Below, piece by piece: positions 1 through 60,945 of a stretch of DNA of 60,945 nt (position 1 is the first letter of the stretch; each line of letters opens with the position of its first letter). A model generated the notes under the pieces. It had not been told where the DNA came from and did not search any database. It was given only the letters and a program-made list of their open reading frames with translations. The stretch lies in NCBI GenBank assembly GCA_927433595.1, contig CAKMJY010000024.1, forward strand, positions 1 to 60,945, given 5' to 3'. Position numbers and translations under genes: made by a program. Source of the DNA: an uncultured Acholeplasmatales bacterium (GTDB lineage Bacteria; Bacillota_I; Bacilli_A; Acholeplasmatales; UBA5453).

Positions 1-177
1 GCCAGTCATAATGGTTGGTTCCATTGAACCTGATCCAACCACAGAATAAGAATGATTGAAAATCTTCAAATATCGATTTTGCTGAACAGCCATGGTGCCC
101 ATGACTAATAATAAGATAGAGGATGCGAAGAAAAATATCGTAAGAAAGGTTGTAAAAATCTTTAGTGATTTCTTCAT
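1..177 (-). CDS. Signal peptidase I, partial (3' end outside window)
   Basis: The 59 visible residues give a short basic N-terminus, one hydrophobic helix (about residues 8-30) and the box VVGSGSMEPTI, the catalytic-serine motif of type I signal peptidases; the Ser before Met would be the nucleophile. The ATG at 177-175 overlaps the TGA of the upstream coiled-coil gene in an ATGA arrangement, so the two are translationally coupled. The SGSMEPT form differs from the SDSME form of the SipW at 3817-4527, so the operon carries two different signal peptidases. The general base (Lys or His) lies beyond the window edge, so the bacterial or ER-like type cannot be told. Confidence 0.8.
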   Translation of the reverse strand, partial: MKKSLKIFTTFLTIFFFASSILLLVMGTMAVQQNRYLKIFNHSYSVVGSGSMEPTIMTG

Positions 178-2240
178 TCTTGGTCACCATCTGATTCAAT
201 CAGATCAATTGAGTCAACCGGTTTTGGTTTAGCTTTAGGCAAACCATTCTTCTTCAAATGTTCAATATCTTTTATTGCTGTTTTTTCAACATCTAGTAAC
301 ACTTTTTCTTGACGTTTTGCCATAGTAACTTTTAACTTTTCAAAGTCTTTTTGGAGTTTCTCTTGTTCCTTTTGTCTTTGAAGTTTGAGTTTTTTCACTT
401 GCTTATCATGTTCCGCTTTGGCTTTCTTCTTAAGATTAGCTACAACTAGCTTATATTGTGCCTTGGCTTTCTTTTCTGCCTCAGTAATCGCTAGTTTCTC
501 TTCTCTTTCTAACTTCTTAATCTCCTTAGCCTGTTCTTTTTCAAGTGCAGTCTTTTGAGTCTGGAAGTGTCTTTCAATGGTATTAATCTTAGTTTCAAGT
601 GATTTATTGAGTGAATCGGTTAATGTATTGATTAGGTCTTGGTTACGTTTTTCGTTCTTCTCAAACTCAGCCTTCACATTTTCATCGACCTGTTTCTTCT
701 CGATAGCCAAGTCTTCTCTATTTTTATTGACTAAGTCTAGGTTATCTTGTAAGACTTGTTGTTCCTTTTGAGCAATTTCTTTTTCCGCTCTCAAGGCTTC
801 TTCTATCTTGATACGTTCTAACTCATCTTCTGTTTTTTTCTTGTTCAGTTGAATCAAACGGTTATTAGCTAATTCGATATCTTTCATCAGTTTCTTTTCA
901 TGTCTGATGGCATTATTGTAGTCAACTTCTTTGGTTTCACGGATGATTCTAGCGATTTTTGCCTTTTCTTTGGCTTTTTCTAGGTTAGATAAGACGTCAT
1001 CGTCTTTAACCATTCTCGTAAATAAATCTTCATTCACTTCTAATTCAAAGTGATGTTGGAATATCGCATTACCAATTGCGATAGTATCTCTCAAAGCTCG
1101 CTTTAAACCAACTTCGTAGGTTGAACTCTTCTGAACTTCTTCATCCACTTGTTTTTTAAACAATTTAATGTTTTCTTGTAAGAAGTATTGGTTAATAATG
1201 TTATCCTCAACCACAATCGGTTCAGGTGTATCGATGTAATCATTGATGTGAATACTGGTTTGTTTTAGTGCTTTTTTGACTATTTCCTTGTCATTAATCT
1301 TGTTGTATTCATCGCGGTATACATTTTGGTTATAGGCTACTAAACTAAATGAGTTTAGGGCAAGTCTTTCAATGGCGTCTTGATAGTCATTTGTAATTGG
1401 TAAATCTTTTTCTTTTACCATGACATCATATGCCAGTGTATTATACTTATCTAAGAATAACCAAAGGACATAACAGTTTCTAAAATCCACGTTTTTCAGC
1501 ATAACGTTTGTCTGCATGATTGGCGGATTAACCTTTTTCTCATTCTTAAGCATATCCATGAAAGCGGAGTTTTTAATCGAAGACACACGTTTTAATAAAT
1601 ACTCCACACGTGATAAAATGCCTTGGTTATATTGATTGATGGATTTATCTTCTAGGTCTTCTTTAAAGACGACATCTAGGTTTAATTCCACTTCTAAGTC
1701 TGCAAAGTTAAAATTAGATAAATAGTTGAAGTGCTTTTTTTGATAGGAAATGATATTATCCTTAATCAAATCATGTCTAGAGCGAACAAAGGTAAAAAGC
1801 CGATCAATAAGCGTCATTACGAATCGGTTTTCATACGTACCATAGTCAATTTCAACTTCTTCAGTCATGATTTTCTTAGGCATCACGACTTCATCTCTGA
1901 TTTCTCGGATAAAGTGTGTATGGCTCGCTAAGTGTCTAACTGAACGACTTCTAATCTTTTTGGCTTTTTCAATTGCTACAACTTCTTCTAAGTATTTTAA
2001 CCCTGATTTAGGGTTTAATATGATTTTTTCAATGCTTGGGAAATAAGACTCAATCGTCTTAATCCAGGTTTCATCAAAAGTCTTTGTCTCTGACATTGCC
2101 TTTTGATAAGCGACGCTCTTACCATTCGCTAGTTGACTATAAAAGGTTTTAGGAAACGAGTGTTCTTTTTCAAGAGCTTTCATAGTTTGACTGTATGACT
2201 GATAGAACGCACTAAACTTGTCCGTTAGTCTTTTATTCAT
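174..2240 (-). CDS. DUF2357-like coiled-coil protein, partner of McrB-like AAA+ ATPase
   Basis: 688 residues. The N-terminal 400 resemble the DUF2357/McrC-like partner proteins of McrB-type ATPases, with the TYENRF motif at residues 135-140 that I associate with that family. From about 420 to 670 it is an almost uninterrupted Lys/Glu/Gln-rich coiled coil. I see no PD-(D/E)xK nuclease motif, no signal peptide and no membrane helix, so it is probably cytoplasmic and may lie on the membrane-bound ATPase encoded just upstream (10 nt gap). Start: AGGTGG, six bases, ATG. The family link is by motif memory only; role unknown. It ends with TGA overlapping the next gene. Confidence 0.6.
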   Translation of the reverse strand: MNKRLTDKFSAFYQSYSQTMKALEKEHSFPKTFYSQLANGKSVAYQKAMSETKTFDETWIKTIESYFPSIEKIILNPKSGLKYLEEVVAIEKAKKIRSRSVRHLASHTHFIREIRDEVVMPKKIMTEEVEIDYGTYENRFVMTLIDRLFTFVRSRHDLIKDNIISYQKKHFNYLSNFNFADLEVELNLDVVFKEDLEDKSINQYNQGILSRVEYLLKRVSSIKNSAFMDMLKNEKKVNPPIMQTNVMLKNVDFRNCYVLWLFLDKYNTLAYDVMVKEKDLPITNDYQDAIERLALNSFSLVAYNQNVYRDEYNKINDKEIVKKALKQTSIHINDYIDTPEPIVVEDNIINQYFLQENIKLFKKQVDEEVQKSSTYEVGLKRALRDTIAIGNAIFQHHFELEVNEDLFTRMVKDDDVLSNLEKAKEKAKIARIIRETKEVDYNNAIRHEKKLMKDIELANNRLIQLNKKKTEDELERIKIEEALRAEKEIAQKEQQVLQDNLDLVNKNREDLAIEKKQVDENVKAEFEKNEKRNQDLINTLTDSLNKSLETKINTIERHFQTQKTALEKEQAKEIKKLEREEKLAITEAEKKAKAQYKLVVANLKKKAKAEHDKQVKKLKLQRQKEQEKLQKDFEKLKVTMAKRQEKVLLDVEKTAIKDIEHLKKNGLPKAKPKPVDSIDLIESDGDQE

Positions 2241-2250
2241 GTCATACCAC

Positions 2251-3783
2251 CTAGCTCATTTTCTTTAGATCAGTTAGGAATGCGATGGATTCTTTAAATA
2301 CGTTTTTACCAAATAATTTATCTAATAATACCAATAGTTCACTGATTTCATCTTGTAAGAATGGTAAGTTTAATACTTCGAACTTACGTAAAATCTTACG
2401 AGCAACCATGTAATCAAGTGCTTCATATTCTGATCCACCACAACCTACAAAGATTGGGGTAAATAGTTTGATTTGTTTCATAATACGGTTACCGAATGTA
2501 ATCTTAAACTTAGCAGCGATGAAATCATCTAGTTTACCTAAGTTATCGAGTGCTTTTGGTGAGATTGGATTGGCTTTCCACGCAACTTCAAACAATGACA
2601 TCAAATACTCGTGACTGATTTTAACACCTTCGGTATAAGGTGCATCGACAAACTCGGCTTTCGCATTCATAACGATGGATGCGGCACGGTCATAGACTTT
2701 ATCGGTAATGGTGAATGTGGAGTCATCCTTATTCGCTGTCCCAACGAACCATAGGTTTTGTGGCACTAAAATCTTACCATCCACGAAGTGTTTAGGGTCA
2801 TTCGGTTGTCTATCTGAGACAACGTCAATCTTCCATTCTGACTCGTTTGGCATTTCCATGATGGATAAGAATTCTGCAAAGTAATATTCAATACGTGCTA
2901 AGTTCAACTCATCGAGTACGATAAAGTTTAAGTCCTCACGATAAGTTGTTTCATATAGTTCTTTTAAGAAATCTGTTTCATTAAACTTCTTGGTAAACTC
3001 ATTTAGGTACCCAATCATTTCGGCTCTATCACGCCATGACGGCTGTACAGATATGATGGCTGAGTCATGATTAAAGAATTTACCCATGGCATATGGTAGT
3101 GATGTTTTACCAGTACCAGAAATACCTTCTAGGATTAAAATCTTAGATGAAGCCATCCCTGCAAAATAGGTCATAATAATTTTTGGATTATAGTATAGAT
3201 TTAATCTAGATGCTGAGAAGTTTATGAATCTGTTGACTAATTCAGGTAAGCCCACTGTATCTTCTGCAGTCATTTGAACGGATGTAATGACATTTCTATA
3301 TTCATCATCCACTTGAGTTAATTTAGGGAATCTAGAAGGACCAACTGCTTGTGGTGTTGGTTTTTGTTCTTTCTCTTTACCAGGTAATTGTGACGAGGCA
3401 CTTGCACCACCCAATTTCAACATTAAAATCTTGTTTTTTTCATCTGCAAGTTCTACTGTTTTTTGGGTTAACAAAGCGACTTCCTCTAATAACTCGTCCT
3501 TATCCATTTCTGTTTTAACAAATCTGAAATAGGATCTAAATAATTGATAAACTTTGAGTGTTAGGAAAACAATAAAAACCATATTAATCCCAAGGATTAT
3601 TATGGCAATCAGCCAGTCTAAGAAGTTAAACTTAGCAGTGGCATTGATTAAATTTTGAAAATATTTAGCGACATCACTAAAAAAGAAATCGGCAAACGCA
3701 TCAAAAATAGTTTTGAAAAATTCGCCGATATTTGCAAAAAATTCTCTAATGAAGTCGACATAATAACGAGCAAAATTGATCAT
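2251..3783 (-). CDS. Membrane-anchored McrB/MoxR-like AAA+ ATPase
   Basis: 510 residues. An amphipathic Phe-rich N-terminus is followed by one transmembrane helix (about 54-77), a short coiled coil and a Lys/Pro linker, then an AAA+ module: Walker A GISGTGKTS (220-228), Walker B FIVLDELN (287-294), sensor-1 GTANKDDS (348-355) and a probable Arg finger in YDRA (364-367). The DELNLAR Walker B and GTxN sensor are typical of McrB-like ATPases. McrB proteins are normally soluble and partnered by a nuclease; here the ATPase is membrane-tethered and partnered by a coiled-coil protein. It lies 33 nt after sipW in the c-di-GMP-controlled operon, suggesting a role in assembly or surface display rather than restriction. 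GAGG precedes the ATG. Confidence 0.75.
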   Translation of the reverse strand: MINFARYYVDFIREFFANIGEFFKTIFDAFADFFFSDVAKYFQNLINATAKFNFLDWLIAIIILGINMVFIVFLTLKVYQLFRSYFRFVKTEMDKDELLEEVALLTQKTVELADEKNKILMLKLGGASASSQLPGKEKEQKPTPQAVGPSRFPKLTQVDDEYRNVITSVQMTAEDTVGLPELVNRFINFSASRLNLYYNPKIIMTYFAGMASSKILILEGISGTGKTSLPYAMGKFFNHDSAIISVQPSWRDRAEMIGYLNEFTKKFNETDFLKELYETTYREDLNFIVLDELNLARIEYYFAEFLSIMEMPNESEWKIDVVSDRQPNDPKHFVDGKILVPQNLWFVGTANKDDSTFTITDKVYDRAASIVMNAKAEFVDAPYTEGVKISHEYLMSLFEVAWKANPISPKALDNLGKLDDFIAAKFKITFGNRIMKQIKLFTPIFVGCGGSEYEALDYMVARKILRKFEVLNLPFLQDEISELLVLLDKLFGKNVFKESIAFLTDLKKMS

Positions 3784-3816
3784 CGTTTTACCTCAACCTA
3801 GTTATGCAATATATAA

Positions 3817-4527
3817 TTATTTTTGTTCTTTCTTGAGTTCTTCAAGTAATTCCTTACGAATTTTTTCTTTTTCGGCTTCTAAATCTTTTAATGATTGTTC
3901 TTTATCTTCTGCGTATTTAGCTTCTAATTTTTCTTTGTTAACTGCTAAAAGTGCCTTTGTAAGAACAAAGCCTTGGTATGCTAATAATATAACGACTGGT
4001 AAAATAATGAATAATGCAAAACCGACTGGTGTTTGTAAGTAGTTAACTGCTGAACCTACACCTGACCATGTACCTGTATGAACTGCTTTCACATTGTCAT
4101 ACGTTACAATTTGATAGTCTTTGCCAGTATTGTCACCTGCGATAACATAAGGGTTAATGGCATTCGCCTTATCACCTTGTGTGACGATATATGAATCTGT
4201 TACTTCTACCACTCTGTGTGTATTTAGAGCAGCAATGCTTAAATCGTAAAATGTAACAACATCGCCAATTTCAAGATTATCAACTTGGCTTTCTTTAATG
4301 GTTCTAACAAATAGTAAATCACCTTTGTTAAAACTATCAGAGTTGTCGCCTTCCATCGAATCACTTAGTACTGGTAAGAAACCCCTACCAAATACATTTG
4401 CGATATCTTTATCTGACTTAACAGTAAGATTCGCGATTGAAAATAGTAATAATAGTACGATTAAACCATAAAATAATACGTTACCAGCAATATTTAAGGA
4501 TTTTCTTAATGTTGAATTTTTATTCAT
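3817..4527 (-). CDS. sipW: SipW-type (ER-type) signal peptidase I
   Basis: An N-terminal membrane helix (about residues 13-33) is followed by FLPVLSDSMEG, with the nucleophile Ser before Met (about residue 57), then the LNTHRVVEV box carrying the catalytic His and a VTQGDKANAI box. The His replaces the Lys of ordinary bacterial LepB, which defines the SipW/archaeal/ER class known to process TasA-like proteins. A second helix and a Lys/Glu-rich charged tail close the protein. The ATG at 4527 was chosen because AGGAG lies eight bases upstream; the ATG six bases earlier is too close. It follows two SipW-type substrates, as in Bacillus tapA-sipW-tasA. Confidence 0.9.
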   Translation of the reverse strand: MNKNSTLRKSLNIAGNVLFYGLIVLLLLFSIANLTVKSDKDIANVFGRGFLPVLSDSMEGDNSDSFNKGDLLFVRTIKESQVDNLEIGDVVTFYDLSIAALNTHRVVEVTDSYIVTQGDKANAINPYVIAGDNTGKDYQIVTYDNVKAVHTGTWSGVGSAVNYLQTPVGFALFIILPVVILLAYQGFVLTKALLAVNKEKLEAKYAEDKEQSLKDLEAEKEKIRKELLEELKKEQK

Positions 4528-4633
4528 CGGCATATCTCCTATAGATTCTATAAATAACTAATATCATTATAATATAAAATATTCTTAAAATCTAGTGTTT
4601 ATGAGATATTCGTGATTACGGCTATATAAAGTT

Positions 4634-4659
4634 AAGGTTTGCGGGTTAGCGCAAACCTT
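4634..4659 (-). terminator. Intraoperonic hairpin between fibre genes and sipW
   Basis: A perfect 10-bp inverted repeat (AAGGTTTGCG / CGCAAACCTT) with a 6-base loop lies in the 160-nt gap between the third secreted-protein gene and sipW. The following U-run is weak, so it may be a partial terminator or an RNA-stabilising end that keeps fibre mRNA more abundant than sipW and the ATPase genes. Confidence 0.5.
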
Positions 4660-4694
4660 TATATTAATCAAAAAATATTTTATGCACCTAAAAG

Positions 4695-5714
4695 TTATTG
4701 TGCAGTTGCTTCATATTCAGCAAAATTCAATGAAACTGTTAATAATGTTTCAAAAATCGCATCAAATGTATCTGCATCCCAACCTTCAATCCAAACTCTA
4801 ACTGTTACATAACCACCAAAATAATCAGTGCTTGCAGTAGTTGTTAATGTCAACACTTTGCGCCCATTTACAGTGAAGGTTGTTGTTCCATCATTGTAGT
4901 CTGATGTTAAATCTGTAAGTGCATCAGGTATATTTGGTGCTTGCGTAAGTACTCTATCTAATCCGTTTGCTTTTTCATAAGATGATGCACCTCGTAAATC
5001 TGTACCGATTGTTGTACCTGTCAAATCATATGAAACTGCAGGTAAAGCTGTAGAATTAAATACAGTGGTCGTATCAGCGCCTGTCAACAATGCTTCATCT
5101 TGAACCACAACTGGATCAGCCATATTATCAGTAATTGATACTCTTGCTGCAGAAGATGCAGAAACAGTAAGTTGAGTAGGGTAATTTGTAATACCGTCTG
5201 ATTCATCTGGATCGATACCATATACAACATTATTTACATTTGTGAATGCATTGGAGTTGACCGTCCACACTTTTGCAGTGCCACCGATTACTGCGTTTGT
5301 CCAAGCTACATTTAGATTTTCAGTTCTAGATCTAAAATATAAATTAAACTCGACCCAACCTGAAGTTGCAGTTGTATTTTCCTGATCAGTAAAGTTTTCA
5401 CCATCAACGCTTGTGATGTTATCAAACTTAAATGTAGGATATTTCGCTTCAATAAAGTCTTGCATTACAGTTGCTGGAATTGCAGTATACCAAACGCTGT
5501 TTGCATCTCCATCATAGTTGATTTCTTGAACTCCAGTATTAAGGTATCCAAAAGATACTTCAATACCTTCACCTGAAGTCACTTGACCTTGAAATGACCC
5601 AACAGATGCACTGTTTTGTAGTGTAAACCATGCGAATGTTGATGTGCCTAAAGCTACAACTACAAGCGCCATTGTAATAACTGATAAAACTAATTTTTGC
5701 GTTAATTTTTTCAT
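4695..5714 (-). CDS. SipW-dependent secreted protein, TasA/camelysin-like
   Basis: 339 residues. Basic start MKKLTQK, a hydrophobic stretch, then LGTSTFAWFT, the form seen in SipW-dependent TasA/camelysin-type signal peptides. The mature part is rich in Thr, Ser, Asn and Asp with few Lys, no Cys and alternating hydrophobic residues, as expected for a beta-rich surface or fibre protein. Near the C-terminus VRVWIEGWDAD matches a motif in the two upstream genes. The purine-rich GGAAAAGGAAAA leader gives the ribosome site. It is nearest to the intraoperonic hairpin and is probably the most abundant product. Assembly into fibres is inference from family and context. Confidence 0.8.
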   Translation of the reverse strand: MKKLTQKLVLSVITMALVVVALGTSTFAWFTLQNSASVGSFQGQVTSGEGIEVSFGYLNTGVQEINYDGDANSVWYTAIPATVMQDFIEAKYPTFKFDNITSVDGENFTDQENTTATSGWVEFNLYFRSRTENLNVAWTNAVIGGTAKVWTVNSNAFTNVNNVVYGIDPDESDGITNYPTQLTVSASSAARVSITDNMADPVVVQDEALLTGADTTTVFNSTALPAVSYDLTGTTIGTDLRGASSYEKANGLDRVLTQAPNIPDALTDLTSDYNDGTTTFTVNGRKVLTLTTTASTDYFGGYVTVRVWIEGWDADTFDAIFETLLTVSLNFAEYEATAQ

Positions 5715-5799
5715 TTGTATTTTTCCTTTTCCTTTTCTTTTTTAATGTCTTTTATGTGTTTTAAAACTTTCACATATCTTAATTGTAATAGAAACCCTT

Positions 5800-6774
5800 T
5801 TAATTATCGAGTGGCAGTCCACTTTGAAATTCAAATTGTATCTGAAGTTCATCATCAAATACCGCGTCAAACGCGTCAGCATCCCATCCTTCTACCCAAA
5901 AGTTAATCATAAATTTTCCAATGTGGTAGTTTCTATTTTGATTATTTACCTCATCCGATTCCACTAGGCTTGCTACTCTGGATAATTGATTATCTGGTAA
6001 GTAAGCATTTGGATCTGTAAATGTGGTCAACCCGTAAGTAACTGTTTGTTCTTCTGTAGGGAGTTCAAAATATAGATTGTGATACTGTTTGATGAAGTCT
6101 GTTGCGCCAAATGTTTTGGCGAAACCTCTTGCTGGATTACCGCTCGGGTCCCATATAAAGCGGTTTAGCTCAGATTCTAATCTCGTGTCCGTGTCGTCAT
6201 ATAACATTTCTACAAAGGATACTCTAACAGCGTCTTTTGCATAATATGTTCTAACCTCACCTTCAAATACCGTCATGGTTGGACTATATTGATAGGTAAT
6301 CGGTGCTCTATAATTAACACCGCGCGATGTCACGTATGTACCTGTGTTAGGTAGGGCATCGTAACTCACTGACTGACTAACGTTATTCACTAAATATAAA
6401 TCTGTGTACATAGCGGAGGATGTTCTAACATAAAGCACCAATTGAATGTAGTTTTTGTTAGGTACCGCTTCAAAGTCTAAAACCCCTTCAACAAATGGTA
6501 TGGTTGTACCTGTGAAAGTTTGCCCATCATAAGTGGTCCAGTCCATTAACTTAGCCTCACCTATAATTGCGTTGATCTGTTGCTCATTGATTTCACTTGA
6601 ATAATTGATGCCATCCAATGAAAACTCTAAATTACTATCTTGCCTTGCAGTGATGTTAAACCCATCGACACGATTGGTTTCTGCAATGATTGCCCAGGCA
6701 AATGTTGACGTTGCTAGTGTTACCACCAGTAAAATCATGGCTAATATGGCGATGTATAGTTTTTTAACCATCAT
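5800..6774 (-). CDS. SipW-dependent secreted protein, TasA-like paralogue
   Basis: 324 residues with start MMVKKLYIAI, a hydrophobic helix and LATSTFAWAI at the expected processing region of a SipW-type signal peptide. The mature domain is beta-rich in pattern, acidic and Cys-free. The C-terminal FWVEGWDADAFDAVF closely matches the paralogue at 4695-5714 (WIEGWDADTFDAIF), so the two share a fold and probably pack or polymerise together. It begins one base after the TAA of the upstream gene, so translation is likely coupled. Two ATGs are adjacent and the second could equally be used. Confidence 0.75.
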   Translation of the reverse strand: MMVKKLYIAILAMILLVVTLATSTFAWAIIAETNRVDGFNITARQDSNLEFSLDGINYSSEINEQQINAIIGEAKLMDWTTYDGQTFTGTTIPFVEGVLDFEAVPNKNYIQLVLYVRTSSAMYTDLYLVNNVSQSVSYDALPNTGTYVTSRGVNYRAPITYQYSPTMTVFEGEVRTYYAKDAVRVSFVEMLYDDTDTRLESELNRFIWDPSGNPARGFAKTFGATDFIKQYHNLYFELPTEEQTVTYGLTTFTDPNAYLPDNQLSRVASLVESDEVNNQNRNYHIGKFMINFWVEGWDADAFDAVFDDELQIQFEFQSGLPLDN

Positions 6775-6775
6775 T

Positions 6776-7504
6776 TTAACCTAATACATCAAATATCATA
6801 TCGAGCTTGATACTGCCTCGTTCGCTAGAAGGATTGGTATCATAGCCTTCAATCCACATAAATAACGAAATTTTTCTAACTTGTCCAACTTGAAGCATTT
6901 GAATGGTCTCGTTGGCGACTAATTCATCTGAGATAAAATATTTAGGAACTGGATACTCAGGCGGGTAATACTTGACTTCATCATCTGGTTTCATGTAGAG
7001 GTTCTGTGTCACATTACCTTCTAAATCGTCCACTATAATTAATACACGTATGTACTCATCCATTTCTTTAAGCACATCTAAAATATTGATACTGTAGACT
7101 AAATCGATCATCTCATTACCTGAATTCTTTAGGTAAAAAGTATAAGCCATGTAATCTGCTCTTGGATCAAAGAATGACCCGTCTGTGTTGGTTGCATCCT
7201 CAATTCGAAGATAGCTATATGTTGCATCTTCCATTTTTAAGTTTTTTTCGTCTTCGAAATCAACTGGGAATGCATTTAGGCGTGTTGTCCAAACGGTTTG
7301 GTCATGATTTGATTCTGCAATTTGAATCCCACGTTGTTCAGGGACATCTGCCATTTCAATGACGAATGTACCAGTGGATAGACCGTAAAATGTGACAACC
7401 CCGAATCCGAGTGAAAGTAGACCGAACAAAATCATCCCAAGGGTGACCAGTCTTGCAAACGCGGACGCCGTTTTTTTTACACCAAGTACGGTTGATAATC
7501 TCAT
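6776..7504 (-). CDS. Membrane or secreted protein with WIEGYD motif, first gene of the operon
   Basis: 242 residues. A basic N-terminus is followed by one hydrophobic helix (about residues 17-42) without an obvious TFAW-type processing site, so it may stay membrane-anchored and act as base or adaptor for the two SipW substrates, a TapA-like role (inference). The C-terminal LFMWIEGYDTNP matches the WIEGWDAD and WVEGWDAD motifs of the next two proteins. The start at 7504 has AAGGGG seven bases upstream. A longer frame back to 7546 would need a TTG start inside the riboswitch terminator and is rejected. Confidence 0.7.
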   Translation of the reverse strand: MRLSTVLGVKKTASAFARLVTLGMILFGLLSLGFGVVTFYGLSTGTFVIEMADVPEQRGIQIAESNHDQTVWTTRLNAFPVDFEDEKNLKMEDATYSYLRIEDATNTDGSFFDPRADYMAYTFYLKNSGNEMIDLVYSINILDVLKEMDEYIRVLIIVDDLEGNVTQNLYMKPDDEVKYYPPEYPVPKYFISDELVANETIQMLQVGQVRKISLFMWIEGYDTNPSSERGSIKLDMIFDVLG

Positions 7505-7542
7505 TCTCACACCCCTTTTCTCAACTACGCTGTATTTTTTAT

Positions 7543-7636
7543 ACAAAAAAGCCAGCTATCATTGAGAAATGACAACTGGCTACCATTTACAGGCCCTTTA
7601 GCTTTGCGTCGCTAGATTTCTCTAGTTTTGCCTTTA
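7543..7636 (-). promoter_or_regulatory. c-di-GMP-I (GEMM-I) riboswitch with terminator
   Basis: On the minus strand the leader reads GGCAAA, a CTAGA-GAAA-TCTAG hairpin with GAAA tetraloop, GACGCAAAGC, then GGGCCT and GGTAGCC, matching the conserved blocks of the GEMM-I aptamer. It runs into an inverted repeat (7551-7580) followed by six U residues, a classical expression platform ending 40 nt before the first operon gene. Known GEMM-I RNAs bind c-di-GMP; two GGDEF-EAL genes lie directly upstream. Whether ligand turns transcription on or off cannot be read with certainty. Confidence 0.88.
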
Positions 7637-7662
7637 ACATATAAAAATATTAATACACCGTT

Positions 7663-7691
7663 ATAATATCAAGAAACAAAATCAATGTCAA
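7663..7691 (-). promoter_or_regulatory. SigA-type promoter for the c-di-GMP operon
   Basis: TTGACA (7691-7686), a 17-base spacer and TATTAT (7668-7663), preceded by an extended -10 TG. It sits right before the riboswitch and just after the stop of the GGDEF-EAL gene. Confidence 0.8.
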
Positions 7692-7700
7692 GCAGAAAAC

Positions 7701-9125
7701 TTAATTTTTTATTAAATTCTCTAAATCGGTTTCCTTGTAGTATAGTTTTAGGTTATCAAATGCCATTGGACGGGCAAAATAGAACCCTTGGACGATATCG
7801 ATGTTATAGCCTTTGACCATACCCAACATATCTTCATTTTCAATACCTTCTGAAATAATGGTCTTCTGATTCTTCTCTGCAAACTCAACCAATAAGTTAA
7901 CGAATCTCGATTTCACATAAGAATGTTCTTCATTTAAGAATTCTTTGGATAACTTAATCGTATCGAGCGGCATCGATTCTAACTTCGCTAGTGTGGCATA
8001 ATCTAACCCGAAGCCATCAACCGCAAACTGGAAGCCCAACGTCTTTAATTGCGTGATGTTTTGTAAGACGACGTTGTGTTTGTCGAATAAGGCAAACTCA
8101 ACGATTTCTAAGACGATATTTTCAGCATTCATCTTATATTTCTTTAATACCCTTTGGAAATCGACTGCTAGTGCTTCATTCATCAACTGTTTAGGGCTAA
8201 TATTAAAGGTAAATTTGATGTTAGATTTTGGATAAGCTTGCTTAAATTCATAGTAATTCTTGATCAATGACTCTAAGCCCCATAAACCAACCCAGTAAAT
8301 ATCACCAGATTGTTCCATGATGTTAATAAACTTAAATGGGGATAATAACCCGTGTTCTGGGTGATTCCATCTCAGTAAGGCTTCAACGCCATAAACTTCT
8401 TTACTCTTAATATCTATGATTGGATGATAATATAGTAAGAATTCTTTTTTCGCAATCGCGTTTTTGATTTGATAATAGTAATCTAAGAACTCTGCTTCTG
8501 TTTCACTCATGTCTTCACTATAAAGTCTAATCGCATTACCACCAGTCTTTTTAACGGTGTAATTCGCAAGCTTTAATGAATTGATCAATGCTTTTGAGGT
8601 TTCACCATGCATTGGGAAATAAGCAATTGAAATAGATGCGGTTAAATTCACATCGGTTGAACCGAATAACGTGATAGATTCATTCACCTGTTCTTGAATA
8701 CGTCTGGATAACTCATGGGCATCGCCTTGGTCGTAATCAACTGGGACAAAGATCACGAATATATCTTCTTCAAAGCGTGCAGCTTTACAGTCTTTAGGTA
8801 ACGCTTGACGCATTCTTTTAGTAATTTTTTCGATGATTTTTGCCGATTCTTTTTCACCAAATGCTTGGACGATTTCTGAGAATCTATCAATATCAATATA
8901 AATGAGTGAGAACATCGCATCTTTCCCAATTTTTGAGATATAAGATGAGATTAAGCTATTCATGGCACTTCTGGAAATGATCCCTTCAACCATGATGGAG
9001 CGTTCTTCACGCCATTTACGTTCTGTATAACGGACATTGATGAATAAAAAGTAAGCGGCCACCATCGTACCTAAGGCGATAAATAGGAATATGACCAATG
9101 CAGTTGTAGGATTAATGTCGTTCAC
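7701..9125 (-). CDS. GGDEF-EAL protein with both active sites altered
   Basis: 474 residues: one N-terminal membrane helix (about 8-30), a GGDEF-fold domain (about 45-205) and an EAL domain (about 215-465). The GGDEF signature is replaced by EEDIF, so cyclase activity is unlikely. The EAL domain keeps GVEALLRW, FNISPKQL and SEGIENED, but the DDFGTGYSSL loop reads VDGFGLDYATL, losing the second metal-binding Asp, so phosphodiesterase activity is also doubtful. It may be a membrane c-di-GMP receptor. It lies four bases after the stop of a second GGDEF-EAL gene and directly before the c-di-GMP riboswitch operon, suggesting a signalling role for that operon (inference). Confidence 0.88.
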   Translation of the reverse strand: MNDINPTTALVIFLFIALGTMVAAYFLFINVRYTERKWREERSIMVEGIISRSAMNSLISSYISKIGKDAMFSLIYIDIDRFSEIVQAFGEKESAKIIEKITKRMRQALPKDCKAARFEEDIFVIFVPVDYDQGDAHELSRRIQEQVNESITLFGSTDVNLTASISIAYFPMHGETSKALINSLKLANYTVKKTGGNAIRLYSEDMSETEAEFLDYYYQIKNAIAKKEFLLYYHPIIDIKSKEVYGVEALLRWNHPEHGLLSPFKFINIMEQSGDIYWVGLWGLESLIKNYYEFKQAYPKSNIKFTFNISPKQLMNEALAVDFQRVLKKYKMNAENIVLEIVEFALFDKHNVVLQNITQLKTLGFQFAVDGFGLDYATLAKLESMPLDTIKLSKEFLNEEHSYVKSRFVNLLVEFAEKNQKTIISEGIENEDMLGMVKGYNIDIVQGFYFARPMAFDNLKLYYKETDLENLIKN

Positions 9126-9129
9126 TATG

Positions 9130-11670
9130 TCACCTCTTCTTCATTAAGAGCGGCGCGCTCTTATCTATATTATATGCTTTTATAATCTCGATTGCATCCT
9201 CAAGTTTCATCGCTTTACCAATATAGAACCCTTGGATGACTTCACAACCAGCCTTTTGTAAGAACTTGTATTGCTTGTCATCTTCAACCCCTTCAGCGAT
9301 GATACTTAAGTCTAGATTCTTCGCTAAAGAGATGATCATATTAATAATCGCGCGTGAGTGCTTATCTGAATTGGAATACTTGGTAAAGTCTTTATCAATC
9401 TTGATGGCATTGATAGGTAGTTCTTTTAAGTATAGTAATGAGCTATACCCTGTCCCAAAGTCATCTAAGTGGATATCAAAGCCTCTTGCTTGTAGTAATT
9501 TAAGCTTTTCAATGATCATATCAAATGAGGTCATTAAGAAGGTTTCAGTGATTTCAATTGAAATCGAGTGTTCTTTTAATTCATGACGTTCAAATGAGTT
9601 TACAATTTCCGCGACAAACCCAGCTTGTAGGATTTGAACCGGTGAAATGTTCATGGAGATTTTAATGTTATATGGTTCTAAGATTTTAGCCAGTCTAAAT
9701 GTTTCTTCCATGACAATACGACCAATGTCGATGATCATGTTGTTGTTTTCGGCAATCTCAATAAACTCAGCTGGTGAGTCTAACTTATATTTAGGATTAT
9801 CCCATCTGACTAGTGCTTCAAATCCGATGATTTTCTCACTGATTAATGAGAATTGTGGCTGTAGGTACATGACAAACTCATGACGGTCAATCGCACTCAT
9901 CATATCGGTTTCAATGACTTGGCGTCTAGATAAGCTTTGCCCGAATGTCACGTCATAAACCACTGGTTTTTGAGAGTGATACGCAGCTGCTCTATTGAGC
10001 GCTAGGATGGTATTATCATAAATCTTATCTTCATTTAGGTTTTGATAAGCATCTGAATCGATGTTAAACTGACCAATTCTAAATTGTAAGACGAACTTGT
10101 TCTTATCGACATCAATTGGTTTTTCAAAGATCTTGACCAATTCATCTGCCCATTCTTCTACGGTATCATATGACGTTAAGTTTTCAAATAGAATCCCAAA
10201 TCGGTCAAATGAAATGTGATAAAGTCTTGTGTGGTACTTCTCTAATGTCTTTTTAACGTTTTCAGATACATATTGTAACACTTCACCAGATAACTTTTCA
10301 CCGATGACCTTTGTAATATCACCATACTTATAAATCCCAAAAATCACTAGTACATTTCTGTGTCTCATGCGTTTTTGGTCATTGCTTAAGACTTTTAAGT
10401 CAGCCTTTAAGTAGTTCATATTAGGTTCATTGGTGATTGGGTTATAAAAGGCGATTTCTCTGTGGTATTTATAGGTTTCTTCTAGTTTCGTAATATCATC
10501 ACCAATTAACGCATAGGTTAAGGCATACTTCACTGGTATGAAACGTATATAAACCTCACCTTGTGGGGTTTGGAATACACACACAAACGGTTCTTGTTTT
10601 TTCACACGTTCCTTGATGTTTTCGCCGCCATCGCGGAGGGTAAACTGATTGACGTGTTTATACTTCTTAAAATTCTTGAATGCACGTTTAAAACTGGCAT
10701 TGTAGAAATAGATTTTACCTTTGCCATTGGTTTTGACGATATGTGGTTTGACATAATAGTGGATGAGTCTTGCAGATTCGATGTCTTCATTTTTAAGTAA
10801 TAATAGTCGGTAAAGCATGGCTAAACCAAAAATGAATAATATAAAAATGGTAATGAATGCGAACATTAAGGATCTGGTTAAGTAATCCATGGTATCGATC
10901 AACGTGTTGTATTCGACTGCTTGTCCAAAATAGATGTTGTCGGTTGTGTCTAAAGAAGACATCAAATTATAGGCAAAGAACATATCTTGTTCGAATAACC
11001 CTAATTGACTCACGCCATGAATTTGTAAAGACCCATTTAAATCCTCAAAGAACTTATCTTGATCATTATTGTTGATAGATGACCCAAGCTGTGTGGTTGA
11101 AATGAGATTGTTTTCGTCTAATAAAACATACCCATCTTTGTGAAATATCACAAATCGATGTTCAATCGATGTAAATGGGGCTAAAACGGTTTCGATATAG
11201 TGAAGCGCATCGATAAACACGATGTAGTTTTGATATTCAAACGCAATATAGTTCGTATCATCTGAGTAGTTAGCCAAAATCATATCCAGTGGATAGATGG
11301 TCACTATTTGATTGTAATAGGAATTTGAAACATAAATTGGTAAATAAGGATATAAAGTGCCTTCAATCGTATACCCTAAATCACTCTTTAACGCAACCAA
11401 GTCATAACTGTCCATGGCTTCTAATTCAGCTACAACATCCGCATTATCGGATATTAGTTCATCCACAACGTCTTGATATGCAATTTCTGTTTGGTTTATG
11501 GTGGATTCTAATTGAGTTGAAATCCCGATATTAAAAGAGGATAGATTTTCAACTGCTTTATCTGATATAAAGTTTTGTGTGATGGACATGTAAAAAAAGA
11601 CCATCACTGTGGACAACACTAAGAAGAATATCGCAAAAATTGAAATTAACTGTAAGTTATACTTGCGCAT
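9130..11670 (-). CDS. Membrane sensor GGDEF-EAL protein, probable c-di-GMP phosphodiesterase
   Basis: 846 residues. Two membrane helices (about 8-30 and 265-290) enclose an extracytoplasmic domain of about 230 residues, Cache-like by layout. Then come a PAS-like segment, a GGDEF-fold domain whose signature reads SFDRF (inactive), and an EAL domain with GFEALVRW, MNISPVQI, IEITETFLM, LDDFGTGYSSLLYL, KIDKDF and AEGVED, all catalytic elements intact. It probably hydrolyses c-di-GMP in response to an outside signal. The ATG at 11670 was chosen because AAGGAG lies seven bases upstream; the frame extends further without a better start. It forms an operon with the degenerate GGDEF-EAL gene. Confidence 0.9.
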   Translation of the reverse strand: MRKYNLQLISIFAIFFLVLSTVMVFFYMSITQNFISDKAVENLSSFNIGISTQLESTINQTEIAYQDVVDELISDNADVVAELEAMDSYDLVALKSDLGYTIEGTLYPYLPIYVSNSYYNQIVTIYPLDMILANYSDDTNYIAFEYQNYIVFIDALHYIETVLAPFTSIEHRFVIFHKDGYVLLDENNLISTTQLGSSINNNDQDKFFEDLNGSLQIHGVSQLGLFEQDMFFAYNLMSSLDTTDNIYFGQAVEYNTLIDTMDYLTRSLMFAFITIFILFIFGLAMLYRLLLLKNEDIESARLIHYYVKPHIVKTNGKGKIYFYNASFKRAFKNFKKYKHVNQFTLRDGGENIKERVKKQEPFVCVFQTPQGEVYIRFIPVKYALTYALIGDDITKLEETYKYHREIAFYNPITNEPNMNYLKADLKVLSNDQKRMRHRNVLVIFGIYKYGDITKVIGEKLSGEVLQYVSENVKKTLEKYHTRLYHISFDRFGILFENLTSYDTVEEWADELVKIFEKPIDVDKNKFVLQFRIGQFNIDSDAYQNLNEDKIYDNTILALNRAAAYHSQKPVVYDVTFGQSLSRRQVIETDMMSAIDRHEFVMYLQPQFSLISEKIIGFEALVRWDNPKYKLDSPAEFIEIAENNNMIIDIGRIVMEETFRLAKILEPYNIKISMNISPVQILQAGFVAEIVNSFERHELKEHSISIEITETFLMTSFDMIIEKLKLLQARGFDIHLDDFGTGYSSLLYLKELPINAIKIDKDFTKYSNSDKHSRAIINMIISLAKNLDLSIIAEGVEDDKQYKFLQKAGCEVIQGFYIGKAMKLEDAIEIIKAYNIDKSAPLLMKKR

Positions 11671-11776
11671 GCATGTGCTCCTTATATTCAACAAATACTT
11701 TTAGAAACATATTGAAAAAGCTAACGCCCTTTTTGGTTAGTTAACATTTATATATTTTATTATATCATTTAAAGAT

Positions 11777-11816
11777 AAAAATGCACCATTTTACAATCAA
11801 ACGGTGCATTTTTTGT
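11777..11816. terminator. Bidirectional terminator between GGDEF-EAL and GH3 genes
   Basis: AAAATGCACC pairs with GGTGCATTTT around a loop, with a T-run on the plus side and an A-run on the other. It can end GH3 transcripts reading leftwards after the repeat array. Confidence 0.7.
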
Positions 11817-11837
11817 TTTTATAGATAATTTTTATGT

Positions 11838-11995
11838 GTTTATTACACCATTATTGGTGTCATTATTACACCATTAAAGATGCATACTGCATCACTACTG
11901 ATGTCTTATTTACACCAACACTGATGTCTTATTTACACCAACACTGATGCTTTCCGCATCATTATTGGTGTCTAACTTACATCATTATTGATGTC
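11838..11995. repeat. Tandem 22-23 bp hairpin repeats after the GH3 gene
   Basis: About seven head-to-tail units with approximate consensus TTAnTTACACCAnnAnTGATG TC. Each unit contains a short dyad such as ACACCA-TTAT-TGGTGT or GCATCA-CTAC-TGATGT. Two neighbouring units (near 11908-11950) are almost identical; the others vary, often by paired changes between the ACACC/GGTGT and GCATC/GATGT forms. The array runs into the last codons of the GH3 gene. There are no unique spacers, so it is not CRISPR. It could be a protein-binding array, an RNA-stabilising 3' end, or a slipped-strand expansion. Confidence 0.75.
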
Positions 11996-14900
11996 TTACT
12001 AACACGAGGCGTTTGATCTTTAAGCCTGTTCTTAAGGCTTTGATTGAACATAGGAACTTGCCTTGATTCAATACGATTTGCGAAACAACTTTGATATAAT
12101 TACCATCTGTCCCATTGGTCGTTAAAGTTGATTTAACCTCATCACCAATTAATATCGAGAATGGAATTTGGGCTAGATTTGACTCATTAGAGGCGATTTC
12201 TAGTTCAAATATGTATTTTGAATAGACTGCGACATTTAAACCAAAGCTGATGATGCCATCTTTATTAAAATCAACAATGCCATCTTTGATATGAATGTGT
12301 TCATTGGTATGTAACGGATTGGATAAGTTAATCTCAGTTTGTCCCCATGGGTGTTCATTCACTTTGACAACTTTTTCTAACGCAATTTTCTCATAATCAA
12401 ATGCATCGGTTTGTTTTTTACGGATTAAGTTAGTCACCATATAGGTATTTTGTTCATACCCATTTGATACCACGATTAAAGTCGTATGTAACCCTTTTTC
12501 AACCATGACTTTTAAGCCTTTTTGAGCCTCAGCTTCGACATTAAAATAGTTTTTCGCATCGACGACATAGTGGCCAGTTAATGGGTTAAAGTTTTCAAGG
12601 GCTTTACCATTGACTTTAATGCCATCTAAATATGGCATAAAGAAATGTGGTGTTTTTGGTTTAAAGGCAATCGCGTGTTTATTTCTAAATGCTAATGAGT
12701 CAGAAACGAAATAAGCGATGTTTTTCGCAACCCTCTGAAGTTCACCAACCGATAAAGTCTTATTGTCTAAGGATGGGATGGTGTTATCATTCATAGAGTT
12801 ATCTTTCGCATTTTGAACCACCATATATAAATCATTTTGAGCCTTAATCATCGCTCTCGTATTCGATTTATCGCCTGGCGTGTTTTCTTCGTTCATCTTT
12901 GCCCACCAGTCAGTCATGATGATGCCTTTAAAGCCCCATTCTTTTCTGACAATCGTGGTGTTTAAATCATAATTGGATGCTGCCCATATCCCATTAATTG
13001 GGTTATATGACGTCATAATGGCTTTTGCATTGGCACCTTTGACTGCGATTTCAAATCCTTTTAGATAGATTTCTCTTAAAGCACGTTCTGAGATGATTGA
13101 ATCCGCATCAAAACGTCGCTTTTCTTGGTTATTAGCAGCTAAGTGTTTGAGTGTCCCTGTGACACCTGCACTTTGAAGCCCCAAGACCACAGATTTTGCC
13201 ATATGACCGGTTAAGAATGGGTCTTCAGAGAAGTACTCAAAGTTTCTACCACATAGTGGGTGTCTATGAATGTTCATCCCAGGTCCTAAGAGTATATCAA
13301 TCTTATAGTTGGTCATTTCAAGGCCAACTAAGTAATAAAGTGCTTCCACTAAAGATTCATTGAATGACGATGCTAGAAGCGTGCCATTTGGTAAGCTCGT
13401 TGCAGGCATCCCTGAATCCATTCTGATCCCTGAAGGGCCATCTGAACAACAAATAATTGGGAACCCAAAATCTTGAAGGGCTTCTGTCACCCCACCAAAT
13501 GCACTGGCTGTCCCAGGTGTGACCTTAGGACTACTCATCCCTTCGCCTCTAACCAATTCTGCTAGGGCAGTTGTAGGGATTTGTGAGATAAAGGCGTCCA
13601 AACTGACCTTATGGTCATAAAAGTCCTTTAAATCGCGTTTTTGTGTGCATGTATTAAAGTGTTCATTTGGTTCATTTTCTAAGATTCTTTGTTTGATATC
13701 ATAGGAGCGTAATGGTGTATCTTCATAAACTGCCGATACGCCAGTTTCTGTTTCTTTGGCAACCAAACGTTTAAACGGTTTGATTGGTCTTAGTGCTTCA
13801 CCTAGTTTTTCAATGAGTTGATCTTCATATAGTGAGAACTCAAAATGGGCAATGGTATTGCTGATATCTGTACCGATATAAACGGTATAAGTCCCTTTTT
13901 CTAAGACATAGCTGTTTTTAAAACCAGTTAAGCCTAGTTCATCGTATGAGGCAAAATCTTTTTTATCGAATGTGATAGTCACAACATCCGATTCATTCGC
14001 TTCTAATCTGGCCGTTTTTCTAAAGCCTACCAATACCTTAGCTGGTTTACCAAGCTGACCATTTGGAGCAGACACGAATGCCATTAAGACATCTTTGCCA
14101 GGCAGTGGTCCTGTGTTTTTAACTTCAATCTCAAATTGGAATTTTAATAAGTCGTACGATTTGACTTGGTATTCAAATGTCGAATAAGATAACCCAAATC
14201 CAAATGGGTATCTGACTGCTTCTTTTTTAAATGTTTCAAAGTAACGATAACCAACATAGACATCTTCTTGATAGAAATTGTAGTCATCGCCACCAAAGTT
14301 ATCATTGGATGGGTAGTCCTCTAAATGATAGGCAATCGTGTTTGGGAGTTTACCAGATGGGTTTTGAATGCCAGTCAAGATATCAGAAACCGCTCTGCCG
14401 CCTTCTTCACCACCATGCCAGACATATAGACAGGCATCAATGTCGTAAGTATCTAGGAAAGACATATCGATGACATTACCTACGTTTAAGACAATGGTGA
14501 CCTTTTTAAAGTGCTCAGATACCATTTTCACCATATCGATTTCTGAGTCTGATAAATAATAAGACCCTTTGGTTGGGGTATTGTCTTTATCCTCACCAGC
14601 GGTTCTACCAATGATGATCACTGCTTGTTCAGAGAAATGCTTGGCCTTTTCGATGATATCCTCGGATAAAGGCATTTCAACTTGGCTCCAAGGTTCACTT
14701 GCCCACATCCCAGACCCAGCATTAAACGGATTGTCCTTTTGCCAATCTAGGTAGGTATTGAGTAATGTTTCATTGACCATCACGCGTGGGTTTTCCAATA
14801 ACGCATCGATGATGGATGTTTTTTCTAGTGTGTTAACTAACCCACCAGACCCAGTACCACTTTTATAGTAATCGGTTTGAATACGACCAAATACATTGAT

Positions 14901-15035
14901 TTTATCTTTTAGGGGTAATACTTTTTCATTTTTAATGAGGACGATGCCCTCGGTTGCTGCTATTCTCGATAAATCTCTTAACCCGGTTAACGGTTTATTA
15001 TGATTTAACTCAAATAGGTCTAGATATTTTTTCAT
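11985..15035 (-). CDS. Glycoside hydrolase family 3, circularly permuted domain order
   Basis: About 1016 residues. The usual GH3 order is reversed: the GH3 C-terminal domain comes first (EGIVLIKNEKVLPL, GSGSGGLV-like loop), then a fibronectin-III-like domain (YPFGFGLSYSTFEY), and the TIM-barrel domain follows from about residue 520 (SDGPSGIR, GPGMNIHRHPLCGRNFEYFS, KHLAANNQE, SYNPING). The MTDWW segment holds the likely nucleophile Asp. A beta-like C-terminal extension of about 180 residues follows. No signal peptide is seen, so it probably acts in the cytoplasm on imported beta-glycosides; the exact sugar is unknown. The ATG at 15035 has GAGG five bases upstream; a GTG 12 bases earlier is less likely. 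Confidence 0.9.
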   Translation of the reverse strand: MKKYLDLFELNHNKPLTGLRDLSRIAATEGIVLIKNEKVLPLKDKINVFGRIQTDYYKSGTGSGGLVNTLEKTSIIDALLENPRVMVNETLLNTYLDWQKDNPFNAGSGMWASEPWSQVEMPLSEDIIEKAKHFSEQAVIIIGRTAGEDKDNTPTKGSYYLSDSEIDMVKMVSEHFKKVTIVLNVGNVIDMSFLDTYDIDACLYVWHGGEEGGRAVSDILTGIQNPSGKLPNTIAYHLEDYPSNDNFGGDDYNFYQEDVYVGYRYFETFKKEAVRYPFGFGLSYSTFEYQVKSYDLLKFQFEIEVKNTGPLPGKDVLMAFVSAPNGQLGKPAKVLVGFRKTARLEANESDVVTITFDKKDFASYDELGLTGFKNSYVLEKGTYTVYIGTDISNTIAHFEFSLYEDQLIEKLGEALRPIKPFKRLVAKETETGVSAVYEDTPLRSYDIKQRILENEPNEHFNTCTQKRDLKDFYDHKVSLDAFISQIPTTALAELVRGEGMSSPKVTPGTASAFGGVTEALQDFGFPIICCSDGPSGIRMDSGMPATSLPNGTLLASSFNESLVEALYYLVGLEMTNYKIDILLGPGMNIHRHPLCGRNFEYFSEDPFLTGHMAKSVVLGLQSAGVTGTLKHLAANNQEKRRFDADSIISERALREIYLKGFEIAVKGANAKAIMTSYNPINGIWAASNYDLNTTIVRKEWGFKGIIMTDWWAKMNEENTPGDKSNTRAMIKAQNDLYMVVQNAKDNSMNDNTIPSLDNKTLSVGELQRVAKNIAYFVSDSLAFRNKHAIAFKPKTPHFFMPYLDGIKVNGKALENFNPLTGHYVVDAKNYFNVEAEAQKGLKVMVEKGLHTTLIVVSNGYEQNTYMVTNLIRKKQTDAFDYEKIALEKVVKVNEHPWGQTEINLSNPLHTNEHIHIKDGIVDFNKDGIISFGLNVAVYSKYIFELEIASNESNLAQIPFSILIGDEVKSTLTTNGTDGNYIKVVSQIVLNQGKFLCSIKALRTGLKIKRLVLVRHQ

Positions 15036-15100
15036 AAGATACCTCACTTATACATAGTATATTATAATGTTTTAATTTTAATTTGCTAGTCTAAAAAATA

Positions 15101-15122
15101 AAGGTGTCCAAAGACACCCTTA
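15101..15122 (-). terminator. Terminator after the M28 peptidase gene
   Basis: AAGGGTGTC-TTTG-GACACCTT hairpin followed by a U-rich tract on the minus strand, five bases after the stop of the peptidase gene. It separates that gene from GH3. Confidence 0.75.
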
Positions 15123-15127
15123 AGAAA

Positions 15128-16759
15128 TTAAAGCACTGCTTTTCTAAATAGTTGATAAACTGGTAAATAAACACCCAAATTGATCATCAATAATAACACC
15201 AATATTGGTAGACCGCCCACGGTGAGTGCTAAGAAAAATGAATATAAAATCGGGACAATCAATAATGTATTCACTAAGATGGTTAAGCCATAAACCGCAT
15301 ATTTGAGTGGTTTAACTTGATAGTAGCTCGATAGCATACTGAGTAACCCAAATAGAGCAGGGATGAAGAATAAAAATGATGCACCGGATAGTAGATACCC
15401 ACTCAATAACGCGATAGATAAGTTTAAACTAATCCCCACTAATAAAAAGGCTAAGTCTTGATTTTTTTCTTTGACTTTATGGTCATAATAGCGATATACC
15501 ACATAAATGAACCCAATAAAAAACAATAAAGTGGGGACATTTGAGTGCGACATTCTAACATAGGTCACACTATAAGGCGTTTTCGCGATAAATGCCAAAA
15601 ACTGTGCAAATAATAACCCTAGAACAATCCCAATGACTAATACGATTGAAAACATTTTTAAGTAATGCGGCATTTTCTTAAATTGGATTTGCTGATTCCT
15701 AACCCCTAGATAAACAAGACATCCCAAAAACAGTAACGCTAACAGGTGAAACACTTGTGCAGTGGTTTCTTTATAGGCGACAAATAGATTTGGAAACAAC
15801 GTAAAGAACACTTGGTCTTGACTGCCTATAAAATAGTTGACATCACTATATTTCGCATCGGATGTAAAAGCACCCACCAACGGCTCAATTTGTTCGCCAT
15901 AATGTTGGATGGAACTAACTGACAGTTCTTCATAATTATCGAGCGGTGTATGATAATGCTCTAATCCTTCTAGGACTGCGAAATTGATTCCTTGGATATC
16001 TTCATCTAAAAACTCAGTAAAATCCGTATAGTTAGGCATCACCTGATAAACAGCTGTTGCCAAACTATAAGATACTGGTAAGTTTGCTTTTCTATAAAAA
16101 TCGATGACTTTATCGTTATTCGGTGAGGTTTCAAACATATATGCAGCCCCACTAATGCCTCTAGCTTCAATATTAATTAAGAACCCTACATGATCCATAA
16201 CAGGTTCAGTTTTCATCATTCTTGCACCATAAAGGCCAGTCTCTTCTGCATCGGTAAATAAGATATATATGGTGTTTTTCAACGGTTTATCTTTATATAG
16301 GTTCGCAATTTCTAACATCACACCTAATGCATAACCATCATCAGCTGCCCCATATGAACGACCTAATTCACCATAACGACCGATATGTCCTCTTGAATCA
16401 TAATGGCCGACTAACATAATCCCAGTATCCGATTCACCTGGTATGACACCTAATAAGTTCTTTATATCATAACTGGTATCTTCGCCTAATGTTTCTTTTG
16501 AATAGTTGTATTCATAGACATTCGTCGCCCCTAAATAGTCGGTTAACTTATCTTTTAAATACAATCTAACCGCTTCATGTTCGACTGGATCAAACACAGA
16601 GTGTGGTTCTCTTGAAATCACCTCGATGTGTTCTAGTGCTCTGATGGCTGAGAATTGGTCTGCTGCCATAGAAGGCTTTGGTGTATAAAGGACAAACAAA
16701 CTGAATAATACCGACAACAAGACAAAAAGAAAGACAACACGTTTCAATAGCTGTTTCAT
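15128..16759 (-). CDS. M28 family membrane metallopeptidase
   Basis: 543 residues. An N-terminal signal/anchor helix (about 8-28) is followed by an M28 aminopeptidase domain with the two-zinc ligand set: GHYDS (His, Asp), AADDGY (bridging Asp), DAEETG (Glu pair), NIEARG (Glu) and YHTPLDN (His). After about residue 320 come six to seven membrane helices, an architecture like FXNA/ERMP1-type peptidases. The catalytic domain should face outside and trim peptides for uptake. AAGGAG precedes the ATG. It has its own terminator and is apparently monocistronic. Confidence 0.88.
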   Translation of the reverse strand: MKQLLKRVVFLFVLLSVLFSLFVLYTPKPSMAADQFSAIRALEHIEVISREPHSVFDPVEHEAVRLYLKDKLTDYLGATNVYEYNYSKETLGEDTSYDIKNLLGVIPGESDTGIMLVGHYDSRGHIGRYGELGRSYGAADDGYALGVMLEIANLYKDKPLKNTIYILFTDAEETGLYGARMMKTEPVMDHVGFLINIEARGISGAAYMFETSPNNDKVIDFYRKANLPVSYSLATAVYQVMPNYTDFTEFLDEDIQGINFAVLEGLEHYHTPLDNYEELSVSSIQHYGEQIEPLVGAFTSDAKYSDVNYFIGSQDQVFFTLFPNLFVAYKETTAQVFHLLALLFLGCLVYLGVRNQQIQFKKMPHYLKMFSIVLVIGIVLGLLFAQFLAFIAKTPYSVTYVRMSHSNVPTLLFFIGFIYVVYRYYDHKVKEKNQDLAFLLVGISLNLSIALLSGYLLSGASFLFFIPALFGLLSMLSSYYQVKPLKYAVYGLTILVNTLLIVPILYSFFLALTVGGLPILVLLLMINLGVYLPVYQLFRKAVL

Positions 16760-16863
16760 AGAATCTCCTTATTATTTTGATATTCAAATTATTTTAATAA
16801 TAGCACGCTTGTTTGAAAGAATCAACCTATAAAAGAAAAAAAGACAACCATTAGGATTATCTT

Positions 16864-18039
16864 TTAACTAGTTGATTTATTTAGTAAGCGATACTGATAG
16901 TAATCGATTAAACTTGCACCAATTGGGGCTGTGATTAAAATCGATAAAACGGCGATGGTTAACATGTCATTGCCTCTACTTAACCCCATCGATAGCGGGA
17001 TTGAACCAATCGATGCTTGAACGGTTGCTTTCGGTAAATAAGATATCACAACAAAAAGCTTCTCTTTACCTGTCAATTTGGTTTTCAATAAAGATAAGAA
17101 TACGCCAATGGTTCTAATAACTAATGCGAATAAAATGAGTGATATGGCGATTAACCCAACGCTTTCTAATGTGTTGATGTCCATGGCAGCACCGACTAAA
17201 ATGAATAATAACATTTCCGCAAACACCCATATTTTTTCATACTTCTTCAATAAACGGTTTGCCAGTATTGGATAATCTTTTAAGATCATGATGGCTAAAC
17301 TAATGATGGAAAGTAACCCACTATAAGGTATCCAAGCTTTTTCAAGTCCAATTAATAAGAAAGATATCCCTAAAATAACCAATACTTTAGCAGTATCCCT
17401 GACATGGATTTGTTTAAACAATCTGGATAACAAGAACCCAACGCTTAAACCAATAAGAATGCCTAAGAGGATGCTAACAGGTAATAAGATAATGGCACCA
17501 ACATCAAACTGTTGTGTCTCAGTTAAGGATATACCTAGTGTGAATAGTAAAATAACATAAATATCATCTGCCGATGCACCTGCCATCACCATTTGAGGTA
17601 CCTTATTCGTATACCCTACTTTTTCTTCAATCAAACGGATCATTCTCGGTACAATCACAGCTGGTGATACCGCTGCTAAAATCGTTCCCAAGATAAACCC
17701 ATCTAGGATAGACCAGTTTAAAAACAATGTTGTAAATAAAATCGTCCCAATGATTTCAAAGGTTGCTGGCAAGAATGTTAATAATATAGCCCCTAAGCCG
17801 TTTTCTTTTAAATCTTTGATATCCAGTAAAAAGCCAGCTCTTAATAAAATCACGACCAACGCAATGGTTCTGAGTTCACTTGAAATCGTTAAAATACTGG
17901 TGTCGATTTGATTTAACACAAAAGGCCCTAATATTACTCCAGTGATGATAAACCCAATTAAACTTGGTAATTTGATGGCCTTAAAGATAAAGGACAATGA
18001 TAAACCCAACAGTAACATATAAGCGAGTGATAATAACAT
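16864..18039 (-). CDS. Cation:proton antiporter (CPA family) under fluoride riboswitch
   Basis: 391 residues with about 12 hydrophobic helices and the CPA-type pattern (GFIITGVILGPFVL, LRAGFLLDIKDL, AAVSPAVIVPRMI, GASADDIYVILL). The Asp in GASADDIY lies where ion-binding Asp residues of this family occur. Because a fluoride riboswitch lies immediately upstream, its physiological job is probably fluoride or acid export during fluoride stress, a known association for this transporter class; Na+/H+ exchange is the alternative. The ATG at 18039 has AAAGGAG nine bases upstream. The longer frame, starting at 18144, is riboswitch sequence and is rejected. Confidence 0.85.
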   Translation of the reverse strand: MLLSLAYMLLLGLSLSFIFKAIKLPSLIGFIITGVILGPFVLNQIDTSILTISSELRTIALVVILLRAGFLLDIKDLKENGLGAILLTFLPATFEIIGTILFTTLFLNWSILDGFILGTILAAVSPAVIVPRMIRLIEEKVGYTNKVPQMVMAGASADDIYVILLFTLGISLTETQQFDVGAIILLPVSILLGILIGLSVGFLLSRLFKQIHVRDTAKVLVILGISFLLIGLEKAWIPYSGLLSIISLAIMILKDYPILANRLLKKYEKIWVFAEMLLFILVGAAMDINTLESVGLIAISLILFALVIRTIGVFLSLLKTKLTGKEKLFVVISYLPKATVQASIGSIPLSMGLSRGNDMLTIAVLSILITAPIGASLIDYYQYRLLNKSTS

Positions 18040-18057
18040 AAAATTAATCTCCTTTAT

Positions 18058-18150
18058 AAAAAAAACTTCTACAACAAAAAAGTTGTAGAAGTCATCAGCT
18101 TTAAAAGCGGTTTTAGCCGTGCTAAGGGCGAACCTCATGCCCATAATTAG
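18058..18150 (-). promoter_or_regulatory. Fluoride (crcB) riboswitch with terminator
   Basis: On the minus strand GGGCATGAGGTTCGCCC (18142-18126) is followed by an AC/GGC stem and GCTGATGACTTCTAC, the two hallmark blocks of the fluoride aptamer. The final CTTCTAC also starts a perfect 10-bp terminator stem CTTCTACAAC/GTTGTAGAAG (18091-18066) with eight U residues, so ligand binding would prevent the terminator. The antiporter ATG is 18 nt after the U-run. Confidence 0.9.
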
Positions 18151-18177
18151 GATATGCTTTTTTTAACATTTTGTCAA
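18149..18177 (-). promoter_or_regulatory. Promoter of the fluoride-riboswitch antiporter
   Basis: TTGACA (18177-18172), 17-base spacer, TATCCT (18154-18149), ending seven bases before the aptamer. Confidence 0.75.
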
Positions 18178-18254
18178 TCCTCACATAATTTTGGTTGATT
18201 TCTTAAACAACCCTTTTATTTGAAGCAATTTCTATCACAATTTATAATCTTATT

Positions 18255-18263
18255 TGATATAAT
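18255..18263 (+). promoter_or_regulatory. Extended -10 element for heliorhodopsin gene
   Basis: TGATATAAT, 26 bases before the heliorhodopsin ATG. No convincing -35 box, which is acceptable for an extended -10 promoter. Confidence 0.5.
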
Positions 18264-18288
18264 GACCCCAAAAGGAGGCATTATCTCT

Positions 18289-19074
18289 ATGAATGAAAAA
18301 TTATTAAAGCTTAGAAGATTTAACATGATCATGGGTGGGTTACACTTGCTACAAGGCATTATGATGTTATTTTTAGCCTCATCTGTGATTCAAAAGATTG
18401 GTGAATTCCAACCAGATGTCACACAGTTTTATATTTATTATGATCAAACCACGATGTCACTTGAAGTCACACAACGTGTGTTATTCAGTTTACCATTCGG
18501 GGTATTGGTTGCGGTGTTCTTATTGTTATCCGCACTAGCACATGCCATCATCTCGATTCCAAAGAAAACGAATGATATTTATAACCGCGATTTAGCGTTA
18601 GGTATCAACAAATTCAGATGGTTCGAATATGCTTTATCTAGTTCTGTGATGATCGTCTTAATCTCTACATTATTCGGGGTTTATGATATTGCAACCTTAT
18701 TATTAATATTCGTTGTCAATGCATCGATGAACCTATTTGGATTAGACATGGAATTACTCAATGCTGGTAGAAAAGAAAAAGTTAAATGGGGTCCATTCAT
18801 TTGGGGTTCATTCGCAGGTATTGCACCTTGGATCGTCATTTTACTTTATATGTTCGGTACTGGTGACTTTGAAAGAGTCCCTTGGTTTGTATGGGCAATT
18901 GTGGGTACCTATTTTGTAGCCTTTAATACATTCCCAATTAACATGATTTTACAATACTTAAAAGTTGGTAAATGGGCAGATTACCTATATGGTGAAAGAG
19001 TCTATATCATTTTAAGTTTAGTTGCGAAATCCATTCTTGCTTGGCTCGTACTATTCGGTGCGATGCAACCTTAA
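18289..19074 (+). CDS. Heliorhodopsin
   Basis: 261 residues and seven hydrophobic helices. It carries the heliorhodopsin signatures LRRFNMIMGGLHLLQG (helix A), RWFEYALSSSVMIVLI (helix C, Glu113 at the Schiff-base counterion position) and GERVYIILSLVAKSILAW (helix G), where Lys247 would bind retinal. The Asn/Phe-rich FVVNASMNLFG segment also fits. Heliorhodopsins have an inverted topology versus type-1 rhodopsins and no established pump activity. No carotenoid or retinal synthesis gene is in this window, so the chromophore source is unknown. AAAGGAGG ten bases upstream fixes the start; an upstream in-frame ATG lacks a ribosome site. It is transcribed alone, divergently from the fluoride antiporter. 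Confidence 0.93.
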   Translation: MNEKLLKLRRFNMIMGGLHLLQGIMMLFLASSVIQKIGEFQPDVTQFYIYYDQTTMSLEVTQRVLFSLPFGVLVAVFLLLSALAHAIISIPKKTNDIYNRDLALGINKFRWFEYALSSSVMIVLISTLFGVYDIATLLLIFVVNASMNLFGLDMELLNAGRKEKVKWGPFIWGSFAGIAPWIVILLYMFGTGDFERVPWFVWAIVGTYFVAFNTFPINMILQYLKVGKWADYLYGERVYIILSLVAKSILAWLVLFGAMQP

Positions 19075-19081
19075 AAAATGT

Positions 19082-19107
19082 AAAAGTGAACCAATCGGTT
19101 CACTTTT
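19082..19107. terminator. Bidirectional terminator, heliorhodopsin / aldo-keto reductase
   Basis: AAAAGTGAACC-AATC-GGTTCACTTTT, perfect stem with A and T runs, between two convergent genes. Confidence 0.85.
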
Positions 19108-19110
19108 TTT

Positions 19111-20001
19111 CTACCATGGTAATGGGTTATCGCTGATTTTAGTATCATAAAGTTGTTCTAATCGCTTTTTCATTTGATTAGACATTTTTTTCTTTGTATA
19201 TGTGACATGCTGTTCTAGTTGATTCAGATTTTGAATGCCTGGGATGGCATAACTAATCGCATCAAAGCTATAAATGAACTGCATCGCAAATGGTGTGATA
19301 TTATCGCTTAGTGTGATGCGTTTAACCTCATCCACCAACTGACTTCTTCTTTGTTTTTGTTCAAGTGAGTATCGGTCTCTAATGCCTGTAAATACTGTGT
19401 CTTGATCGTATTTGCCAGTTAACCAACCAGAATCCAGTGGTACTTTTGTAATGATCATGACACCTTTTTCTTTTGCTTGATCAAATAATGCCTTTGGTGA
19501 TTGGAAAAATACATTAAATAAAATCTCTATGACGTCAAGGTTTTGACTAAGTGCTATTTCAAATTCGGCTAAGGTATCAATAGAAACCCCATAATGCTTG
19601 ATTAAGCCTGCTTGTCTTAAGGTGTCTAGCGCATCAAAATGCGCTTTACTCTTCAACACTTCAAGTGGTGGATTATGCAATAATACAGCATCTAGATAAG
19701 TCGTTTGAAGACGCGTAATGGAATCTAAGATTTGTGGTTTTAGTGCCGCTATGCCAAATTGATTAGACCCGTCTTTTCCATGGCCTAACTTAGTATTGAT
19801 AAAACAGTCACTTCTATCTGATTTCAATGCTTCACCGATGGCTTTTTCGCTGTTACCGTCGCCATAATTAGGCGCAGTATCAAAAAAACGTACACCAGAT
19901 TGATATGCTTTTTGAACCAAACTGACTGCTTCAGCCATTGTCATTTGATTCCAAAGTGGGTTGGCCAGTTGCCAACCGCCAAAACCTAGTTTATTCGACA
20001 T
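19111..20001 (-). CDS. Aldo/keto reductase family oxidoreductase
   Basis: 296 residues, TIM-barrel NAD(P)H reductase. The tetrad is visible: Asp in FFDTAPNYG, Tyr in the same block, Lys in FINTKLGHG and His in AVLLHNPP. The C-terminal AIPGIQNLNQLEQHV is the usual cofactor-binding end. The substrate cannot be inferred. The ATG lies inside the last codons of yerC (11-nt overlap), so it is the distal gene of the amino acid transporter operon. Confidence 0.9.
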   Translation of the reverse strand: MSNKLGFGGWQLANPLWNQMTMAEAVSLVQKAYQSGVRFFDTAPNYGDGNSEKAIGEALKSDRSDCFINTKLGHGKDGSNQFGIAALKPQILDSITRLQTTYLDAVLLHNPPLEVLKSKAHFDALDTLRQAGLIKHYGVSIDTLAEFEIALSQNLDVIEILFNVFFQSPKALFDQAKEKGVMIITKVPLDSGWLTGKYDQDTVFTGIRDRYSLEQKQRRSQLVDEVKRITLSDNITPFAMQFIYSFDAISYAIPGIQNLNQLEQHVTYTKKKMSNQMKKRLEQLYDTKISDNPLPW

Positions 20002-20275
20002 TTTTTTCTCCCAAGACTAATTTATAGCCGCCTTTACCGTATCTAACACACGTGGAAATTCGCGATAACGTCGTTGAGGAGATTTGCGTTTCTTTGATGA
20101 TTTGTTCGTAGGTTTTACCAGCCAATAAAAGTTTTGCCGCATGAATCCGTTGGCTCATCGCTTCTAATTCTTTTTTGGTTAATAAGTCATCAAAAAAAGC
20201 ATCACAGTCTGCCTGTGTTTTTAGTTTTAAAATCGCTTCGAATAATTCTTTTTTCGCATCTATATTATGATCCAT
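19991..20275 (-). CDS. TrpR-like protein YerC/YecD
   Basis: 94 residues matching the YerC/YecD branch of the Trp repressor superfamily: a helical N-terminus, then LLTKKELEAMSQRIHAAKLL and a helix-turn-helix (GKTYEQIIKETQISSTTLSRI). It probably binds DNA as a dimer; its ligand is not established. It starts seven bases after the ABC ATPase stop and overlaps the aldo-keto reductase start, so it may autoregulate this operon (inference). Confidence 0.85.
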   Translation of the reverse strand: MDHNIDAKKELFEAILKLKTQADCDAFFDDLLTKKELEAMSQRIHAAKLLLAGKTYEQIIKETQISSTTLSRISTCVRYGKGGYKLVLGEKNVE

Positions 20276-20282
20276 AAGACCT

Positions 20283-20996
20283 CTATTTTAGATACTTATC
20301 GAGCCTGCCTTGGTGATCAGTGATATTATCTAAACTTACATTATAAATGATACTTGAATTCTCCATAAAAAGCAATCGTTCGGAGATGCTTCTCGCAAAT
20401 GAGACATCATGGGTGACGACTAAGATGCCAATCCCTTTTTGTTTTAGATCCAGAATGATTTTTTTTAAATCGTCAATCGATTCCATATCCAAGGCACTGG
20501 TTGGCTCATCAAACAACATGATTTTAGGGTTAGCCATAATCGCTCTCGCAATGGCAACACGTTGTTTTTGTCCACCTGAGAGCGTCGATGGATAACTGTT
20601 GATTTTATCTGATAATCCCAAGTCTTTTAAGACACTTAAAGCCTCATCCATGACTTGTTTTTTATCCTTTTTAAATACTTTAATCGGTGCCAATGTGATG
20701 TTATCATAAACCGATAAGTGATCAAATAAGGCAAAGTCTTGAAAAATAAATTGTAACTGTTTATAAGCCGTTAACTTGTCTTTTGAATTTAAAGCAGTTA
20801 CCTCTTGCCCAAATAAATAGATTTGGCCTTCATCTGGGGTTTCTAAGTTTGATAGCAATCTTAACAATGTCGATTTACCAGACCCAGAAGGTCCGATGAT
20901 TGAGACAATCTCATCTTCTACTTTTAAGCTGACATCACTGACCGCTTTCAAAGAACCAAATGTTTTAGATAGATTTTTCGTTTCTAATAGTGTCAT
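20283..20996 (-). CDS. Polar amino acid ABC transporter, ATP-binding protein
   Basis: 237 residues. Walker [11 protein letters not shown]-loop FIFQDFALFDHLSV, signature LSGGQKQR, Walker [13 protein letters not shown] and switch His in VVTHDVSFAR are all present, in the GlnQ/HisP-type form. The ATG at 20996 sits four bases after the permease stop; the longer frame from 21056 lies inside the permease gene and is rejected. It energises uptake with the genes just upstream. Confidence 0.93.
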   Translation of the reverse strand: MTLLETKNLSKTFGSLKAVSDVSLKVEDEIVSIIGPSGSGKSTLLRLLSNLETPDEGQIYLFGQEVTALNSKDKLTAYKQLQFIFQDFALFDHLSVYDNITLAPIKVFKKDKKQVMDEALSVLKDLGLSDKINSYPSTLSGGQKQRVAIARAIMANPKIMLFDEPTSALDMESIDDLKKIILDLKQKGIGILVVTHDVSFARSISERLLFMENSSIIYNVSLDNITDHQGRLDKYLK

Positions 20997-21000
20997 ATGA

Positions 21001-21651
21001 TTACCTATAATATGCTTTCTTTCGTTCGATTTGCTTAAACACATAAACCAATACATAGGTCAAAACCAAATATATAATGGCTGCCACAAAATAGGCTTCT
21101 ACCCTAAAGTCTCTTGCAACTGTATCTTTTGTGTTGCGCATCAAATCAGAGATGGCAACCGCTGAAATCAAAGCAGTATCTTTAACCAATGTAATGGTTT
21201 CATTGGCAATCGATGGTAACGTCTTTTTAACCGTTTGAGGTAGCAAAATATAAAGGAATGTTTGTCTTTTGGATAAGGATAAAACAGAAGCTGCTTCATA
21301 TTGATTTTTAGGGATTGCATTCATGCCACCTCTAAAAATCTCAATGAAGTAAGCTGTATAATTGATGATAAACGTCACGATTGCCCCCCAAAGTTCAGGG
21401 ATTAAAAAGAATTCACCAAATAGGATAGGTAGCCCGTAAACGACAAAGAACAGTTGTAATAAAAGTGGTGTCCCTCTAATGATCCAAGTATAAAGGTCTA
21501 ATAAATAGGTGATGACCTTGATGTTGGAACGCTTGAGTAACGCAAGCAATAACCCAAGCGGGATAGAAAAAACCCATGTTAAAGCAAAAACTGTTAGCGT
21601 GACTTTCGTCCCGTCTAACAAGTTTTCAAGTATTAATCCAATGTAATTCAT
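21001..21651 (-). CDS. Polar amino acid ABC transporter, permease
   Basis: 216 residues with about five membrane helices and the HisM-type EAA loop (NQYEAASVLSLSKRQTFLYILLPQ) that contacts the ATPase. The TWIIRGTPLLLQLFF segment is typical of the HisMQ/GlnP family. Its ATG overlaps the stop of the binding-protein gene by one base. Confidence 0.92.
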   Translation of the reverse strand: MNYIGLILENLLDGTKVTLTVFALTWVFSIPLGLLLALLKRSNIKVITYLLDLYTWIIRGTPLLLQLFFVVYGLPILFGEFFLIPELWGAIVTFIINYTAYFIEIFRGGMNAIPKNQYEAASVLSLSKRQTFLYILLPQTVKKTLPSIANETITLVKDTALISAVAISDLMRNTKDTVARDFRVEAYFVAAIIYLVLTYVLVYVFKQIERKKAYYR

Positions 21652-22439
21652 TAGTCTCTAACGAATAGATCAGCACCAAAGTATTTGATTGAAATTGCGC
21701 TGATAACGCCTTCTTCGTATAGCTCATCGATGATTTCATCGACTCTATCTCTTAATGCTTCATCACCTAATCTGAAGCCAATACCATATTGTTCGCCACC
21801 AATGATTTCAGTACCAATCGCATAAGTGGTACCTGTTTCTTTTAATACCACATATCTTGCATAAATTTCATCGACGATGACTGCATCTACTTGTCCTGCG
21901 TTTAAAGCAAGGATGGCTTCTGCACTGGTGTTATACTTTTTGACTTCGCTGACATTATCTAAAATAGTTTGGTTCTTAGATACTGAGATATCTGCAGAAG
22001 ACTGATTTTCAACACCTAGATTTTTACCTGTTAAATCTGCAATCGTATTGATATTCGCACTGGTTTTCGCAATGATAATCAAGTTATTGTTAAAGTATGG
22101 TTTTGAGAAAGTCATTTCAAGTTTTCTTTCTTCTGTGATGGTTAAACCATTCCATACAGCATCGATGCGCTTAGATTTTAATTCTAATACTTTCGCATCC
22201 CAATCGATGTAACGTGTTTCTAGTTTAATCCCTAGTTTATCCATGACAGCTTGTGCAAGCTCAATGTCAAAGCCAGTGGCTTTACCATTTTCGGAAAATC
22301 CCATTGGCGGGAAATCCGTAAATCCTACCACGAAGGTTTCTTTTTCCATAATATACTCTAAGTCAGTCTTTGAAGATTGACAGCCTGCTAGGCTAAAAGC
22401 TGCTAGTAGAGTTAAGGCTAATAAAATCATTTTTTTCAT
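21651..22439 (-). CDS. Amino acid ABC transporter, substrate-binding lipoprotein
   Basis: 262 residues with a lipoprotein signal (MKKMILLALTLLAAFSLAGC, lipobox LAGC), then a family-3 solute-binding fold: FVVGFTDFPPMGF, ATGFDIELAQAV, DAVWNGLTITEERK. The ligand is a polar amino acid, not identifiable by eye. AAAAGGAG precedes the ATG. No T-box was found upstream, in contrast to the second amino acid system at 43-45 kb. Confidence 0.92.
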   Translation of the reverse strand: MKKMILLALTLLAAFSLAGCQSSKTDLEYIMEKETFVVGFTDFPPMGFSENGKATGFDIELAQAVMDKLGIKLETRYIDWDAKVLELKSKRIDAVWNGLTITEERKLEMTFSKPYFNNNLIIIAKTSANINTIADLTGKNLGVENQSSADISVSKNQTILDNVSEVKKYNTSAEAILALNAGQVDAVIVDEIYARYVVLKETGTTYAIGTEIIGGEQYGIGFRLGDEALRDRVDEIIDELYEEGVISAISIKYFGADLFVRD

Positions 22440-22568
22440 AATATTGGGCTCCTTTTATTTAACTGTGATTTCATTATACTTTATCACACTAAAGTAGTAA
22501 AGGGGTAAAGTAATGAAAGTGTTTTCACTAAAAAGGTCTCATTGCTTAGTATAAATACTAAAAAAAAT

Positions 22569-22588
22569 CGATGATCATATGATCACCG
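22569..22588 (-). terminator. Terminator after the DsbA-family gene
   Basis: CGGTGATCATATGATCATCG hairpin followed by seven U residues on the minus strand. Confidence 0.75.
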
Positions 22589-22596
22589 AAATTTTG

Positions 22597-23289
22597 TTAT
22601 AAGGCACAGTCTGTATCGCAAGATGCATCACTGTTATTCATGACTTTAAGGGGTTGTTCTTCTTGCCAAATTTGATTGAACGCATTTAAGAAATAGATTT
22701 CATCTTGTGCACCTGATACACCGTATTTGCGGTTAATCACGAAGAATGGGACACCTTGAACGCCAATTTGTCTGGCTTCTTGTTGTTCAGCTAATACCAA
22801 ATCATTGAACGCGTTGTCGTTTAAAACTGTTTCAACTGCTTTTTCGTCTAATCCGATTGATGATGCTAGGCTGATTAGCGTTTTGTAGTCACTTAGGTTT
22901 TGACCCTCTGAGAAATAAGCCTTCATCAATCGTTCACCCATAAGATCCCCTAACCCTTTTGATTGCGCATACTTGTGTACGCGATGCGCATCAAATGTGT
23001 TGGTCATTTGAATGATGTCATAATTGTAAGTCAATCCCACAGTTTTAGCATTGTCTTCAAACATCTTGAATCTCTTCTTTGCTTGTTCAATGCTCACTTG
23101 ATGGCCGCTTGCAAATGCTTCATATGCACTGCCCACCATTTGTTTTGGCGCATTTGGATTTAATTGATACGCCTTGTAAATCACTTCGACTTTGTCCTTG
23201 TTTGAAAACTTGCTTAAAGCAGCTTCAAACCTTTTTTTTCCGATATAACAAAAAGGGCAGGCAAAGTCAGACCAAATTTCTATTTTCAT
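22597..23289 (-). CDS. DsbA family oxidoreductase (FrnE-like)
   Basis: 230 residues of the FrnE/2-hydroxychromene-2-carboxylate isomerase branch of the DsbA fold. MKIEIWSDFACPFCYIGK contains the CPFC redox pair; GVQGVPFFVINRKYGVSGAQ holds the cis-Pro loop. A C-terminal CDTDC pair is unusual and could act as a second redox or metal site. No signal peptide, so a cytoplasmic thiol role is likely. The ATG at 23289 has GGAGG eight bases upstream; the longer frame to 23367 overlaps the terminator of the preceding gene. Confidence 0.88.
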   Translation of the reverse strand: MKIEIWSDFACPFCYIGKKRFEAALSKFSNKDKVEVIYKAYQLNPNAPKQMVGSAYEAFASGHQVSIEQAKKRFKMFEDNAKTVGLTYNYDIIQMTNTFDAHRVHKYAQSKGLGDLMGERLMKAYFSEGQNLSDYKTLISLASSIGLDEKAVETVLNDNAFNDLVLAEQQEARQIGVQGVPFFVINRKYGVSGAQDEIYFLNAFNQIWQEEQPLKVMNNSDASCDTDCAL

Positions 23290-23358
23290 ATTGTTTACCT
23301 CCACAATGGCTATATTATAACAAATGATTGTCTCGTTTTCTTTTGATTTGCTTAAGAA

Positions 23359-23379
23359 AAAACGCACTGGTGTGCGTTT
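23359..23379 (-). terminator. Terminator after msrB
   Basis: AAACGCAC-ACCA-GTGCGTTTTTT on the minus strand, nine bases after the msrB stop. Confidence 0.75.
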
Positions 23380-23387
23380 ATACTATA

Positions 23388-23816
23388 TTATCTGAATAGC
23401 TTCAAATATGCGCCATAGCCTTCTTTTTCCAAATCCTCTTTTGGGATAAATCTTAAAGATGCGCTATTGATACAGTATCTTAGACCACCTAAGTTTTTAG
23501 GGCCATCGTCAAACACATGACCTAAGTGGGCGTCTGACTCCTTAGATTTCACTTCAACCCTAATCATAAAGTGACTGTAGTCTGGTTTTTCTTTAATGAC
23601 GTCACTTTCTAGTGGTTTGGCAAAACTTGGCCAACCACAGCCAGAATCAAATTTGTCATTGGATGAAAATAGGGGGGTCCCATCTAAGATATCGACATAA
23701 AGACCTGGTCTTTCTTCATTATAATATTCGTTTTTAAATGGTGGTTCTGTATACGCTTCTAGTGTTACTTTCTTTTGAAGTTCTGTTAACTTCGATAAAT
23801 CGACTTGTTTTTTCAT
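23388..23816 (-). CDS. msrB: Peptide-methionine (R)-S-oxide reductase MsrB
   Basis: 142 residues. [12 protein letters not shown] and [13 protein letters not shown] carry the resolving and catalytic Cys; [10 protein letters not shown] is the conserved substrate loop. The CxxC pairs that bind zinc in many MsrB proteins are absent (zinc-free form). It repairs R-methionine sulfoxide and sits next to another thiol oxidoreductase, suggesting an oxidative-repair neighbourhood. No MsrA is seen here. Confidence 0.95.
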
Positions 23817-23852
23817 ATGATCACCTACTTAAATTCTAACAAATAACTAAAA

Positions 23853-23890
23853 AGGATGCGTCTATTTTGCTTAGAAATAGGTCGCATCCT
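23853..23890 (-). terminator. Terminator overlapping the end of the DUF952 gene
   Basis: AGGATGCG / CGCATCCT stem with U-run on the minus strand. The stop codon of the DUF952 gene lies inside the hairpin. Confidence 0.65.
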
Positions 23891-24206
23891 GAAAGTGATT
23901 TTGTTTTTCTATTACCGTTTTAGCGTCAATTGGCTGGATATCTATAATCGCACTCACATTGATTAGCCCATAAATATGTGGGTAATAGTATTTATTATTT
24001 GCTTTATCTTCAAAAAGAATCGGTGCTTCTAATAAATCTGTTTCTAGCCAAACTTGATAAAAGTCTGGTTGATTAAACTTATCTACAATTCTTAAGGCTA
24101 ATTCTTTGGTACAAGCGTGGATGAATTTACCTTTTAAAAGTGATTGTCCAATATAGTTTTCATCTTCTTTTAACGCCTCTTTAGGCATGGTGACGAATAT
24201 TTTCAT
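23871..24206 (-). CDS. DUF952 domain protein
   Basis: 111 residues resembling the DUF952 family: GKFIHACTKELALRIVDKF near the middle and the PHIYGLINVSAI end block. The family has no settled function. It overlaps the upstream membrane-protein gene by ATGA and is therefore co-translated with it. Confidence 0.75.
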   Translation of the reverse strand: MKIFVTMPKEALKEDENYIGQSLLKGKFIHACTKELALRIVDKFNQPDFYQVWLETDLLEAPILFEDKANNKYYYPHIYGLINVSAIIDIQPIDAKTVIEKQNHFQDATYF

Positions 24207-24727
24207 GATAATCTAAGCACATCTGTACTGACTAAGATTTTTTCATCTTTGTATAAGACCAGGGTTAGCTCTAGCGTTGCATGTAGTATCTTACATGTAT
24301 CACCATTTTGGTATGCACCCATTGGATATAAAACCAAACTTTCGTCTAGTACTTCTTTAACAAAAGCTTGATGGACTGGTTCATGGTTTTCCTTGATGTA
24401 AGTCACACCATGAATGGTTGTTTGTGTTCTGACATAAACTTCATTCTTATACTCTTTCGTTGTTTTGGAATCTATGAATGTCGCATGGCCATTTTGATAG
24501 AGTTGTTTATACTTTAAATCTAGTTTATTAGCCGGTATATAAAGGATCAAAAACACAATGAAAAAACCACCTATTATTGCTAAAAACAATAAAAAGAAAT
24601 TCAGGCTAAACGATAACACAAATAAACTCGTAATCATCAGTAAACCAATGATCACCAAATCTAGAAATGCTAACATCATGAATAACGTAAGTCGCCTTGT
24701 TTTTAATATCCAATCTCTTAATGTCAT
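24203..24727 (-). CDS. Two-helix membrane protein, unknown function
   Basis: 174 residues. Two adjacent hydrophobic helices near the N-terminus (about 15-62) are followed by a soluble domain with a beta pattern (TFIDSKTTKEYKNEVYVRTQ, VLYPMGAYQNGDTCKI). No family recognised. It is coupled to the DUF952 gene and has a terminator-separated neighbour upstream. Confidence 0.7.
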   Translation of the reverse strand: MTLRDWILKTRRLTLFMMLAFLDLVIIGLLMITSLFVLSFSLNFFLLFLAIIGGFFIVFLILYIPANKLDLKYKQLYQNGHATFIDSKTTKEYKNEVYVRTQTTIHGVTYIKENHEPVHQAFVKEVLDESLVLYPMGAYQNGDTCKILHATLELTLVLYKDEKILVSTDVLRLS

Positions 24728-24765
24728 ATTAGTACCTCATACACCTACATTTTAACATAAAAATA

Positions 24766-24802
24766 AAACAGGTCATTGGAAATATCCAATATCACCTGTT
24801 TT
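24766..24802 (-). terminator. Terminator after the DUF2892 gene
   Basis: AAAACAGGT / ACCTGTTTT outer stem with an inner TTGGA/TCCAA stem and a U-rich tail on the minus strand. Confidence 0.75.
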
Positions 24803-24811
24803 CACATGTTC

Positions 24812-25030
24812 TTATTTGTCTTCTATCTTACATGTGCTCACACCAAATAGAGTGTAAAGCCCACAAAAGCTAAATAAGGCGGTAAGCGTTAAAACACCTG
24901 CGAATACGAATAATAGAATCCCTAACCAGAATGTGTCACTTAAAACAAGTGCGCCTGATATGAGCAAAATTAGGGCTAAAACATAACGAATCACTTTGTC
25001 TAACGAACCGACATTTTTCTTCATTTTCAT
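24812..25030 (-). CDS. DUF2892 (YgaP-like) small membrane protein
   Basis: 72 residues: MKKNVGSLDKVIRYVLALIL, a two-helix hairpin and CGLYTLFGVSTCKI at the end, the layout of the inner-membrane YgaP-type domain that pairs with rhodanese or thiol proteins. The two C-terminal Cys may be redox active. Monocistronic, strong AGGAGG site. Confidence 0.85.
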   Translation of the reverse strand: MKMKKNVGSLDKVIRYVLALILLISGALVLSDTFWLGILLFVFAGVLTLTALFSFCGLYTLFGVSTCKIEDK

Positions 25031-25103
25031 ATATTAAGCCTCCTATACTGTGATTATATCAAAGTCGTGTTTCGAAGCGATATGATTTGCATAATATTAA
25101 TTC

Positions 25104-26141
25104 TTAAAGTTCTAAAACGTGGTATCCAGCAGCTTTTAGTAAACGGTTCATCATCGCATACCCTAGTTCATCTGATTCTTTATAATAAATGAATATTTCA
25201 TCCATTTGCCAATCGTCCATATCTCTTAAGGCTTTAAAGATGTTCTTACTCATCAAAGCAGAGTCATGGATTGACCCAAGTAACCTTAATCTAAACCCAT
25301 GAAATAGGTCCTCATATTCACTTGGGCAAATGATGGCAACCTTTTTGTTGTGGTGGGTGATTTCAAAATCTCTGATGTAGTTTTTAACATGACTTTCTAA
25401 GCCATTGATTAATGTGACGTTGCCTTTCGGTTTATAGTGAGTATATTTCATACCTGGCGAACGGACTTCACCAGTTGGCAACTGATTAGATAAATCTAGA
25501 ACTTTCTGGTTTAAGACACGTTCTATCATCGATTTGGTAATCGCACCAGGCCTTAATATGGTTGGCGCTGATGTCATATCGATTACAGTGGATTCTAAGC
25601 CGATGGTTGTATCGCCTCCATCGATGATGGCATCGACTCTACCATTAAAATCGTCGAATACATGTTTAAATGCGGTGGATGATGGTTTACCAGATATATT
25701 CGCAGATGGCGCTGCAATTGGTCTATTTGATTGTTTAATGAGCTTTAATGCAGCCTCGTGGTTAGGCATTCTTAACGCAACCGTCTTTAGTCCACCTGTG
25801 GTTGTATAAGGTATTAAGTCATTTTTTTCTAAGATGAATGTGATTGGACCAGGCCAAAACGCATCCATTAAACGCTTAGCTTCTAGTGGTACAGATTTGA
25901 CATATTGAAAAACATCGTTTTTGTCGGCGATGTGTACAATTAAAGGATTATCGGATGGTCTGCCTTTTGCACTATAAATGGCTTTAGAAGCATTTGGATC
26001 TAGTGCATTACCACCTAAACCATAGACGGTTTCGGTTGGAAAAACAACGAGTTTCCCAGATTGGATTAATTTTGCAATTTCACTACTTTTGTCTTTATCA
26101 TCAAGATCAGACATCAAATAGATTTTGGTTTCCTTTACCAT
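25104..26141 (-). CDS. tsaC: L-threonylcarbamoyladenylate synthase (Sua5 type)
   Basis: 345 residues: an N-terminal YrdC domain (VVFPTETVYGLGGNA, KGRPSDNPLIVHI, LKTVALRMPNH, AAPSANISGKPSST) and a C-terminal Sua5 domain (from about 230; GMKYTHYKPKG linker). It makes threonylcarbamoyl-AMP from Thr, bicarbonate and ATP for t6A37 of tRNA. Essential tRNA modification. Monocistronic as far as seen. Confidence 0.94.
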   Translation of the reverse strand: MVKETKIYLMSDLDDKDKSSEIAKLIQSGKLVVFPTETVYGLGGNALDPNASKAIYSAKGRPSDNPLIVHIADKNDVFQYVKSVPLEAKRLMDAFWPGPITFILEKNDLIPYTTTGGLKTVALRMPNHEAALKLIKQSNRPIAAPSANISGKPSSTAFKHVFDDFNGRVDAIIDGGDTTIGLESTVIDMTSAPTILRPGAITKSMIERVLNQKVLDLSNQLPTGEVRSPGMKYTHYKPKGNVTLINGLESHVKNYIRDFEITHHNKKVAIICPSEYEDLFHGFRLRLLGSIHDSALMSKNIFKALRDMDDWQMDEIFIYYKESDELGYAMMNRLLKAAGYHVLEL

Positions 26142-26254
26142 CTTAACAACTCCTTAAAAATCAATCCTTATTATATCACTAATTGACATTTTTTATAATA
26201 GGAAAATGGTGATAACGACGTCATCATCAACTGTGCGTTTGAAAAGGCATATCT

Positions 26255-26311
26255 GATTAAGGGATTTATTGCCTTAATAACTTGACTTAACTGATACTGA
26301 TAAGGTAAAAT
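26255..26311 (+). promoter_or_regulatory. Probable promoter region of the NiCo riboswitch / CDF unit
   Basis: TTGACT (26282-26287), an 18-base spacer and TAAAAT (26306-26311). A perfect dyad ATTAAGG/CCTTAAT (26255-26277) lies just upstream and could be an operator. The stretch 26160-26250 holds nothing else I can name. Confidence 0.5.
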
Positions 26312-26345
26312 GAAACAGTCGAATTAAAACATAAAAATCTTTTTT

Positions 26346-26446
26346 TAGACTGAACAAGCGGTAATCTCTTTAGATTATGCAGCCGGGCCTTTAGGCAACA
26401 GCATACTTAGGTATCTGTGGGACAGCAACCCACAGGTTTTTTTTAT
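26346..26446 (+). promoter_or_regulatory. NiCo (czcD) riboswitch with terminator
   Basis: The leader contains the purine-rich junction blocks AACAAGCGG, GCAGCCGGGC, GGCAACAGC and GGGACAGC, separated by short stems (TAATC/GATTA, GCC/GGC, ATAC/GTAT), which fits the four-way junction of the Ni2+/Co2+ riboswitch. The last stem CTGTGGG/CCCACAG is followed by eight U residues and doubles as terminator. The next gene is a cation diffusion facilitator, the usual target. Assigned by eye; a covariance-model search would settle it. Confidence 0.75.
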
Positions 26447-26460
26447 CTCAGGAGGCATTT

Positions 26461-27330
26461 ATGAAAAAGCGCGTGAATCAAGTCATCCTCATCAGTTTAA
26501 TTTTAAACCTCATATTGACTGCCATTAAATTATCGTTTGGTTATGTGGGTGGATCACACGCATTGGTGAGTGATGGTTATAATTCCTTATCCGATGTGTT
26601 TGTATCGATTGTATTGGTGATATTTTTACATATCGCCCACAAAGAACCAGATGAAAACCATCCATATGGTCATGAAAAATATGAAGCTTTGGTTTATTTT
26701 ATATTAGGGATGATGTTAATTCTAACGGCTGGCTTAATCGGTTTTGACGGCATTAGAAACTTAGTTCGTTATATGAACGATGAGATTGGCTTTGTTAAAC
26801 CGTCACTATATACAGTATTTGTTGCAGGTATTGCCATCGTGATTAAAGTCTTTTTATTTATATTAAATAGACAAGCCGCAAAAAAGTTTCATTCACCATC
26901 ATTGAAGGCAGATGCCCTCAATCATCTGTTTGATATATTTTCAACCTCTGCTGCATTAATCAGTATTGTCTTAGCACAAATTGGTCTATTATATTTTGAG
27001 TTTATCGCTTCGATCATTATCGCTTTAATCATCATTAAATCGTCATTATCCATCTTAAAGGAGGCGATTGCTTTCTTAGTCGATGAAGCCCCAAGTTTAG
27101 AGGTAATCGAAGCCATTAAAGAAACTGCCTTAAAGGTCAATGGTGTTTTAAGAATTGATGACATCAAAGTTAGAAGACATATGAGTCAATACTATGTCGA
27201 TATGGAAATTGCGGTTAAAAAAGAACTCAGTCTAAAAATGGCACATGACATCAGTGAAGATGTTCACGATACCATTGAAGACGTATTTAAGGTCATTCAC
27301 TGTATGGTACATGTTAATCCAATCGATTAA
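26461..27330 (+). CDS. Cation diffusion facilitator transporter (CzcD/FieF-like)
   Basis: 289 residues: six membrane helices with HxxxD-type metal sites (SHALVSDGYNSLSDVFVS in helix II, SLKADALNHLFDIFST in helix V) and a cytoplasmic C-terminal domain with His residues (RRHMSQYYVDMEIAV, VIHCMVHVNP). It exports divalent metal against protons; the riboswitch suggests Co2+/Ni2+, the family also allows Zn2+, Fe2+ or Mn2+. AGGAGG seven bases upstream fixes the ATG. Confidence 0.93.
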   Translation: MKKRVNQVILISLILNLILTAIKLSFGYVGGSHALVSDGYNSLSDVFVSIVLVIFLHIAHKEPDENHPYGHEKYEALVYFILGMMLILTAGLIGFDGIRNLVRYMNDEIGFVKPSLYTVFVAGIAIVIKVFLFILNRQAAKKFHSPSLKADALNHLFDIFSTSAALISIVLAQIGLLYFEFIASIIIALIIIKSSLSILKEAIAFLVDEAPSLEVIEAIKETALKVNGVLRIDDIKVRRHMSQYYVDMEIAVKKELSLKMAHDISEDVHDTIEDVFKVIHCMVHVNPID

Positions 27331-27348
27331 GGCGGAAACGCCTTTTTT
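27329..27348 (+). terminator. Terminator after the CDF gene
   Basis: AAGGCG-GAAA-CGCCTT hairpin plus seven T residues, overlapping the TAA stop. Confidence 0.85.
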
Positions 27349-27395
27349 TGATGAAAAAAAAGACTAGTATCGCTACTAATCTTTAAAAAATCATC

Positions 27396-27491
27396 TTACA
27401 ACTTGTGGATTTTGATGCCTTTTTTCTTTGCATTACGGATTTTGTTTTTCTTAAGGTGTTTACCTCTAGAATCTTTACCATGTACTTGCAT
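27396..27491 (-). CDS. 31-residue basic protein
   Basis: ATG at 27491 with AAGGAG eight bases upstream, then 31 codons and TAA. The peptide is more than one third Lys/Arg plus several His (starts MQVHGKDSRGKHLKK, ends KKGIKIHKL), so it would bind RNA, membranes or metal. I do not recognise a family. The strong ribosome site and the clean stop argue for a real gene; its His content and position next to the metal exporter are suggestive only. Confidence 0.6.
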   Translation of the reverse strand: MQVHGKDSRGKHLKKNKIRNAKKKGIKIHKL

Positions 27492-27615
27492 GATGATACT
27501 CCTTATAAGTGGGTTTATCAAATAAACCACATATATCATACGCCTTTTTAAAGCCGTTTTCTACTGGTAGCAATATGATTTTATAAAGATTATATTTAAG
27601 CTGTATTTTTGAGCA

Positions 27616-28464
27616 TTAAAGGCTTGCTTTTAAACCTGTTAGTGCTTCAAAATGTGCCAATTCGTATGGTGGGAAGAGTATCGTAAATGCCCCCAGTGCA
27701 TCTTGAATCTCTAATTGGTAATAAGGTTTCATCAAGAGTGTATCAAACTGGTTGATGCGGATTTTATATGCCTTATATGGTGGCTTATCTATCCAAATGT
27801 CTTTGTTCCATCCACTGACCAATGCAACTTTTTTAATGGGTGTGATGGATTTAAAACTTGTTTTCTCAATTTTACCAACCATATATGCATCCGCAAAATA
27901 AAGGTAGTTGTCATCCGTAAAAAATGATAATTCCATGAGTAGAAATTGAAAGAAAGGTGCTGTGTTGATTTTTTCTTTACCCTTGGCAGTCAATTTATAT
28001 GAATATTGAAAGACGTCTAATCTTTTATGGTCATCTGGGATATTCAATTCTGTTTTTGATAATTGAACATGTTCATCTAATGTTTCTGATAACGCTTGAT
28101 AGGGTTCACTTTGTTCAACCTTTTTTTTATGGATACGCTCAACTATCCAAATGGTTAGCCCTAATATAAGGGCAATCGGTCCAATATAAAATAAATATGG
28201 TGCATTATTGTAGGCCGTTTCAATCGATACGTCTGAACGTATGATGCTTGAAACGATGATGATACCAAGAAGCAAACTGATATACTTGATCACCGACCAA
28301 TAAGTTTTTAAGCCAGCTTTTCTTTCGAGTTCAAATGCTTCTTCAAGTTTGTCATCTAACGCATCATTGAGCTCATTATCTACTTTTCTATCTAAGAAAA
28401 TATGGCCTTCTATATCTGTTATATTAAATCCTTTTTGTTTTCTAATGCTAAATATGTTTTTCAT
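27616..28464 (-). CDS. Two-helix membrane protein, unknown function
   Basis: 282 residues: a cytoplasmic N-terminus of about 60, two membrane helices (about 62-82 and 93-112) and a soluble C-terminal domain rich in Tyr/Phe beta strands (FSITKSFKSI-type pattern). The order resembles proteins where a helical hairpin carries a PH-like sensory domain. No family recognised. A good ribosome site (CAGGAG) precedes the ATG. It is the last of three small genes in the same direction. Confidence 0.65.
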   Translation of the reverse strand: MKNIFSIRKQKGFNITDIEGHIFLDRKVDNELNDALDDKLEEAFELERKAGLKTYWSVIKYISLLLGIIIVSSIIRSDVSIETAYNNAPYLFYIGPIALILGLTIWIVERIHKKKVEQSEPYQALSETLDEHVQLSKTELNIPDDHKRLDVFQYSYKLTAKGKEKINTAPFFQFLLMELSFFTDDNYLYFADAYMVGKIEKTSFKSITPIKKVALVSGWNKDIWIDKPPYKAYKIRINQFDTLLMKPYYQLEIQDALGAFTILFPPYELAHFEALTGLKASL

Positions 28465-28493
28465 GTTTATCTCCTGTCCTACATTTTGAAGAC

Positions 28494-28793
28494 CTAAGCT
28501 TGTTCAAGATAAAAAATTGAGCCATGCTTAAAAGAGTATTTATTTTTGATGAGAATAGTTTGATTCAAATTTGCCTCATTGATAAATACCGGTTCAGATG
28601 TTTTGTAAGTACCTTTAGGGTCAGTTGACACTTGCCAAGCTAGTCTAATTTGATGGTTACCTTCTAGTGTTATAATCAATGTTTTACCATTTTTTATGAC
28701 GCCAATGGGTTGTTCTAAATCGTCTAACAGTATAAAAACTGGGACAAAAAGTCCATTAAATTTCTTGTCTCTTATAAATTTTAGTTCACTCAC
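28494..28793 (-). CDS. Small soluble protein, unknown function
   Basis: 99 residues, alternating hydrophobic pattern typical of a beta sandwich (LFVPVFILLDDL, TLIITLEGNHQIRLAW). No helix, signal or Cys. Lies between two membrane-protein genes with 29- and 52-base gaps and is probably co-transcribed with them. Confidence 0.6.
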   Translation of the reverse strand: MSELKFIRDKKFNGLFVPVFILLDDLEQPIGVIKNGKTLIITLEGNHQIRLAWQVSTDPKGTYKTSEPVFINEANLNQTILIKNKYSFKHGSIFYLEQA

Positions 28794-28845
28794 TTTATTC
28801 CCTCACTTTATTGTACAAAATCAACCATATAATGGCAAAATCGTA

Positions 28846-29769
28846 CTATCTTTTACCCAAATTTCTTAATAAAAATGTATTATCAACCAATCCTTCATTG
28901 ATATAGGTAATTCTCTTTTGCTTGTGCATTATTCGATATCCGTGATTGGTTGGTTCACATTGAATTTCATCTCTCTTGAAAATCCTCTTTTTGCCAATGA
29001 TATTTTTAAAGTGCATTTCTTGTTCACTAAATGTTACTCGGAACAAGCTATAGAGCAAAATAAAAAATATACCAAGAATCAGAGTAATTGAACCAAATAT
29101 CGCTGCAACAATACCAAAAATAACGTCGTTTTGGTTCTCAATAATGCCTTCTACTGAAATGAATAAAGCGTAAGCAAAAGGGGCAATTAGCAACATTCCA
29201 AGGATTGAAAAAGTAAGCCCAAAAATGAGAGTCATATAGTTATATTTTATCTGAATTTTCGGGTGAGGCAGTTTAATGGCTTCATCAGAATCGATGACTT
29301 TAAGATGACGTGTCAATGGCAAACTCGAAGTTAGATAAGGAATTCTGATAATAATATTGTTACTATGATAGATAATGGTATGTGCAGACTGTGTATAATA
29401 TAGACATTGGTCATACTTGTAGATTTTCTTATTCCCTATGAATCGCGTGAAAATAAAGTGGTCTGCTTCAATTTGAATACCCCATTTCCTGTAATAATAC
29501 ATGAGTAAAAAACCAATCATGCTATATGAAAATATACCAGATGTAGCGATGTTTTTTTCTGATAACGGCATGGATGATGGGTAAATCAAAATAAATATTA
29601 TTGTAATCAAAGCTAAAATAACAATTATTAAACCACTTTCATAATAAAGTTTAGGTTGTTTGATAGTTGGTTTTATCTCTTTAAGATTTTTATAACTTCT
29701 ATCTCTTAGTATAATTCTTAGAAGGGTTGTTGTCATAATGATTGGTATTATATAAATCAGATAGTCCAT
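28846..29769 (-). CDS. Four-helix membrane protein with PH-like segments, unknown function
   Basis: 307 residues. Helix pairs near 3-60 and 75-95 and near 185-250 separate two short soluble segments (IEADHFIFTRFIGNKKIYKYDQ and VTFSEQEMHFKNIIGKKRIFKRDEI style) that read like bacterial PH domains. Such proteins are membrane-stress or envelope associated in other bacteria, but no specific function can be given. RBS AAGGAG precedes the ATG. Confidence 0.65.
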   Translation of the reverse strand: MDYLIYIIPIIMTTTLLRIILRDRSYKNLKEIKPTIKQPKLYYESGLIIVILALITIIFILIYPSSMPLSEKNIATSGIFSYSMIGFLLMYYYRKWGIQIEADHFIFTRFIGNKKIYKYDQCLYYTQSAHTIIYHSNNIIIRIPYLTSSLPLTRHLKVIDSDEAIKLPHPKIQIKYNYMTLIFGLTFSILGMLLIAPFAYALFISVEGIIENQNDVIFGIVAAIFGSITLILGIFFILLYSLFRVTFSEQEMHFKNIIGKKRIFKRDEIQCEPTNHGYRIMHKQKRITYINEGLVDNTFLLRNLGKR

Positions 29770-29841
29770 ACGAAGCTCCTTAAGTCCTAAAAATCTTGCA
29801 AATAGTGTGATTCATGTTCTTGTTGAAAATACTGAGTGTTA

Positions 29842-31158
29842 CTATTTCAAAGTTAATAAACACACATTTTCAACATGATAGGTTTGTGAAAACATATCAA
29901 CTGGTTGAATTTTATCCACATTATATAGTTTTGATAGTTGACGTAAATCTCTAGCCAGTGTTTCTGGGTTACAAGAAACATAAATGACTTTCTTTGGTTT
30001 TATTGCCATAATGCTTTCAATGAAAGGCAATTCTAATCCTGCTCTTGGCGGGTCAACGACAATCGCATCTAGGTTAATTTGGTTATCTTGTAAGAACTGG
30101 ATATAATCTTTCGCATCGGTTGCTTCAATACGGAAATTGGACACTTGATTCAAACTTGCATTTTTTCTAGCATTTAAAACAGAGTCTTTATTGATTTCGA
30201 CAGCAACCACTTGTTTCACATAACTAGATAAGATGATGCCAATCGTCCCAATCCCTGCATAAGCATCTAAGATTGTGTCATTTTTGGTTGGTTCTAAGAA
30301 TTCAATGACTTTGTTATAAAGGACTTCTGTTTGTTTGCTGTTGATTTGATAAAATGTCTTACTACCAATCACAAATCGCTTATTCAGTAAAATATCTTCG
30401 ATGTACCCTTTACCAAATAGTGTCTTCTCTTGGTCGCCTAAGACCACTGAAGTTTGACGTGGGTTAAAGTTATGGACCATTGATGTAATCTCTGGATGGG
30501 CCTTTAATAAATCTTTCAAGAGGTTGTTTCTACCAGGGAAGAAACTAGATGGTGTGACGATGATAACCAAGATTTCTTTGGTTGCTTCACTGCGTTTGAT
30601 CATCACGTGACGAATGATACCTTCATCCTTATCTTCATCATAAGGTAGTAACTTATGTTTTTTCATCAATACTTTAATGGTGTTGATGATTTGATTGCTG
30701 ATTTTATCTTGAATATCACAATCATGGGCATTGACAATTTTATGGGTGTTTTCTTCATAAAAACCGGCAACAATCTTTTGTTTGTGAATGCCATACACCA
30801 TCTGAATTTTATTGCGGTAATTCAATGGATTAGCTGAGCCAATGACTGGTAAAACTGGGTAGTTTAGTTTTTCTTGTGCTAAAAAATGAACGACTTGTTC
30901 ATGTTTTAGTTTGAGTTGATTTTGGTAGCTTAAGTGCTGTAGTTGACAGCCACCACATTGGTCATAAATTGGACAGACTGGTTTAACTCTATCTGGACTA
31001 TTTGCAATTCTTTTAACGATTTGTAGACCTCTTTTTGTGAGTTCCAAAATGGCTTTTTCGCCCATCAGTAGGTTTGGGACCAAATAGGTTTTGTTGTCAA
31101 AATCAATGACTGCATAACCGAGTGGATTTACTTTTTTTACTTCTAATTCTTTTGTCAT
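29842..31158 (-). CDS. rlmD: 23S rRNA (uracil-5-)-methyltransferase RlmD/RlmCD family
   Basis: 438 residues: an N-terminal TRAM domain, an iron-sulfur motif (CPIYDQCGGCQ plus an earlier or later Cys), a Rossmann SAM domain (LDAYAGIGTIGI, VDPPRAGLE) and the catalytic YVSCNPETLARDL. It methylates uracil C5 in 23S rRNA; Gram-positive relatives can modify two sites with one enzyme, so RlmCD is possible. One base separates it from the upstream DUF1801 gene. Confidence 0.93.
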   Translation of the reverse strand: MTKELEVKKVNPLGYAVIDFDNKTYLVPNLLMGEKAILELTKRGLQIVKRIANSPDRVKPVCPIYDQCGGCQLQHLSYQNQLKLKHEQVVHFLAQEKLNYPVLPVIGSANPLNYRNKIQMVYGIHKQKIVAGFYEENTHKIVNAHDCDIQDKISNQIINTIKVLMKKHKLLPYDEDKDEGIIRHVMIKRSEATKEILVIIVTPSSFFPGRNNLLKDLLKAHPEITSMVHNFNPRQTSVVLGDQEKTLFGKGYIEDILLNKRFVIGSKTFYQINSKQTEVLYNKVIEFLEPTKNDTILDAYAGIGTIGIILSSYVKQVVAVEINKDSVLNARKNASLNQVSNFRIEATDAKDYIQFLQDNQINLDAIVVDPPRAGLELPFIESIMAIKPKKVIYVSCNPETLARDLRQLSKLYNVDKIQPVDMFSQTYHVENVCLLTLK

Positions 31159-31159
31159 G

Positions 31160-31912
31160 TTATAGTGCCTTTATCTTCTCGATTTCAACTTGTATTTTCT
31201 CGATTTGATGGGGTTTGAAACGAGAGAAATCTACCCCTCTAATATAGGTTTTGATGGTTTGTTTTAGATAAGGTTTATAATATATCCAAATCTGTAAACC
31301 ATAAAATGTTTCTAAAACAACACTGATTAGCGGATGGTCTAATACCTTAAGATAATCAATCAGGTGTTTATCATAATCATGTTTTTTATCATATTCTAAT
31401 GCTTTTAATACCATACCGATGCCCTTTAGCACATAATCTTTTTTCTCATGATACAAGAAAAACTTAAAGTCCAGTTCATGGATGAGATTTTCTTCGATGA
31501 TTTCTAGTATTTTCTCATAAGCTAAGTCTCTGTATCGGTGATTTGGATCGTCTAATGCTTTGATTAAATCGGTAGCATTAAAGGCCATATGGTGCATGAT
31601 GACATCATCACATATGTCTTTGATGATATCGATGTTTTTCTTATAACGGTAATCTACTTTAACCGTGCACACACCAAAAAGAGCCGTATCAAATCTTGGC
31701 TTCGAACGGTTGATGGCATGTTGATCCGTTGTATAAAGACCCAAATACGTTTTTGTGATATCAAATGCCAACATCACATCATTGGTGATTTTAAAGGCTG
31801 GAATTGAGAACATAATCACTGGCTTTAAATTGGTTCTTTTTTCAACATGTAACAATAAATCATCGATGATTGCTTTTTGTTTTTTATCTAGTACCTTAAA
31901 GAATTCTTCCAT
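31160..31912 (-). CDS. DUF1801 domain protein with helical extension
   Basis: 250 residues. The N-terminal 110 look like DUF1801/YdhG (MFSIPAFKITNDVMLAFDITKTYLGLYTTD, a ligand-binding-like beta fold). The rest is helical with a HEAT-like rhythm (DPNHRYRDLAYEKILEIIEE, DHPLISVVLETFYGLQIW), which is unusual for the family. Function unknown. Nine bases after the dehydrogenase gene and one base before rlmD, so part of a four-gene operon. Confidence 0.65.
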   Translation of the reverse strand: MEEFFKVLDKKQKAIIDDLLLHVEKRTNLKPVIMFSIPAFKITNDVMLAFDITKTYLGLYTTDQHAINRSKPRFDTALFGVCTVKVDYRYKKNIDIIKDICDDVIMHHMAFNATDLIKALDDPNHRYRDLAYEKILEIIEENLIHELDFKFFLYHEKKDYVLKGIGMVLKALEYDKKHDYDKHLIDYLKVLDHPLISVVLETFYGLQIWIYYKPYLKQTIKTYIRGVDFSRFKPHQIEKIQVEIEKIKAL

Positions 31913-31921
31913 GAACTACCT

Positions 31922-32839
31922 CTATAACATTACGACATTGTTTAAACGTTCACCCTTGATATAGCGATGGATATTGTCGCTTACTAGCGCGGTTAATCTG
32001 TCTAGCATATATGGTGATGATGGGGCATTATGCGGTGTGATGAATACATTTTGCATCCCCCATAACTTTGAATCTTGTGGCAGTGGTTCAGGTGTGGTGA
32101 CATCCAATCCTGCTCCTCTGATCAGTCCCTTTTCTAATAAGTCGATTAAAGCATCTTGATCAATCACGTCGCCTCTACCGACGTTGATGAGTAGTGCATC
32201 TTTCTTCATCATACTGAGTCGCTCATGATTGAGTAAATGATAGGTGTCTTTCGTAATTGGTAAAGTCACAACCACATAATCACTTTTCTTTAGTAGTGTT
32301 TCTAAGCCTGCTAAATCGTGATAGGTTTCATCAAATATTGGGTTTTTATCCAAACTCTTTCTGTAACAAATAACTTTGGTGTCGAATGCTTTTAATCTTA
32401 ATGCCGCTGCACTAGCCAGTGACCCAGACCCCAAGAATCCAACGGTCGACCCATAGATTTCTTTTTCAAATGGATAGCCTTGCCATGTTGCAGTTTGCAT
32501 CTGATTCATATACGTCTTCACATTACGGTTCAAAACCAAGATTTTAGTGATGATATCTTCTGCGATTGTAATCGAATAGACATCTTTTGCATTGGTTAGT
32601 GTGATGTTCTTTTCTTTTAAGTAATCCGAATCAACTTGATTATAGCCTACGGTTAAAAGCTGTGCCCACTTAAGATTCGGTAATATCGCCAATGTGTCTT
32701 TTTTTAGGACACCTGGTGTGACGATGGCTGCCTCCACTTTACTGGATAGAACATCTGTAAATGTCACTGTAGGAAACTGTTTAACTAATTGTTGGTAATA
32801 GGATTCCCCAATTGTATTTTTCTTAATGTATATATGCAT
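31922..32839 (-). CDS. D-2-hydroxyacid dehydrogenase
   Basis: 305 residues. NAD-binding GFLGSGSLASAAALRL, catalytic Arg in NVGRGDVID, Glu in TTPEPLP and His in ITPHNAPSSP. Belongs to the glyoxylate/hydroxypyruvate-reductase-like branch; exact substrate unknown. Only six bases after the zinc-ribbon gene. Confidence 0.9.
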   Translation of the reverse strand: MHIYIKKNTIGESYYQQLVKQFPTVTFTDVLSSKVEAAIVTPGVLKKDTLAILPNLKWAQLLTVGYNQVDSDYLKEKNITLTNAKDVYSITIAEDIITKILVLNRNVKTYMNQMQTATWQGYPFEKEIYGSTVGFLGSGSLASAAALRLKAFDTKVICYRKSLDKNPIFDETYHDLAGLETLLKKSDYVVVTLPITKDTYHLLNHERLSMMKKDALLINVGRGDVIDQDALIDLLEKGLIRGAGLDVTTPEPLPQDSKLWGMQNVFITPHNAPSSPYMLDRLTALVSDNIHRYIKGERLNNVVML

Positions 32840-32845
32840 AAAAAC

Positions 32846-33127
32846 CTACTTTTTCATCTTTACAAGATAATAGATTAGGGCAGCTGGCCAAAACACGATC
32901 AGCAAAATGATTAGAATGATCATGTCATCGCTGATTTTGTTATCGGTTCTATTATTTTGGTAGTTGTTGTTTTGGTAGTTATTATATTGCTGATTGTTAT
33001 TTTGTTCAGAACTGGTTTCATTAAAAAAAGCTGACTTTGTCCCACAAAAAGGACAATAATGATCGTCATTATAATACGTTTTACCGCAATTGTTACATTT
33101 AACTTGCTTAATCTCTTCCATAGACAC
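32846..33127 (-). CDS. Zinc-ribbon membrane protein
   Basis: 93 residues: an N-terminal zinc ribbon (VKCNNCGKTYYNDDHYCPFCG, two CxxC knuckles), an Asn/Gln/Tyr-rich low-complexity linker and one C-terminal membrane helix (about 70-87). Function unknown; similar small tail-anchored zinc ribbons are common in Bacillota. First gene of the operon that runs to rlmD. Confidence 0.8.
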   Translation of the reverse strand: MSMEEIKQVKCNNCGKTYYNDDHYCPFCGTKSAFFNETSSEQNNNQQYNNYQNNNYQNNRTDNKISDDMIILIILLIVFWPAALIYYLVKMKK

Positions 33128-33224
33128 CTCGACTAAAAAATATTTATTTATATTAAGAGTATAGCATAAAGTTAAAGTGTTTTATATAGGTAATCCAGGA
33201 CTTTTTATGTCTCCTTATACATGG

Positions 33225-33230
33225 TATAAT
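33225..33230 (+). promoter_or_regulatory. -10 box for the 3-hydroxyacid dehydrogenase gene
   Basis: Extended form TGGTATAAT, 18 bases before the ATG of the gene at 33249. Confidence 0.5.
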
Positions 33231-33248
33231 CATCTTAAAGGATGTGTT

Positions 33249-34085
33249 ATGATGAAAATCGGATTTATTGGTGGTGGCATCATGGGTTTACCTATGGCGC
33301 TAAACTTAAAAAAAGGTGGTTATGATGTCACTTTATATAATAGAACGTATGAAAAAATAAAACCTTATGAAGACCAAATTCAAGTGGTAAAAACATTGGA
33401 TGAGCTCGTCAAAGATAAAGATATTATATTCACCATTGTTGGTTATCCAAGTGAAGTTGAGGCATTATACTTTGAATTATTTAAAAAGGTTAAGCCTGGT
33501 GCTATCTTAGTTGATATGACCACGTCTTCACCAAAATTGGCGAAGCGTCTATACCTTGAAGGTAAAAAACATCAACTAAAACTCTTAGATTCACCTGTTA
33601 CTGGCGGCGACAAAGGCGCAATTAATGGGACCTTATCAATCATGGTCGGTGGCGATGAAACTGCATTTAATCTAGTGTTACCACTACTTAAAACCATGGG
33701 TAAAACCATTACTTACATGGGCGAATCTTCAAATGGGCAAACCATGAAGTTAGCCAATCAAATTGTGATTGCATCTAATATCGTTGGGATAGCAGAGGCC
33801 ATCACATTCGCAAAAGATCACCATTTAGATTTGAATAAAGCACTGGATGTCATCAATGGTGGTTCTGCTCAATCATGGCAGGCACAAAATAACGGCCCTA
33901 AAATGGTCCTTGGAGATTATAAACCAGGTTTTTATATCAAGCACTTTATCAAAGATTTAAGGTTGGCAATAGATGAAATGGGGACGACATTGCCTAATTT
34001 GGTTCAAGTAGAAGCCCTATATACCAAACTCAATCAAATGGATTTAGGCACACAAGCCATCATTGAAGCCTACATTCAACACTAA
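33249..34085 (+). CDS. NAD(P)-dependent beta-hydroxyacid dehydrogenase (HIBADH family)
   Basis: 278 residues: GFIGGGIMGLPMALNL dinucleotide fold, LLDSPVTGGDKGA signature and catalytic Lys in GQTMKLANQ. Family members oxidise 3-hydroxyisobutyrate, tartronate semialdehyde or 4-hydroxybutyrate; the substrate here is open. AAAGGA six bases upstream supports 33249; the frame extends upstream to 33177 through promoter sequence and is rejected. Confidence 0.92.
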   Translation: MMKIGFIGGGIMGLPMALNLKKGGYDVTLYNRTYEKIKPYEDQIQVVKTLDELVKDKDIIFTIVGYPSEVEALYFELFKKVKPGAILVDMTTSSPKLAKRLYLEGKKHQLKLLDSPVTGGDKGAINGTLSIMVGGDETAFNLVLPLLKTMGKTITYMGESSNGQTMKLANQIVIASNIVGIAEAITFAKDHHLDLNKALDVINGGSAQSWQAQNNGPKMVLGDYKPGFYIKHFIKDLRLAIDEMGTTLPNLVQVEALYTKLNQMDLGTQAIIEAYIQH

Positions 34086-34091
34086 AAAAAT

Positions 34092-34120
34092 AGGGGTATA
34101 ACGTCATGCGTTATGCCCCT
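34092..34120. terminator. Bidirectional terminator with an embedded stop codon
   Basis: AGGGGTATAACG-TCATG-CGTTATGCCCCT. It serves the plus-strand dehydrogenase gene and the convergent cyclase gene, whose TAA stop (34113-34111) lies in the stem. Confidence 0.8.
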
Positions 34121-35238
34121 TTGTGTTTACGTTTTTCATCGTACATGAGTTGATCGATGTGATTAATAAAATGTTCGAAATTATGATAATCATCACTGAA
34201 TAAATCATAGCCAACCGATGTAACAATATCAAATGGATAGGATTTGGTTTTATTAAATTCGACCAGCTGAGCTTTGATATCTGCTACTTTGTCTTTTAAG
34301 ATATCCTTTGAATCTGTATGAATGACACCAATGAACTCATCGCCACCTAAGCGCGATATGATGCTTTTATGTCCGAGTGTATTTTTGGTGACTTCCACCA
34401 CTTTTTTGAGTGCCTTATCACCATATTGGTGACCGTGCTCATCGTTGATATCTTTTAAGTTGTCTAAATCAATATAAAGTGCACCACATGGTTCATGATC
34501 ACCGGTTGTGATTTTTTGATTAACATATTGAAAGAACGATTCTCTGGTCCATGCCCCAGTCAAGAAATCATGGTGAATGATGCGCTGTTGTAAGAATAAA
34601 TAGAGCAGTATTAAAGCGAATGCCACACTTGGCCATATGAATAGTGTCCCATAAAAAGTAGCTTGAATGACACCACCTAACATGGGTATGGAGGTTGCAA
34701 TCAACAGTAAAATTAAGTCTTCTCTGACAATGCCTTTTCTGTTATTAAAAATCATACCAGCCGCAATAATCATATAGTAGTATGTAAATATCGTACTCAC
34801 TAAGAAGAAATCGCCGCGTTGATATATGGCATTTTCATCAATGTAGAACACCCAATCCGTAAATGGGGTTAACAGTACAATCGTTACGTTAAAAATTTGT
34901 GGGACAATGATGAAATACTTATACCCTTTAATCGTTTTTGCACGAGGTATTAACATTTTTCTAAGTAACTGCATCCAGTATAACGATAATATCGGTCCAC
35001 CTAGAAATAAGGCCATTGACATTAAGACACGTAATTGGATGATGAGTGGATCTGCGTTTCGGTCAAAAATCACCGTTAATGCTTCAAAAATGAGTTGGAA
35101 GATAATGATTAAAGCCGTGATTAAATAAGCTCTTGATAGCTTATCTTTAATATCTAGTCTGTAAAACGCAACAACCGATACTAGAAACAATAAAAAGGCT
35201 GCAGCAAAATTGATGTCAACCTGATGAAATATGCTCAA
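34111..35238 (-). CDS. Membrane diguanylate cyclase (intact GGDEF)
   Basis: 375 residues. Six to seven membrane helices (about residues 8-205) form a sensor-like region, followed by a GGDEF domain (HDFLTGAWTRESFF, IDLDNLKDINDEHGHQYGD, SRLGGDEFIGVIH). The active-site motif is intact. The product-inhibition RxxD site is missing (GHKS at that position), so the enzyme may not be feedback-limited. It is the only intact GGDEF motif in the window and is probably a c-di-GMP source for the exopolysaccharide genes just upstream and the riboswitch operon at 1-7.6 kb (inference). Confidence 0.93.
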   Translation of the reverse strand: MSIFHQVDINFAAAFLLFLVSVVAFYRLDIKDKLSRAYLITALIIIFQLIFEALTVIFDRNADPLIIQLRVLMSMALFLGGPILSLYWMQLLRKMLIPRAKTIKGYKYFIIVPQIFNVTIVLLTPFTDWVFYIDENAIYQRGDFFLVSTIFTYYYMIIAAGMIFNNRKGIVREDLILLLIATSIPMLGGVIQATFYGTLFIWPSVAFALILLYLFLQQRIIHHDFLTGAWTRESFFQYVNQKITTGDHEPCGALYIDLDNLKDINDEHGHQYGDKALKKVVEVTKNTLGHKSIISRLGGDEFIGVIHTDSKDILKDKVADIKAQLVEFNKTKSYPFDIVTSVGYDLFSDDYHNFEHFINHIDQLMYDEKRKHKGA

Positions 35239-35272
35239 TCTCCCACCTCCTATTTATAATAATTATATCATA

Positions 35273-35740
35273 TTATAATTTGCATTGTGTGTGCTTGATT
35301 TCTCTTCTTAACCAAAAATAACCTAACATTAATAGTAACACAGATGCTAGCTTGTAAGGCAAACCTGCTAGAGGTAAAACGGCAACTGAGAATGTAATCC
35401 CGATGACAGCGAAAAACGCAATCACACAAGATGTACAACCATATGTTAATATGCCAAATAAGACTGAAAACATCGTCATGAAGGTACCTTTACCTTCTTT
35501 TTTGGTCAAATCGACCATGGCACTGGATAAGTTAAACATGTGTGCTGAAAATAGACTCATCCCAATGTTAATGACTATATTGATGATGACCAAATATAAC
35601 CCGTAATCCTCAATCATCTTCGAATAACCACCATTGAGTGAATCTAAGATGAAATAAATGAATAAGAATACCGCTGAGTAAAGCAAGAATAATAAGATGT
35701 ATTTTTTCTCTTTTTGTTTTTGATAAACCAAATCTAGCAT
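35273..35740 (-). CDS. Membrane protein with GCTSC motif, unknown function
   Basis: 155 residues with about five membrane helices and the membrane-embedded pair FGILTYGCTSCVIAFF; a third Cys is near the C-terminus. The Cys pair could be redox or metal binding, as in some small thiol-transfer membrane proteins, but no family is recognised. It lies between the cyclase and the glycosyltransferase genes in the same direction. Confidence 0.65.
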   Translation of the reverse strand: MLDLVYQKQKEKKYILLFLLYSAVFLFIYFILDSLNGGYSKMIEDYGLYLVIINIVINIGMSLFSAHMFNLSSAMVDLTKKEGKGTFMTMFSVLFGILTYGCTSCVIAFFAVIGITFSVAVLPLAGLPYKLASVLLLMLGYFWLRREIKHTQCKL

Positions 35741-35841
35741 AAAAGCCTCCTAAATTGATGTATGAACACATATGATGTGTATCTATATTATACCAACGAA
35801 AGGATCTATTAATGGTAGATATGCAACAAAGCGTAAGAAAA

Positions 35842-35871
35842 AAGTAACCCAATTAGACGTCTGGATTACTT
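35842..35871 (-). terminator. Terminator after the glycosyltransferase gene
   Basis: AAGTAATCC / GGGTTACTT stem followed by U residues on the minus strand; overlaps the 3' end of the gene. Confidence 0.6.
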
Positions 35872-38694
35872 CTTTTGAAAACCTGTTCTGTTTTGTGATC
35901 CCCAATGACCACTTTCTTTTAGACTAGATATGGTTGCTTTAATTCGGTGCAAACTCATCAATTGTCTAAAACCAAAGTTTTCGGCAATCGCAATCATAAT
36001 CATGATCAACGTATGCTTCATTGGATAAAAATCATTTCTTCTTTCTGAAATCCATAAACTAACAAGCGATATATAAATACCATACCCAATGGTTGCGTAG
36101 AATAACAAAATAACCAATTCAACATTTAGTATGCCCAAGATAAACCCAGCGATTAACGCCAAATAACCAATCAGTTCTAAGAATGGGCCCATCATTTCAA
36201 AGATGAAGAAATATGGAAACCCAATGAGACCTGGTTGTTTATACCTTGGGTTGAATAGTAACGATCGGTGGTAGCTTAGGATATCTAGCAACCCCCGTTG
36301 CCAACGGTTTCTTTGTTTCAATAAAGATGTCATATCAGACGGTAATTCTGTGTAACAGTTCGCATGATGGACATATTCAACACGGTAAGGCAACTTGTCT
36401 TTAATGGCTTTATACGTTAATCTAACGACCAACTCCATATCCTCACCAACGGTATCTTTCTTTAAATCACCACTGATGGTTAGATACCCACCTGTGTCGA
36501 TCAAAGACTTACGGTTAAATAGGCCAAAAGCGCCAGAAACAATCAATAAACTATGTAGTTTGGACCAACCAATACGGCCGGTTGTAAAGGCTCTTAAGTA
36601 CTCCAATGTTTGAAAACGAACAATTGGGTTTTTACCCAATCCGCTTTGTTCAATCTTGCCTTTATCGACTATACAACCATTGACAGGGACAATATTACCA
36701 CCCAACGCAATGTGTGTTTTCGCATCATCCAGCGTCACACTCATCAGTTTAAGTAATGCATCTTCATCTAATAATGAATCTGCATCAATCCCACAGATGT
36801 AATCATTTTTAGCGACGTTTATGCCTAAATTCAAGGCATCTGCTTTTCCGCCATTTTGTTTATCAATGACAATTAAGTTCGGTATTTGTTTAGACACATA
36901 AACGCTTCTAAGCGGTTTTGTCTTCAGTGGCAATTGAAAAAACGGGTGCTTGCGTTCTAGTTCAAAGTGTTTGACTAAAACACCAATGGTATCATCTTTT
37001 GAGCCATCATTGACGACAATGACTTCATATTTAGGATATTTTAAGTTTAGGAGTGAGGTCACACTTTCAATGATGCTTTTCTCTTCATTGTAAGCTGGTG
37101 CGATGATGGAAATACTTGGTAATAAATCATGTTCAAATAATAAGGTCTGTTTTTTGATAGACCACATTTGATCACGTTCATTCGCACCTTTAAGTGAAAA
37201 CAACAATAAAATCAGATAAATCGAGTTTACTGCGATGAAGTAAACCGATAAATACGTATTCAGTGAAATCAAGAATGGCGTTAATAAAGGTTCATTTGAG
37301 AAAATCAAGTCGAGGTTTAAAAAGAAAAATAGAATTGGCATAAACGTAATCGCAACGACAATCCAGAAGACTGTCCAAATGACTTTGGTTAGCTCAACCG
37401 GTGCTTTTTCTCTAACAGAGGTTGGTAGTGGTTTTTGAATTAACCCTAACTTGTTTAGAATGCGTTGATTTAAGTAAATCGAAAATTCATCGAGTAGAAA
37501 CTTATCTTGTGTCGCATACTTCTTAATGATATTGAGCATGATTTTTTCGACTTCTTTGTCTTTATTGATGTTCATAAAGTCGATGAAATCTTCTACGATA
37601 TGTAGTTTCAATAGGTCTTCGATGATTTCGGTAATATAAGGATAACTATCCGATTTTAGTTTTAACATTAAGTAGTCAATGTGGTGAGATAACACCCTAG
37701 AAATCGCCAATCTTTGATGTTCTGTTTTGGATTTCGGATAGTAGTTCAGTAAGTAAATCAACAATGTTTTTGAATCGAATACAATTCTGGATAATGCGTT
37801 CGCACGGTCCAAATCTAAGAGTGTCCCATCCATGGCATTCAAATGGTAATCAACCATTTCTTGTGTGACTTTAATAGCGGATGCACGAATCGCTACTTTT
37901 CTGACCTCTAGGTCTTCATGTTCCAAAAAATGATCCGTAATAAGGTCTTCAGGATACATTAAGGATAGTGCATATAATGCTTCTTTTTTGATATCTTTAT
38001 GTTCATTAGCTTGTTCAAACTTATCGAAGGCATATTGTCTTAAATTCGCATCGAAGACATTGCTTGCTAGATAAAGTAAAAACTTTTTGATGCGAATGCG
38101 TTCATCTGTAAAATATTTACTGATAAAGGGTCTGATGACGTCATAATTGTTCTTAAATATCGCATATACCCATCTTGGATAGGATAAATCTGAGTGACTC
38201 AAACTATTCATGGCTAAATCAAATATCCGCTCATTGATGTGCGCCTTTAAAGCATATAAAATGAAAAAACGAACCGAATCATTTCGCTCTTTCTCAAGTC
38301 GTTTCTCAAATAAGCTTTTCACATCTTTTAAGTCTAGTGACTGTAAGTAAAACACTGCTAGTTTACGCTTATATTTGGATAGACTATTTAAATTTCTATA
38401 TTGTTTTTTACAAAATCTGGTTTTTGAAATATCTTCAGTGATCTTTTTTCTAACCGCTGGTTCAATCGATACTTGTGTTTCTATATCGATGAATGCATTG
38501 AAGAAAAACTTGGCTGATACTGGTCTTTTAATGGGCTCGTTGTCAAAGTATCTTTTAAATAAATAGTCTCTTGCGAGCCCTTGACGGATGCTATTTTTTC
38601 GGTTAATACGCTTTTGAAGTAAGATGAGTATGAGTAAGAATATGGTGATGCCAACAAATACACCAATGGCCATAAAGATGATGTCTTTATTCAT
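35866..38694 (-). CDS. HEAT-repeat processive glycosyltransferase (GT2)
   Basis: 942 residues. One N-terminal helix (about 5-27), a soluble HEAT-like helical region (about 90-410), two membrane helices, then a GT2 catalytic domain: ISIIAPAYNEEKSI, VIVVNDGSKDDT, GGKADALNLG, GIDADSLLDED (DxD), GEDMELVVRL and QRNRWQRGLLD, the Q-x-x-R-W motif of processive synthases such as BcsA, HasA and PgaC. C-terminal membrane helices would form the polymer channel. No PilZ domain is visible. Its start overlaps the stop of the ODP/GGDEF/receiver gene by ATGA, so the two are coupled and the upstream protein is the likely regulator (inference). Confidence 0.88.
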   Translation of the reverse strand: MNKDIIFMAIGVFVGITIFLLILILLQKRINRKNSIRQGLARDYLFKRYFDNEPIKRPVSAKFFFNAFIDIETQVSIEPAVRKKITEDISKTRFCKKQYRNLNSLSKYKRKLAVFYLQSLDLKDVKSLFEKRLEKERNDSVRFFILYALKAHINERIFDLAMNSLSHSDLSYPRWVYAIFKNNYDVIRPFISKYFTDERIRIKKFLLYLASNVFDANLRQYAFDKFEQANEHKDIKKEALYALSLMYPEDLITDHFLEHEDLEVRKVAIRASAIKVTQEMVDYHLNAMDGTLLDLDRANALSRIVFDSKTLLIYLLNYYPKSKTEHQRLAISRVLSHHIDYLMLKLKSDSYPYITEIIEDLLKLHIVEDFIDFMNINKDKEVEKIMLNIIKKYATQDKFLLDEFSIYLNQRILNKLGLIQKPLPTSVREKAPVELTKVIWTVFWIVVAITFMPILFFFLNLDLIFSNEPLLTPFLISLNTYLSVYFIAVNSIYLILLLFSLKGANERDQMWSIKKQTLLFEHDLLPSISIIAPAYNEEKSIIESVTSLLNLKYPKYEVIVVNDGSKDDTIGVLVKHFELERKHPFFQLPLKTKPLRSVYVSKQIPNLIVIDKQNGGKADALNLGINVAKNDYICGIDADSLLDEDALLKLMSVTLDDAKTHIALGGNIVPVNGCIVDKGKIEQSGLGKNPIVRFQTLEYLRAFTTGRIGWSKLHSLLIVSGAFGLFNRKSLIDTGGYLTISGDLKKDTVGEDMELVVRLTYKAIKDKLPYRVEYVHHANCYTELPSDMTSLLKQRNRWQRGLLDILSYHRSLLFNPRYKQPGLIGFPYFFIFEMMGPFLELIGYLALIAGFILGILNVELVILLFYATIGYGIYISLVSLWISERRNDFYPMKHTLIMIMIAIAENFGFRQLMSLHRIKATISSLKESGHWGSQNRTGFQKK

Positions 38695-40700
38695 AGGTTA
38701 TTTCGCTTTTCACGCATACGTTTCACGTGGCCAATCAATTCTTCTGGAATGATTGGTTTTTCGATGATTAAATCGACATCCAAGACATTCCCACGTTTAA
38801 TATTCTCAAGTGTTTTGTTGTGCGATACCATGATAAATGGGATATTCGCATGTTCCTTACTCTCATTCAAGTGACGTTTTAACCCAAACCCATCCATTTT
38901 CGATAAGTTAATCTCTGAGATGATTAAATCGACAGGATAACTATCGACGATTGTAATCGCTTCTTCAACGGATGCGGCCATCTTCACCTCAAAGTGAATG
39001 CGGTTAAATATACGGTATAGCATATTTCTGTTGATGTCATCTTCATCGACTAATAAGATGATGCCTTCTGAGGCAACAGGTAAAATCGATTTTTGATCGA
39101 CAATTTCGCCATTACCGATTTGTCTAGCAAAGCGGATACGTTTATCTAACAATGTGAAGATTTGTTTGATTTTCTCATTGGTCGTTAGAACTGGACTCAC
39201 TTCATCTAGTGTGACAATCGATAAGCTTGCAGTGACTTTCTCAATGAACAAAATGGAGTCTCTAATGGCATTTCTAACCTTTAAAGCAACCTCATTGATT
39301 GTTTTTGGTGAGACCATTTGGATATAAAGGATGATACCAGGGCCGCTTTGTTTAAAAAGCGTCGCTTCTTCTGGTATGACTTGAGTGGTTTGATAAGCTA
39401 AATTTCTAATTGCTTCATCCCCAGTTTCCTTACCATATCGTTTATTCAGTTCGTTGATTTGGTCTAATTGGATTAAGATGTAACCAGTGGTTTTATGTTC
39501 TGGCATTGGGGTAGTTAAATCTTTTTTAAGTAGTTCTCTAAAGAATTGTTCATTATATAGTTTTGTGATAGGGCATCTTAAAATCGCGTCTTTGGTTTCT
39601 TCAACTTGATTGGAGAGTTTCTCAACGCTTTCTTCTAATTCCTTATTTACTTTTTGAAGTTGTTCATTGGATTTTGTAATCTCCACCATTTTTGACATGT
39701 AAACCGTTGGCAATTCTAACCCAAAGCTGTTGTTATATCGTTTAACGAGGGGTTCTAACATGGTCAACCATACTAAGCCTTTTTTCGCATAAATAAACTC
39801 AAAAAACGCATTCCATAATTTATAACCTGCTAAGCTGGTCGATTTTAGTTCGAGTGGTTTTTTAGACAAGATGAATTCTGACTTAGAAAATGTGTCATAA
39901 ATTTCATCTTGATCAATGTGTTTTTTCAAATGCGTAATCATATGATTGATGATTTCGATGTAGTTAAACTCTTTGGCAAATTCATCGTTATACTTAAACA
40001 CTTGATAGGTATTATAAAAATCCAAATGGTATTCATAATCAATCATTTGGTCGATGTCTTTTAAAATCATGGTACCAAAAGCAGGTAAAATGGTCTTGAT
40101 TTGATGTTGTCTGATGCGTTTTAATGGGTCTTTAATGTATTCACTGGATGGCATATTGGCTTTATGATAAGCAAACACCAAGTTTTTTAAGTCTGTATCT
40201 TTACTATCTGGTTGATAATAACTTGAAAATAGGGTTGATGAACACAGTGCATTTAAGTTAGCCTCATAGCTCATGAACATGAGCGGAAAAGGTAAGAATT
40301 GCATCGGTAAAAAAGTGAACTTGAAGTCGTTTAAGAATAAACTATATTCGAGTCCTTCAATGGTTTCAATGTCTTTAGATATGTCATTTTTAAGCAGTTG
40401 TTCTTTGATGGGTTGAGTGGTTATAATCTGCCCCTTAAATCCATCGACATTCAATCGTCTCATCGTATTGAGTAAGGATAAAGACGGTAATTGAATGATT
40501 AAGTGTGTAATTTCGCTGATCTCACAATAAGTATTAATTTGTTCTTCAAACAGCATAAATTGATCAACCGGTGGTAGATCGATTAAGACTTTTAACGTGT
40601 TAGATGAAAACAAGTATAGATTTTGTGTCTCATGTTTTTGGATAAAGAAAGGTCCAATTGGTTTGAAATGGATTGATGTTTTGATTAAGTTATTGTCCAT
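38691..40700 (-). CDS. ODP-like / degenerate GGDEF / receiver fusion protein
   Basis: 669 residues in three parts. The first 250 follow the metallo-beta-lactamase-type ODP/FprA layout (THLIIQLPSLSLLN, LPFPLMFMSYEANLNALCSSTLFSSYYQ, IKTILPAFG), but the HxExDH iron ligands are gone. A coiled coil leads into a GGDEF-fold domain (ITKLYNEQFF, GYILIQLDQINELNKRYGKETGDE) whose signature reads SGPGI. A C-terminal receiver (ILLVDEDD to IIEKPI) has Glu (about residue 596) at the phosphoacceptor Asp, while Lys in EKP is kept. It is probably a scaffold or c-di-GMP effector locked in one state. The ATG at 40700 lies ten bases after AAGGGG. Confidence 0.75.
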   Translation of the reverse strand: MDNNLIKTSIHFKPIGPFFIQKHETQNLYLFSSNTLKVLIDLPPVDQFMLFEEQINTYCEISEITHLIIQLPSLSLLNTMRRLNVDGFKGQIITTQPIKEQLLKNDISKDIETIEGLEYSLFLNDFKFTFLPMQFLPFPLMFMSYEANLNALCSSTLFSSYYQPDSKDTDLKNLVFAYHKANMPSSEYIKDPLKRIRQHQIKTILPAFGTMILKDIDQMIDYEYHLDFYNTYQVFKYNDEFAKEFNYIEIINHMITHLKKHIDQDEIYDTFSKSEFILSKKPLELKSTSLAGYKLWNAFFEFIYAKKGLVWLTMLEPLVKRYNNSFGLELPTVYMSKMVEITKSNEQLQKVNKELEESVEKLSNQVEETKDAILRCPITKLYNEQFFRELLKKDLTTPMPEHKTTGYILIQLDQINELNKRYGKETGDEAIRNLAYQTTQVIPEEATLFKQSGPGIILYIQMVSPKTINEVALKVRNAIRDSILFIEKVTASLSIVTLDEVSPVLTTNEKIKQIFTLLDKRIRFARQIGNGEIVDQKSILPVASEGIILLVDEDDINRNMLYRIFNRIHFEVKMAASVEEAITIVDSYPVDLIISEINLSKMDGFGLKRHLNESKEHANIPFIMVSHNKTLENIKRGNVLDVDLIIEKPIIPEELIGHVKRMREKRNNL

Positions 40701-40810
40701 CTTACCCACGCCCCTTGCCGCACTATCTAAAGATATTTTACCATAATTAGTCTAAGTTATAGAAATATTATAATGAAGACTGTTATCTTTTAGCCAAGCG
40801 AATTACCGCT

Positions 40811-40847
40811 TTTGATAAAATTGATTATACTTGAATTTTTATCAAAT
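40811..40847. repeat. Inverted repeat upstream of the trpB leader
   Basis: TTTGATAAAATT and its near-complement AATTTTTATCAAA flank a short loop. It lies in the divergent gap between the fusion gene and the T-box; it may be an operator or terminator. Nothing else is seen in 40701-40875. Confidence 0.35.
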
Positions 40848-40880
40848 AGCCGTTTTTTGCACATTTTGTGAAAATATGTA

Positions 40881-40909
40881 TTGATTTATGAGATAAAAGC
40901 CTTTATAAT
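40881..40909 (+). promoter_or_regulatory. Promoter of the trpB T-box leader
   Basis: TTGATT (40881-40886), 17-base spacer, TATAAT (40904-40909), shortly before Stem I. Confidence 0.7.
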
Positions 40910-40919
40910 GGTTGTAAAT

Positions 40920-41180
40920 TCGATGATTGAGAATAGTAACTTATATACCTTAGTATCAAGCGAGTGCATGGTGGTGAAAGATGCATATACATAAGTTTAA
41001 GTGAATGGCCTCATGAGAAGCGGGGTGAACTAATAGTAGCCTAAGCCGTTACACCTACGTTATCGGGTGAAAAATATTAAAGTCTTAAGTGATGGCGTAT
41101 TTTGATAAGGAGAAACTTAGTTTCTTAAATTTGGGTGGTACCACGAGCAATTCGTCCCTACGGGTGAATGCTCTTTTTTT
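40920..41180 (+). promoter_or_regulatory. trpB leader: T-box riboswitch, apparent Trp specifier
   Basis: Stem I carries an AGCGAG block and distal GGTGGTGAAAG loop; on its 3' side GTGAATGGCCTC gives TGG as likely specifier codon, matching the downstream gene. The antiterminator block GGGTGGTACCACG is at 41133-41145. The competing terminator is GAGCAATTCGTCCC / CGGGTGAATGCTC (41145-41173) plus seven U residues. Uncharged tRNA-Trp would allow readthrough into trpB. Confidence 0.9.
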
Positions 41181-41225
41181 ATACCCAAAAACAAAATATT
41201 CTCTTGACTTTAGGAAAGGAATCCT

Positions 41226-42401
41226 ATGGAATTCGGGAGTTTTGGCGGTCAGTTCTTACCTGATCAGATTTTAAAGGCAGTAAAGAAAGTTGAAGAGGCA
41301 TACTTAAAGTACAAAGACGATGCAGACTTCAAACAAGCGTATTTAGACTATTTGAAAGATTATGTCGGTAGACCTTCTCTTTTATATGAAGCTAAACGCA
41401 CAAGTGGTTATTTTGGTGGGGCAAGATTATTCTTTAAACGAGAGGACTTAAACCACACAGGGGCTCACAAGATCAATAATGTCATTGGTCAAGCACTACT
41501 TGCGAAAAGAATGGGTATGAAAAAACTCATTGCAGAAACGGGTGCTGGTCAACACGGGGTTGCAACCGCAACGGTTGCTGCACTACTTGGTATGGAATGT
41601 GAGATTCACATGGGTTATGTGGATGTATTAAAACAAAGTTTAAATGTATATCGCATGGAAATGCTTGGTGCGAAAGTGGTTGCCGTACATGAAGGCTTAA
41701 AAACCCTAAAAGAGGCGGTTGATTCTGCACTTGTTGCATGGGCGAATGAACTAGACACCAGTTTTTATTTAATCGGGTCTGCAGTTGGTCCTCATCCATA
41801 TCCAACCATGGTTAGAGACTTCCAAAAAGTCATTGGCGAAGAAATAAAAACTCAGCTGAAAATAGCTGAGCAATGTTTACCTGATTATGTCATCGCCTGT
41901 GTTGGCGGTGGGTCAAACGCGATTGGGGCGTTCTATGATTTTATTAAGGATGAATCAGTTAAACTCATTGGTGTTGAAGCGGCTGGTTTAGGCTTAGAAA
42001 CCAAAAAACATGCAGCGACCATGACACTTGGTGAAGTTGGCGTCATTCATGGGATGAAAACATATGTGTTAAAAGATGAAGACGGCGAGATTTCTGAAGT
42101 ATATTCAATTTCTGCTGGCCTGGATTATCCTGGTGTTGGTCCTGAACATAGCCATTTAAAGGCAACCAATCGTGTGAGGTATGAAAGTATCACAGACCAA
42201 GAAGCGATTGATGCGTTTATGTTAACATCCAAACTAGAAGGCATCATACCTGCGATAGAATCAGCGCATGCACTTGCATATGCTTATAAACTCATACCGA
42301 CCTTACCAAAAGACCAAATCGTGGTGGTTAACTTATCAGGTAGAGGCGATAAAGACGTTAAGCAAGTCGCAAGATATTTAGGACATACTTTAGTCGATTG
42401 A
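41226..42401 (+). CDS. trpB: Tryptophan synthase beta chain, without trpA
   Basis: 391 residues. PLP-Lys in NHTGAHKINNVIGQAL, GAGQHG substrate loop, GGGSNAIG phosphate loop, VVVNLSGRGDKD end. It condenses indole with Ser to Trp. No trpA or other trp genes are adjacent, so it may salvage external indole, or trpA lies elsewhere. Controlled by the Trp T-box. AAAGGA precedes the ATG. Its last 12 bases overlap the convergent yaaA gene. Confidence 0.95.
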   Translation: MEFGSFGGQFLPDQILKAVKKVEEAYLKYKDDADFKQAYLDYLKDYVGRPSLLYEAKRTSGYFGGARLFFKREDLNHTGAHKINNVIGQALLAKRMGMKKLIAETGAGQHGVATATVAALLGMECEIHMGYVDVLKQSLNVYRMEMLGAKVVAVHEGLKTLKEAVDSALVAWANELDTSFYLIGSAVGPHPYPTMVRDFQKVIGEEIKTQLKIAEQCLPDYVIACVGGGSNAIGAFYDFIKDESVKLIGVEAAGLGLETKKHAATMTLGEVGVIHGMKTYVLKDEDGEISEVYSISAGLDYPGVGPEHSHLKATNRVRYESITDQEAIDAFMLTSKLEGIIPAIESAHALAYAYKLIPTLPKDQIVVVNLSGRGDKDVKQVARYLGHTLVD

Positions 42402-43097
42402 TCGCTTATATATCAATTGTTTCTCTTCTTTTTCTAATGTATACCCTAAAAATGTTTGTGGTAAGTCTTCGATTCGATCGATTTCATGTTTCGTCACATG
42501 ATTCAGTAAATGACCACGCATTTGCTTATTAAAGACACTGATCGATTTACATTGATTATCCTTGCAATCTAGGAAGGATACCTCATATACATCAAACCTA
42601 TTTTTATCTAATAAACTAGAGAACTCTTTCGAAGCTAAGCTGAGAATGGGTTCTTTTTCATATGGTCTAAAAAAAGCATTAACTGGCTCTTTCCAAAAGG
42701 ACTTTAAATCAAGGCTAATCGTAAAATCCAGTCTATAGGGTTTAATCCCATCAAATGGTTTTATGACGCCGTAAAAGGCATCTATGATAAAGGTCTTTTC
42801 ATTTAGATACTGTTGTTGTTTTAAAGACATACTTGGAAAATCTAGTGCCTTAAATGCCTCGCCTTTATAAAAAGACATCGCTTGATAGTTCAACTGTTCT
42901 TGAAAAGCATGATAATACTTAAAGGTATCGTCCGCTTTACTAAGTGGCAATTTAAATAACGATAAAAATGCTTTTTTAGGCAGCTTTTTTATTCGATTCA
43001 TTAACTGCATGGTTTCTTTTTTAAATTGATAGTTAGGCTCAGCCAATTGATTCGCGTTAAAATCAAATGTTTTGGCTGGTGCAAATAAAATAATCAT
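42390..43097 (-). CDS. yaaA: YaaA family (DUF328) peroxide-stress protein
   Basis: 235 residues: MIILFAPAKTFDF start, FKAFLSLFKLPLSK-like helix, LDFPSMSLKQQQYLNEKTFIIDAFYGVIKPFDGIKPYRLDF core. In E. coli YaaA limits free iron during peroxide stress by an unclear mechanism. The ATG at 43097 has GGTGAT upstream; the frame to 43142 is longer than the family N-terminus. Convergent, 12-base overlap with trpB. Confidence 0.87.
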   Translation of the reverse strand: MIILFAPAKTFDFNANQLAEPNYQFKKETMQLMNRIKKLPKKAFLSLFKLPLSKADDTFKYYHAFQEQLNYQAMSFYKGEAFKALDFPSMSLKQQQYLNEKTFIIDAFYGVIKPFDGIKPYRLDFTISLDLKSFWKEPVNAFFRPYEKEPILSLASKEFSSLLDKNRFDVYEVSFLDCKDNQCKSISVFNKQMRGHLLNHVTKHEIDRIEDLPQTFLGYTLEKEEKQLIYKRSID

Positions 43098-43152
43098 GAT
43101 ATCACCATAGAAGATTATACATAATAATCCTATTTCTATCAAATTTGACTGC

Positions 43153-43896
43153 TTATTTATCTAGAACTCTCTTTAAGAATAGTTGGGTTCTTGGGTTACT
43201 TGGATGATTAAAAATCACTTCAGGCTCATCCACTTCAATGATTTCCCCTTTATCCATGACGATGATTTTATCTGCAAATTCTCTGGCGAATGACATTTCA
43301 TGAGTAACCACAATCATGGTCATCCCCTTGGTCGCAAGTGATTTCATCACGTTTAGAACCTCACCAATCATTTCTGGGTCAAGTGCAGAGGTTGGTTCAT
43401 CAAATAAGATGGCTTTTGGGTCAACTGATAAAGCACGTGCAATCGCGATACGTTGTTTTTGTCCACCGGATAATTGATTTGGATAATTGTCTTTTTTATC
43501 TAAAAGACCTACTTGTTCTAGTAACAATAGAGATTTCTTAGTGGATTCAGTACTGTTTCTTTTCTTCACATGAATTTGCGCAAGGTTTAAGTTTTCCAAA
43601 ATGGTCAAATGTGGAAACAAATTAAAATTTTGAAAGACCATTCCAACACTTTCTCTGTGTTTCTGAATATCAAATGATTTAGATAATATGGAGATTTTTT
43701 CCATGAATATATCCCCACTGGTTGGTTTTTCCATTAAATTGATGGTTCTAAGCAAGGTTGATTTACCAGACCCAGATGGTCCAATGATGACACTCACTTT
43801 ACCCTCTTCAAAGTCAATCGAACAATCGTTTAATGCTAAGGTATTGTCATCAAATCGTTTGGATAGATGTTTTATTTCAATGATATTATTTGGCAT
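43153..43896 (-). CDS. Amino acid (probably arginine) ABC transporter, ATP-binding protein
   Basis: 247 residues. Walker [11 protein letters not shown]-loop [20 protein letters not shown], Walker [13 protein letters not shown], switch His in [10 protein letters not shown]. Polar amino acid type. Overlaps the permease by 11 nt. The Arg T-box and the downstream arginine deiminase suggest arginine as substrate. Confidence 0.93.
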
Positions 43897-44563
43897 CGCT
43901 CTTCTTCAATCTCCTTTCAAAGTATGACATCAATTTAGATGTTGGGAATGTTAATAAGAAATACATAATCGCGACGACTATATAAGATTCCTTAACCAAG
44001 TAAGTTTGGCTTCTGATGATTACGGCGCTATACATCAATTCTGATATCCCTAAATACATGAATATCGATGTTTCTTTAATCATAGTCACAAACTCATTCC
44101 CTAGGGCTGGCATGATGTTTTTGATGGCTTGTGGTAGTATCACTAAGCGCATGGTTAAAGATTCTGACATCCCTAAGCTTAACGCTGCTTCTTTTTGACC
44201 GCGGTCAATCGAAACAATCCCAGCTCTAATGACTTCAGAAACATAGGCACTCGAGTTAATGAGTAACGCAAGCATCCCTGGAATAAAGGCAGATAAGTCG
44301 ATGCCTAAAAACAAGGTAACTGGCATCTTGATGAATGAATAAATCAATAATACTTGAACTAAAAGCGGTGTCCCTCTGATGAGTTCTACATACGATGTCG
44401 CAAGTATGTTTAAGCCTTTATGCTTAGACAAACGCATAAAGGCCGGAATTAACCCAAATAGTGAACCTAGGACAACTGAAATCCCTGCTAAAAGCAGCGT
44501 CATGCCTAGGCCACGTAAAAATATCCCTATATAGTAAGGGTCAAGCATGAACGAGAAATCCAT
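43886..44563 (-). CDS. Amino acid (probably arginine) ABC transporter, permease
   Basis: 225 residues, about five helices, HisMQ-type EAA loop ([24 protein letters not shown]) and [18 protein letters not shown]. Begins one base after the binding-protein stop. Confidence 0.92.
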
Positions 44564-44564
44564 C

Positions 44565-45365
44565 TTAATTAGAATTTAACAAAATCATCTCGTTGACGAT
44601 TTCGTCCATTTTACCAGAGTCGATTAAATCTGCTATGACTGCATTAATTGAATCTAGTAATGCTTGGTCGCCTTTTTTAACCGCTACCGCTGATCCACCA
44701 TCTGGATCGCCAATCGTAATTGGTGCGATGCTTAAACCAGTTTGGTTCTTAATATACCCATCGGCAACTGGTTTTTCCATAATGACTGCATCCACTTGTC
44801 CGTCAATGAGTCTCATCACTAAATCAGGTACGGCTTGAATGTATTGTTTTTGAGCATTCGTGAATGTTTCTGCTAATTCTTGTTGAATTGATCCAAGTTG
44901 TGCAGAAACTCTTATGGTGGATTGGTTTAATGCATCAAAGCTGTTGTAGGTCTCTACATTGACGGTTTTAACCAATACCACTTGAATGGCTTCATAATAA
45001 ACCATGGAGAAATCGACTTGTTCGGCTCTTTCAGCGGTTGGTGTCATACCAGCTAACACAAAATCTACTTTGCCGTTTTTTAAGTCTTCTAATAAGAAAT
45101 CAAACCCTTTGTTGATGACTTTTAGGTTCTTGCCTTCTGCTTTTGCTATCGCTTTGGCAATTTCAATGTCGATACCGACTAAAGTATCTTTGCCATCAAC
45201 ACGCGTTGGCCATTCGTAAGGTGGGTAATCGGCAGATGTACCCAATGTGATGTATTCAGTATATGAATCATCGATGATATAGGTGTAGACATTTGAAGAA
45301 CCACACCCCGTTAAAACTAAAATGGTAAGTAATAAAATACTCATGATAAAGCCTTTTTTAAACAT
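44565..45365 (-). CDS. Amino acid (probably arginine) ABC transporter, binding lipoprotein
   Basis: 266 residues. Lipoprotein signal with LTGC lipobox; family-3 binding fold (YITLGTSADYPPYEWPT, VGIDIEIAKAIAKAEG, DFVLAGMTPTAERAEQVDFS). The DIEIAK and AGMTPTAER patterns are typical of Arg/Lys/His binders. First structural gene after the double T-box leader. Confidence 0.92.
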   Translation of the reverse strand: MFKKGFIMSILLLTILVLTGCGSSNVYTYIIDDSYTEYITLGTSADYPPYEWPTRVDGKDTLVGIDIEIAKAIAKAEGKNLKVINKGFDFLLEDLKNGKVDFVLAGMTPTAERAEQVDFSMVYYEAIQVVLVKTVNVETYNSFDALNQSTIRVSAQLGSIQQELAETFTNAQKQYIQAVPDLVMRLIDGQVDAVIMEKPVADGYIKNQTGLSIAPITIGDPDGGSAVAVKKGDQALLDSINAVIADLIDSGKMDEIVNEMILLNSN

Positions 45366-45370
45366 AATAT

Positions 45371-45750
45371 ACCCTCTTTCTATATAAAAACGCCCATGGC
45401 AAAAGAATTGCCAAGGACGACATTACCGCGGTACCACCTTGATTCTAGATTGTTTTTAATCTAGCACTTTGATCGTTAACGCCGATCGACGTTTAAATCT
45501 TGAGTTTGAGTTTTGTGGTCCTTAAAAAAATAAAAGTCCCTAGCATAAAGCTAAGGACGAATGTTCGCGGTACCACCTTAGTTCTAGATTAAAAAATCTA
45601 GCACTTAAACCTTTAACGCAGGCAAACGTTTAAACCTCAAACCTTCGATTTAAAAGCTCCCAAGCACGTTCATGTAGGTCACATACTGATTTACACCAAC
45701 CATCAGTTCTCTAAAAAGGACTTATACATTACTACTCTTGTTCATCGCTG
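45371..45750 (-). promoter_or_regulatory. T-box riboswitch, one Stem I with two antiterminator/terminator units, apparent Arg specifier
   Basis: Stem I starts at 45750 (GCGATGAACAAGAGTAG), with ACTGATGGTTGGTG in the distal part and ATGAACGTGCTTGGGAGC on the 3' side, making CGT (Arg) the likely specifier. A first T-box block TAAGGTGGTACCGCG (45580-45566) is followed by a terminator (45559-45536). After about 95 nt with no new Stem I, a second block AAGGTGGTACCGCGG (45440-45426) and terminator (45419-45391) follow. The two units share flanking GTGCTAGATT elements, so they arose by partial duplication. Confidence 0.88.
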
Positions 45751-45756
45751 AGGTAA

Positions 45757-45784
45757 ATTATAAACATATTAGCGATGATTTCAA
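45757..45784 (-). promoter_or_regulatory. Promoter of the Arg T-box operon
   Basis: TTGAAA (45784-45779), 16-base spacer, TATAAT (45762-45757), directly before Stem I. Confidence 0.65.
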
Positions 45785-45806
45785 GCACAATTAAAATGAA
45801 AACGTT

Positions 45807-46289
45807 TTACTCGACTGTAATGGTTTCTGCCCAATCTAGATATAAATCTTTGTTATCGTCTAAGTTAGATGATAAACAACCAAAATTCATGCTATAGAAA
45901 TGAGATTCACCTTCAAATACCAATAACATATAACCGAATGTTTGATCGCCAACTGTAGACTCATAATAAGCATAAAGGTAAGTTTCATCTGTCCCTTCAG
46001 ATGTCAACACGTCTGCTGTTTTATTTGAGTTTGATAGAACGGCATTGATATAGCTTTCAAGGGTTGTGATGCTATAAGCACTCAAGTCCGTTTTAGTTTC
46101 TCTAATTGCCATAAAGATATGGTCTTGAGATTCCAAATAAAGTGGTGCTTGAACGACTTCTTTTTCGACAAAAGAATCGTTTAATGTGATTGAAACACCA
46201 GCGCCAGTAAATGTCTTACTTTCGGCTTTACATCCTGCTAGCATAAATGAAAATGCTAGTAAAAATACTAAAAACATACTTTTTTTCAT
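45807..46289 (-). CDS. Small lipoprotein, unknown function
   Basis: 160 residues: signal peptide with LAGC lipobox (mature Cys about 20), then a small mixed alpha/beta domain with acidic surface (ITTLESYINAVLSNSNKT, YLYAYYESTVGDQTFGYMLLVFEG). No family recognised. It ends 23 bases before the Arg T-box promoter and may read into that leader, since no clear terminator separates them. Confidence 0.75.
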   Translation of the reverse strand: MKKSMFLVFLLAFSFMLAGCKAESKTFTGAGVSITLNDSFVEKEVVQAPLYLESQDHIFMAIRETKTDLSAYSITTLESYINAVLSNSNKTADVLTSEGTDETYLYAYYESTVGDQTFGYMLLVFEGESHFYSMNFGCLSSNLDDNKDLYLDWAETITVE

Positions 46290-46387
46290 AGTTATAATTC
46301 CTCCACATAAGATTGTAACACTAATACATAAAAATTAACATACTAAATTCAAAAAATACAAGACGAAATCGCCATAAATGCTTTTTA

Positions 46388-46395
46388 TGATATAC
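46388..46395 (+). promoter_or_regulatory. Extended -10 promoter of arcA
   Basis: TGATATACT-type extended -10, about 20 bases before the ATG. Confidence 0.5.
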
Positions 46396-46414
46396 TGTTT
46401 ATGGAGGTTATATC

Positions 46415-47629
46415 ATGCGCGCACTCAATGTAACATCAGAAATCGGCAGATTAAAACGTGTATTATTACACAGACCCGGTTTTGAATTAGAACATTTAAC
46501 ACCCAAATGGTTAAATCAATTACTGTTTGACGATATTCCTTGGCTTAAAAAAGCCCAACAAGAACACGATGAGTTTAAACACATTTTAGAAGCCCATGGT
46601 GTGGAGGTTTTATACTTAGAAAACCTGGTTGCAGAATCGTTAATCACGAAGAAGATTCTAGATCAATTTGTCAAAGATTTCATTGAAGAATCCAACCTTA
46701 AAAACGAACACACCATTAAACGCTTAAGAGACTATCTATTATCGCTAGATAAGTTATCTATGGTAAAAGAAATGATGGCTGGTATTCCAAAAACAAGGCT
46801 TTCTGGTGTTAGAACGCTGTCCTTAAAAGAACGCATTGAAGAATATCCTTTTATTACAGACTCAATGCCTAATCTTTATTTCACAAGAGACCCATTTTCA
46901 ATCATCGGTCATGGGGTGTCCTTACACAAAATGCATGCCAATGTAAGAAATAGAGAGTCTTTATTTGGGGAATATATTTTTAAATACCACCCCGCATTTA
47001 AAGATACCGTGAAGTTTTATGACCGCGACGAAACGTCTTCTATAGAAGGTGGCGATATCTTAGTACTTAACAAAGAAACCATTGCCATCGGGATTTCAGA
47101 ACGCACTGACCCAGATGCCATTGAAGTCATATCTAAGCGACTATTTAAAGAAACAGATATCAAACTAGTTTTAGCAATCGATATGCCTAAAAAACGAGCT
47201 TTTATGCATCTGGATACCATATTAACGCAACTTGATTACAATAAATTCTTGGTACATCATGCTTTTCTAGGTAAGAAAGATATCTTTATGATTACCCCTG
47301 GTAGTAAAAAAGACAGCATTCGAATCGAAAAAAGAAATGAAACTTTAAAACGAGTCTTTTCAAGGGTCCTTAAATCGCCGATTACCATGATTCCTTGTGG
47401 TGGCGATGATACAATCGCATCAGACCGTGAACAATGGAACGATGGTGCAAATACATTAGCGATTGCACCAGGTGTCGTAATCGTCTATGAACGTAATACG
47501 ATTACCAATAAACTTTTAACCGAACATGGCATCAAAGTGTTACCAATGACCTCATCGGAGTTATCTCGTGGCAGAGGTGGTCCTAGATGTATGAGTATGC
47601 CATTCTATCGAGAAGATTTAGACCAATAG
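46415..47629 (+). CDS. arcA: Arginine deiminase
   Basis: 404 residues. All landmarks are present: LLHRPGFELEHLTP, FTRDPFSIIG, SIEGGDILVL, AFMHLDTILTQLD (catalytic His) and RGRGGPRCMSMPF (nucleophile Cys). It converts arginine to citrulline and ammonia, the first step of the arginine dihydrolase ATP pathway. Ornithine carbamoyltransferase and carbamate kinase are not in this window, so the full pathway is not shown. GGAGG precedes the ATG. It is divergent from the arginine uptake genes. Confidence 0.97.
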   Translation: MRALNVTSEIGRLKRVLLHRPGFELEHLTPKWLNQLLFDDIPWLKKAQQEHDEFKHILEAHGVEVLYLENLVAESLITKKILDQFVKDFIEESNLKNEHTIKRLRDYLLSLDKLSMVKEMMAGIPKTRLSGVRTLSLKERIEEYPFITDSMPNLYFTRDPFSIIGHGVSLHKMHANVRNRESLFGEYIFKYHPAFKDTVKFYDRDETSSIEGGDILVLNKETIAIGISERTDPDAIEVISKRLFKETDIKLVLAIDMPKKRAFMHLDTILTQLDYNKFLVHHAFLGKKDIFMITPGSKKDSIRIEKRNETLKRVFSRVLKSPITMIPCGGDDTIASDREQWNDGANTLAIAPGVVIVYERNTITNKLLTEHGIKVLPMTSSELSRGRGGPRCMSMPFYREDLDQ

Positions 47630-47632
47630 AGA

Positions 47633-47667
47633 AAAAACATGCAAGCACTCATATGCCTGCATGTTTT
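47633..47667. terminator. Bidirectional terminator, arcA / flotillin
   Basis: AAAAACATGCA ... TGCATGTTTTT stem between convergent genes. Confidence 0.8.
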
Positions 47668-47675
47668 TAATTTAC

Positions 47676-49076
47676 TTACTTTTCTTCTTTGTTTTGTGTG
47701 GCTTTACCTGTTGCAAAACCAGCTAGTAATGAGGTTAAATCAATACCAGTTGCTTCTTTGACAGATTCTAATACTTTAGTGGACGTATTCACGATATCGC
47801 CAACCAGTTTGGTGCTGTTTCCTTCACCGTACATGGTAATCTTATCGACCTTGGATAATGGTTCTGATGCTGCTTTGACGATATTTGGTAACACATTGGA
47901 GTTTAGTACTAATTCTAATACCGCTGCGCTTTCCATCTTCTTCATCGCTAAAGCTTTCTTTTCGATTGCCTCAGCCTCTGCAATACCGACAACTTGGATA
48001 CCAATCGCACGTTGTTCAGAAGAGTATCTATCAGCCTCAGCCGCAATCTTAACGGCTTGAGCACGTCTTTCTTCTTCTGCAAGTTTCGCTTCAGCTTCTT
48101 TGGTTCTAACATAAAGATCAGCATCGGCTCTTTGTTCTTGTGCATAACGTTCCGCTTCAGCAGATTTCTTAATTCTAGCTTCTAAAGTCTTTTCTTCAAC
48201 TTCTACTTCCTTACCGCGTAATTCAATTTCTTTATCACGTCTAGCAATTTCCGCATTTTGTTTAGAAATATTGATGGTCTTGGCTTCATTCGCATATTGA
48301 ATTTCATATGACGCATCGGCAGTTGCTTTTGCGATATCTGCTTTTTGTTTTAATTCAGCTTGTCTTAAAGCAAGTGAGTTATTTTGAAGTTCAATTTCTA
48401 GTTCAGCTTTAATTCTTGCATCATTGGCAAGTTCTTTTGCCTTAGAGGTTGCAATTTCAACTTCTTTTTCAGAGTTCGCTCTAGCAATGCTGGCATCTTT
48501 TCTGATTTGGGCAATGTTATCTACCCCTAAATCATCGATGACACCATTTTTGTCCGCGAAGTTTTGGATGGTAATGTTAATGATGTCTAACCCCATCTTT
48601 TTCATATCTGCTAATGCGGATAGTTTAACTTGTTCAGCAAACTTGTCTCTGTTTTGAACCAATTCGCGTAATTTCATTTGCCCAATGATTTCGCGCATGT
48701 TACCTTCTAATACTTCTTTGGCAATTTGTTTAACATCCTCTAGTGTGCGGGTTAAGAAAATTTCACCTGCTAATCTAATTGATGCTTCATCAGATTGGAT
48801 TTTGATGTTGGCAACCCCATCAACGAAAATATTGATGAATTCGTTGGTTGGTACAGCTGAACTGGTTCTAATATCGACTTGAATCAAATCAAGTGGTAAT
48901 AAATCAATTCTTTGGAAAAATGGAATTCTAATAGTAGCTTTTCCTGTAACGACTCTGGAACCCTTTGGTCCTGTGATGATAACTGCTTTGTCTGGTCTTA
49001 CTTTTACATAAGATGCGACAAATAAAACCCCTAGCAATACGAGTATAATTACGATTGCTGCAATAACTTGTGGCAT
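47676..49076 (-). CDS. floT: Flotillin-like membrane scaffold protein
   Basis: 466 residues: one N-terminal membrane helix (about 4-24), SPFH/PHB domain (to about 190), a long Ala/Glu/Lys coiled coil with repeated EAE motifs, and a C-terminal oligomerisation region (GIAEAEAIEKKALAMKKME, LPNIVKAASEPLSKVDKITM). Flotillins organise ordered membrane patches and secretion or signalling complexes. FloT rather than FloA by its length and coiled coil. Possible link to the membrane-bound surface system at 1-7 kb is speculative. Confidence 0.93.
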   Translation of the reverse strand: MPQVIAAIVIILVLLGVLFVASYVKVRPDKAVIITGPKGSRVVTGKATIRIPFFQRIDLLPLDLIQVDIRTSSAVPTNEFINIFVDGVANIKIQSDEASIRLAGEIFLTRTLEDVKQIAKEVLEGNMREIIGQMKLRELVQNRDKFAEQVKLSALADMKKMGLDIINITIQNFADKNGVIDDLGVDNIAQIRKDASIARANSEKEVEIATSKAKELANDARIKAELEIELQNNSLALRQAELKQKADIAKATADASYEIQYANEAKTINISKQNAEIARRDKEIELRGKEVEVEEKTLEARIKKSAEAERYAQEQRADADLYVRTKEAEAKLAEEERRAQAVKIAAEADRYSSEQRAIGIQVVGIAEAEAIEKKALAMKKMESAAVLELVLNSNVLPNIVKAASEPLSKVDKITMYGEGNSTKLVGDIVNTSTKVLESVKEATGIDLTSLLAGFATGKATQNKEEK

Positions 49077-49235
49077 ATGTCATCTCCCTTTCAACATATA
49101 TAATTATAAATTAAATAAACATGAGTATCAATCATAAATTAATAATTTTTTAAATTGTGTGTGAAAACATTCATTTGTATGTTCTTTCAAAAACCCTGTT
49201 GTTTATGATATAACCAAATAAAGAGGTAATGTTTT

Positions 49236-49904
49236 ATGCCGAGAGTCGCAAGAAAAACCCAAAAGACAACATTATATCACATCATTCAACAAAGTCCTTT
49301 TTTGTTATTTAGAGATAACCAAGACCGGATGAAGTTTTTATCTATAGTTGAAGCGTCCAAATCAAAGTATCAATTCAATTGTTACGGTTTTTCGATTTGT
49401 TTGGATCAGCGATTTGAACTCATCATCCATGTCAAACATCAATCCATCTCAAAAATCATGCAATCTATTCTAATTTCTTATAGTAAATACGTAAATGCTA
49501 GCGACCCATTATTTCCAAATCGCTATAAGAGTATCCCTTTATACAATTATCCGGATGTGATTAAAGCTTTGGATACCTTGAATACAGGTATCTTAGATAA
49601 AAAGGCCAGTTTGTGTTTTTATAGCAGTGATAAAGATCAATCCTATAAACTAATTGATTTCTTCTCTAAAGACTCCATTCATATTACAGAAAATCAGACG
49701 CCAATACCCGTCGATGAGTCATTCAAGTTATTTCTAACTGAACATGGCTGCTGTAAAGATGATTTAAATTCAAATCAAGCACTTAGAAATCAATGTATTT
49801 TAAAACTATACCGTGAGTCAGGATGTACCATTAAGACGATTTCTAATCTATTTAATGTGTCCCCATCTTTAATCAGTAAAATTCTTAAAAAGGAAGCAAA
49901 CTAG
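49236..49904 (+). CDS. RAYT/Y1-transposase-like protein, catalytically degenerate
   Basis: 222 residues. The MPRVARK...YHIIQQ start, FRDNQDRMKFL and LFPNRYKSIPL follow the RAYT (REP-associated Y1 transposase) layout. The HUH metal motif, normally NHxHLLI, reads QRFELII, so both histidines are lost; the Tyr-bearing ISYSKYVN helix remains. A C-terminal helix-turn-helix (TIKTISNLFNVSPSLISKIL) is kept. This suggests a domesticated DNA-binding protein. It is 52 bases upstream of trxB in the same direction. No inverted repeats or target duplications flank it. Confidence 0.75.
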   Translation: MPRVARKTQKTTLYHIIQQSPFLLFRDNQDRMKFLSIVEASKSKYQFNCYGFSICLDQRFELIIHVKHQSISKIMQSILISYSKYVNASDPLFPNRYKSIPLYNYPDVIKALDTLNTGILDKKASLCFYSSDKDQSYKLIDFFSKDSIHITENQTPIPVDESFKLFLTEHGCCKDDLNSNQALRNQCILKLYRESGCTIKTISNLFNVSPSLISKILKKEAN

Positions 49905-49956
49905 TTGCAATTCAACATCTGTCCCCTTATAATAGTGAGTGAAAAGGTGGGATATC

Positions 49957-50925
49957 ATGTTTAACTTCTCATTAGAAACCAAAAAAGAAACTAAAATAGA
50001 TGACCAAATCACTTATGATTTCATCGCATTAGGGGTTGGTCCAGCTGGATTAAATGCCGCTTTATACGCCACTAGAAAAGGATTAAAAACATTATTAGTT
50101 GGCAGTGAAATCGGTGGACAACTAAAGAATACATCCGATGTTGACAATTACTTAGGTTTAGGTTTAATTGATGCTGAAGATATGATTGAAAAATTCTTAG
50201 ATCATGCAACCAAGCTTGAAGTACCAATGCTAACAGGCGTTTATATTAAAAAGATTGAAAAGCAAGATGACCTCTTCTACATCACGTTAGATAATGGTCA
50301 AATCTTAAAATCCATCACAGTGCTTTATGCATTGGGTGGTTCACCAAGAAAACTAAATGTCGAAGGCGAAAAAGAGTTTTCAAGTAAAGGCGTTTCCTAT
50401 TGTGTCACTTGTGATGCGCCATTCTTTAAGCAAAAACACGTTGTGGTTGCTGGTGGTGGAAATAGTGCGATTGACGCAGCGCTTGATTTGACTAGAACAG
50501 CTAGCAAAGTAACCATCATTCACAGAAGTCAATTTAGGGCAGACCAAAAAAGCATTGATAAATTGCTTGCGATGCCAAACGTTGACGTATTTTTAGAAAC
50601 ACAAATACTATCCATGCATGGTGATACAAACTTGAAGTATTTAAAAGTATTGGATAAAAAGACCAATCAAGTCAGAAACTTCGAAACCGATGGCATCTTC
50701 ATTGAAATTGGTTCGATTCCTAATACACAACTGATTGACGGCATGATTTCACTTAATACAGGTAAAGAAATCATCGTCAATCAAAATCAACAGACAAACG
50801 TTGCAGGCTTTTATGCAGCAGGCGATGTCACAGAAAACCCACACAAACAAATTATAATTGCTGCTGCAGAGGGTGCAAAAGCCGCTTTAGAAGCTGCAAT
50901 CTATATAAATAAAAGAGGAGAATAG
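49957..50925 (+). CDS. trxB: Thioredoxin reductase-like flavoprotein
   Basis: 322 residues: FAD site (FIALGVGPAGLNAALYA), active CVTCDAP (usually CATC), NADPH site (VVVAGGGNSAIDAALDL) and GFYAAGDVTENPHKQ. The ATG at 49957 has AAGGTGG six bases upstream; a GTG 18 bases earlier was rejected. Together with the next gene it forms a split version of AhpF, where the reductase and disulfide-carrier domains are separate chains. Confidence 0.93.
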   Translation: MFNFSLETKKETKIDDQITYDFIALGVGPAGLNAALYATRKGLKTLLVGSEIGGQLKNTSDVDNYLGLGLIDAEDMIEKFLDHATKLEVPMLTGVYIKKIEKQDDLFYITLDNGQILKSITVLYALGGSPRKLNVEGEKEFSSKGVSYCVTCDAPFFKQKHVVVAGGGNSAIDAALDLTRTASKVTIIHRSQFRADQKSIDKLLAMPNVDVFLETQILSMHGDTNLKYLKVLDKKTNQVRNFETDGIFIEIGSIPNTQLIDGMISLNTGKEIIVNQNQQTNVAGFYAAGDVTENPHKQIIIAAAEGAKAALEAAIYINKRGE

Positions 50926-50929
50926 AAAA

Positions 50930-51571
50930 ATGGAAAAATTATTTAGCAAAGACGTTGCTGATCAAATTCAAGCAATACTAAAAGATATGGTAAACCCAAT
51001 TACCATCAAGTTATTCGTAGATGGCGCATGTGAAACATGTGAAGAAACCAAACAATTATTAACTGAAACGTCAGAATTATCAGAAAAAATCACTTTAGTG
51101 GTTTCTGAATTATCTGACGCAAGTGATGACTTAGTCACATATGATATTGAAATGACACCAAGTTTCGTGTTCCTAGACCATGAAAACAACTACCGTGGTG
51201 TGAAATTTAACGGGATTCCTGCTGGTCATGAAATTAATTCATTTATTTCTGCCATCATGGAAATGTCAGGTGTTGAATACAAATTCTCAGATGATGTATT
51301 GGCGCGTATTTCAAAAATCAACAAACCAGTTGATATTAAAGTATTTGTTACATTATCATGCCCACATTGCCCAGGTGCAGTACAAACAGCGCACCGTTTA
51401 GCGATGCTTAATTCAAATGTAAAAGGTCAAATGATTGAAGCTCAAACATTCTATGAATTATCCACTAAACACAATGTGTCAGGGGTACCTAAAATCGTGA
51501 TTAACGACAAGTACGAGTTACTAGGCAACCAACCAGTTGAAGAATTCCTAAAGAAAATCGAATCATTATAA
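50930..51571 (+). CDS. Two-domain thioredoxin-fold disulfide oxidoreductase (PDO-like)
   Basis: 213 residues with two thioredoxin folds: DGACETCEETKQLL (first CxxC) and TLSCPHCPGAVQTA (second CxxC), with cis-Pro loops (EMTPSF and SGVPKI). This matches the N-terminal domain of AhpF and archaeal PDO proteins. Four bases after trxB, hence its electron donor. It probably passes electrons to a peroxiredoxin encoded elsewhere. Confidence 0.9.
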   Translation: MEKLFSKDVADQIQAILKDMVNPITIKLFVDGACETCEETKQLLTETSELSEKITLVVSELSDASDDLVTYDIEMTPSFVFLDHENNYRGVKFNGIPAGHEINSFISAIMEMSGVEYKFSDDVLARISKINKPVDIKVFVTLSCPHCPGAVQTAHRLAMLNSNVKGQMIEAQTFYELSTKHNVSGVPKIVINDKYELLGNQPVEEFLKKIESL

Positions 51572-51578
51572 AAGTATG

Positions 51579-51602
51579 AAAATCTGCACTTGCAGATTTT
51601 TT
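51579..51602 (+). terminator. Terminator after the trxB operon
   Basis: AAATCTGC-ACTT-GCAGATTTTTTT hairpin plus T-run. Confidence 0.85.
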
Positions 51603-51694
51603 TCTTTTTTAAGCCCACATATATGGTGGTTTACCCTATACACAGTAATTTATAAAGGTTATAATGGAATTAAGAAAAAACTAAAGGAGTTATT

Positions 51695-52768
51695 ATGGAC
51701 AAAAACATGATACTAGTTATTAATCCGGGTTCTACTTCTACTAAAATGGCTTTATTTGAGCGTGATGTTTTAGTGGATAAAACCTCGATTAAGCACGATG
51801 CCAATGATTTGTTAAAGTACAACAAAATCATTGATCAATTACCTTATCGCATGAAAGCGATTAATGAAACAATTAAGTCCTATGGATTAGATTTAAATCG
51901 CTTAAGAGCGGTGGTTGGTAGAGGTGGTTTATTAAAACCGATTGAAAGTGGGACTTATTTAGTTAATGAAGCAATCATTCACGATTTATCGATGGCAAAA
52001 CGTGGTGAGCATGCGTCTAACTTAGGTGCGATTATTGCGTATCAAATCGCTAAACCATTGGGTATCAACGCTTATATCGTTGATCCGGTGGTAGTCGATG
52101 AAATGTCAGATATCGCCAGAATATCTGGGATGAAAGAGATTGAAAGAATCTCGACGTTTCATGCCTTAAATCATAAAGCCGTTGCTAGAAAAGTCGCGAA
52201 AATGCTTGATAAACCTTATGAATCCTGTAAATTCGTATTAGCACATCTTGGTGGCGGCATCAGCGTTGCCGCACACTTAAATGGCAAAGTCATTGATGTC
52301 AACAATGCCTTAGATGGGGATGGCCCAATGAGCCCTGAACGTAGTGGTACTGTCCCTTTGGGACCGCTTTATAACATGTGTTTTTCTGGTGAATACTCAC
52401 TCAAGGATATTAAACAAAAAAACTATGGTGCAGGTGGGTTGGTATCTTATTTGGGTACGAACGATGCTGAAGTCATTCAAAAACGCATTCAAGCAGGCGA
52501 TGCCTACGCGAAACTCATTTATGATGCCATGTGTTATCAAATCTCAAAAGAAATCGGTGCAATTTCAACCGTATTAAAAGGGGATATTGATGCCATCATA
52601 TTAACCGGTGGCTTAGCCCATGACACTTATACTTGTGAACAAATCAAATCATCGGTTGAGTTTATTGCAAGGGTTGTTGTTATACCAGGTGAGGACGAAT
52701 TATCTGCATTAAATGAAGGTGCCCTAAGGGTATTAAATGGCACTGAACAGCCAAAAATATATGGGTGA
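51695..52768 (+). CDS. buk: Butyrate kinase
   Basis: 357 residues of the acetokinase family: ILVINPGSTSTKMALF, STFHALNHKAVAR, LAHLGGGISVAAH, DGDGPMSPERSGTVP, ILTGGLAHD. Length and motifs favour butyrate or branched-chain fatty acid kinase over acetate kinase. With Ptb it makes ATP from butyryl-CoA type substrates. AAAGGAG precedes the ATG. Confidence 0.93.
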   Translation: MDKNMILVINPGSTSTKMALFERDVLVDKTSIKHDANDLLKYNKIIDQLPYRMKAINETIKSYGLDLNRLRAVVGRGGLLKPIESGTYLVNEAIIHDLSMAKRGEHASNLGAIIAYQIAKPLGINAYIVDPVVVDEMSDIARISGMKEIERISTFHALNHKAVARKVAKMLDKPYESCKFVLAHLGGGISVAAHLNGKVIDVNNALDGDGPMSPERSGTVPLGPLYNMCFSGEYSLKDIKQKNYGAGGLVSYLGTNDAEVIQKRIQAGDAYAKLIYDAMCYQISKEIGAISTVLKGDIDAIILTGGLAHDTYTCEQIKSSVEFIARVVVIPGEDELSALNEGALRVLNGTEQPKIYG

Positions 52769-52772
52769 TACT

Positions 52773-53663
52773 ATGAAAAGAATAGACGAAATCATCGAAT
52801 TAGCTAAAACTCAACCTAAAAAGAGATTGGTAGTCGCTGTCGCTGAGGATGCATATGTGCTAAAAGCAGTTAACTTGGCCAGAGAAAATTTAAACATCGA
52901 TGTGACCTTAGTTGGTGATGAACGATTGATCCATGAAGCCTTGAAATCTCTAAATATTTATTGCAAGCATTTTGATATCATCGATGAACCTGACAAAGCA
53001 ACCGCTTGTATGAAAGCCGTTAAACTGGTTTATGATAAAAAAGGTGATATTTTGATGAAAGGGTTAGTCGATACTTCTATCCTATTGAAGGCTGTTTTGG
53101 ATAAGACCTACGGGTTAGTGACTAAAAACCGTTTATCCCATGTCACATTGATTGAAATACCTACTTATCATAAATTGTTTATGTTAAGTGATGCGGCAAT
53201 GAACATGTATCCAGATGCGCATTTAAAAAAAGAAATCATTGAAAATGGCGTACAGGTCTTAAAGAAACTTGGCTACATTTTACCTAAAGTGGGTGTTTTA
53301 GCGGCCATTGAAAAAGAAAATCCTAAGATGCCTGCGACAACCGATGCCGTCATCCTCAAAGAGATGAATCAAACTGGTCTAATTAAAGATTGTATTGTGG
53401 ATGGTCCATTCGCACTAGATAATGCAATGAACCATGAAGCGGCCATTCATAAAGGCATTAAATCAGAAATCGCGGGTGACGTGGATTTCTTATTGATGCC
53501 ACAAATTGATGCTGGTAATATATTTTATAAGAGTTTGATGTTCTTATCCAATGCCAAGAGTGCTAGTTTAGTGTGTGGGGCAAAAAATCCAATTGTCTTA
53601 ACCTCCCGTGCGGATAAGATTGAAACCAAATACGCATCGATTGCGCTAGCGAAATTAATGTAG
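52773..53663 (+). CDS. ptb: Phosphate butyryltransferase
   Basis: 296 residues, phosphotransacylase fold: KGDILMKGLVDTSILLKAVLD, LLMPQIDAGNIFYKSLMFL, IVLTSRADKIETKYASIALA. Four bases after the buk stop; the start ATG at 52773 replaces the longer frame inside buk. Exchanges the CoA of butyryl-CoA (or isobutyryl/isovaleryl-CoA) for phosphate. The gene order buk-ptb is reversed from the common Clostridium order ptb-buk. Confidence 0.93.
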   Translation: MKRIDEIIELAKTQPKKRLVVAVAEDAYVLKAVNLARENLNIDVTLVGDERLIHEALKSLNIYCKHFDIIDEPDKATACMKAVKLVYDKKGDILMKGLVDTSILLKAVLDKTYGLVTKNRLSHVTLIEIPTYHKLFMLSDAAMNMYPDAHLKKEIIENGVQVLKKLGYILPKVGVLAAIEKENPKMPATTDAVILKEMNQTGLIKDCIVDGPFALDNAMNHEAAIHKGIKSEIAGDVDFLLMPQIDAGNIFYKSLMFLSNAKSASLVCGAKNPIVLTSRADKIETKYASIALAKLM

Positions 53664-53665
53664 AA

Positions 53666-53707
53666 AAAAAAGTTGTGATTATCATATAGATGATCGCAAC
53701 TTTTTTA
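53666..53707. terminator. Bidirectional terminator, ptb / EEP gene
   Basis: AAAAAAGTTGTGAT ... GATCGCAACTTTTTT between convergent genes. Confidence 0.8.
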
Positions 53708-53709
53708 AT

Positions 53710-54783
53710 TTATGGATTGAGTTTAAAGCTTAATTGAATCGGGTTATGGTCCGAATATAAGAAGCCGTGGTTTAAATTAACCACCGATTCTACTGTGATA
53801 TTATCAGAGACAATAAAACCATCAATGATGTAGTATTGAGTGTCACTAGCGGTTGGGTCATAAGGTTTATCTAGTAACCTGCAGCTTGGGTGATTGATAT
53901 CAATTTGAAAATTGAATCCTAACGGTAAGAAATCAACTTCCATATCATAGGCAATCCAAATATCCTGGATAGGTGGGTATATGTTTTTAGCCTCAGGGAA
54001 GGTTTGGTTAAAATCACCACCCACAATCACGTAGTTACCTAGAGCTTTTTGTTCTTCTAGGAATGTCTTTAAGTAAGCCATTTCTTGAGCTCTAAGTGTC
54101 CCATCGCCATCATATGCAGACATATGAAGGTTGACAATCATCAATGATTTATCAGACCCACTAACCGGTAATTCATGGACGACCATTGCTCTTTTTAAGT
54201 TAGCAATACGTAATGGCCATGAAAATGCCCCTGGAAACTGATGTCTGGTCGCTTCATCTATTTTGAATGTGGATAGCGTTTGTAAGCCACTTTCAACATA
54301 TCCTATATGATCTGTAAACGATACTGGAAATGGCACAAATTGCGCTTTAAAGTTATAAGCAAATGTGTCAGCATATGTATCACCAAGTGTATCCTTAATG
54401 GCCTCAGTTTGATTGACATAATAACTTCTTCTTGATTTTAGGTCTACTTCTTGTAGTAAGTAAAAGTCTGATGGGTTATCTGCTAATATTCCCGTGATGC
54501 CATCTAAATAGCCTTCCATCACAGATTTGCTATCCGTTCTACCCTTTTTACCGCCATCCATCACAAAATCTTCATTGATACCAAGGGAAGCATAACCTAT
54601 ATTAAAGGTCAGTGCAGTGTAACTGGTGTTCGTTACGACTTCACCTACTTGATTCGATTCAACACTTAATGTCTCAAGGGCTTCTGGTTTATATTCAAAA
54701 ATAGTTAAGTAACCTAAAAACGCACCCACCATTAAGATTAAAACAGCCAATGATTTTAAAACGATTTTTATGATTTTTTTCAT
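53710..54783 (-). CDS. Endonuclease/exonuclease/phosphatase (EEP) family protein
   Basis: 357 residues with an N-terminal membrane anchor or signal (about 8-28). EEP motifs: LTFNIGYASLG, FYLLQEVDLKSRR, MIVNLHMSAYD, VIVGGDFNQTFP and YSDHNPIQL (catalytic Asp/His). The fold serves nucleases, sphingomyelinases and inositol phosphatases. The anchored, outward-facing form and a lipid-rich wall-less envelope make a phosphodiesterase acting on lipids or nucleic acids outside the cell plausible; the substrate is not decidable. Confidence 0.88.
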   Translation of the reverse strand: MKKIIKIVLKSLAVLILMVGAFLGYLTIFEYKPEALETLSVESNQVGEVVTNTSYTALTFNIGYASLGINEDFVMDGGKKGRTDSKSVMEGYLDGITGILADNPSDFYLLQEVDLKSRRSYYVNQTEAIKDTLGDTYADTFAYNFKAQFVPFPVSFTDHIGYVESGLQTLSTFKIDEATRHQFPGAFSWPLRIANLKRAMVVHELPVSGSDKSLMIVNLHMSAYDGDGTLRAQEMAYLKTFLEEQKALGNYVIVGGDFNQTFPEAKNIYPPIQDIWIAYDMEVDFLPLGFNFQIDINHPSCRLLDKPYDPTASDTQYYIIDGFIVSDNITVESVVNLNHGFLYSDHNPIQLSFKLNP

Positions 54784-54938
54784 ATGTATTCTCCATCTAT
54801 ACTTGATATTATACCAAATTTAGGGAAACGTGTTAACTAAGTGAAATAAATCTATGTTTGCTGAATCAATTTATTGACATTTATTTATTACATGTTATAA
54901 TAAATCTCCATCACATAAAACGATAAGGAGTGAAAAAT

Positions 54939-55466
54939 ATGTCAGAACACGCATTAAGTAAGAAAGAATATAATCGTTTGAATGATACTAAAAAATACGA
55001 TATCATCAAAGATCGATTAAAAGAGCGAGGCATTGAGTTAATTGATATGGCTAAATTAACGTATGACTTGCAAAAACCGTATGTACCTGAGTTAACCATG
55101 GAGGTATGTTTAGAACATATCGACCGTGTTATCCTAAAAAGAGAGGTACAACACGCCGTATTGGTTGGGATTGAATTAGACGTCCTAGCTGAAAAGAAAT
55201 TACTATCAGAACCACTATTAAGTATGCTACTAGGTGATTATGGTCTGTTTGGCATCGATGAAATCTTAGCATTATCGATTGTAAACGTCTATGGTTCAAT
55301 TGGTTTAACCAACTTTGGTTACGTCGATAAGTTAAAACCTGGTATCATTGGTGTGTTAGATGATGCTGGTAAAGAAGAGGGTAAATGCAATACATTCTTA
55401 GATGATATTGTAGGTGCCATCGCTTCTGCTGCAGCAAGCTCAATTGCGCATAGATACGCTAAATAA
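54939..55466 (+). CDS. Phosphatidylglycerophosphatase A-like (YutG family)
   Basis: 175 residues: RGIELIDMAKLTYDLQKPYVPELT, LKREVQHAVLVGIELDVLAEKKLL, LFGIDEILALSIVNVYGSIGLTNFGYVDKLKPG, TFLDDIVGAIASAAASSIAHRYAK. This matches the soluble YutG/PgpA-related family of Bacillota; a role in phospholipid head-group metabolism is assumed from homology. The ATG at 54939 has AAGGAG eight bases upstream. Confidence 0.85.
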   Translation: MSEHALSKKEYNRLNDTKKYDIIKDRLKERGIELIDMAKLTYDLQKPYVPELTMEVCLEHIDRVILKREVQHAVLVGIELDVLAEKKLLSEPLLSMLLGDYGLFGIDEILALSIVNVYGSIGLTNFGYVDKLKPGIIGVLDDAGKEEGKCNTFLDDIVGAIASAAASSIAHRYAK

Positions 55467-55469
55467 TAC

Positions 55470-55502
55470 AAAAACTGCGAGTTCATTATCGCAGTTTTTT
55501 TT
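55470..55502 (+). terminator. Terminator after the YutG-like gene
   Basis: AAAAACTGCG / CGCAGTTTTTTTT stem-loop. Confidence 0.85.
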
Positions 55503-55557
55503 CGAATCTTTTTATTTATGTGGTTTTTTAGTGTATCATAAGAGTAGGAGGTATATT

Positions 55558-56058
55558 ATGAATAAAAATAAATTTTATTTACCACTTATTGCTTTAGTAT
55601 TCAGCTTACTCATCGCATTTAGTGTATTCTTCAATGTCTTAAGTACAGATGACTCTGAGATTATGACTGGTATAAAAGCTATCTTTGGTGGAGAGATTGC
55701 ATCTTTTGGTGATTTCGCTAGTGCAGAACTAAAATTCAACATCATCAACTTTGCTGCATTCTTCTTACCATTTGTAGTAACTGTCATATGGTTTTTAGTG
55801 GATTCTAATGACAAAAAGGCGCATGCAAGCAGTCTACTGCTAAGTGTTGCTGCTGCTGTTGTTTTCATTCTTTCGATCATATTAGTATTCAGATTACCTG
55901 AGAATACCGTAGCGGTTTTTGACATCTTCGGCATTGAAGGTAGCGCAACCTATGAAGGTGCTAATCTTGGCATAGGTGCAGTGATTGCTTATATTTCTGG
56001 CATCATCGGGGCAATCGCTGCCATCCTTTACAGTGTCATTCAAATCAAGAAAATATAG
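55558..56058 (+). CDS. Four-helix membrane protein, unknown function
   Basis: 166 residues with four hydrophobic helices (near 8-28, 58-80, 90-112, 140-162) and a Gly/Ala-rich end. No family recognised. The ATG at 55558 has GGAGG eight bases upstream; a frame reading back to 55414 crosses the previous terminator and is rejected. Monocistronic. Confidence 0.75.
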   Translation: MNKNKFYLPLIALVFSLLIAFSVFFNVLSTDDSEIMTGIKAIFGGEIASFGDFASAELKFNIINFAAFFLPFVVTVIWFLVDSNDKKAHASSLLLSVAAAVVFILSIILVFRLPENTVAVFDIFGIEGSATYEGANLGIGAVIAYISGIIGAIAAILYSVIQIKKI

Positions 56059-56069
56059 ATATGAAAAAA

Positions 56070-56088
56070 AACAACATTTTCTGTTGTT
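56070..56088. terminator. Bidirectional terminator
   Basis: AACAACA-TTTTC-TGTTGTT with A and T runs, between convergent genes. Confidence 0.75.
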
Positions 56089-56098
56089 TTTTTCTTTA

Positions 56099-56356
56099 TT
56101 ATTTCTTTTGTTGTCGTTTTTTTAAGATATCATCGTAGGCGTTACTTTTCTCATCACGCTTTTTAGCTTGGTTATAAAATCCGTAGTTTACCATGGCTAA
56201 CAAAGAAGATATACCCAACAGTAAGACACTGGCTATAATCGTTACAGTTAAGTCAATGCCACGATTAAGCATGATAATTGGTAGTGCTGAAACAGAAAAT
56301 AGTGCCAACCCTAATAAAACGAATGTTGCGAATAGATATTCTGATTTAAATTTCAT
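56099..56356 (-). CDS. Small two-helix membrane protein, unknown function
   Basis: 85 residues: two membrane helices (about 8-28 and 35-58) and a basic tail (KKRDEKSNAYDDILKKRQQKK). No family recognised. Upstream 14-base RBS is AGGAGC. Confidence 0.65.
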   Translation of the reverse strand: MKFKSEYLFATFVLLGLALFSVSALPIIMLNRGIDLTVTIIASVLLLGISSLLAMVNYGFYNQAKKRDEKSNAYDDILKKRQQKK

Positions 56357-56414
56357 ACGTGCTCCTAATCATTATTTATAATACTAATCATAACATATAC
56401 GAATATATAAGGCA

Positions 56415-56624
56415 CTATATCTCTGACATATATTCTAAAATATCGCCTGGTTGACAGTCTAGTGCGCTACAAATAGCTTCTAAAGTTGAAAACCGAATGG
56501 CTTTTGCTTTACCATTTTTTAATATGGATAGATTTGCCATAGTGATGCCAACTTTCTCTGTTAATTCTGTGACGCTCATCTTCCTTTTTGCGAGCATGAC
56601 GTCGATATTAATGATGATTGCCAT
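56415..56624 (-). CDS. XRE-family regulator (YozG-like)
   Basis: 69 residues forming a compact helix-turn-helix (MLAKRKMSVTELTEKVGITMANLSILKNGK) with an end of the form FSTLEAICSALDCQPGDILEY. This small class is nearly always paired with a DUF2975 membrane protein, as here (three bases after it). Probably regulates its own operon. Confidence 0.9.
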   Translation of the reverse strand: MAIIINIDVMLAKRKMSVTELTEKVGITMANLSILKNGKAKAIRFSTLEAICSALDCQPGDILEYMSEI

Positions 56625-56627
56625 ATG

Positions 56628-57104
56628 TTATACCGTTAAATCATTCTCAGATTTGATTTTGATTGCATCTTCTAATATACGTTTTAGTACTGCAGCAAAT
56701 ACCCCTATGATAAAAGCACCAAAGACTGGTACCATTCCCATGATCACTATACCTGGGGCATCATCTGTTTGTGCAAGCCAGTAATCAAATGGCAATAAGA
56801 TAACATAAATCAGGGAAAAAGAGAAAGCACCGTATTGGATTCGTTTTAATGCTTCAGTGGATTGGTTTGAGAATGCAACGTTTTCATCTATGAAGTTGAG
56901 CATTCTAAACGCTTGATACAAACAATAATAAAGTGGTATGGTTGATAGAAACATACCGATTACAATCGGATAAAGCATAGCTTGATAAACTGGACTCACT
57001 GGATTTTTGATCAATCCGATGAATCCGATGATACTTAATGTGACAAATGGTATGTATATTAAGACAATACATACTTTTAATAACGTGGTCGAATATGTTT
57101 TCAT
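56628..57104 (-). CDS. DUF2975 membrane protein
   Basis: 158 residues with four membrane helices and the central RMLNFIDENVAFSNQSTEALKRI segment of DUF2975. Function unknown; pairing with the XRE gene suggests a membrane-signal/transcription unit. First gene of the pair. Confidence 0.88.
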   Translation of the reverse strand: MKTYSTTLLKVCIVLIYIPFVTLSIIGFIGLIKNPVSPVYQAMLYPIVIGMFLSTIPLYYCLYQAFRMLNFIDENVAFSNQSTEALKRIQYGAFSFSLIYVILLPFDYWLAQTDDAPGIVIMGMVPVFGAFIIGVFAAVLKRILEDAIKIKSENDLTV

Positions 57105-57181
57105 TTTTAGATACCTCTATACGTATATGTTACCATTAATTTATCGTTTATCAATATATTTTTGTCTTTTATCAAAAAAAA

Positions 57182-57201
57182 GATTTCGGTTTCCCGAAAT
57201 C
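57182..57201 (-). terminator. Terminator after the GlsB-like gene
   Basis: GGATTTCGG-GAAA-CCGAAATC followed by eight U residues on the minus strand. Confidence 0.85.
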
Positions 57202-57211
57202 CGTTTAAGTG

Positions 57212-57463
57212 TTATCTTCTTCTAACAGCATTCACAACGACTAGCAATACGACAGAACCTAGAATTGAAAATATGAAACCTTCTAATGTGAATATTTGGA
57301 TACCACCACCGCCGATTAGTGATGCAATCCATCCACCAATGACAGAACCAATTAGCCCTACGATGATGTTTTTGATTAATCCATTTCTACGGTTGTTGTG
57401 TGTTACAATGCTGGCTAACCAACCAACGATTGCCCCGAAAATAATCCAATAAAGTATGTTCAT
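57212..57463 (-). CDS. GlsB/YeaQ/YmgE family stress-response membrane protein
   Basis: 83 residues, three Gly-rich helices: ILYWIIFGAIVGWLASI, IKNIIVGLIGSVIGGWIASLIGGGG, FSILGSVVLLVVVNAVRR. Often called transglycosylase-associated; no enzyme activity is likely. GGAGG precedes the ATG. Confidence 0.92.
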   Translation of the reverse strand: MNILYWIIFGAIVGWLASIVTHNNRRNGLIKNIIVGLIGSVIGGWIASLIGGGGIQIFTLEGFIFSILGSVVLLVVVNAVRRR

Positions 57464-57663
57464 TTCAAATCCTCCTTCAAATCTAATCAGGCGATTGCCT
57501 GATAGTTACATTATACACTACATAGCAGTTTTAATCATTTAATGTAAAAATATAAAGGCTTATCCATCGATATGCCTTTATATTTTAGTTATTTTAATGT
57601 CAATAAGGTTACAGATTCTGTTTGCATGGAGTATATCTAATTGCTCGAAAATATGTCGTTTCG

Positions 57664-57737
57664 TGTACGTCGGAAACATATTTTGAGCTGTTTTATGTTC
57701 CCCCATTCCAGACTTTTCCCAGAGTGGGAACATATTT
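57664..57737 (+). repeat. Intergenic repeat element, copy A
   Basis: About 74 bases starting TGTACGTCGGAAACATATTT and ending AGTGGGAACATATTT. It contains GGAAACATA/TATGTTCCC hairpin arms and a CAGACTTTT core. A reading frame of 80 codons (57578-57820) spans it but only mirrors the repeat and is not a gene. Confidence 0.75.
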
Positions 57738-57804
57738 GCAACTATATGTTGCATAAACCAGACTGCGTTGAAACAACGTGATTGCTTGCATTTATGCAGT
57801 TTAA

Positions 57805-57877
57805 TGTACGTAGGAAACATATTTTAGCTATTTTATGTTTCCCTTAACAAGACTTTTTACATAGTGGGAACATATTT
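57805..57877 (+). repeat. Intergenic repeat element, copy B
   Basis: Same order as copy A (TGTACGTAGGAAACATATTT ... CAAGACTTTT ... AGTGGGAACATATTT), direct orientation, 141 bases downstream, with scattered substitutions. A partial inverted copy lies beyond the Rhs gene at 60745-60825. Confidence 0.75.
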
Positions 57878-57989
57878 CACAATTTGAGTGCTTAATTTAC
57901 ATAAAAGATTTAGACCTAGTTAATCTGCTATAAATCATTATTACATTACTTCTTTTTCATATTATTTTTATGTACTTCCGTGTTTGGTT

Positions 57990-58225
57990 CTAATATCTTT
58001 GATAAAGTATACCAATTAGGTGATGAAACGGATATCCATATGGACCATCTGGGGTTATCATTGAAGATACATTGCCTAATGCATCATACGAGTATGTTAC
58101 GACTGAATTGTCATACTTTGTGATACTTTCAACTTGTAGTGATTACCGCTTCCAGGTTTTTTATATTGATATGCATTTTCTAATTTGACAATACCTGTAT
58201 CAATAAAATCATTTTCATCGATATC
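57990..58225 (-). pseudogene. Rhs/YD-repeat gene remnant
   Basis: Minus strand. Frame one reads DIDENDFIDTGIVKLENAYQ then KKPGSGNHYKLKVSQ and hits a stop. After a frameshift near 58135 the next frame gives KYDNSVVTYSYDALGNVSSM and TPDGPYGYP, then a stop. This parallels DTGIL...YKEP...YSYDSMGNITKI in the Rhs gene at 58570-60567. It is a decayed tail copy of a related Rhs gene, not expressed as a protein. Confidence 0.8.
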
Positions 58226-58250
58226 TCAGTCTTTTTAACATAAGTGAAAA

Positions 58251-58277
58251 CAACCTCAACACTTTAAGTTGGGGTTG
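58251..58277. terminator. Probable terminator after the immunity-like gene
   Basis: CAACCTCAAC-ACTTTAA-GTTGGGGTTG stem with one G-U pair; T-rich tails on both sides. Confidence 0.55.
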
Positions 58278-58311
58278 CTTTTCTCTTTTAAAACTCATAC
58301 ATAAATTGCTG

Positions 58312-58569
58312 TTAATATAACTCTTCCCATATTTGCTTTAGCGAATATCCATCTAAGCGAAACTCATTAATTAATTCTTGTGGTGAAGTAAATGATTTTT
58401 CTATAATCTTCTTATTATCTCTTATAACATTGAATGAGAAAGATCCATTTTTACCATAACATATGTTTATTTTATTGTCCTTATAATGAAACAAAAACTC
58501 TTCATAATTTTCTAAATATCTCACCAAAAATTCGTTCCAACTAAGATAAATATGCATTTTTTCTCTCAT
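58312..58569 (-). CDS. Candidate immunity protein for the Rhs tip
   Basis: 85 residues, acidic/aromatic, alpha-beta pattern (YLSWNEFLVRYLENYEEFLFHY, INICYGKNGSFSFNV, LINEFRLDGYSLKQIWEELY). No family recognised, but its ATG follows the Rhs stop directly (TAA-ATG) with AAAGGAG seven bases upstream, exactly where immunity genes of polymorphic toxins sit. Immunity function is inference from position. Confidence 0.65.
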   Translation of the reverse strand: MREKMHIYLSWNEFLVRYLENYEEFLFHYKDNKINICYGKNGSFSFNVIRDNKKIIEKSFTSPQELINEFRLDGYSLKQIWEELY

Positions 58570-60567
58570 TTAAAATCTCCTTTTAATTAACTCTATTATA
58601 AATTTTATAACATTATTAATTGGTTTGCTGTGTGGTAATTCAGTATGCCAGTGAGGAATATTATGTATAGATGGAGTCCCATGATCAGTAAAAGCAATAG
58701 AGTATCTTAATTTTCCATCTTTTCCATAATAACCTAAGGTCTTATCGTTTTTATTCCAAATTCCACTGTGTTTATTTCCATTTGTAAGAAGACTTCTTTC
58801 AGTAGTTGTAATATGCGTTGCTCCATACATACCGCATATAAAAGATCCAATAATGGCTGTATATCTAAAAATCTCTAGAGTTATATTGTAAGCATCTTGA
58901 TTTCCACCAAATACAGTATCTCTCACGATATTATAGCTAGACAAACCTTCTCCAACTTCTGCAACTCCAAATACTACTGTTCCAATTCCTGCAGCAATCG
59001 TAATACCTGCAACAACTGCAATTGCTCCACCAAATGGCAATGTAAGAATACCAATTGAAATGGCTGATATTACCAAAACTACTAATCCTATTCCAGATGC
59101 TATCTGCTGCCATTTCCAATCTGGCCAATTACCATTATCATCGGTAAGATTGACAGGATTATTAATACAATAAGCACATAGATTATGGTGTTCTAATTTA
59201 CCAACATCACCAACTTCTGAATCCACATTAATGAATCTTCTTACTTCAGGTGAGTAGTATTTGCTCTTAAGGTAATAGAATCCACTTTCATCATCATAGA
59301 TATATCCTTTATAAAGGAATGGATTAAGTGATAGCAATGTAGTACCAATGGATGTTTTTGCGGCTGTTGGTTGATTTAGCCATCTGCCCCAAGCGTCATA
59401 TTGATATTCTACCATTATAAAACCATTTTTATCAACAATTGAAGTAATATTTCCAGTAAGATCTCTACTATAGAAATAATTCTCTTTGTCATATTCGAAT
59501 CCCACGAGCATGTCTCTTTCATTATAATGGAAGAAAAGCTTGCTTGATTCTCCTTTAGATAGTGATCCTACTTTGTCACCGATTAAGTAATAATCAGTAG
59601 TCACACCATTAACTTCTTTTGATGTTCTAATACCGGCATCATTATATTGATATTTGATATCTGTACCATTGATTGATGTTAATCTTCGTCCTTGCCAACC
59701 AAGTGTTTTACCTAAGAAACTTGTTGGAACACGATTTGAGTTGTAAGTGATTGTTTTTGTAGATGTTATTCCAGATTCAACGGTTTGAATCTCATTTAGC
59801 TGATCTTTATAGTTAACATCATAAATATATGTTTCAGTTTTGATAATTGATAATTTTCTTCCTACATAATGAGTAACAGAATTTATATTATTGTTCAATC
59901 CATAGGTATACACGATTGTTTGTTTTGTAAAAGGATTGTATTCTTCGATTAATCTTGACAATTTATCGTAAATATACTCAAATTCATGAAACTCATTCGT
60001 ATCTAAAGCATTAATTACTTTAATCTTTGTTATGTTACCCATGGAGTCGTAAGAATATTCTTTATTGAATCCATCAAATCCTTTTATTTCAGAAACTTGA
60101 AGACTTGTCTTATTTAATCCTGGTTCTTTATAAGTATACTCGTTAACCAGTTTCTTTGTTGTTTGTAAGTTAGATTCCAAAATACCAGTATCAATGATAT
60201 CTTTACTACTTCTTCCCATCACATCAATTTCAGTTTTAACACTCAGTTGTTGTTCACCATACATGACGCGCTGAATTGCCGTAGTATTTCCACCTAAATA
60301 ACTATTTTGGAATGCTAACATTTCTAAAACACCATCAAGATGTTCAGTTGGGGTACCATCTGTAAGTATACTTGAACCAATAATTAGTTTTGAATTGGTC
60401 ACATCAATTACTAAATTCGGAGTTGCTTCGTGTATGGAGCCATTCAAGTAAATACGTAGTAGTGAATTAGGACTTTGTCCATCGAATGTCACTAAAATAT
60501 GATTCCATTGATTAAGAGGTACTGGGAAAGTCGTATACCAAGGTGTATCATTAATCATTAGTGTCAA
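58570..60567 (-). CDS. 5'-truncated Rhs protein with toxin-like C-terminal tip
   Basis: About 665 residues: a LamG/ConA-like part (to about 105), YD repeats (about 140-390), the Rhs core end (NPFLYKGYIYDDESGFYYLK, SPEVRRFINVDSEV, NNPVNLTDDNGNW), two to three membrane helices (about 483-535), and a tip of about 125 residues with a His-rich block (FTDHGTPSIHNIPHWHTELPH). The tip looks like a nuclease-type or pore toxin but no family is assigned. The frame stays open to 60606 with no proper start or RBS; only TTG or internal ATG codons exist, and no signal peptide. It is probably an orphan, broken-off 3' part. Confidence 0.8.
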   Translation of the reverse strand: MTLMINDTPWYTTFPVPLNQWNHILVTFDGQSPNSLLRIYLNGSIHEATPNLVIDVTNSKLIIGSSILTDGTPTEHLDGVLEMLAFQNSYLGGNTTAIQRVMYGEQQLSVKTEIDVMGRSSKDIIDTGILESNLQTTKKLVNEYTYKEPGLNKTSLQVSEIKGFDGFNKEYSYDSMGNITKIKVINALDTNEFHEFEYIYDKLSRLIEEYNPFTKQTIVYTYGLNNNINSVTHYVGRKLSIIKTETYIYDVNYKDQLNEIQTVESGITSTKTITYNSNRVPTSFLGKTLGWQGRRLTSINGTDIKYQYNDAGIRTSKEVNGVTTDYYLIGDKVGSLSKGESSKLFFHYNERDMLVGFEYDKENYFYSRDLTGNITSIVDKNGFIMVEYQYDAWGRWLNQPTAAKTSIGTTLLSLNPFLYKGYIYDDESGFYYLKSKYYSPEVRRFINVDSEVGDVGKLEHHNLCAYCINNPVNLTDDNGNWPDWKWQQIASGIGLVVLVISAISIGILTLPFGGAIAVVAGITIAAGIGTVVFGVAEVGEGLSSYNIVRDTVFGGNQDAYNITLEIFRYTAIIGSFICGMYGATHITTTERSLLTNGNKHSGIWNKNDKTLGYYGKDGKLRYSIAFTDHGTPSIHNIPHWHTELPHSKPINNVIKFIIELIKRRF

Positions 60568-60575
60568 AAATCCAT

Positions 60576-60737
60576 ATGTATCATTTCGATATGCCTGTGG
60601 CAGGAACTAGAAATTATACTGATAAAGAAATCTCAGAAAATAGACATACATTTGAAGCATTAAAACCTTTAGCAACCGGTACTTATCACAACGAAAAGTA
60701 TGAAAAGATTATGAATTATAAGGTCGTTATTATCTAA
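60576..60737 (+). pseudogene. Plus-strand gene fragment at the Rhs junction
   Basis: A frame of about 53 codons reads MYHFDMPVAGTRNYTDKEIS then ENRHTFEALKPLATGTYHNE and ends VVII-stop. It has protein-like composition but no RBS and overlaps the truncated 5' end of the Rhs gene antisense. It may be the 3' end of a gene cut by the rearrangement that truncated Rhs. Family unknown. Confidence 0.35.
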
Positions 60738-60744
60738 TTTTTTT

Positions 60745-60825
60745 TGAAGCAAAATATGTTGCGTAAGACAACCATTCGGACAAAAAAGGGCATTTTTCAC
60801 CAATAAATATGTTCCCACAATGGAC
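60745..60825 (-). repeat. Inverted partial copy of the intergenic repeat
   Basis: Contains AAATATGTTCCCAC, the reverse complement of the end of copies A and B, plus a related GCAAAATATGTTGC segment. Together with copies A and B it brackets the Rhs island. Confidence 0.5.
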
Positions 60826-60843
60826 GAAATTTGCACACATAGA

Positions 60844-60892
60844 CAAAAAAAGCCATCGGATACCTATGAAGGTCATCTGATGGCTGATTTTT
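60844..60892. terminator. Bidirectional terminator near the window end
   Basis: AGCCATCGGAT / ATCTGATGGCT stem (60851-60885) with an A-run before and a T-run after. The last 50 bases (60893-60945) show only a short direct repeat, GTCAAGTAT-GT-GTCAAGTAT; no gene seen. Confidence 0.7.
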
Positions 60893-60945
60893 ATTAAGTT
60901 GGGTTAAATATAGAGTGCTGTCAAGTATGTGTCAAGTATATAACA

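Follow-up and report, generated by a model that had tools for sequence, protein, structure and literature searches.

A conserved operon of a wall-less bacterium, apparently induced by c-di-GMP through an RNA switch, and its probable role in an adhesive surface structure

The window, the whole stretch of 60,945 nucleotides of an uncultured Acholeplasmatales bacterium that was analysed here, comes from a 1.6-Mb assembly of 133 contigs, the genus of which also includes Paracholeplasma vituli. At the left end of the window, where the contig terminates at base 1, lies an operon carried entirely by the minus strand (Table 1). Behind an aptamer and a terminator, the genes follow in the order T3, T2, T1, SipW, ATPase, partner and second signal peptidase (SP2). 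An earlier note on this DNA had described a promoter, an aptamer, a terminator, genes sharing a WxEG[WY]D end, SipW, the ATPase, its partner and a signal peptidase, and all of these were confirmed, so that the operon is real. It is conserved and apparently induced by c-di-GMP via the RNA switch, and its product is probably an adhesive cell-surface structure that it builds or displays. The regulation and composition of the operon are well supported; a motor role of its NTPase is what we infer.

Table 1. Features of the operon and its upstream neighbours in the window
Feature	Position	Strand	Basis or detail
Sigma-70-type promoter	7663..7691	-	TTGACA (7691-7686), 17-nt spacer, TATTAT (7668-7663); sequence reading
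c-di-GMP-I (GEMM-I) riboswitch aptamer	7568..7642	-	RF01051 59.9 bits, E 3.1e-9; own-genome scan
Intrinsic terminator hairpin, AGCCAGTTGTCATT-TCTC-AATGATAGCTGGCT + T-run	7550..7581	-	5′ arm overlaps aptamer 3′ strand
T3, 242 aa, secreted or membrane-anchored, C-terminal WIEGYD	6776..7504	-	Profile match starts at 7504
T2, secreted, mostly-beta, SipW-type signal, C-terminal WVEGWD	5800..6774	-	AF2 model pLDDT 86
T1, secreted, SipW-type signal (LGTSTFAWFT), C-terminal WIEGWD	4695..5714	-	Sequence
SipW, signal peptidase I of ER/archaeal type	3817..4533	-	TIGR02228 61.6 bits; NF046067 3.7e-20
Probably membrane-anchored McrB-like AAA+ NTPase, NxD motif	2251..3783	-	PDB profile match, motifs, hydropathy
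Partner: DUF2357 (McrC N-terminal) head + ~247-residue helix	174..2240	-	Homologue profiles; AF2 model
Second signal peptidase (SP2), cut by contig end	1..177	-	Complete homologues in L021-L024
GGDEF-EAL protein 1, conserved upstream neighbour	7701..9125	-	EAL 1.5e-55, GGDEF 5.4e-18; motif survey
GGDEF-EAL protein 2, conserved neighbour, two membrane segments	9130..11694	-	EAL 2.9e-63; motif survey

The W-x-E-G-[WY]-D motif near the C-terminus is common to T1, T2 and T3 and is retained in related loci. SipW-type signals (TSTFAW), which had been attributed to two of the T proteins, were found as claimed on T1 and T2, and T3 has a plainer, hydrophobic N-terminus. Among T1 sequences, the motif G-T-x-x-F-A-W-F-T is invariant or nearly so, and the SipW-cognate signal model TIGR04088 gave one sub-threshold match among 27 T1 members (E 0.47). 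The linkage of the genes and the GTxTFAWF motif suggest that the T proteins could depend on SipW. SipW itself scored above the NCBIfam TIGR02228 cut-off of 51.85 bits and, with 72 bits, below the equivalog cut-off of 190 of SigPepSipWBacil (NF046067). SP2 is complete (216-221 aa) in relatives, one of which matched Pfam Peptidase_S26 just short of the cut-off (5.2e-4). The likeness to TasA proposed in the earlier note was supported by neither sequence nor fold searches. Profile searches of the PDB with T1 and T2 yielded no meaningful sequence match, Foldseek with the confident T2 model returned nothing below E 0.3, and hence no solved structure and no recognised pilin or TasA fold, and Pfam/NCBIfam searches with the 27 T1 sequences gave sub-threshold Camelysin matches in two (best E 0.11).

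The aptamer, whose score lies above the RF01051 gathering cut-off of 35 bits, passes the covariance model, and in the leader fragment its 3′ strand and the 5′ arm of the terminator share positions 62-70. Because the 5′ arm of the hairpin is the 3′ strand of the aptamer, the two folds are mutually exclusive, and therefore a ligand-stabilised aptamer should block termination; from this shared strand, the riboswitch is predicted to be an ON switch. A shared-strand terminator occurs in about 50 of 68 aptamers of related loci, and in most aptamers the AGCCAGTTG strand of the aptamer itself doubles as the 5′ arm of the terminator, with the opposite arm being variable. The aptamer keeps its position in orthologous loci. 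One to three copies stand directly upstream of 34 of the 49 T3 genes examined, and further aptamers often precede a second unit of secreted proteins. Of the 15 T3 genes lacking an upstream aptamer, one (L045) is preceded by little sequence, others belong to the first copies of systems duplicated in tandem or to orthologues of these (L049, L051-L053, L055-L058, L061), and the rest are those of L116, L130, L132, L136 and L137. In complete or near-complete genomes, this operon is the main riboswitch target, holding three of the four c-di-GMP-I aptamers of A. laidlawii (G032), the single one of G028 and of G042, both of G046 and four of the six of G044.

Other RNA elements were encountered beside these. 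Downstream of a conserved c-di-GMP-I aptamer at L063 10625-10699 (-), L066 7995-8069 (-) and L067 8483-8557 (+), no ORF on the same strand reaches 70 aa for about 2 kb, a region occupied by opposite-strand genes. At L064 (G000:C73), an aptamer at 1191-1265 (-) lies directly before a GGDEF gene, where feedback is possible. The window also contains a fluoride riboswitch at 18079-18151 (-), at the start of ORF 16864-18144, a NiCo riboswitch at 26340-26427 (+) and two T-box leaders at 40914-41162 (+) and 45550-45754 (-).

The two genes before the promoter both encode GGDEF-EAL proteins. In the motif survey, protein 1 had a degenerate GGDEF domain lacking the signature and, in its EAL domain, DG where the metal motif is normally DD, and it is a probable c-di-GMP sensor or weak enzyme; protein 2 kept the EAL and DDFG motifs intact beside a degenerate GGDEF signature, and it is a probable c-di-GMP phosphodiesterase. 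In A. laidlawii, 14 GGDEF/EAL proteins, absent from previously sequenced mollicutes, were noted in 2008 (PMC2408644). That note alone was clearly relevant among the literature found on c-di-GMP or GGDEF with Acholeplasma, and a limited literature search recovered no paper stating what these proteins control; on SipW with Acholeplasma, no literature was found.

The likeness of the ATPase to McrB, already proposed in the earlier note, was borne out by a profile of 28 homologues, which matches E. coli McrB structures in the PDB (6hz4 and others, E 7e-4); by motif, the protein is more likely a GTPase than the ATPase it had been called. Across the 28 homologues there is no variation in Walker A, in the sensor N-x-D-D or in most of Walker B (LDExN). 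The NxD motif reads N351-K-D353-D354, with N and both D invariant, and its register is fixed by a 900-aa paralogue reading NRDE. On the criteria that Bell et al. (PMC11090510) give, these residues place the protein in the NxD branch. Its N-terminus shows a hydrophobic segment at about 48-84 and a heptad-like stretch, a putative coiled coil, at about 91-125, as read from sequence and hydropathy. For the partner, DUF2357 was matched in 15 of 26 homologues (best 5.8e-12; 42.6 bits in L044 against a cut-off of 23.3), the window copy alone giving no match, so that the DUF2357 identity rests on sequence profiles. The AF2 model of the partner combines a folded head with a continuous helix at 416-662. 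Foldseek with this model gave no significant match and did not recover McrC, probably because of the long helix and the low pTM. Neither the ATPase nor the partner matched a nuclease family, and apart from SipW, SP2 and the predicted anchor of the ATPase, no protein that could serve as a dedicated pore or as a coupler across the membrane was identified.

Further NxD-type genes were observed in the same genomes and in others. A second ATPase paralogue of about 900 aa with many hydrophobic segments, represented by L035 (G000:C25) 8029-12257, L033, L034, L036 and L037, adjoins a DUF2357-like protein of about 517 aa with a zinc ribbon, outside the surface operon; the NRDE motif was read in the window genome's copy. 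At L107, L123, L124 and L125, in several families of the class, ATPase-partner-ATPase clusters adjoin proteins of about 850-1,700 aa and look like a different, perhaps defence-type, NxD system.

The gene set described in the earlier note is conserved outside the source genome. The ATPase was found in 10 of the 13 genomes of the family and the partner in the same 10, so that the two co-occur in every family genome having either. The broader ATPase family extends to 93 of 150 genomes of the order and 140 of 395 of the class, and every match to it in a phylum sample fell within this class. T3, which marks the system most specifically, is present in 81 of the 395 class genomes. A full-length ATPase accompanies it in 78 of these 81 and occurs in 21 of the 314 genomes without T3 (Fisher OR 363, P 1e-58, with genomes counted as independent and phylogeny uncorrected). 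At 64 of 91 T3 places, the ATPase lies within 12 kb; of the 27 places beyond this distance, 24 are on contigs without the ATPase, many being short fragments. With variations, about ten families of the class keep the order T3-(T2)-T1-SipW-ATPase-partner-SP2, and loci with T3-T1-SipW but without the ATPase were not seen in any number (at most three of the 81 genomes, where assembly gaps are possible). Where the loci are duplicated in tandem (L049, L051, L052, L055-L058), neither an adjacent partner nor an aptamer accompanies the first ATPase copy; therefore, neither is strictly needed by every copy. L061 was grouped with these systems and their orthologues, and the second copies, where seen, have both partner and riboswitch.

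Additional small secreted proteins of SipW type make up the second unit together with a giant repeat protein, which measures about 2,400 aa where complete in the family and is longer in some other families. The unit often has its own aptamer and lies downstream of the operon in L025, L040-L046, L049, L101 and L109, and on another contig in the window genome (L141). Within the genus of the window, a directly downstream position did not hold, the unit being mostly on other contigs or elsewhere (L141-L143), where no aptamer was found with it. In A. laidlawii and two relatives, the last gene encodes a protein of 708-745 aa with a match to CBM5/12 carbohydrate-binding modules, which exceeds the cut-off in two of these three genomes; the A. 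laidlawii protein, with its chitin/polysaccharide-binding modules, is at L104 2445-4682. In a sister operon type (L027, L028, L030, L031, L103, L113), the ATPase-partner pair is preceded by an EAL-type protein, for which the label is weak in L031, and by a giant protein in which 13 cadherin-like repeats are combined with a membrane segment at the C-terminus; this type has no SipW or T proteins, and the stretches examined contained no c-di-GMP-I aptamer. Read from their sequences, the contents of the second unit and the sister operon point to adhesion.

Several known systems resemble parts of the operon. In Clostridioides difficile, c-di-GMP riboswitches control surface adhesins and pili. The surface and assembly proteins of our operon are unrelated to those. 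Bacillus TapA-SipW-TasA likewise joins a SipW-type signal peptidase to linked secreted substrates, whereas the operon shows no TasA/camelysin match and contains the AAA+ pair and a c-di-GMP riboswitch. The sipW-bsaABCRSD genes of Clostridium perfringens (PMC7395162) also combine SipW with secreted proteins, which polymerise into a filamentous matrix, with SipW being required for BsaA secretion and polymerisation; unlike the operon, they are under two-component control and have no AAA+ pair. With E. coli McrBC, a type IV restriction system, the operon shares the AAA+ GTPase fold and a DUF2357 activator, but its NTPase has NxD instead of NxxD, a predicted membrane anchor and no DNA-binding domain that we could find. 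A nuclease on or beside the McrC homologue, the trait of McrBC and CoCoNuT, was not detected in the pair, and the gene neighbours are of surface type.

The closest likeness is to CoCoPALM, and the claim of an undescribed system was accordingly too strong, since this combination of AAA+ protein, DUF2357 partner and signal peptidases was named in 2024. In the accessible text of Bell et al. in eLife (PMC11090510), CoCoPALM occupies one paragraph, uncharacterised and deferred to a later paper. The name covers NxD GTPases that come with signal peptidases, coiled coils and a membrane helix; the criteria given are an NxD usually followed by D/E, an FtsB-like N-terminal helix with a coiled coil, and a DUF2357 partner. 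By its motifs and gene linkage, the locus matches this description in its NxD McrB-like NTPase, its coiled-coil McrC/DUF2357 partner and its linked signal peptidases, SipW and SP2; the membrane helix and coiled coil predicted at the N-terminus of the NTPase may correspond to the FtsB-like part. In the literature searched, the term was found only in Bell et al. and its preprint, other matches to it seeming unrelated. The accessible text mentions no riboswitch, no SipW-type substrates and no mechanism. To the published description, the operon adds a c-di-GMP-I riboswitch of predicted ON type, T1-T3 with their WxEG[WY]D end, two signal peptidases, a second unit that ends in CBM5/12 or giant surface proteins, and linked EAL proteins. 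Riboswitch control, candidate substrates, adhesion-type end proteins and conservation are new relative to the literature found.

We hold with moderate confidence that the operon encodes a surface apparatus for adhesion which c-di-GMP induces and in which a CoCoPALM-type motor, a repurposed motor of the McrBC type, drives export or assembly. In favour of this reading speak the aptamers at the operon across the class, the company that T3 keeps with the ATPase and the ATPase with its partner, the McrB and DUF2357 matches, the surface-type end proteins and the need for SipW in C. perfringens (PMC7395162); against it count the T2 model without a recognised fold, the first tandem copies without adjacent partner or aptamer, the failure of Foldseek to recover McrC and the lack of an identified pore or coupling protein. 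At high c-di-GMP, the bound aptamer would hold its 3′ strand and block the overlapping terminator, so that the operon is read through in vivo. T1-T3, with the SipW-type and giant or carbohydrate-binding end proteins of the second unit where present, would leave the cell via Sec and be cleaved by the operon's own two signal peptidases. The McrB-like protein could sit with its N-terminus in the membrane and its NTPase ring, presumably a hexamer, in the cytoplasm, where the DUF2357 protein may dock and stimulate hydrolysis as McrC does for McrB. The long coiled coil of the partner might then relay movement to the export or assembly site, so that the surface structure is assembled, anchored or released, and the two upstream EAL proteins would lower or sense c-di-GMP, closing the loop. 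GTP use, topology, coupling and fibre formation are suggested by analogy with McrBC and with SipW-BsaA (PMC7395162). The c-di-GMP-riboswitch-controlled surface operon with an AAA+ machine proposed in the earlier note is supported, with control being predicted, and the energy-dependence and fibre formation that it also proposed may apply. A bolder version can be put forward only tentatively: a GTP-driven surface organelle, in which a membrane-anchored McrBC motor free of nuclease and DNA recognition exports or assembles adhesive fibres of wall-less bacteria and their relatives under direct control of the c-di-GMP riboswitch, as a main output of the otherwise puzzling Acholeplasma c-di-GMP network.

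Other explanations could account for the NTPase pair. It might regulate or chaperone the signal peptidases or Sec export without being a mechanical assembly motor, which we regard as unlikely. In most loci, the pair is indeed flanked by the genes for SipW and SP2, and signal-peptidase linkage partly defines CoCoPALM (PMC11090510), but a processing switch would need neither so long a coiled coil nor an NTPase ring. SipW of Bacillus functions without an NTPase partner. In C. perfringens, SipW also works without one (PMC7395162). Somewhat less likely still is envelope defence, in which the McrB-DUF2357 pair, merely co-regulated with the surface structure, would be a restriction or abortive module guarding it or firing on phage adsorption. 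McrBC and CoCoNuT relatives have established or predicted functions in defence (PMC11090510), and other NxD-type pairs of the same genomes lie outside surface operons (L033-L037); on the other hand, no nuclease, HEPN or methyltransferase was found with the partner, the NTPase pair is tied to a c-di-GMP riboswitch, and the core order is kept in about ten families with sequence-related T proteins, unlike mobile defence islands.

That the locus is simply a matrix operon for biofilms, like TapA-SipW-TasA, whose transcript happened to take in unrelated genes, appears highly improbable. SipW, the SipW-type secreted proteins and the Bacillus and Clostridium parallels would fit it, but the searches described above gave no TasA/TapA sequence or fold match, and the near-constant company of T3 and the ATPase, and of the ATPase and its partner within the family, argues against chance inclusion.

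An adhesion apparatus with a CoCoPALM-type motor would supply candidate substrates and a regulator for the CoCoPALM class, which is named but uncharacterised, and would make surface assembly its likely task. Because three of the four c-di-GMP-I riboswitches of A. laidlawii sit in one operon, a concrete and testable output of c-di-GMP can be named in this culturable species. If true, this reading would carry the McrBC motor beyond DNA restriction into the biology of the envelope.
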